Source of the DNA: a virus
Strand: one strand, 5' to 3'
Length of the DNA: 24,587 bases
Virus record (IMG/VR): IMGVR_UViG_3300040801_001242
Coordinates: 1 to 24,587 of that record
Under the pieces are notes generated by a model. That model did no database searches. It was not told the origin of the DNA and saw only the letters and a list, made by a program, of their open reading frames with translations. Both the position numbers and the translations under genes were made by a program. Positions 1-24,587 of the stretch are shown here, piece by piece (positions within the stretch are counted from its first letter, which is position 1; every line of letters starts with the position of its first letter).

Positions 1-2319
1 GCCATCCGCACCTGCAGGACCTTGGATGTTGTCCACAACTGAGTAAGTGCCGGCGGCCCTCTCGTAGACGTCGCCAGTCGTGGTATCGAGGTAGAAGTCG
101 CCGTCCGTGCCAACCGCGTTGTCTGGTACACCCACCCCCGAGCGCCATACTGAGCCGTCTGCGCCTGCGGCACCAGCCGCACCGTCTGCGCCTGCGGGGC
201 CTGCGGGGCCTGCGGGGCCAACCGCACCGTCTGCACCTGCGGGGCCTTGCGGGCCCACGAACGCACCTGCGTTCGAGAATGAGCCACCACTGGCCACCCA
301 GAGATCTCCGGCGATGATGTAGGCGTCGCCGTCTGCAGGTGAGACTGGAAGCTCCCCGGTGTTCGCAAGTGTGCCGAGGACTGTTAGGCCAGTACCTTGC
401 GGGCCCTGAGGACCTTGGGGACCTGTTGCCCCTGTGGGGCCTTGAATGTTGTCGACCACGGAGTAGGTGCCTGCGGCCTTCTCGTGGACATCGCCCGTCG
501 TGGTGTCCAAGTAGAAGTCGCCGTCTGCGCCGAGCCCATTGGCCGGGACGCCTGCGCCAGAGCGCCAGACAGACCCGTCCGCACCGTTTGTGCCGTTTGT
601 GCCGTCTGCACCAGCAGGACCGGTCGCACCGGTCGGGCCGGTGAGATTGTCGATGAGAAGCCAGTCTTCGTCGGGATCGTAATAGTAGACGTCCCCGTTG
701 GCAGTATCGAGGTAGTAATCACCCACATCGCCGAGCATCGCCGAGGGTGTGCCTGTGCCAGAATACCAGCGTGACCCCGGATCGCCGTTGGTACCTTTCG
801 GACCTGCCGGGCCTGTGGGACCTGCCGGGCCTTCCGGACCTGCAGCGCCCGTCGGACCTGCGACACCCGTACCCACGACCCAGTCGTTCGGGGCGATCTT
901 GAAGAGCGTAACTGCCGAGAAGTCAGGAGCTTCGATCACCGCCGTGTCGCCGTTGAGCGTCGCGCCGGCCTCAGGCTCGAACCTGACCGTGTAATTCGGG
1001 CCCTTGTTCACGATCGTGAACATCGCACCATCACGGATCGCGCTGGTCGCTTGCGTGGGCAGAGTGATCGTGACCTGACCGTTCGTGCCTGTCGTGGTGA
1101 GGAGCCGGCCAGACGTGTTGTTGTCGACCGTACCGCTCTCGTTGAGCGTGATCCCACCTTGCAGATCCTCGACCGGGTAGACGATCCGAGCATCCGGGTC
1201 GCTGGTCCCGTCCTGACCTGCCGGACCTTCAGGACCTTGAGGACCTTGGGGGCCAGTCGGACCAGCAGGCCCTTGCGGGCCGGTCGGGCCGGTCGGGCCT
1301 GTCAGACCAACCGAGCCTTGCGGACCAGCAGGCCCTTGAGGACCTTGGATGTTGTCGACCACGGAATATGTACCGGACGCGCGCTGGTAGACGTCGCCAG
1401 TATCCACATCCAGCCAGAAATCGCCGTCGACGCCGGTGCCGTTATTCGGGGCGCCGGGGCCAGAGCGCCAGACAGTGCCGTCTGCGCCGTCTGCGCCTGC
1501 AGGGCCTTGCGGACCGTCCGCGCCTGCAGGTCCTTGCGGACCGGTCGCGCCGGGGGCACCGTCGACACCATCGGCACCGTCTGCGCCTGCCGGGCCCTGA
1601 ACCGGCCCTGCGTTGGTGAACGTGCCGGAGTTGGCGACCCAGAGGTCACCGCTGATGATGTACGCGTCCCCGTCTGTGGGACCGGCAGGAAGCTCCCCGG
1701 TATTCGCCAGCGTGCCGAGGATGAGCAGGCCTGTGCCCTGCGGACCCTGAGGACCGGTCGGGCCGACCGGACCTGTCGCACCTGCCGGGCCTGCCGGGCC
1801 TGCCGGGCCTGCCGGGCCTGTCGCACCTTGCGGACCCTGAGGACCGGTCGGGCCAGTATTGCCCACTGGTCCCTGCGGACCTGTCAGGCCTTGCGGACCT
1901 TGGAGGCCTTGAGGTCCTGCGGGACCTTGCGGGCCTGTATCTCCTTGCGGACCCTGTGGGCCTGCCGGACCCTGTACTCCGGGCGCACCGGTCGGACCAA
2001 CATCGCCTTCAGGGCCCTGAGGGCCTGCCGGGCCTGCCGGGCCGGTCTCGCCCTGCAAACCTTGGGGGCCGTCCGCACCCTGAGGGCCTGCCGGGCCTGC
2101 CGGGCCGGTCGGGCCTGCCGGGCCGGTCTCACCTTGCACACCTTGAGGTCCTGCGGGGCCTTGCGGCCCGGGCGGTCCTGCGGGGCCCTGAGGACCCTGA
2201 GGGCCTTGAGCACCTGTAGGGCCCTGCGCACCGCCCGTCTGCACGGTCAGCGCCGTCTCATCTGTCTCCAAGATGACCGCGTTGGTCTGCGTCGACGTTA
2301 TGACCGTGACTGTGCTCAT
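1..2319 (-). CDS. Collagen-like phage tail fibre or appendage protein (C-terminus cut by window edge)
   Basis: The reading frame stays open from an ATG at 2319 to the left edge, giving at least 773 residues. After a short non-collagenous N-terminus of about 32 residues it becomes long runs of Gly-X-Y triplets (GPAGP, GPQGP, GADG types). These are interrupted by globular modules: two copies of a module with [11 protein letters not shown] and GDAYII, three copies of a module with [14 protein letters not shown], a related YYYDPDEDW module near 645-780, and a beta-rich non-collagen insert at roughly residues 375-480. Collagen-like stretches of this kind are known in phage tail fibres and form rigid trimers; the module order suggests a long rod with knobs. 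The start codon overlaps the stop of the upstream 118-residue gene (ATGA), so the two are probably translationally coupled. Assignment as the receptor-binding fibre is inference from type and from its place at the end of the structural operon. Confidence 0.85.
20..153 (-). repeat. Fibre module A, copy 3 (134 bp)
   Basis: Ungapped repeat, exactly 420 bp from copy 2, encoding [19 protein letters not shown] and [12 protein letters not shown]. Confidence 0.8.
266..414 (-). repeat. Fibre module B, copy 2 (149 bp)
   Basis: Ungapped repeat of 1607-1755 at an offset of 1341 bp, encoding [13 protein letters not shown] and [14 protein letters not shown]. Confidence 0.8.
440..573 (-). repeat. Fibre module A, copy 2 (134 bp)
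   Basis: Ungapped repeat of 1343-1476 and 20-153, encoding [19 protein letters not shown] and [12 protein letters not shown]. Confidence 0.8.
1343..1476 (-). repeat. Fibre module A, copy 1 (134 bp)
   Basis: This aligns without gaps to 440-573 and 20-153. It encodes the WRSG...GDFWLD.DTGDVY...[12 protein letters not shown] type of module. It is the most diverged of the three copies. Confidence 0.8.
1607..1755 (-). repeat. Fibre module B, copy 1 (149 bp)
   Basis: Ungapped repeat of 266-414, encoding [27 protein letters not shown] and a following NAG motif. Confidence 0.8.
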
Positions 2320-2672
2320 GGCTTGGTCACCTCAGGATCGACACGCACGCGGCCCTTCAGCAATCGAACGACGCGCCCGGTGGGGAACAATAGCTCCAAG
2401 TCATACACACCTCGCAGTCTTCCGGGAAGAGCTGCCGTCAGAGTTGCAGAGACCTCCACACTGACCACGCCGGTGAGCGCGTCGATCGTGATGCCGCCGA
2501 TGGTGTCGCTGTCGACACTGAGGAATGCCTCCTCGGAGTTGTGACGCTTTCGGATCATCATCCGGGCAAGAACGCCAGTCAGGTCAACCGGGTTGCCTCC
2601 GTCGGTCCATGTCGCGGTGAGCTCGAACGTCGCGCCCTGCTCGATCACGATGTTGTGTACTGCCGCACCCAT
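2316..2672 (-). CDS. Hypothetical phage structural protein, beta-sandwich-like (118 aa)
   Basis: A compact protein starting [16 protein letters not shown]. It has alternating hydrophobic strands, an early '[15 protein letters not shown]' segment and a late '[28 protein letters not shown]' pattern (quoted loosely). Proteins of this look sit just before fibre genes in many phages, and the layout resembles N-terminal baseplate or fibre adaptor domains with an Ig-like fold. That is a pattern-level guess, not a family identification. The start has a GAGGTG Shine-Dalgarno 5 bases upstream of ATG. The stop overlaps the fibre start by four bases, and the gap to the upstream giant gene is only four bases. 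A role in attaching or assembling the collagen-like fibre is therefore plausible. Confidence 0.75.
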
Positions 2673-2676
2673 GTCG

Positions 2677-5600
2677 TCACCTCGTGTTCATGAAGCCGGT
2701 CAACTCCTGACCGCGCTGGTCGGTGGCCCTGACGCCTAGCGGGGCATCAAGCAGACGGGCCAGCTCCTGCCTGCTGGTTGCTTGTCCCACAGATCGTGAC
2801 ACATTGGGAAGTATTCTGAAAGACGGGTCGACACCTTGATCGAACTCGCGTGCCTGATCCAGCGCATCGCGCAACGCGTCTTGGTTGCCAGCCATCACCG
2901 CATTCTGGATGCGCTTGCGGATCGCGGTCGCGCGCCGCGTAACCACGCCGCGGCGGATCGACTGGGCGAAATTCGCCTCGCTGTACTCAGCGCGCTGCGC
3001 GGGGGTCAGGCCAAGGAACTGGTAGACGATGTCCGACGTCGATGGGTCCAGAGGCAGCACGTTGTTCCGGGTATCCGTGAAGCCGTCTGCTCCCAACTTG
3101 AACGCGTTCAGCGGGTTCGCGAGGCCTACGGGTGCCAGCGTGCGCAGGCCCTCGAAGAGATTGCCTTGGAACACCTGCGACACGCCTCCCCAGACGTCGA
3201 TGCCCATGGCGAGCGCCGAGCCGTAGCTCCGCTCGGTCATGGCCCCGACAGCATCTGCGAAGGGGCGCCGATCCGCGATCAGCTGCGAGAAGGGCAGGAT
3301 GTCTGCGGCACCAATCCGCGACGATACGTCGAAGCCGAGAGCACGCGGCAGGCCCCGAGCCATGACCTCCGCCACGTCCTCACCGAACGTGTCCGCGAGG
3401 AAGTTGCGGTATGCGATCTTGACCTGATATGGCTCCTCGTCATCGCCAAGCAGATCTGCCATGCCGTCGATTACCCGAGCGATGACGGTGACGAACGGGA
3501 GGCCAAGACCACCTGCGAGCGTGCCCATGACGGCAAGATGCGACCCAAGCCAGCGCCGGGCAGCCTTGCCCTCAGGAGTGTTCCGATTGGCACCGATCGC
3601 GGTTGCGAACTCGCGGAAATACTTCTCAGTCATGAAAAACTGGAAGCTCAGGAAGGCTGTCGCCAGCGGAGTGAACTCGTTGACGATGCCCTGCCGACTG
3701 AACGCCCGTGCCCGGTTCGCCTCGGTGTAGTTGAAGAACGCCTCGTTCACGACAGTCCGGCCCATCTGCCGCTGACCGTCCAAGTCCTTGCCCTGCTTGA
3801 TAGCGATCTGTCGAGCCGCGAGCGCGCCGGTCAGGCGCGTCGTCATCTCAAGGTAGTAGCTGCCCGAAGAGGCCCAGCGCATGGTGTCGTCGAACGTGTT
3901 CCCGCTCCCACCAGCTTCCGCCGCACGCCCGAGCGCCCGGGCCTGAGACCCGATGTCGATGCTCCCGGTGTTGATCATGTACATGACGAAGTCCTTGATG
4001 GACTTGTCCTCGACAGGATCGTCGGAAAGCTGCACCGTGTTCAGCACCTCGTTGGTGATGGATGGGTCCGCTGCGTGCTCCTTCCAGCCCTGCTCCACGG
4101 CCTTCTGCATCGCGGCCTTCACAATCTTGCCCGCCGGGTTGGCAGCGCCCGTGAGCGCGCCTAGCGCCTCGCGGTAACTGGCGCCCTGCTTGACCAGCTC
4201 AGGCCACGCGTTGGTGCCCACCTGCGTGATCTGCGTCAGCCAGTAGCCGGGGTTCATCGCGAGGAAGTAGTTGTGGTTGACGGCCCGGAAGCCGTTCAGG
4301 AACTCGCTGAGCATGGTTTCAGGACGCTCTGCCTCGCGGTGCCGCATCTCGCGCGCAATCGAGATCATCGCCCAGCGGTTCTGGCTATCCTCACGCTGCA
4401 GGTTGTCGGTCATGCCCGTGAAGGCCTCGCCGATCATGTCACCTGCCAGCCGCGACCCGGCCGACATGGCAGCGATCTGCTGACGCTGTGCGTAAGCCCT
4501 GACCATGTCCTTGTCGTAGCCGGAGCGGAACTCACGCTGCGCCATGACCTTTGCAGGCGACCGATCGGGCAGACGGTTGAAGAACGCGGTCTTGAGGTCC
4601 TCAGTCAAGCGCTTCACGTAGGCAGCGTTCGCGTCGATCGTGGCCTGATCCGCTCCAGCTGGAGGCTGGTTCGAGAGCCTTACCTCTTCGAGCAACGTAG
4701 TCAGCATCCGCTGGGAGCTTTCCTGCAGGAACTCCATGGGGTCGACTTCATTAGGCTGCTTGACCTCGGTCACATAGCCCTCTGCCTGAAGCGCCGTAGC
4801 CAGCGCGGTCACATCGTCTGCGCTGGACCGGTTGTCCAACCGCATGAACACAGACGCACCATTCGCGTTCTCGCTGATCTCGATGTTTTCGTAGCCACGC
4901 TCCTGCAGCCGCTGACCCACCACCTCTCTGGCGCGACGATCGACGACACGCTTCCCGTCAGGGCCGACGATGGTCTTGAGCCTGAAAGCTGCGGTGAAGT
5001 TCCCAAAACGACCGACGTGGAAGTACGGGTACTCCTTCATCTGCCGGAGCTGGCTCTCCGTCTTCGCGATCTGCTCCTCGAGCGCCGTGAGCATCGTCGT
5101 GATCCGGCCGGCATCTTGAGACTGAACCGGCTGGCTCTTGTAGGCACTGACGAAGGTCTTGGCCTGAGACAGCATGGTGTTGACCTCAGCCTGCCAGAAT
5201 TCCCTGACATGCAGCGGGTTATCCTGCTTCTCGTGTGCCTCGGTGAACCTCTTGATCGGGTTCCGCCGGGCAGCCGGGATGTTCTGCCGGATCTCGCCCG
5301 AGGCCCGGATCACATCGTAGAGGTCGAGCGTGTGCTGCTGCAGATAGGTGGCCTCGTTCACCGCAATCATGTCGTCGTAGACCTTGCGCGCCTCGCGGTT
5401 ACGGCTGACCCGCATCCACGCCTCGCGGGCGATGTTATAATTTTTCCGGACCTCGTTTTTCTCCTGCGCAGTCAGGTGGTTATGGCTCTCCAGTGATTTG
5501 CGCGGGTCAACTCGCAGGAAGGTCGCGTTCATAAGCACGCGCACGTCGGCCTCAAGCTTCGGCTTCAGGGCGCCCATCCTCGAGATCGGGTCCTTGCCGA

Positions 5601-8600
5601 TCCGGGAGTAGATCTGATGCACGACGTTACGCATGCTCTGCGCAGCGTCGAAGTGCGCGAGCGCGTTGGTGCGGACCCCGTCGCTCGTCGTCATCGGGAA
5701 CAATTCACCATACGTCTGAACGATGTGGTTCAGCGACAGGAAGTACAGCGAACCCTTTCGCATCGGCTCGCTGACGTCTGGGCTGAAGCGCTTCTTGAGA
5801 CGCTCGTAGCCCTGCTCCGCGACCCTGATCACCCGGCCAATCGCGGTGTCGTTACCCTGCGGAGTGTTCGGAAGCCCGGTCGTCGCCTGCGCCGCGACCC
5901 GCAGCATGGTCGTCGCGGTGTTCGGATCGCCATACGTCTGGGCAGCTTCCAGTATTTCCGGAGCGGTCGGCATCGGTCTGACAGGGATCTCGGCCGGGGC
6001 CGGGCGCTTCTCGTCCGTGCCCACCGGGGCGCTGTCGCCGCCCTGCATGGCTCGCTTGTGTGCCTCGGCCAAGATGGCGGTCAGCTCTGCGTTGCCGATC
6101 TTCATCTTCAGGCCTATCCGCCGTGCGAAGTCCGCCACGATCTTGGCCATGCGTTGCATGTATGTCGCCCGGATCGGCCCGCTCTCGGACCGGGTCGCGA
6201 TGGCTTCCTCGATCTGCACCCAAAACGGCTTGGTCTCGTAGTAGGCCAAGGCGTCCGGACCGATCGCAACCTTCCACTGATCGACCATCTCACGCAGGGC
6301 TGGGCTGTTATCGTACATCTTCTGAAGGGTCTCAGCACGCTTGATGCCGAACAGCCGTGCCAAGCCTACGTGGCCCAGCACCTCGTGGTAGAGGTTCGCG
6401 ACAGCCTCCTCTCGGCTGCGGAGGTTGTCTGCGACGATCCCCACCTCTCCGGTCTCGGTTACGAAACCGCTCACCTCTGTGTTGTTCATCCTCGCGCGCG
6501 TGCTCGCCGGCAGCTGGCTCACGTTGGACACGACGTAGACGTTGTAGGGGGCATCCCAGCCCTTCATGGCCTCATTGATCGCGGCCTTGACCTGTGCCAC
6601 GCGTGCCGGGCCGCGCGGTGCAAGCGCGGTCTGCCCGCCATCCGACACCGGTGCAACCCGAAGGAAGCCTGCCTCGACATCCCGAGCATCCCGAACTGCC
6701 GCGATTGCAGCATCAAGCTTCCGCCCCACCGGGCGGTTATCGACGAACCACTGGCCGTCTCGGCGCTGAAGCGTCACGGGGGCGCCGCGGGTGAAGCTCA
6801 CCGTGACGTCCGCGCCGTTGATGGTGCGGCCGGTGATCTCCGTCGGCCGGATCTCCTGCTCCATCCGTGCGCGCTCAGCCTGAGTGAACTGCTGCTCTTG
6901 CAGGTCGAGCTCGGCCCGCCGCGCCAGTCGCGCGCGCTGGGCGCTGTTGAGCGCCTCGGCGAACACCGTGCCAAATGATCCTTCCGCATCTGCCGGGGTC
7001 AGAGCCTGCACCTGACCGTCGGTCAGTGTCTCGGGAAGGTTTGTGTACCGATCGACCCACGATGGACCATCCTCGGGATTGGCGGCAAATGCCTCGCCGA
7101 GTGGTCGCGCATTCGCTGGGTCACCCACGATGGCTTCTTGGGCGGCCTTCTGGTCCAGCCGTTTGGCCCGACGAGCCTCGAAATCCGCAAGTCGCTGCTT
7201 GGCGGTAGTGAGCTCCTTGACACGCGCATCCGCCTGCTGCCGCGCCTGCATGGCTTGAGCATACGCTGCAGCGCCCTCTGGTGTCTGGACCTGCGTAGAT
7301 GTCGGAAGCTCGATGCTGTCACGCTCCTGCTGAGCCGCAGCAATCCGCTCGTCGAGCTTGCCGTCAAAGCCCATAGCCTCTGCCAGCCTGAACGTGGTTT
7401 TGTTGAATGCCGCTTCATCCGCTTGCGATGCTGTGCCAGCATCAATACTCGCGATGAGATCAGCGACTTCACCATAAAGCTCCTCCACGCTGCGGGCCTT
7501 GGACTGCTTGGCGAACCGCGACGTGGCCGGAAGTCCCATCCGCACCATCTCTGCCTGCACCTCGTTGCGCGCACCGTCGCGAAGATCGCGGAGCGCAGTG
7601 CGCGACTGGGAGGGCCTTGCGTTGTCGCGGATCATCGACAACTGCGGGTCAGATGCTCTCTGCGCATCGCGCTGCCGGAGTTCTGCCTGCACCGCGGCCT
7701 GAAGCTGGATATCTGCAGGTGTCAGGCCGCCACGTTCAGCCTGCCGGTTGAGCGTCCGCAACGTTTTGTTCAGATCTTGGCGTGTCTGCCCCTCGAACAG
7801 CGCGCCGGTGTCGATGGCCTGAGGGGTGATCTCCAGTCCACGACGATCGACCTCCGCGCGCAGCTGTGCCATCAGCTCGCCTGCAGGTCCTAGCGGATCA
7901 GCTTCGTCCCGGGCCATATTTTCTTGGGCTGCACTCGTCTGAGCAGCCTGAAGCGCCTGCACGAGATCCAGATCGGTCACTGACGCGAACGGAGACGGAG
8001 TAGCTGCATCCAAGTTGTCGAACAACTCACCTTGAGGCTGAGCCTCTGATGGCGGCACAGAAGCGATCGCTTCGTCGACGCTCCTCGCAACCTCCTCAGT
8101 GCTCCGACGCGCCGCGACACCTATGGTCGCACCGCCGCCGGCGAGTGTTCCGCCAAGGATCGAGCCAGCCAGACCGGCGATCGCCAGATCCTGAATGGCT
8201 TCCCTGCTCGTGAGATCCTGCCCTGCCTGTACCCGAGTAGCAGCCTGCTGACTGGCTTCAGTCGCACCTTCGATGCCTGCACCTTGCACCACAGCCCTAC
8301 CGACCTCTCGCGCACCTTCACGCGAAAGGAGGCGAGATGCCTCACGGCTTGCCCGCAGCGCCAGTCGGCCCTGCAGCGCGCCGCCGAGGGTTTCGAGTGC
8401 GGACTGGCCCACCGCGGTACCGAACGCGGCACCTTCGTCGATCGGGGCGTCGACCCCCAACCGGGCATTCTCGGCCCGCTGCGCCTCACGGTTCTCACCA
8501 GCAAGCTGCCCATAGTTGAACAAGAACGACGCCGCGGTGCCGAGACCGAAGCCTAGAGCGGTACCCCCGGGGCCCAGCGCAGTACCGACTGCCGCGCCTG

Positions 8601-8964
8601 CTGCAGGTAGGCCTGCACTCGCGGCCAGCTGAGGTGCGTTTTCGCCGAGGATGCTCCCGAGGAAGGTGGCGATCCCGTCGCCCTCCATCGCCCGGGAGGC
8701 GTCGATCTCAGCTTGGTTGCGTGCGACCGACCCTGCGCCGTAGGTGCTCAGGGCCTGAATGCCGGTCGTGTTGCCCAGACCTTCGATAGTTGACCCGAGG
8801 TTCCGCTGAACTGCGTCGATGCCACGGCCAAAGGCCCGGCTCAACACAGTGCCGGGCGCGTTGTCCCACCTCCGCTGGATGTTGGGGTCGGGCATACCAA
8901 TGCCGCCACGAGCACCCGGCGCAAAGACGGAGACGAACTGGCCGGTGATCGGATCTACAGCCAC
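2677..8964 (-). CDS. Giant polyvalent / ejection-type phage protein with zincin motif and PLxRFG-like C-terminal region (2095 aa)
   Basis: It starts with GTG at 8964, with GGAG seven bases upstream and three bases after the previous stop. The N-terminus (residues about 113-152 and 261-284) has Gly/Ala-rich hydrophobic segments that could insert in a membrane. A long Gln/Arg/Ala-rich helical region follows. At residues 860-865 there is HEVLGH inside 'NLYHEVLGHVGL', the HExxGH zincin metallopeptidase pattern found in large phage polyvalent proteins. The C-terminal third has PLATAFLSFQFF (from about residue 1766), another hydrophobic stretch and 'GLPRALGFDVSSRIGAADIL', the style of PLxRFG-containing phage proteins. 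Proteins of this class are thought to ride in the virion and enter the host with the DNA. I see no lysozyme or transglycosylase motif. It may be the counterpart of the internal-core or N4-type ejected proteins. The protease call rests on the motif; the ejection role is inference. Confidence 0.85.
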   Translation of the reverse strand: MAVDPITGQFVSVFAPGARGGIGMPDPNIQRRWDNAPGTVLSRAFGRGIDAVQRNLGSTIEGLGNTTGIQALSTYGAGSVARNQAEIDASRAMEGDGIATFLGSILGENAPQLAASAGLPAAGAAVGTALGPGGTALGFGLGTAASFLFNYGQLAGENREAQRAENARLGVDAPIDEGAAFGTAVGQSALETLGGALQGRLALRASREASRLLSREGAREVGRAVVQGAGIEGATEASQQAATRVQAGQDLTSREAIQDLAIAGLAGSILGGTLAGGGATIGVAARRSTEEVARSVDEAIASVPPSEAQPQGELFDNLDAATPSPFASVTDLDLVQALQAAQTSAAQENMARDEADPLGPAGELMAQLRAEVDRRGLEITPQAIDTGALFEGQTRQDLNKTLRTLNRQAERGGLTPADIQLQAAVQAELRQRDAQRASDPQLSMIRDNARPSQSRTALRDLRDGARNEVQAEMVRMGLPATSRFAKQSKARSVEELYGEVADLIASIDAGTASQADEAAFNKTTFRLAEAMGFDGKLDERIAAAQQERDSIELPTSTQVQTPEGAAAYAQAMQARQQADARVKELTTAKQRLADFEARRAKRLDQKAAQEAIVGDPANARPLGEAFAANPEDGPSWVDRYTNLPETLTDGQVQALTPADAEGSFGTVFAEALNSAQRARLARRAELDLQEQQFTQAERARMEQEIRPTEITGRTINGADVTVSFTRGAPVTLQRRDGQWFVDNRPVGRKLDAAIAAVRDARDVEAGFLRVAPVSDGGQTALAPRGPARVAQVKAAINEAMKGWDAPYNVYVVSNVSQLPASTRARMNNTEVSGFVTETGEVGIVADNLRSREEAVANLYHEVLGHVGLARLFGIKRAETLQKMYDNSPALREMVDQWKVAIGPDALAYYETKPFWVQIEEAIATRSESGPIRATYMQRMAKIVADFARRIGLKMKIGNAELTAILAEAHKRAMQGGDSAPVGTDEKRPAPAEIPVRPMPTAPEILEAAQTYGDPNTATTMLRVAAQATTGLPNTPQGNDTAIGRVIRVAEQGYERLKKRFSPDVSEPMRKGSLYFLSLNHIVQTYGELFPMTTSDGVRTNALAHFDAAQSMRNVVHQIYSRIGKDPISRMGALKPKLEADVRVLMNATFLRVDPRKSLESHNHLTAQEKNEVRKNYNIAREAWMRVSRNREARKVYDDMIAVNEATYLQQHTLDLYDVIRASGEIRQNIPAARRNPIKRFTEAHEKQDNPLHVREFWQAEVNTMLSQAKTFVSAYKSQPVQSQDAGRITTMLTALEEQIAKTESQLRQMKEYPYFHVGRFGNFTAAFRLKTIVGPDGKRVVDRRAREVVGQRLQERGYENIEISENANGASVFMRLDNRSSADDVTALATALQAEGYVTEVKQPNEVDPMEFLQESSQRMLTTLLEEVRLSNQPPAGADQATIDANAAYVKRLTEDLKTAFFNRLPDRSPAKVMAQREFRSGYDKDMVRAYAQRQQIAAMSAGSRLAGDMIGEAFTGMTDNLQREDSQNRWAMISIAREMRHREAERPETMLSEFLNGFRAVNHNYFLAMNPGYWLTQITQVGTNAWPELVKQGASYREALGALTGAANPAGKIVKAAMQKAVEQGWKEHAADPSITNEVLNTVQLSDDPVEDKSIKDFVMYMINTGSIDIGSQARALGRAAEAGGSGNTFDDTMRWASSGSYYLEMTTRLTGALAARQIAIKQGKDLDGQRQMGRTVVNEAFFNYTEANRARAFSRQGIVNEFTPLATAFLSFQFFMTEKYFREFATAIGANRNTPEGKAARRWLGSHLAVMGTLAGGLGLPFVTVIARVIDGMADLLGDDEEPYQVKIAYRNFLADTFGEDVAEVMARGLPRALGFDVSSRIGAADILPFSQLIADRRPFADAVGAMTERSYGSALAMGIDVWGGVSQVFQGNLFEGLRTLAPVGLANPLNAFKLGADGFTDTRNNVLPLDPSTSDIVYQFLGLTPAQRAEYSEANFAQSIRRGVVTRRATAIRKRIQNAVMAGNQDALRDALDQAREFDQGVDPSFRILPNVSRSVGQATSRQELARLLDAPLGVRATDQRGQELTGFMNTR

Positions 8965-8967
8965 GAG

Positions 8968-9648
8968 TTACTCCGTCGGCATGAGCAGCGGGTTTGGATT
9001 GCTGATCTGGGCAAGCATTTGCATGAACCTGTTGGCCCCGGCCGCGGCCTCCTCTACCGACGCGTTCGGCCCCTGCGACCTCAGGTACTCTCGCTGCGCG
9101 AAATCGAACATCGTCTGCTGTGCCTGCTCTACAGGGCTCAAGCTCGCAGGCGGCGCCGGCATGAGGCCTTGCAAGGCAGCAAGCTCCGCGACGTTGTACT
9201 GAGAGAGCTGCTGCATAGCGTTGGCCCTCACCTGCTCCGGCGTGAGTTGCGGTCGAGGCTGAGGTCGGGTCGTAGCAGCCGTAGCTGCAGCAGCTGCATC
9301 TGGCGCAGCCGTTTGACCACGTGCTGTCCGGGCCGCTGCAGGGCCGTTTGCCCGGATCGCTTCTGCTCGATTGAAGGCTGCCTCGGACGCATCAGTCGCA
9401 CCTGCCAGCCCTGCCACGGTGCCGAATATGTCCTGCCCCACTGCGGCCTGAGCCTGCCTCGCCTGAGGAGTTGACACTGCGTCGAGGTTGCGGATGCCGG
9501 GGATCATGGTCCGCAGCACCTGAGGAAGCACGCCGCTCAGAGCCTCCGAACGCGTTTGCGGGGCGGCTGCTGGGGCCGGCGGCCCCATGATGGGCGGCAT
9601 GGCCGACGATTGGCCGCGACGCTGACGTGTCTCGTTGTTTCCTGCCAT
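8968..9648 (-). CDS. Hypothetical Ala/Gln-rich phage structural protein (226 aa)
   Basis: The frame is open upstream to 9843, but the start at 9648 (MAGNNETRQ) is chosen. It has a GGGAGAGATG-type ribosome-binding site directly upstream and lies one base after the stop of the adaptor-like gene. The extra upstream residues are Arg/Trp/Cys-rich shadow of that gene. The protein is low complexity in the middle (runs of Ala, Pro, Gln), then has an amphipathic helical C-terminus ending near NPNPLLMPTE. No family is recognised. Its place between the adaptor-like gene and the 2095-residue protein suggests an internal virion or connector component, perhaps a chaperone or partner of the giant protein. 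Confidence 0.75.
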   Translation of the reverse strand: MAGNNETRQRRGQSSAMPPIMGPPAPAAAPQTRSEALSGVLPQVLRTMIPGIRNLDAVSTPQARQAQAAVGQDIFGTVAGLAGATDASEAAFNRAEAIRANGPAAARTARGQTAAPDAAAAATAATTRPQPRPQLTPEQVRANAMQQLSQYNVAELAALQGLMPAPPASLSPVEQAQQTMFDFAQREYLRSQGPNASVEEAAAGANRFMQMLAQISNPNPLLMPTE

Positions 9649-9649
9649 C

Positions 9650-10411
9650 TCATCTCTCCCAAGACCAGCCACGTTCCCCGAAGCCCGGGCGGCTAGGTGC
9701 GTGAAGTTTCCGCATGGAGGTCCTGCGGGCCAATCCGACCGTCGAACCGAACGATTTCTTGAAATCTTCTGCCCTACGCGGGCTACCCGCGTCAACGTCC
9801 ACGATCCGCAGCGCGAGGTACGCGGCCCAGTCCAGCATCTCAAGATGGTGGTGCTCGGGGACCTCCGGAACTGCCTCCAGATCGTCCGTGCTGAGGCGGT
9901 AGATCGGTTCCCGGATCACCCGGAGGCGGATCGTCTCTGCCTCGGCTGGGGTCGGGTAGATACGCATGGTCGTGACGCCCACGCTGCCCTCGTCGTCTTC
10001 GCTCAGACCTTCGTCAGTCTGGAACGCGAGCGCCGGGCCTTGCGGGAGGCCCACGATATTCTCACCCATGGAGGGCTGGACACCGGGGAGCTGGTAGCCG
10101 CCCACAGACGCGTGGCCGACACGGAGCAGGTCCCCGTTCTGCCCGTCCCGCCGCGCGGAGATAACTGCAAGCACCGCGGGGTGTAGGTCGTACTCAGCCT
10201 GCCCTGCGACTGTCTGCAGGACGCATGTCTCTTCGTTGCGGTGATCCCGAATGACGAAGCCCAGCCGCGCTAGGCGCCGCTGAGCTTCGTCGATGTATCG
10301 CACGAGCGTGGCATCGCTCCAGAGACGGTCGTTTCCGTCGCCCGCGACCTGATTGCTCCGGTCGTGCAGGATGTTGTGCCTCAGCTCGAAGAGCAGCTCG
10401 CCGACGTTCAT
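9650..10411 (-). CDS. Phage adaptor-like (head-to-tail connector) protein (253 aa)
   Basis: It begins MNVGELLFELRHNILHD, followed by a 'LWSDATLVRYIDEAQRRLARLG' type segment (given loosely), then 'AGQAEYDLHPAVLAV' and, near the C-terminus, 'LEMLDWAAYLALRI'. This order (N-terminal helix with W-S-D and Y-I-N/D-E-A-Q, then a beta strand with aG..eYdL) is the signature I associate with phage adaptor proteins that bridge portal and tail in short-tailed phages. Size is typical for that group. AAAGGTG precedes the ATG. The gene follows the small head proteins and precedes the ejection-type genes, which fits a connector role. The family call comes from pattern memory and has not been tested by a profile search. 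Confidence 0.7.
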   Translation of the reverse strand: MNVGELLFELRHNILHDRSNQVAGDGNDRLWSDATLVRYIDEAQRRLARLGFVIRDHRNEETCVLQTVAGQAEYDLHPAVLAVISARRDGQNGDLLRVGHASVGGYQLPGVQPSMGENIVGLPQGPALAFQTDEGLSEDDEGSVGVTTMRIYPTPAEAETIRLRVIREPIYRLSTDDLEAVPEVPEHHHLEMLDWAAYLALRIVDVDAGSPRRAEDFKKSFGSTVGLARRTSMRKLHAPSRPGFGERGWSWER

Positions 10412-10426
10412 GAGGCACCTTTCGCG

Positions 10427-10798
10427 TTAGACTTTGCGGAAAGGGTACTTCAACCGATCCCGATAGCCAATAACCTGTTTCGTCTGCTGGTCCACGACAG
10501 GGGCAGACATGACCGCGTTCTCGAGGATCTCCACGATCCCGGCCGGGACTGCGACCTTCTCGCCGGGGCGCAGAAGATACCCTCGACCATTCAAGCCCAA
10601 GAACAGACCGTTTGGGGGGATGTCGTCGTTCTCCTCAAGGAGGATGGTGACCCGGTCGTCCTTGGGCTTCGTGGTCCGCTTCGCCGCAGGCTTCTTCGCC
10701 GCAGGCTTCGCGTCGGCCTTGGCAGCCTTCTCCGGCTCGTCACCGTCGTCGGCGTCAGCGATGACCTCGTTTTTGATCGGCTCGTCTTCGTCAATCAT
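10427..10798 (-). CDS. Hypothetical head-region protein with charged Ala/Lys-rich N-terminus (123 aa)
   Basis: The first 25 residues are acidic, residues about 25-46 are Ala/Lys/Pro-rich (KPAAKKPAAKRTTK), and the remainder is a small globular domain with 'ILLEENDDIPPNGLFLG', 'GRGYLLRPGEKVAVP' and 'VIGYRDRLKYPFRKV'. The globular half resembles small proteins encoded beside capsid genes in related short-tailed phages; no function is known to me. The N-terminal linker suggests it tethers the domain to another virion part or to DNA. The start overlaps the end of the upstream gene by eight bases, so expression is probably coupled. Confidence 0.75.
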   Translation of the reverse strand: MIDEDEPIKNEVIADADDGDEPEKAAKADAKPAAKKPAAKRTTKPKDDRVTILLEENDDIPPNGLFLGLNGRGYLLRPGEKVAVPAGIVEILENAVMSAPVVDQQTKQVIGYRDRLKYPFRKV

Positions 10799-11066
10799 CG
10801 TCAGCTTCCTCTGTCATTGCCCGTGAAAATGCTGTGTCGTATTCGTCGCCCTTCGACAGCTTGTCCATGGCCTTGTCGAGGAACTTGAAGAGCTCCTCTT
10901 TCTCGGTAAAGACGAACTCGACATATGGACTGCGGTACGGCCCATCGGCCTTCGCATTCTGCTTCTCGATGTCGGGATCACGCATCTCGACAGTGTAGCC
11001 GTTGCCTGCGGCTTTAACCTTGATCTCGTCTGTCATGATCAGCATCCCCGGTACCGCTTCATCCAT
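10791..11066 (-). CDS. Hypothetical small phage protein (91 aa, start uncertain)
   Basis: The frame is open further upstream, but that part is Arg/Ser-rich shadow of the 103-residue gene. Two starts are credible. ATG at 11066 (MDEAVPG) has GGAGAG at good spacing. ATG at 11036 (MTDEIKVKAAG) has GGGGATG upstream and gives 81 residues with a more usual N-terminus. The body is highly charged, with 'GPYRSPYVEFVFTEKEELFKF' (a predicted strand then helix) and an acidic tail EEADDD. No family is recognised. It follows a terminator-like hairpin and overlaps the next gene by eight bases. Confidence 0.7.
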   Translation of the reverse strand: MDEAVPGMLIMTDEIKVKAAGNGYTVEMRDPDIEKQNAKADGPYRSPYVEFVFTEKEELFKFLDKAMDKLSKGDEYDTAFSRAMTEEADDD

Positions 11067-11080
11067 AAGGCTCTCCGTGG

Positions 11081-11101
11081 AAAAGGGGGCCGAAGCCCCC
11101 T
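11081..11101 (-). terminator. Hairpin with TTCG loop and T-tract after the 103-aa gene
   Basis: On the minus strand the stem GGGGGC / GCCCCC closes a TTCG tetraloop and is followed by TTTT. It starts six bases after the stop of the 103-residue gene. It looks like an intrinsic terminator, perhaps leaky because structural genes continue downstream. Confidence 0.75.
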
Positions 11102-11106
11102 GATCC

Positions 11107-11418
11107 TTAGCGCATCGCGACGAAGTGGAGGACCTTCGTGTCGATCGCGACACCTGCCGGGATCGTGAACCCGGTATCGGTGAACGTGATCGTGTCGGCC
11201 TGCACCGTCTGGGTGCCGGCAGCGACCTGACGAAGGGACGCACCAGCCATGGTATCGGTCGCCTCGTGGGTGATCGCGTCGGTTGCGTTGTACACCTTCA
11301 CGAAGCGCGGGCGGAAGCCCAGCTTCACGACGGTGACCGTGCCGTCCGCCGTGAAGGTGCCGGACATGATGTTCGCCATGTCGAAGGACCCGGCGTTGGC
11401 GTTTGCAGTGTAGTTCAT
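11107..11418 (-). CDS. Small capsid-associated (decoration-type) protein candidate (103 aa)
   Basis: This is a beta-rich, Thr/Ala/Val-rich protein starting MNYTANANAGSFD, with 'GFRPRFVKVYNATDAI' and 'TITFTDTGFTIPAG'. It lies directly downstream of the major capsid gene, separated by a hairpin, and is itself followed by a stronger hairpin with T-tract, so it forms its own small transcription unit with the capsid gene. Small beta-rich proteins in this position are often capsid decoration or head-fibre proteins; that role is inferred from position and composition. AAGGAA precedes the ATG by eight bases. Confidence 0.75.
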   Translation of the reverse strand: MNYTANANAGSFDMANIMSGTFTADGTVTVVKLGFRPRFVKVYNATDAITHEATDTMAGASLRQVAAGTQTVQADTITFTDTGFTIPAGVAIDTKVLHFVAMR

Positions 11419-11446
11419 GGTTCAGGTTCCTTTGCTGAGGGCAACT

Positions 11447-11466
11447 GAAAGGGGCCCGGAGGCCCC
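11447..11466 (-). terminator. Hairpin with TCCG loop after the major capsid gene
   Basis: On the minus strand the stem GGGGCC / GGCCCC closes a TCCG (UNCG-type) loop followed by TTT. It lies just downstream of the capsid stop. With a short T-tract it is likely to be a partial terminator or an mRNA-stabilising 3' hairpin. Confidence 0.6.
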
Positions 11467-11471
11467 TCCCG

Positions 11472-12503
11472 TTATGCGGTCGCCGTGCTTTCCAGACGAG
11501 CCATGAAGGCTTCCTGCAGGATGATGGTCCCGTTCCAGAACTTGTAACCCACGGTGCCACGCTGAGCGAGCGGGTCGCCTGCGGAGGGCTTGGGGTTCAC
11601 AACCATGGGGGTCATCGACGACTTGCCCTTGAGGGGCACCATGCCGAACGCGTCGCGGCCGAAGAACAGGATCGGGTAGACGTCGGCGTTCGTGCCGGTC
11701 GTGGACCGGTTGGCGCCTGCGGTGCCGCCTGCATCCGGCCACGGCTGCATGACCGTGGAGGTTAGGTAGCGGACCTGTTCGACCGAGCCGATCTCGCCTT
11801 CGAAGGGCGTGGTGTGGGGGCCGTAATCCGCGACCGGCTTGAAGCCAGCCATGGAGCGGATGTCGGTCTCCAGATCGGGGTGGCACACCGCCATGTACGC
11901 CGCCTCGACCGACTTGGTGTTGAAGTCGGGGGTGGACGCGACGACCGAAGAGATCTTCTTCGCGTTCTGGCGGTTCAGGCCGGTCGTGACGCGGCGCTGA
12001 TCTGCGAGCGAGATCGGAGCCACGACGTTCGCACGACCTGCCACGCCGTTGGCGTAGAAGACGTTCGTGCCGGCCTTCAGGACGTTGAAGCGCAGCGTCT
12101 CCAGCGTCAGTGCCGCGCTCTCGCCGAGCACGTCAGTCGACACACGCAGGACCGGATCGGTGTGCGTGTCCTCGATCACGTCGGTGATCGTGATGAAGTC
12201 GCCGTACTGCTGCAGCGTGATCGTGTAGTCCTGATTGGCCAGACGCGAGCCCTGCGGCGTGACGCCTTCGATCAGGGGCTCGATCCGAACCGGGATGTTG
12301 AAGGGCTCTGCAGGGTTGCCGGAACCAGCGGAACCGGTCGCACCGACGAGGAAGTACCGACGGAACTTCGCAGTCTGCGTGTTGTTCGTCGGCAGCTCAT
12401 AGGTCTGCCCGAATTTCTCGAGGCAGAGGTACGGCATGGCACGCTTGAGCATGCGAACGACCGAGTAGGCCGCGATTGCCGGGGAGATGTCACCATAGAT
12501 CAT
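11472..12503 (-). CDS. Major capsid protein, N4 gp56-like family (343 aa)
   Basis: This is the shell protein of the phage head. The N-terminus reads MIYGDISPAIAAYSVVRMLKRAMPYL, split here as MIYGDISPAIAA then 'MLKRAMPYLCLEKFGQ'. Then come 'FRRYFLV', 'IEPLIEGVTPQG', 'ITLQQYGDFITITDVIEDTH' and 'LRFNVLKAGTNVFYANG'. The order 'plteGvtP' followed by 'tl.QYG....tD' is typical of N4 gp56-family capsid proteins, and 343 residues fits the family range. TAGGAG precedes the ATG. The gene sits between the scaffold gene and a decoration candidate, the usual order. A hairpin follows the stop, which may help set high capsid expression. Confidence 0.88.
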   Translation of the reverse strand: MIYGDISPAIAAYSVVRMLKRAMPYLCLEKFGQTYELPTNNTQTAKFRRYFLVGATGSAGSGNPAEPFNIPVRIEPLIEGVTPQGSRLANQDYTITLQQYGDFITITDVIEDTHTDPVLRVSTDVLGESAALTLETLRFNVLKAGTNVFYANGVAGRANVVAPISLADQRRVTTGLNRQNAKKISSVVASTPDFNTKSVEAAYMAVCHPDLETDIRSMAGFKPVADYGPHTTPFEGEIGSVEQVRYLTSTVMQPWPDAGGTAGANRSTTGTNADVYPILFFGRDAFGMVPLKGKSSMTPMVVNPKPSAGDPLAQRGTVGYKFWNGTIILQEAFMARLESTATA

Positions 12504-12526
12504 GTTCTGCTCCTAGACCAAAATGA

Positions 12527-13555
12527 TCAGATTTTCTTCGCGAACTCCGCGAATGCCGCGTCGAAATCTGCCGGATCGGCAGACCCACTTGGCGTTGACC
12601 GTTTGGACCTGACTGGAGCCAGACCAGCCGCCGCTTTTTTGGTGGCTGCGGGCAGCTCAGTGTCCTGAGACTGTTGTTGTTGTTCGCCAGAAGAAGCCTT
12701 GGCCTTAGGCGCCTCGATACCGTTTTCCTTTCGATACCGCTCCACCAAGTCTGCAACTTCTTCTGCAGTCCCTTGAGTGATAACATGCTCATAAGCTGCC
12801 CGCAAGTAGGCAGGTTGTCCTTCGACCCACTGCACGACCTTATCGCGAACGTCATCATAGTCGGCGATCTGGGTCTGCAGCTGTTGCAGGTGCGCCTGAT
12901 TGGATATCACATCCACGGTCTCGCTGATCGGGTCAAGCACCTGCTTCACCTGCGAGAACACGAACTGGAGCAGCTGCTGGTACTCCTGACGACGCGACAA
13001 GGCCTCGGCTCGTGCGATGTCCGGCCAGTCGTTCCGGTAGGCCTCGAGCAGTTGCTCCTCTTCTGGAGTATAGAGGGGCTGCTGCTCCTGCTTTTCTTCC
13101 TTCGCGCCCTCGGCATCGGGCTGAGCCTTCGCGGGTGGATCTTTCTGTTGCTGTTGCTGGTGCTGCTCGGCCGACCCCTTGCCCAAAAGCTCGGACATCC
13201 GCGCGAGCAGCTCCTCGTTCGTCAGCGCAGGTTCTTCGGGAGGGGGAGTTTTCGCGGCGTCATCTTCCTTGCCGCCCTTCTCTCCTCCATCGCCAGCATC
13301 ACCAGTATCAGCATCAGGATCGTCCCCTGTACCAGCGTCAGCGTCTTCCCCGCCCTTCGCGGCCTCAGCAGCGGCAGCATCAGCTTCCTCCTCGGCAACA
13401 CCGGCTGCCGCGGCGGCAGCATCGGCATCATCCTCATCGCCGCCGTCACCGTCGCCCTGAGCGCTCTCAGCAGCGGCAGCCGCAGCAGCGTCATCATCCT
13501 TGGATGCCTGAGCGAAGGCGGCGTCGAAGTCGTCGGCTTTCGGTTTGGTGGTCAT
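12527..13555 (-). CDS. Capsid scaffolding protein candidate (342 aa)
   Basis: The N-terminal third is very acidic and low complexity (Ala, Asp, Glu, Gly runs). Next is a Gln-rich linker, a helical middle (about residues 155-265, with 'YTPEEEQLLEAYRNDWPDI'), then a Ser/Lys-rich tail. High charge, helical content and position immediately upstream of the major capsid gene are hallmarks of phage scaffolding proteins. The motif DFDAAFA occurs at both ends: residues 9-15 and again within the last 15 residues. This could be a duplicated capsid-binding element. GGAGAG precedes the ATG. The assignment rests on composition and context, since scaffold sequences are poorly conserved. Confidence 0.8.
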   Translation of the reverse strand: MTTKPKADDFDAAFAQASKDDDAAAAAAAESAQGDGDGGDEDDADAAAAAAGVAEEEADAAAAEAAKGGEDADAGTGDDPDADTGDAGDGGEKGGKEDDAAKTPPPEEPALTNEELLARMSELLGKGSAEQHQQQQQKDPPAKAQPDAEGAKEEKQEQQPLYTPEEEQLLEAYRNDWPDIARAEALSRRQEYQQLLQFVFSQVKQVLDPISETVDVISNQAHLQQLQTQIADYDDVRDKVVQWVEGQPAYLRAAYEHVITQGTAEEVADLVERYRKENGIEAPKAKASSGEQQQQSQDTELPAATKKAAAGLAPVRSKRSTPSGSADPADFDAAFAEFAKKI

Positions 13556-13567
13556 TGTGCTCTCCGG

Positions 13568-13828
13568 TTACTTCGCCAGTTGTTGTTTCAGATACTGGTC
13601 ATGTTTGTAAGCTGCACGCTCCAGCTTACGCAATATATTTCTGTAGACCAGTGCTTCGGCCTGAGTGCTCTGCAGTTTATCGGGAGAGCAAGTCACGAGA
13701 TCATCCTTGGCACCTTCAAGCAACGCCTCCATCCATTTACGGATAAGGATGATCTCAGGGGTGCCGAGGTACTTCCTGATCTGATCAAGAAGCTCCGCTT
13801 CCGTCTCCTTGGGGTTGCTGCTCGACAT
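13568..13828 (-). CDS. Hypothetical helical protein between portal and scaffold (86 aa)
   Basis: Predicted mostly alpha-helical: MSSSNPKETEAELLDQIRKY and then repeated Leu/Ile heptad-like positions, ending KHDQYLKQQLAK. The start lies 44 bases inside the portal gene's 3' end in another frame, and the stop is 12 bases before the scaffold start, so the three genes are tightly coupled. Codon pattern and the clean packing support a real gene. No family is recognised; small helical proteins at this locus in other phages are mostly of unknown function. Confidence 0.7.
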   Translation of the reverse strand: MSSSNPKETEAELLDQIRKYLGTPEIILIRKWMEALLEGAKDDLVTCSPDKLQSTQAEALVYRNILRKLERAAYKHDQYLKQQLAK

Positions 13829-15974
13829 CCGGCATTACTCCTCGCTCTAGCGCCTCCAGCGCTGTGTTGACCGTTTGGGCTTGGGCCGCGGTCATGCTCT
13901 TCTCGCCAAGGGCGATGTTCTTGGCCGCCTCGGTGAGGACGTTGCGCAGCTCTGCCTCGAACATCTGCTTGGCCTGTGCAGCCATCTCGGCCTGCTGCTG
14001 GTCCCGCGCCTTCCGACGACGCTCGGCTTCCTGCGGCGCCACCAGCAGCCCTTGGAGATCACGCACCGCGAACCGGGCCTCGGTGAATTTGCGGGTATCG
14101 ACGTCCAAGCGCTCGTCTTCTGTGAGGGTCGCCGCCAGCTGGTCCATCTGCTGACCCCGAACCTCCTTGGCGATGAGGCTGGTCGCGCCACGCGCTACCG
14201 CGTTGTAATCGCCCTTCGGCACCCGGGGGTTGAAGACCTGATTGAACGTGATCAGCGATTGTATGACCGACTGGGTGAAGGTGTCGAAGTTCCTGACTAC
14301 GTCCTTGAACGGCAGGGCCGCGTCAGCGCGCAGCATGCTCGCCCCGGCTGCCGTCCGCATGGGCTCCGCGGTCCCGCGCGGCGCCTCTTGGCCGGATTGC
14401 GGGTTCACGAAGGTCTCCTGATCGGCGAAGTCCATGAAGAGCCTGATGATCTGCAGCAGCTCCGGGATATGGCTGTCGACCGCGACGTTCCGCACCGCCG
14501 GGACGTTGGCATCCTGACCCACCCCTTCGCGGTAGTAGATCCGGTACGAGCCGATGCTGGTCGTGTCCTGATCAGGTCTGAGCAGGTCTTCGTTCATCTC
14601 AAGCGTCGGGCCACAGACCATCGACCCGTTGTCCAGCACCATCCGCGCCGCCGCGGCGATCGACATCTGGCTGTCGCGCATGACGGCCGGCAGCCCGCTG
14701 CCCACGAGGGTGGTGTCGTCCTCGTCGAACACGAACGTGTGGATGGTGCGGACCTCCTTGCCGAGCTTGCGCCACGCGTTGATGTCCGCCTTGATGATCT
14801 TGTTCCCGACCATCCAGATCTCGGCATCGACGTCGTCCGTGATCTTGTCGTTCGGCACCTCAGCACCTGCACGCTTCAGATCCTTGGCGCTGATCGTCCC
14901 GTGGTAGCAGATCACCTCGTACCGGTTACCGCCCGGCTTGAACGACCGCTCCTCGCCTGCGGTGATGTCGCGCAGGGAGTTCTCGAAGTTCTCCGGCTTG
15001 TAGTTGCCGTCCGGGTGCTGCTTGATCGCCGCCTTGACCTGATCCTCGAAGAAGTCCTCACGCCGCCCCAGCGCACGCAGCTGGGCCCGCGTCATGACCT
15101 TGCGCACCCAGTATCCTTCCATGTCTGCGAAACTCTTCGCGTTCATGTCCGGATAGAGGTCCCAGACCGAGATGAAGTCGAAATACGGCCTGTATGTGGT
15201 CTGCTCGCGAACGCGCGGCACGTCTCCCTCGACGTCCCATGTCGTGATCGTCGTCGGCTGCGCGAACGGGCCGTGCAGGAAGCCGGGGCCGTACATGATC
15301 CCGGACCGCAGAACCGACCGCACCAGCGCGATGAAGTCGGGGTTCTGGTCCCCGCCCATCTCCGCGAGCTGGTCCTCGATCTCGATCTCGAGCTCCCGGG
15401 CGCGCTCTTCCGCGATCTCCTGCACCGCGGCGCGCACCGTGGCAGCCGTGACCTTCGGCTTGGGCGGGCCTTGCATGGGCGGCATGCCCTGCTGTGGACC
15501 TTGCTGCTCGACCTGCTCTGGGCTGGCTTCTGCCTGCCCGGGGTCGCCCGGAGGCGCGACCGTGGCGTCCAGCATCGCGATCTCTTGCAGCTTCGCCATG
15601 ACATCCTCGGGCGTGATGTCCGCGGACGGGGTCGCCTTGATCTCCCAGTTCTTCTCGTTGCCCGGGAACATCAGGTTCATGAGCCGCGCGAGCGTCAGAA
15701 GTACCTTGACCCGCGTGATCCGCGGGTAAGCCTTTGACATGTTGGGAGGTAGTTTCTGCTCGATCTCCGGGTCGTACTTGCCTGCGAACTGGCGGAGGTT
15801 CTTGATGTAGTTCCGCTCCGCGTTCGAGCGGTCCTTCTTGTACTCCTCGAACATCTCCTTGAGCTTGGTCCCGATGATCGCCATCTCGGTCGGGTCGATC
15901 TTACGGACCGGGACGTCCTCGCCGGGACCGGCATCCACCGTAACGGGAGGCAGCTTCGGGTTCATCTGGTTCAT
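13785..15974 (-). CDS. Portal (head-tail connector) protein (729 aa)
   Basis: The portal ring at one capsid vertex forms the DNA channel and docks the terminase. The start at 15974 (MNQMNPKLPP) is preferred over the more upstream 16034, which would overlap the terminase gene; GTGAGG lies upstream. Visible segments include 'FEEYKKDRSNAERNYIKN', a Pro/Gln-rich linker (about residues 150-180), 'LRSGIMYGPGFLHGPF', 'FDFISVWDLYPDMNAKS', 'EGYWVRKVMTRAQLRAL' and a long helical C-terminal region ending in a Gln/Gly-rich tail. The order of the SVWDLYPD segment before the ARAL-type helix is typical of large portals of the N4 gp59 size class (about 750 residues). Its place directly after the large terminase supports this. 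Confidence 0.85.
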   Translation of the reverse strand: MNQMNPKLPPVTVDAGPGEDVPVRKIDPTEMAIIGTKLKEMFEEYKKDRSNAERNYIKNLRQFAGKYDPEIEQKLPPNMSKAYPRITRVKVLLTLARLMNLMFPGNEKNWEIKATPSADITPEDVMAKLQEIAMLDATVAPPGDPGQAEASPEQVEQQGPQQGMPPMQGPPKPKVTAATVRAAVQEIAEERARELEIEIEDQLAEMGGDQNPDFIALVRSVLRSGIMYGPGFLHGPFAQPTTITTWDVEGDVPRVREQTTYRPYFDFISVWDLYPDMNAKSFADMEGYWVRKVMTRAQLRALGRREDFFEDQVKAAIKQHPDGNYKPENFENSLRDITAGEERSFKPGGNRYEVICYHGTISAKDLKRAGAEVPNDKITDDVDAEIWMVGNKIIKADINAWRKLGKEVRTIHTFVFDEDDTTLVGSGLPAVMRDSQMSIAAAARMVLDNGSMVCGPTLEMNEDLLRPDQDTTSIGSYRIYYREGVGQDANVPAVRNVAVDSHIPELLQIIRLFMDFADQETFVNPQSGQEAPRGTAEPMRTAAGASMLRADAALPFKDVVRNFDTFTQSVIQSLITFNQVFNPRVPKGDYNAVARGATSLIAKEVRGQQMDQLAATLTEDERLDVDTRKFTEARFAVRDLQGLLVAPQEAERRRKARDQQQAEMAAQAKQMFEAELRNVLTEAAKNIALGEKSMTAAQAQTVNTALEALERGVMPDVEQQPQGDGSGAS

Positions 15975-15984
15975 GGCCTGTGCC

Positions 15985-17406
15985 TCACGTGAAGTGGTAA
16001 ACGTTCTGGAGCCGCGGGACCGTGCCAGTGGCACGTTTCTTCCGCCTTATCTCACGTTGCCCCTCGCGATGGAAGTACCGCGCCAGATAGCCCCCTGCGT
16101 CGCCGGGGTGAGAGTAGGGGTTCTTCTTGTCGGGCTCCGGCGATCTCTGGTTACCAGTTTTCGGGTCCAGTGCATAGCGCCAGCCGCCCCTGAGCGCCCT
16201 GAGAAAGATCGGACACGCCTGCTGGTCGACGATGAACGCGGGCTCCGACCCCACGATCCGGGTCATGTAGTGCTCCAGCGCGTCGATCCGGAGGGACAGC
16301 CGGTTATTGGTCTCGATCGAAACGTCGAAGTTCTGACGAAGTACCTCCAGCACGGTCTGCTCGTCCGAGTTGCTGCGGTAGCTGGATGCCGGGTCCGGCG
16401 CCACGATGAACTGCGCATCCGGGAATTTCGCCCTCAGGAACGGCTTGACCCGCTCGTCGATAAGCCGCCGCGCCCCCATGTTCTTCTGCACCAGCTCCCC
16501 GAGCACCCTCAGGCGCCCGTCGAGGGTCTGCTGGCCGAACACGAAGGCCGATCCGCCCAGCCCGGGGTCGAACCCTGCCACGAGAGGCAGCATCGGATCC
16601 CAGAGCAGCCTGTCCGCACTGACGTGCATGACCGGGTCGAAGCTCGGAACGACCGGCTGACCCACCACCGAGAAGCCCCACTGGGCCTCAAGGAACTGCG
16701 CGATGTAGGCTTTCGACTTCCCGATGGCCTGATTGACGTAATATTCCCGGCCGCCGGGCAGGTTCTCGATGTTTTCCGCGTCCGGAGCGAAGCCCGAGGG
16801 CTGCAGGAAGTACTCCGCATTGCCCGGCAGATCCTTGTGCAGGTAGTCGAACCACCAGTTGTCCTCTGTCGAGGGGTTGCTCGAGGCCCACATACCCCAA
16901 TTCGTCGCGCCGCCATCCTTCGCCGAGGGATAGCGCCCCAGACGAGAGGACAATGCGTCGATAATCGCCTGCGGGATCTCCACGAATTCGTCGATGATGG
17001 CGAACGTGATCTCCAGAGACAGCACGCGCGCGATGTCCGCAGGGGTGTCGAGCGCCCTGAACAGCACCTCGCACTCGACATCGTCGAACCGGAGCGTGAA
17101 TTTCTTCTCGGTCTCCTTCCACGTACCGGCCTGACCGTCCTTGAACCAGTAATCCCACGATTTCAACGTGGTATCCTTGAGCTGAGGCAGCGTGTTCCGC
17201 ACGACAACCGCCCGAGAGCGCCTGATCCCGTCTTTTCCGGGCTTCTGGAGCTTCGCCATGGCGACGAGCTTGAAGAAAATCCCGGTCGTCTTGCCCGATC
17301 CGACCGGCCCGACGATGAACGAGTAGAAAAGCTCACCCTTCCGGTGGTGCCGGATGAACCTCTTGATGGTCGGAGGCGGCGTATAGGTGATCTGCTCGTG
17401 CGTCAT
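15985..17406 (-). CDS. terL: Terminase large subunit (packaging ATPase-nuclease, 473 aa)
   Basis: This is the motor that pumps DNA into the prohead and cuts the concatemer. The Walker A motif GPVGSGKT is at residues 33-40. Walker B is FAIIDE at residues 135-140, with D139 and E140. ASSNPS (about 174-179) fits the coupling motif. The nuclease half begins near 'LVAGFDPGLGG', where D280 is a likely first metal-binding Asp, and continues with 'IVAPDPASS', a likely second acidic site. Length is normal for the family. The gene starts six bases after the small terminase stop, with GAGG upstream, and is followed ten bases later by the portal. Confidence 0.93.
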   Translation of the reverse strand: MTHEQITYTPPPTIKRFIRHHRKGELFYSFIVGPVGSGKTTGIFFKLVAMAKLQKPGKDGIRRSRAVVVRNTLPQLKDTTLKSWDYWFKDGQAGTWKETEKKFTLRFDDVECEVLFRALDTPADIARVLSLEITFAIIDEFVEIPQAIIDALSSRLGRYPSAKDGGATNWGMWASSNPSTEDNWWFDYLHKDLPGNAEYFLQPSGFAPDAENIENLPGGREYYVNQAIGKSKAYIAQFLEAQWGFSVVGQPVVPSFDPVMHVSADRLLWDPMLPLVAGFDPGLGGSAFVFGQQTLDGRLRVLGELVQKNMGARRLIDERVKPFLRAKFPDAQFIVAPDPASSYRSNSDEQTVLEVLRQNFDVSIETNNRLSLRIDALEHYMTRIVGSEPAFIVDQQACPIFLRALRGGWRYALDPKTGNQRSPEPDKKNPYSHPGDAGGYLARYFHREGQREIRRKKRATGTVPRLQNVYHFT

Positions 17407-17412
17407 GCAGCC

Positions 17413-17820
17413 TCAGAGGTTCACGGTGATGCTGAATGTAGGCCTGTCCTCGCCGGACGCGCCGCCATCCTTGCTGGCGTCCAGCCCGGCCACCCGCACG
17501 GTGAACTTGATCAGGTCAGCCCTGACCGTCGCCGGAACAGTCGGGTTGTGGATCATCCCCCACGAGGTCTTGAGCAGCTCGTCGGACTGGATCATGGCCT
17601 TGAGCCGGAAACTCATGCCCTCTCTGCGCACCAGCTCCCGGGCACGCCTCAGATCTTCGAGGAACGTTGGGTTCCGGCAGAGCGTTTCGAACTCGTGCTT
17701 CGTGATCCCGTAGGCTTCGCAGATCTTTTTTGGCGTCGCGATCCTCAGCGCCAGTTCAAGCGGGAGCGTCGCGGGGTAACCGAGGTCGATCTCGTGGTCG
17801 ATGGTGGCGACGGCGTTCAT
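17413..17820 (-). CDS. terS: Terminase small subunit candidate (135 aa)
   Basis: This is the probable DNA-recognition subunit of the packaging machine. Residues about 27-52, with 'TPKKICEAYGITKHEF', look like a helix-turn-helix. Then a helical region 'RRARELVRREGMSFRLKAM' and 'TVPATVRADLIKFTVRVAG' follows, consistent with an oligomerisation domain. The size and position immediately ahead of the large terminase are as expected. AAGGT precedes the ATG. The start codon overlaps the stop of a 28-codon upstream reading frame. The family call is from motif and context; small terminases diverge strongly. Confidence 0.75.
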   Translation of the reverse strand: MNAVATIDHEIDLGYPATLPLELALRIATPKKICEAYGITKHEFETLCRNPTFLEDLRRARELVRREGMSFRLKAMIQSDELLKTSWGMIHNPTVPATVRADLIKFTVRVAGLDASKDGGASGEDRPTFSITVNL

Positions 17821-17903
17821 GTCTGACCTTCATGCAGGTGTTGTGGTCGAATGTAGCTGCACTCAGGGCTGTTGTCTACATCTGAGGAGCTCTTGTTATT
17901 CAT
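17817..17903 (-). CDS. Possible 28-aa leader peptide ORF coupled to the small terminase gene
   Basis: ATG at 17903 reads MNNKSSSDVDNSPECSYIRP and ends with a TGA that overlaps the small terminase ATG (ATGA). No Shine-Dalgarno is visible; the start is preceded by CCACC inside a 20-bp element that recurs at 20174-20193. It may be a leader peptide for coupling, or chance. Low confidence. Confidence 0.25.
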   Translation of the reverse strand: MNNKSSSDVDNSPECSYIRPQHLHEGQT

Positions 17904-17917
17904 GGTGGTTTTCTGGA
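17898..17917. repeat. 20-bp element, copy 1
   Basis: It matches 20174-20193 at 18 of 20 positions (ATTCATGGTGG then two variable bases then TTCTGGA). Both copies lie in non-coding control DNA and flanks are not conserved, which suggests a regulatory site. Confidence 0.5.
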
Positions 17918-18190
17918 GGCCGGTCGGATCGGCGGAAACAGATCGGGGACGGGAGTTGCGGGGGTTTGAGGAGTTTTGAAATGTTTAAAATCTAATTTGG
18001 GGAATTTTTTGCGCGGTGTGTGAGCAACACCCGAACTGGGGGACGGTGGTTTTTTGTTAAACCCCCCGGGTGGGGGTCCGGCTGAAAAATAAGGATGCTT
18101 ATTGGCATGGGGGGATCGGGTGCCGGGCAGGGGAGGGGATGCGCGCCACGCAACGCCACGCTGCAGGGGGAGAGATGCGCGCGGAAACGC

Positions 18191-18211
18191 GATATATCGC
18201 GGCGATATATC
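18191..18211. promoter_or_regulatory. 21-bp palindrome, copy 1
   Basis: Perfect arms GATATATCG and CGATATATC around CGG; the symmetry extends one more base on each side. It lies 134 bp before the 188-residue gene. Likely operator. Confidence 0.75.
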
Positions 18212-18300
18212 GAGATGCGAAACAGTGCGCGAAGATTGTTTCCGTCGCTCTGGTGCGCAAGGCCTTGCAAGCTGCGAAGATATGATTAGGTTGATTGTCA

Positions 18301-18323
18301 CCGGGTGGCGCGGTGCCACCCGG
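18301..18323 (+). promoter_or_regulatory. 5' leader hairpin before the 188-aa gene
   Basis: A perfect 9-bp stem CCGGGTGGC / GCCACCCGG with a 5-base loop, ending seven bases before the AAGGA ribosome-binding site. It could stabilise the mRNA or modulate translation. There is no T-tract, so it is not a normal terminator. Confidence 0.6.
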
Positions 18324-18345
18324 CATTACAAAGGACTAGAAAACT

Positions 18346-18912
18346 ATGGCTAAGCAAACCAAAGCTCCGATCAACGCTGAAACTCTCAATGCCTTCGCTC
18401 GCGTTGGCTTCGCCGGTGAAGTGGCGTTCGGAAAAGAGATTGAATTGATCAAAGCCAACGCGGTGAAAGGCAAGCTCGCACCCGCCTATTCGCTGGCATA
18501 CTGCGCCGGCGTGGTGTGCGCTAAGGCAGGCCTTGCGAACACGAAAGCCAATCGCGAGCTGGTCGTGAAGGAACGCGCCACGCGGAAAGACGACTGGGCA
18601 GCCGCACGCAACCGCCTGTCGCGCCGTGTCAAAGCCGCCGGCGTCCAGCCGGGCAACGCGAGCGGCCGCAAGCGTGGCACCAAGGTGGCACCGCCCAAGG
18701 CGACAGCCGAGGCACCGGCCGCCGGTGAAGGCACCATGCCCAAGTCGGTGACGCCGGCGGTGCCCACGCTGGTCAACGCGGCCGAGGTGATGGCCTACCT
18801 TGAAAGCAAGGTGGCGCAGATGCGGGCAGCGCAGAAGAAAAATGCCAAGCACTTCACGCTGAAACAGGCGGCCGCGCTGGACGCTTTTGCCGAGGCGATC
18901 AAGGCCGAGTGA
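18346..18912 (+). CDS. Unknown basic Ala/Lys-rich protein, paralog 1 (188 aa)
   Basis: It starts MAKQTKAPINAETLNAF, with AAGGA ten bases upstream. The first 85 residues are predicted helical, then a basic block NRLSRRVKAAG...NASGRKRG (residues about 89-111), an Ala/Pro/Thr linker and a helical C-terminus ending DAFAEAIKAE. It is a paralog of the 211-residue gene 467 bases downstream. They share the MAK start, the 'VVCA..GL..TKAN' segment and the basic block, which is also nearly identical at DNA level. The charged block and helices suggest nucleic-acid binding, but no known domain is recognised. It is the first gene of the rightward arm, preceded by a palindrome and hairpin and followed by a strong terminator, so it is a single-gene transcription unit likely to be made early and abundantly. 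Confidence 0.82.
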   Translation: MAKQTKAPINAETLNAFARVGFAGEVAFGKEIELIKANAVKGKLAPAYSLAYCAGVVCAKAGLANTKANRELVVKERATRKDDWAAARNRLSRRVKAAGVQPGNASGRKRGTKVAPPKATAEAPAAGEGTMPKSVTPAVPTLVNAAEVMAYLESKVAQMRAAQKKNAKHFTLKQAAALDAFAEAIKAE

Positions 18913-18932
18913 ACCACACCTGACTAGCTGCC

Positions 18933-18963
18933 AGCCCGGGCGAGAAATCGCCCGGGCTTTTTT
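18933..18963 (+). terminator. Intrinsic terminator after paralog 1
   Basis: An 11-bp perfect stem (AGCCCGGGCGA / TCGCCCGGGCT), GAAA tetraloop, and a run of T ending at 18963. The same design, plus the following GTGTCTGCA, recurs after paralog 2. Confidence 0.92.
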
Positions 18964-19018
18964 GTGTCTGCACGACAGGCAGCACCCGCGCACATGTGTG
19001 CGCCTTTTGTGCGTATGA

Positions 19019-19033
19019 CCGGGACCGTAGTCA
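19019..19033. repeat. 15-bp direct repeat CCGGGACCGTAGTCA, copy 1
   Basis: Identical to the copies at 19103-19117 and 19147-19161; the bases after it (TGCCG) also match copy 3. Function unknown; protein-binding iteron is the simplest reading. Confidence 0.7.
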
Positions 19034-19065
19034 TGCCGTCATCGCGACGCGACGATCAGGCCGCG

Positions 19066-19086
19066 GATATATCGCTGCGATATATC
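19066..19086. promoter_or_regulatory. 21-bp palindrome, copy 2
   Basis: Perfect arms around CTG. First member of the evenly spaced trio between the paralogs. Confidence 0.75.
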
Positions 19087-19102
19087 GAAACCGTGCATAG
19101 GA

Positions 19103-19117
19103 CCGGGACCGTAGTCA
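19103..19117. repeat. 15-bp direct repeat CCGGGACCGTAGTCA, copy 2
   Basis: Starts 84 bp after copy 1 (about eight helical turns), between palindromes 2 and 3. Confidence 0.7.
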
Positions 19118-19146
19118 CGCAGCGTGCAGGAGTTTGTCACATGTGG

Positions 19147-19161
19147 CCGGGACCGTAGTCA
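19147..19161. repeat. 15-bp direct repeat CCGGGACCGTAGTCA, copy 3
   Basis: Starts 44 bp after copy 2. It is followed by ATGCCG-like flank as in copy 1. Confidence 0.7.
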
Positions 19162-19198
19162 TGCCGCGCGCACAGGCCGCACACACCTGAGCAGCTCT

Positions 19199-19219
19199 GA
19201 TATATCGCGGCGATATATC
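19199..19219. promoter_or_regulatory. 21-bp palindrome, copy 3
   Basis: Perfect arms around CGG. It lies about 46 bp upstream of the candidate -35 box at 19265. Confidence 0.75.
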
Positions 19220-19264
19220 GGGGGATTGCCGATCTGAGATAGATTTTTAGATGTAAAAAACTTG

Positions 19265-19293
19265 TTGACTTAGATGGTGATATGTCGTAATCT
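19265..19293 (+). promoter_or_regulatory. Candidate sigma-70-type promoter for paralog 2
   Basis: TTGACT at 19265-19270 (five of six to consensus), 17-base spacer, TAATCT at 19288-19293, all in the most AT-rich stretch of this block. Palindromes 3 and 4 bracket it, which would suit repression or looping control. The -10 match is modest. Confidence 0.5.
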
Positions 19294-19302
19294 ATACATA
19301 GT

Positions 19303-19319
19303 CGAGGGATTGGCCCTCG
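19303..19319 (+). promoter_or_regulatory. Small 5' leader hairpin before paralog 2
   Basis: A 6-bp perfect stem CGAGGG / CCCTCG with a 5-base loop, just downstream of the candidate -10. It parallels the leader hairpin of paralog 1. Confidence 0.45.
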
Positions 19320-19333
19320 GCGCAACCCCGGCC

Positions 19334-19354
19334 GATATATCGCGACGATATATC
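19334..19354. promoter_or_regulatory. 21-bp palindrome, copy 4
   Basis: Perfect arms around CGA. It ends 25 bases before the ATG of paralog 2 and falls in the expected 5' leader, so it could act on DNA as an operator or in RNA as a hairpin. Confidence 0.75.
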
Positions 19355-19379
19355 CGCCAAACTACAAGGAACTGACACA

Positions 19380-20015
19380 ATGGCTAAATTTGAAATCGAC
19401 GCCGCGAAGCTCAACACTCTCTCGAAAGCCGCATACGCGGGTGAGAAGAGCTTCGCCGATGAGGTCGAAGCGCTGAAAGCGGTCGCGGTCGGTGGCGCGA
19501 TCCCGAAGCCCTACGCGGACGCGTATAAGACCGCTGTCGTCTGCGCCGCGCTCGGGCTCACCCGGACGAAGGCGAACCTTGCAGAGGCCGCCAAGCCTGA
19601 GCACAAGGATCTGCGCGCCATGGCCGCAAACCGCCTGTCGCGCCGCGTGAAGGCTGCAGGGATCAAGGCCGCCAACGCGTCGGGCCGCAAGCGCGGCGCC
19701 AAGGTCTCGACCGGCACGCCTGCGCCCACGGCTCCCGCGCCTCAGACCATCGTCGGGCGGACCATCGTCAAAGGTGGCAAGAAGGTGCAGGCCGAGGCCG
19801 CGAAGGCAACTTTCGGCGGCATGTCCGTCCCGCAGCTGTCCACAACTGAGCAGCTCGACGACATGCTGTCCGGCATGATCGCCTTCGTCCGCGCCACGAT
19901 GACCGCGAACCCGGACGCTGTCGACGACACGAACCGCGCCGCGGCGATGCAGCTGACCGCGGCGGTCGAGAACCTGCGCCGCACCCGCGCCGAGCAGGAG
20001 GAGCCGAACCACTAA
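19380..20015 (+). CDS. Unknown basic Ala-rich protein, paralog 2 (211 aa)
   Basis: It starts MAKFEIDAAKLNTLSKAAYA, with AAGGA nine bases upstream. Layout matches the 188-residue paralog: a helical N-terminal region with 'AVVCAALGLTRTKANL', a basic block NRLSRRVKAAG...NASGRKRG (residues about 84-106), then a Pro/Thr linker. The C-terminal part differs and has 'STTEQLDDMLSGMIAFVRAT' and a polar end QEEPNH. The shared block is the best conserved part, so it is the likely functional core. Its high positive charge suggests DNA or RNA contact. The gene is bounded by palindrome copies 4 and 5 and ends in a strong terminator, again a one-gene unit. No known family is recognised. Confidence 0.82.
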   Translation: MAKFEIDAAKLNTLSKAAYAGEKSFADEVEALKAVAVGGAIPKPYADAYKTAVVCAALGLTRTKANLAEAAKPEHKDLRAMAANRLSRRVKAAGIKAANASGRKRGAKVSTGTPAPTAPAPQTIVGRTIVKGGKKVQAEAAKATFGGMSVPQLSTTEQLDDMLSGMIAFVRATMTANPDAVDDTNRAAAMQLTAAVENLRRTRAEQEEPNH

Positions 20016-20036
20016 TCACACACATCCGAAGATCTA

Positions 20037-20069
20037 AGCCCGCGCAGCGAAAGTTGCGCGGGCTTTTTT
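20037..20069 (+). terminator. Intrinsic terminator after paralog 2
   Basis: Stem AGCCCGCGCA / TGCGCGGGCT extends through G-T and C-G pairs to a GAAA loop, then TTTTTT. The following GTGTCTGCA matches the sequence after the paralog 1 terminator, so the terminator was copied with the gene. Confidence 0.92.
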
Positions 20070-20097
20070 GTGTCTGCAGATCAGGCCCGCGCGGCCC

Positions 20098-20118
20098 GAT
20101 ATATCGCGGCGATATATG
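20098..20118. promoter_or_regulatory. 21-bp palindrome, copy 5
   Basis: Arms GATATATCG and CGATATATG (last base changed) around CGG, 29 bases after the paralog 2 terminator. Confidence 0.7.
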
Positions 20119-20173
20119 CGCATGTCTTGGCATCTCGTCGATCGGTGCCGAGGCAGCGGTACGGTAGTTCGCA

Positions 20174-20193
20174 ATTCATGGTGGGCTTCTGGA
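20174..20193. repeat. 20-bp element, copy 2
   Basis: 18 of 20 match to 17898-17917. Here too the minus strand reads CCACC-ATGAAT, opening a 32-codon frame without a Shine-Dalgarno. Confidence 0.5.
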
Positions 20194-20242
20194 AAAGTTT
20201 GCAACGCGTTGGCAGCTCTGTGGTGAGGGGCTAAACCATTGA

Positions 20243-20495
20243 TTATCCAAACTATCCAAAACACCTGAGCACATGTGACAACTTGGGATCGGCTAAGTCC
20301 ATGAAATGCCCAGACATATCCAAGAAATCCACTTTATCCATCTCTAGAAGAATATATATACCACGAGGCTGTGCCGGATTGGTCAAGGTCGTCGACACCG
20401 CAAACGTCCGTACCCCCTTAAAATTCTGTCCCAAACTGCCTTTTCTGGATACTCTAAGCGATTTCAACCACTTAACCCCTCAAAACTTTGGATAC
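20243..20495. repeat. Cluster of TATCC (DnaA-box-like) repeats
   Basis: Tandem TTATCCAAA and CTATCCAAA at 20243-20260 are exactly 9 bp apart. Further copies are ATATCCAAG (20316-20324), TTATCCATC (20334-20342) and, inverted, CTGGATAC near 20445-20452 and TTTGGATAC (20487-20495). TTATCCAAA differs from the DnaA consensus TTATCCACA at one position. A replication origin is possible; a set of regulator sites is equally possible. Confidence 0.4.
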
Positions 20496-20529
20496 CGTTG
20501 CAGGGTGTTTGTCCCGTTTGTCCTACAAT

Positions 20530-20540
20530 TTCACTGAATA
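20530..20540 (+). repeat. TTCACTGAATA element, copy 1
   Basis: An exact 11-bp inverted match to 20699-20709 and a 10-bp direct match to 20735-20744. Probable operator half of a set of three. Confidence 0.5.
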
Positions 20541-20675
20541 GCCGCACTTATATCTCAATAACGCGCTCCGAGCGCGCTCATTCGCTCCAAAGCCTCGATT
20601 AACACCCCTCGATATCTCAGGGGGTGACCGGCCTAATCACGCCGTGTTTCCATGAACACCCCTCAACATACTCGC

Positions 20676-20704
20676 TTGACAGGCTCTAATTCGCTTAGTA
20701 TTCA
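20676..20704 (+). promoter_or_regulatory. Candidate sigma-70-type promoter for the beta-helix gene operon
   Basis: Perfect TTGACA at 20676-20681, 17-base spacer and TATTCA at 20699-20704. The -10 overlaps the inverted TTCACTGAATA element, so a protein binding there would block the promoter. Confidence 0.6.
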
Positions 20705-20709
20705 GTGAA
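20699..20709 (-). repeat. TTCACTGAATA element, copy 2 (inverted)
   Basis: Overlaps the candidate -10 of the promoter before the beta-helix gene. Inverted relative to copies 1 and 3. Confidence 0.55.
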
Positions 20710-20734
20710 GCAATTTTGTCGCACCTTGGAGGAT

Positions 20735-20744
20735 TTCACTGAAT
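20735..20744 (+). repeat. TTCACTGAAT element, copy 3
   Basis: Lies between the GGAGG ribosome-binding site and the start codon. It can pair with copy 2 (TTCAGTGAA / TTCACTGAA, 9 bp) and so hide the ribosome-binding site in an mRNA hairpin. Confidence 0.55.
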
Positions 20745-21477
20745 GATGTACGATAAAACCGTAGACGGTGGGAACATCGTCCCGAAGCACACGACTGTTG
20801 GTCATGCCGGTCATCCTGTCCCTGCTCAAAGCAGGCTCGGCCCCGCCTGCATCATTTCACGGAACACGACCGTGGGCAGCGGGACAGTAGTCGGCGATTA
20901 CGTCAAGGTTCATGGTGGCTGTCGGTTCGGTGATGGGGTGATCATCATGGACCATGCTGCGATCCGCGGCACGGGTATGAACCCGATCACGTTCGGCGAG
21001 GGGACGATCATTGGTGAGGGCTCGGAGCTGCGTCACGCTCACTTCAAGCGGGGCCTCAGGCTCGGCCGGAACGTGACGTTGGTCAACTGCATCCTCCCGT
21101 CTGACACTCAGTTCGACGACAAGGAGACGGCCAAAATGCGCCTGTGCAAGAAGCTCAAGGTGGACAAGCCGTATCAGTGGCCAGCTGGGATGACGGCGAA
21201 ACTGGGTGGGCATAGCGGCAAGGAGACGCGCACACCTGAGGAGCTGGAGGCCGTCCGCGAGGCGAACTACCGGCGGCAGGCTGAGGAGGCGCTGGGCGCG
21301 CTGCAGCGGGAGGCTATGGCCGGCGACGACTTCGACATCATCGAGAGCGTCGAGGATCTCGACCGGCGGATCGCGGGGCGCAGCGTGCTGTTCCTCGACG
21401 GCAAGCACTACCCGCTCATGGCTGACCACGTGAAAGCCGTGTTCCTTGAGCAGCTGGCGCAGGGGAAGTGGTCATGA
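20743..21477 (+). CDS. Left-handed beta-helix (hexapeptide-repeat) protein (244 aa)
   Basis: Residues about 30-118 show the hexapeptide pattern ([LIV]-G-x-x-x-x) typical of left-handed beta-helices: LGPACIISRNTTVGSGTVVG, then 'DYVKVHGGCRFGDGVIIMDH', 'ITFGEGTIIGEGSELRHAHF', 'GLRLGRNVTLVNCIL'. Many such proteins are trimeric acyl- or nucleotidyl-transferases, but some are structural. I see no clear catalytic signature; several His residues (H58, H71, H96 by rough count) are candidates. The C-terminal half is charged and helical (GGHSGKETRTPEELEAVREA) and ends with 'SVLFLDGKHYPLMADHVKAV'. GGAGG lies ten bases before the ATG, with a second ATG in frame right after. First gene of the operon; its stop overlaps the next start (ATGA). 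Function in the phage is unknown; modification of a host or phage surface sugar is one possibility. Confidence 0.78.
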   Translation: MMYDKTVDGGNIVPKHTTVGHAGHPVPAQSRLGPACIISRNTTVGSGTVVGDYVKVHGGCRFGDGVIIMDHAAIRGTGMNPITFGEGTIIGEGSELRHAHFKRGLRLGRNVTLVNCILPSDTQFDDKETAKMRLCKKLKVDKPYQWPAGMTAKLGGHSGKETRTPEELEAVREANYRRQAEEALGALQREAMAGDDFDIIESVEDLDRRIAGRSVLFLDGKHYPLMADHVKAVFLEQLAQGKWS

Positions 21478-21716
21478 CGCAGAGGCTTGAGGGTCAGCTC
21501 GTCTGTCTCCGCACGGCGGCAGATGCGCGCAAGCTCATCGGCAAGAGGGTCGAATATCTGCGTGACTGTGACATCGACAGGTCCGGGCGCGGCTACTTTT
21601 TCCCGCGGTACGACACCGTGGCCGAGGTGCATGGCCGGCAGATTATTTTCGGCAACGGCAACAGCACGGGCATCCGGGACATCGTGGAGCTCGTCGTCAT
21701 GGAGGACAAGGTGTGA
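21474..21716 (+). CDS. Hypothetical small phage protein (80 aa)
   Basis: ATG at 21474 overlaps the stop of the beta-helix gene; AGGGGAAG serves as ribosome-binding site. An in-frame GTG two codons upstream is less likely. The protein is beta-rich after a short helix: 'DARKLIGKRVEYLRDCDID', 'RGYFFPRYDTVAEVHGRQII', 'GNGNSTGIRDIVELVV'. The compact strand pattern looks like an SH3-like barrel, but no family is assigned. Confidence 0.75.
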   Translation: MTQRLEGQLVCLRTAADARKLIGKRVEYLRDCDIDRSGRGYFFPRYDTVAEVHGRQIIFGNGNSTGIRDIVELVVMEDKV

Positions 21717-21994
21717 AGGCCTACTCCACACACATGCTGCCGAACTACGTCAAGGATTACCTCGGGCGTCCGGTCACTATGCGCAGGTCGAACCTTCGCT
21801 ATGAGTGGGAGTTCGCAGGCAGGCATGCTATCGTGCTGATCCATGGGCGCACGGCAGCTGATGCCCGGCGCAACGTGGCCGACGAGATCGCCCGGCGCGC
21901 TCCCTCAACCGACAAGCGGCGGCGCGTGAGTGTCTCCAGTTCGGAAACGACAGGTTTCCCTCGCGGCGCTGGTGCCGGCCACATAAACGTGTAG
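21713..21994 (+). CDS. Hypothetical small phage protein (93 aa)
   Basis: GTG start at 21713 overlaps the previous stop (GTGA), with GGAGG seven bases upstream. The N-terminal part ('SNLRYEWEFAGRHAIVLIHG') looks like a small alpha/beta unit, then 'TAADARRNVADEIARRA' is a helix; the C-terminal 25 residues are basic and Gly/Ser-rich, likely disordered. No family recognised. It ends the first sub-operon, 17 bases before palindrome copy 6. Confidence 0.7.
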   Translation: MKAYSTHMLPNYVKDYLGRPVTMRRSNLRYEWEFAGRHAIVLIHGRTAADARRNVADEIARRAPSTDKRRRVSVSSSETTGFPRGAGAGHINV

Positions 21995-22010
21995 CATACA
22001 CATCAACACA

Positions 22011-22031
22011 CATATATCGCGGCGATATATA
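22011..22031. promoter_or_regulatory. 21-bp palindrome, copy 6, joined to a ribosome-binding site
   Basis: Arms CATATATCG and CGATATATA around CGG (8-bp perfect core arms; outer base of each arm changed). Its last base is the first A of AGGAG, the Shine-Dalgarno of the next gene, so binding of a protein or folding of the RNA would affect initiation directly. Confidence 0.7.
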
Positions 22032-22041
22032 GGAGAACGAG

Positions 22042-22416
22042 ATGCCACGTAAGGGTAGAAGCATGGAGACGTTGCGCAACCGGGTGCTGGAGGCGCGGCT
22101 GGTCGAGGGGGAGGCGGAGGCGCGGCTTGAGCGGGCCCGGAGAGACCGGGAGCGGGTCGTGCTGGACTACAACCACGTCGTCATGCGGGAGTACGGTCTC
22201 CGCGACGGAACGTTGGTGCGGGCCAAGCGCTACTCGTTCGACACGGCTTTGACTGTAGGCTACGTCGAGGGCATGTCTCGCACGGAGCTCGACCGCGTCA
22301 TGATCAGTGAGATCGGCAAGACCGGCAAGCGCATCAGCTCATCTGTGGCGTTCTCGGTCAGGATCGAGGATGTTGAGATCGTGGACAACACGAGGAGTGT
22401 GGCCGATGCCCTTTGA
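22042..22416 (+). CDS. Hypothetical protein with N-terminal coiled coil (124 aa)
   Basis: Starts MPRKGRSMETLRNRVLEARL, with AGGAG six bases before ATG. Residues about 9-45 are a charged helix with heptad spacing (EGEAEARLERARRDRERVVL). Then 'REYGLRDGTLVRAKRYSFDT' and 'TGKRISSSVAFSVRIEDVEI' form a small beta-rich domain. No family recognised. Its initiation region abuts palindrome 6, and its 3' end overlaps the next gene by 11 bases. Confidence 0.75.
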   Translation: MPRKGRSMETLRNRVLEARLVEGEAEARLERARRDRERVVLDYNHVVMREYGLRDGTLVRAKRYSFDTALTVGYVEGMSRTELDRVMISEIGKTGKRISSSVAFSVRIEDVEIVDNTRSVADAL

Positions 22417-22702
22417 CGAGCAGATCCCCGAGGGCGGCGGTGACGGGGGTGGCGACGATCCCGAGAAAGTTGCGAAGATCGTGCAGGCTGCCCTCATCCA
22501 GACGCAGGCGAATATCGAGCTCAGCGGCGTGTGCCCGCTGCACACCCGGCTCGACGTCATCATGGCCATGTGCATGGAGCTGATCACCAACATCCGTCTC
22601 TGTCGCAAGGACGACAGCTACACGGGAAACTTCGACGAGGCAGCCAAGCAAGGCCTGCTTGACCTCGTGAAGCGCGTCATGGAGGAGCTGGACGATGACT
22701 GA
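22406..22702 (+). CDS. Hypothetical small phage protein (98 aa)
   Basis: The start at 22406 (MPFDEQIPEGGG) is chosen because GAGGAG lies eight bases upstream; a longer open frame upstream is Arg/Ser-rich shadow. The first 20 residues are acidic and Gly-rich. The rest is helical: 'DPEKVAKIVQAALIQTQANI', 'CPLHTRLDVIMAMCMELITN' and 'DEAAKQGLLDLVKRVMEELD'. No family recognised. It overlaps both neighbours, so the chain is probably translated together. Confidence 0.75.
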   Translation: MPFDEQIPEGGGDGGGDDPEKVAKIVQAALIQTQANIELSGVCPLHTRLDVIMAMCMELITNIRLCRKDDSYTGNFDEAAKQGLLDLVKRVMEELDDD

Positions 22703-23408
22703 CCTAGAACAACGTGCAAACGACGAAGCCAGACACGGCAACCGTGAGGCTTTGGAGCAGATGACCGCCCGTCTGGCCGAGATGGAACGTGACCTGAAGT
22801 CGGTGTTGGATCGGGAAGCTGCGACGACAGCCCGGTATGACGCCCGTCTGGCCGAGATGGAACGTGAGCGGGACGAGGCCCGCGCACGGGTGGAAGAGCT
22901 GGAAGCTGCAATAGACAGCGAACACGCGGATGTGGGCCATAACATCTGGCGGTTCTGGCGCGATCAGGCGCGGGAAACGGCGGAAAGAAACAAGGAACTG
23001 CGCGTACTGGCAGCGGCACGGACGGAGGAAACGGCGGAACTTATCTCTGCAATGGCCGACCGCATCGAGGCTCTGGAGGCGGCGCTGGCCGAGGTGAAAA
23101 AAGAACGGGACGAGGCCCGCGCTCTGGCGGCGGTAAGGACGGAGGAAGCAGCATCCTTGATGGTAGAGGGCAGGGCATACGCTGTTGAAGAATACGGCGA
23201 GCGCAGTCTGATCGTCATGGATATGGACGCGCGACGTGACGCCATCCTCGCCCTCGCCACCGACGAAGAGACCGACACGCTGGACAGGATCAGGTCGGAG
23301 GCAATCGAGGTCGCGCGGCGGGCAGTCTGCGACGCTCTGAATGGGTCGCAGGAAGCCGAGCGCTTGTGCGATGCGATCGACGCCGCCACCCGGAAGGACA
23401 AGACATGA
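22695..23408 (+). CDS. Long coiled-coil protein (237 aa)
   Basis: ATG at 22695 overlaps the previous stop region by eight bases, with GGAGGAG upstream. About residues 5-75 and 95-150 are strongly predicted coiled coil (MTARLAEMERDLKSVLDREA; ALAEVKKERDEARALAAVRT), broken by 'HADVGHNIWRFWRDQ' near residue 80. A 27-bp unit encoding ARLAEMER is repeated exactly 75 bp apart (22766-22792, 22841-22867), and ERDEARA occurs twice, so the coil grew by duplication. The C-terminal 60 residues are a charged helical domain. No enzyme motif is seen. A scaffold or partner-binding role is inferred from structure only. Confidence 0.78.
   Translation: MTDLEQRANDEARHGNREALEQMTARLAEMERDLKSVLDREAATTARYDARLAEMERERDEARARVEELEAAIDSEHADVGHNIWRFWRDQARETAERNKELRVLAAARTEETAELISAMADRIEALEAALAEVKKERDEARALAAVRTEEAASLMVEGRAYAVEEYGERSLIVMDMDARRDAILALATDEETDTLDRIRSEAIEVARRAVCDALNGSQEAERLCDAIDAATRKDKT

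Positions 23409-24587: not shown

Follow-up and report, generated by a model that had tools for sequence, protein, structure and literature searches.

A duplicated first early gene of a new protein family in the palindrome-marked early regulon of a clade of uncultured phages

Two neighboring genes in a 24,587-base virus record, each accompanied by a palindrome, a leader hairpin and a terminator, raise the question of whether they are copies of one gene and what the palindromes around them do. We refer to this whole stretch of DNA as the window; like many of its relatives, it is a fragment. It belongs to a tailed phage in which the structural genes extend leftward and the early block rightward from TerS. 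An earlier note on this DNA had described the two genes, here called A and B (Table 1), as a duplicated cassette whose products might bind the palindrome. BLASTP aligned the two proteins with 50% identity across 118 residues (E 6e-29), spanning the NRLSRRVKAAG...NASGRKRG block. An alignment at this E value indicates homology, and the two genes are therefore paralogues, as the note had supposed. Its statement that the C-termini have diverged holds for this pair, yet a distant, shared C-terminal helical hairpin can still be aligned across the wider protein family.

The description of A and B as two single-gene units, each with its own terminator, was also borne out, as a GAAA-loop terminator follows each of them. 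RNA folding confirmed for both genes the leader hairpins and the near-identical terminators ending in GTGTCTGCA. The terminator hairpins themselves, at 18933-18958 for A and 20036-20065 for B, had folding energies of −25.0 kcal/mol (z −5.2) and −26.5 kcal/mol (z −5.7), respectively. The closest relative is L002, a contig of 20 kb, in which an A orthologue with 65% identity occurs together with the same palindrome, leader and terminator. Between the window and L002, identity is 93% over the segment that runs from palindrome to start codon, 72% over gene A and 85% over TerS. The difference between the leader and gene A indicates that the leader is constrained more strongly than the gene. In the gene A leader hairpin of L002, substitutions on both sides maintain one pair (T-A to C-G), and another pair is broken.

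Table 1. Positions of the genes, RNA elements and repeats in the window
Feature	Position	Strand	Description
Palindrome copy 1, CGATATATCGCGGCGATATATCG	18190-18212	.	about 135 nt 5' of gene A; perfectly kept in L002
Leader hairpin, gene A	18301-18323	+	9-bp stem, 5-nt loop; RNA folding −20.2 kcal/mol, z −2.9
Ribosome-binding sequence AAAGGA, gene A	18330-18335	+	read from sequence
Gene A	18346-18912	+	188 aa; first of the phage's early genes; product of a new family
Intrinsic terminator, gene A	18933-18966	+	GAAA loop, T-tract, then GTGTCTGCA
Three copies of GGGACCGTAGTCAYGC between both cassettes	19021, 19105, 19149 (span 19021-19166)	+	0.03 expected
Palindrome copy 2	19066-19086	.	perfect
Palindrome copy 3	19199-19219	.	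perfect
Leader hairpin, gene B	19301-19321	+	8-bp stem, 5-nt loop; RNA folding −14.5 kcal/mol, z −3.4
Palindrome copy 4	19334-19354	.	inside gene B leader, 25 nt 5' of ATG
Ribosome-binding sequence AAGGAA, gene B	19366-19371	+	read from sequence
Gene B	19380-20015	+	211 aa; paralogue of A
Intrinsic terminator, gene B	20036-20071	+	GAAA loop, T-tract, then GTGTCTGCA
Palindrome copy 5	20098-20118	.	one mismatch
Palindrome copy 6	22011-22031	.	two mismatches; about 11 nt 5' of a 124-aa gene starting at 22042
Palindrome copy 7	23578-23598	.	one mismatch; within a 157-aa ORF, 23366-23839

The palindrome of the window is GATATATCGCNGCGATATATC, that is, GATATATCG-N3-CGATATATC, and the copy at 19334 has GA in its center. 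Seven copies are found between 18191 and 23598, four of them perfect and three with one or two mismatches; all are on the early side, none was found on the structural side (1-17820), and shuffled sequences gave an expected number of zero. Thus, the palindromes do lie upstream of both genes, as had been noted, but they are not limited to the cassette pair and mark the whole early regulon. Only two of the seven sites have an SD start just downstream, and in a scan of the early strand of the window no sigma-70 promoter reached 9/12. A scan of 2.9 million viral contigs with the window palindrome returned 19 contigs, approximately the number estimated by chance, and the only informative ones among these were two relatives that were already known.

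We collected relatives by a terminase search, which yielded 55 contigs at first and more later. They are uncultured phages of 50-66 kb in which the first early gene is divergent from TerS, and the 15 records that were read completely or nearly so have core structural and replication genes in common. Among named phages, Pseudomonas phage Rollin is nearest, with 45% in TerL; Rollin has a repeated AGGTAG-N7-CTACCT close to one end, but another gene order. The link between the gene family and the palindrome proved to be real and recurs in relatives, where an A-type first gene occurs together with the phage's own palindrome. About 30 contigs have a palindrome of their own, each different, with 3-16 copies per early region; in the 13 other near-complete or large relatives there are 5-16 copies of each phage's own palindrome. 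Examples are TTTGTGAC-N4-GTCACAAA in G003 (16 copies), TGTGACACGTGTCACA in G005 (11 copies), GTCAGA-N3-TCTGAC in G008 (13 copies), TCTGGGTAGCTACCCAGA in G017 (10 copies) and GTTACA-N3-TGTAAC in G014 (11 copies). Six sites were found in G018, and a search of that record for the first early gene found none. The half-sites across the approximately 30 contigs are mostly TTTGnnAC-like, and the half-site of the window is an outlier. Contigs with no significant palindrome are mostly those in which little upstream sequence is present. In G011, the spacer length differs by one base between sites, which is unusual for a rigid dimer site. Overall, the system is real and broader than the two cassettes, with a duplicated first early gene of a new family in a palindrome-marked early regulon.

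The sites occupy specific positions relative to genes and promoters. In 14 genomes with 130 sites, an SD-preceded start codon lies within 70 nt downstream of 79 sites, compared with 25 expected, and the distance from site to start peaks sharply at 15-30 nt. The early strand has few strong sigma-70-like promoters (n=31); 16 of the 31 are near a site, which is placed at +32 to +66 relative to the promoter, or at −46 to −73 in the case of the site nearest TerS. ORF calls on the late strand, which together span 48% of the bases, contain five of the 130 sites, and these five probably fall in spurious ORFs within the early block. Across phages, the sites mark the same genes, including those for MoxR AAA (7/10), group 27 (5/8) and the 287-aa early group 20 (5/11), and no site was found at a gene start in replication groups 13-19, the DNA polymerase or any structural group. 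This distribution indicates that the sites mark one class of early genes. It also bears on the idea that the sites are recombination or replication elements, such as cassette boundaries or iterons, with no direct role in transcription. Deletions between repeat copies have been described in cluster O mycobacteriophages (PMC4351075), the gene content of the early region is variable, and G003 has tandem repeats with palindromes, all of which would suit such elements. Tight placement before starts and after promoters, together with the marking of the same genes across lineages, would be unexpected for them, and we consider this explanation extremely improbable.

On balance, we favor as probable the reading that the first early gene is present twice, as A and B, within an early regulon operated, through its palindromes, by a dimeric repressor that the phage encodes. 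A different role for the sites, as RNA hairpins in early 5' leaders that serve in mRNA stabilization, processing or translational control and not as DNA operators, has to be weighed against it. The sites lie in leaders, 15-30 nt ahead of starts, many of them fold with loops of 3-5 nt (a window copy gave −10.1 kcal/mol), and the spacer length in G011 is variable. However, among the deviating pairs on the transcript strand, counted at sites with at most two mismatches, 12 were G-U, 21 were A-C, 18 were other pairs and 4 were compensated, which amounts to no preference for G-U and few compensated changes. Furthermore, the half-site sequence is fixed within any one phage, the arms are short and AU-rich in some lineages (TGTTAA-N4-TTAACA), and the first sites are upstream of promoters and hence outside the transcript. 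The lack of a G-U bias in the deviating pairs suggests that the palindromes are probably recognized as DNA, and we regard a role as RNA hairpins as unlikely.

In relative after relative, the first early gene beside TerS encodes an A-type protein, which consists of a helical N-domain, a basic block (GRKRG, GGKR or GGAR), an Ala/Lys/Pro linker and C-terminal helices. In a leave-clade-out HMM analysis, 17 of 23 members ranked first among 1,207 unrelated ORFs, and the best “background” match was identified as G020's own first early gene. The members from G011, G015, G016, G017, L056 and L069 were not recovered by the HMM, and their membership is by position and composition only. In most of the new contigs, the A profile detected a member where one was predicted, with E values as low as about 1e-26. 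In 24 of 39 cases, a terminator is located no more than 150 nt past the first early gene, against a background of 1.3%. Searches of Pfam, PHROGs and PDB sequences with A, B and their relatives gave no match above cut-offs; a weak Pfam signal for UvrC_RNaseH_dom (E 0.018, 15.4 of 22.3 bits) was far under the cut-off, and there was a single PHROG match at E 0.009 among the 23 members. A sequence search of cultured and named phages with A and B gave no match either. Judged by these searches, the A family is new, widespread in phages and missing from Pfam and PHROGs. Like the window, at least five other lineages have two A-type copies, namely those of G003, G005, L134, L147 and L193. In the window, G003 and G005, the copies are nearer to each other than to the A protein of any other lineage. 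Copies that are closest within their own lineage, and the presence of several two-copy lineages, suggest that the duplication probably happened repeatedly.

The AlphaFold2 model of A has a mean pLDDT of 84.5 (78.6 for the N-domain modeled alone) and contains predicted helices at residues 11-38, 46-61, 67-75, 81-97, 145-165 and 172-187. These form a four-helix N-domain (11-97) followed by the basic block (~105-114), a low-confidence linker and a two-helix C-terminal hairpin (145-187). The helix pair 46-61 and 67-75 could be a helix-turn-helix, as read by eye from the model. Fold searches with the full model and with the N-domain alone gave no confident match, and we claim no DNA-binding family for A: the best Foldseek match, the DnaA DNA-binding domain, was not significant (E 0.8-1.1), and the best VIA-align Z score of 5.8 (rmsd 3.9, 79 aligned), to AppA SCHIC, is in the chance range for helical models.

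The proposal that A and B are themselves the palindrome binders did not gain support from these profile and structure searches, which yielded neither a DNA-binding family nor a confident fold. It is further weakened by the coexistence of nearly the same palindromes with very different A proteins; in G003, G005 and L139 the palindrome is almost identical and the A proteins are barely similar. The correlation between protein and motif beyond terminase relatedness is weak and not significant (partial Mantel test, partial r 0.11, p 0.075). On the other hand, A is the sole family with no recognizable enzymatic or structural role that was detected at a constant position in almost all early blocks. 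From its first position, four-helix N-domain and basic block, we tentatively propose that A/B may bind the palindrome; another phage protein is a possible binder and a host protein a less likely one. Of the other roles suggested in the note, a nucleoid-like coat or anti-host factors, neither gained specific backing from any of the results. A search across the relatives for a common repressor family found none. A shared helix-turn-helix repressor was rejected, as neither of two profiles was clade-wide: HTH_3 passed its cut-off only in G008 and G010, with weak matches in a few others, and HTH_ParB did so in G011 alone.

A host transcription factor that binds the sites and is used by the phage for the timing of its early genes would be in keeping with the G003 and G005 sites, TGTGA-N6-TCACA, which match the CRP consensus. 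The hosts are probably diverse, which would also fit. However, most lineages have N7 or other half-sites and not the CRP-type spacing, related phages differ from one another in small steps (CGTCAGAT, TGTCAGGT, TGTCGGAT), and motif similarity tracks terminase similarity (r 0.42). We consider a host factor distinctly unlikely.

The many lineage-specific sites in short early intergenic regions are reminiscent of cluster A mycobacteriophages (PMC9283540, PMC6550527), and the sites might accordingly be stoperator-like operators of a classical immunity repressor that keeps a prophage. Searches for the genes of a temperate lifestyle argue against this: a search of 25 records found no tyrosine integrase, one of 16 records found neither a serine recombinase nor a ParA-type ATPase, and the control genomes gave matches in both cases. 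Because many records are incomplete, the missing lysogeny genes are evidence and not proof. In addition, a search of 84,980 bacterial species genomes gave one match, the MAG contig L126, which has a palindrome of its own and a weak A-type match (E 0.12). These results, together with the lack of a common repressor family, make a prophage-keeping repressor very improbable, and the clade is apparently virulent.

In the palindrome-operated regulon that we favor, A and B are each built as a single-gene unit with a leader hairpin, a ribosome site and an intrinsic terminator, and they belong to a set of early genes whose leaders would each contain a palindromic operator. We infer that the palindrome is the DNA site of a dimeric protein, that this protein is encoded by the phage and that repression is its effect. 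Bound at a leader site, which lies past the promoter and close to the start codon on its 5' side, the regulator would stop or slow RNA polymerase, and the early genes would be turned down after it accumulates. Since every phage lineage uses a variant of the site that is its own, the regulator and its operators appear to change together, which would give a specificity that resembles immunity but operates without lysogeny. That the fast-evolving and often duplicated A is this dimeric regulator, with operators shifting in step in each lineage, is a more speculative idea that we consider less likely than not; if true, A-based control would shut off the phage's own genes and those of superinfecting like phages.

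Palindromic operators that are repeated through an early region or a replicon and served by a global regulator of a known family include the CIRs of the Streptomyces phage phiC31 and the KorA/KorB operators of RK2, and the arrangement of the sites here is similar. The 17-bp repeat of cluster O (Corndog), TGTTCGG-N3-CCGAACA, occurs in more than 30 copies and was suggested to be the site of a dimeric regulator; one third of the copies are within genes and most are away from promoters, with no close link to start codons (PMC4351075). Both systems have a short palindrome with a variable center in many copies, but one sequence is used cluster-wide in Corndog, whereas the sites here are lineage-specific and associated with starts and promoters, and no lineage among the approximately 30 contigs has TGTTCGG-N3-CCGAACA as its repeated palindrome. 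The stoperators of cluster A (L5) are asymmetric 13-mers oriented with transcription, to which a repressor of temperate phages binds as a monomer (PMC9283540). Many sites in short intergenic regions and lineage-specific recognition are found in both cases; however, the sites here are palindromic, and integrase and partition genes were not found, several of the records being fragments. In cluster K, SAS/ESAS repeats are located just 5' of the start in some of the genes, and half are accompanied by 17-bp inverted repeats (PMC3203893). Their location directly before start codons is similar to the 15-30 nt peak observed here, but SAS is an asymmetric 13-mer, GGGATAGGAGCCC, at the start site, the sites here are palindromes of other sequence, and the cluster K inverted repeats differ from them in being imperfect with a longer, variable spacer. 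As Corndog repeats, stoperators and SAS each share some features and fail others, we conclude that the system of this clade is not a member of any of them.

Most of the known phages with many dispersed operators are temperate actinophages, and the Corndog and cluster K repeats are still without an explanation. Here, the operator sequence shifts from lineage to lineage throughout a whole clade while the marked genes and the site positions stay constant, and a new family, for which no cultured carrier was found, is placed first in the early programme. The clade thus provides a natural data set on how specificity may shift jointly in a regulator and about 10 operators, and it offers compact operator sets with many specificities. 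A separate repeat is also shared among these phages, as copies of GGKACnGTAGT, which is related to the GGGACCGTAGTCAYGC repeat between the two cassettes, are present on the early strand of G003, G016 and L031.

The early-block HTH_3 proteins of G008 and G010, two relatives of the window phage found via terminase, are related to each other, and these two lineages carry similar palindromes. Both proteins are candidate regulators in their own lineages; a clade-wide presence was not found. The ParB-like protein was seen, among the phages searched, in G011 (another such relative) alone. In the window itself, the Fis-type ORF is another possible palindrome-binding candidate.

Features of the window and its relatives
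Feature	Genome	Position	Strand	Remarks
48-codon ORF (MRATQRHAAGGEMRAETRYIAAIYRDAKQCAKIVSVALVRKALQAAKI)	window	18139-18285	+	spans palindrome copy 1
272-274-aa early-block protein, C-terminal HTH_3	G008 (L087)	7598-8422		
272-274-aa early-block protein, C-terminal HTH_3	G010 (L093)	43562-44380		
ParB-like protein, HTH_ParB	G011 (L096)	22666-23514	-	
65-aa ORF, Fis-type helix-turn-helix	window	24380-24577	+	E 1.4e-4, just below Pfam cut-off
Very long collagen-like tail-fibre-type ORF	window	1-2319	-	GPQGPAGP repeats; extends off record end
GGKACnGTAGT, five copies	window	19021, 19105, 19149, 20158, 20881	+	

The reading frame of the 48-codon ORF is also open in L002, the contig most closely related to the window, and its 3' half differs between the two only by two synonymous changes and one A-to-V substitution. 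The ORF may encode a small early protein, or else its conservation may be regulatory.

The GGKACnGTAGT element recurs in the relatives G003 (four copies) and G016 (five) and in the contig L031 (two); in the window, G003 and G016 it lies exclusively on the early strand, and it is possibly a promoter or binding element.

An early module is conserved in G005, G003 and others (L077-L124). Besides a MoxR-type AAA ATPase and a 287-aa protein it encodes a VWA/metallopeptidase-like protein (DUF2201), and a palindrome often stands at the start. Across lineages and at many loci, the T-tract of the terminator after the first early gene is often followed by a sequence resembling GTGTCTGC or GTGCCTGC.
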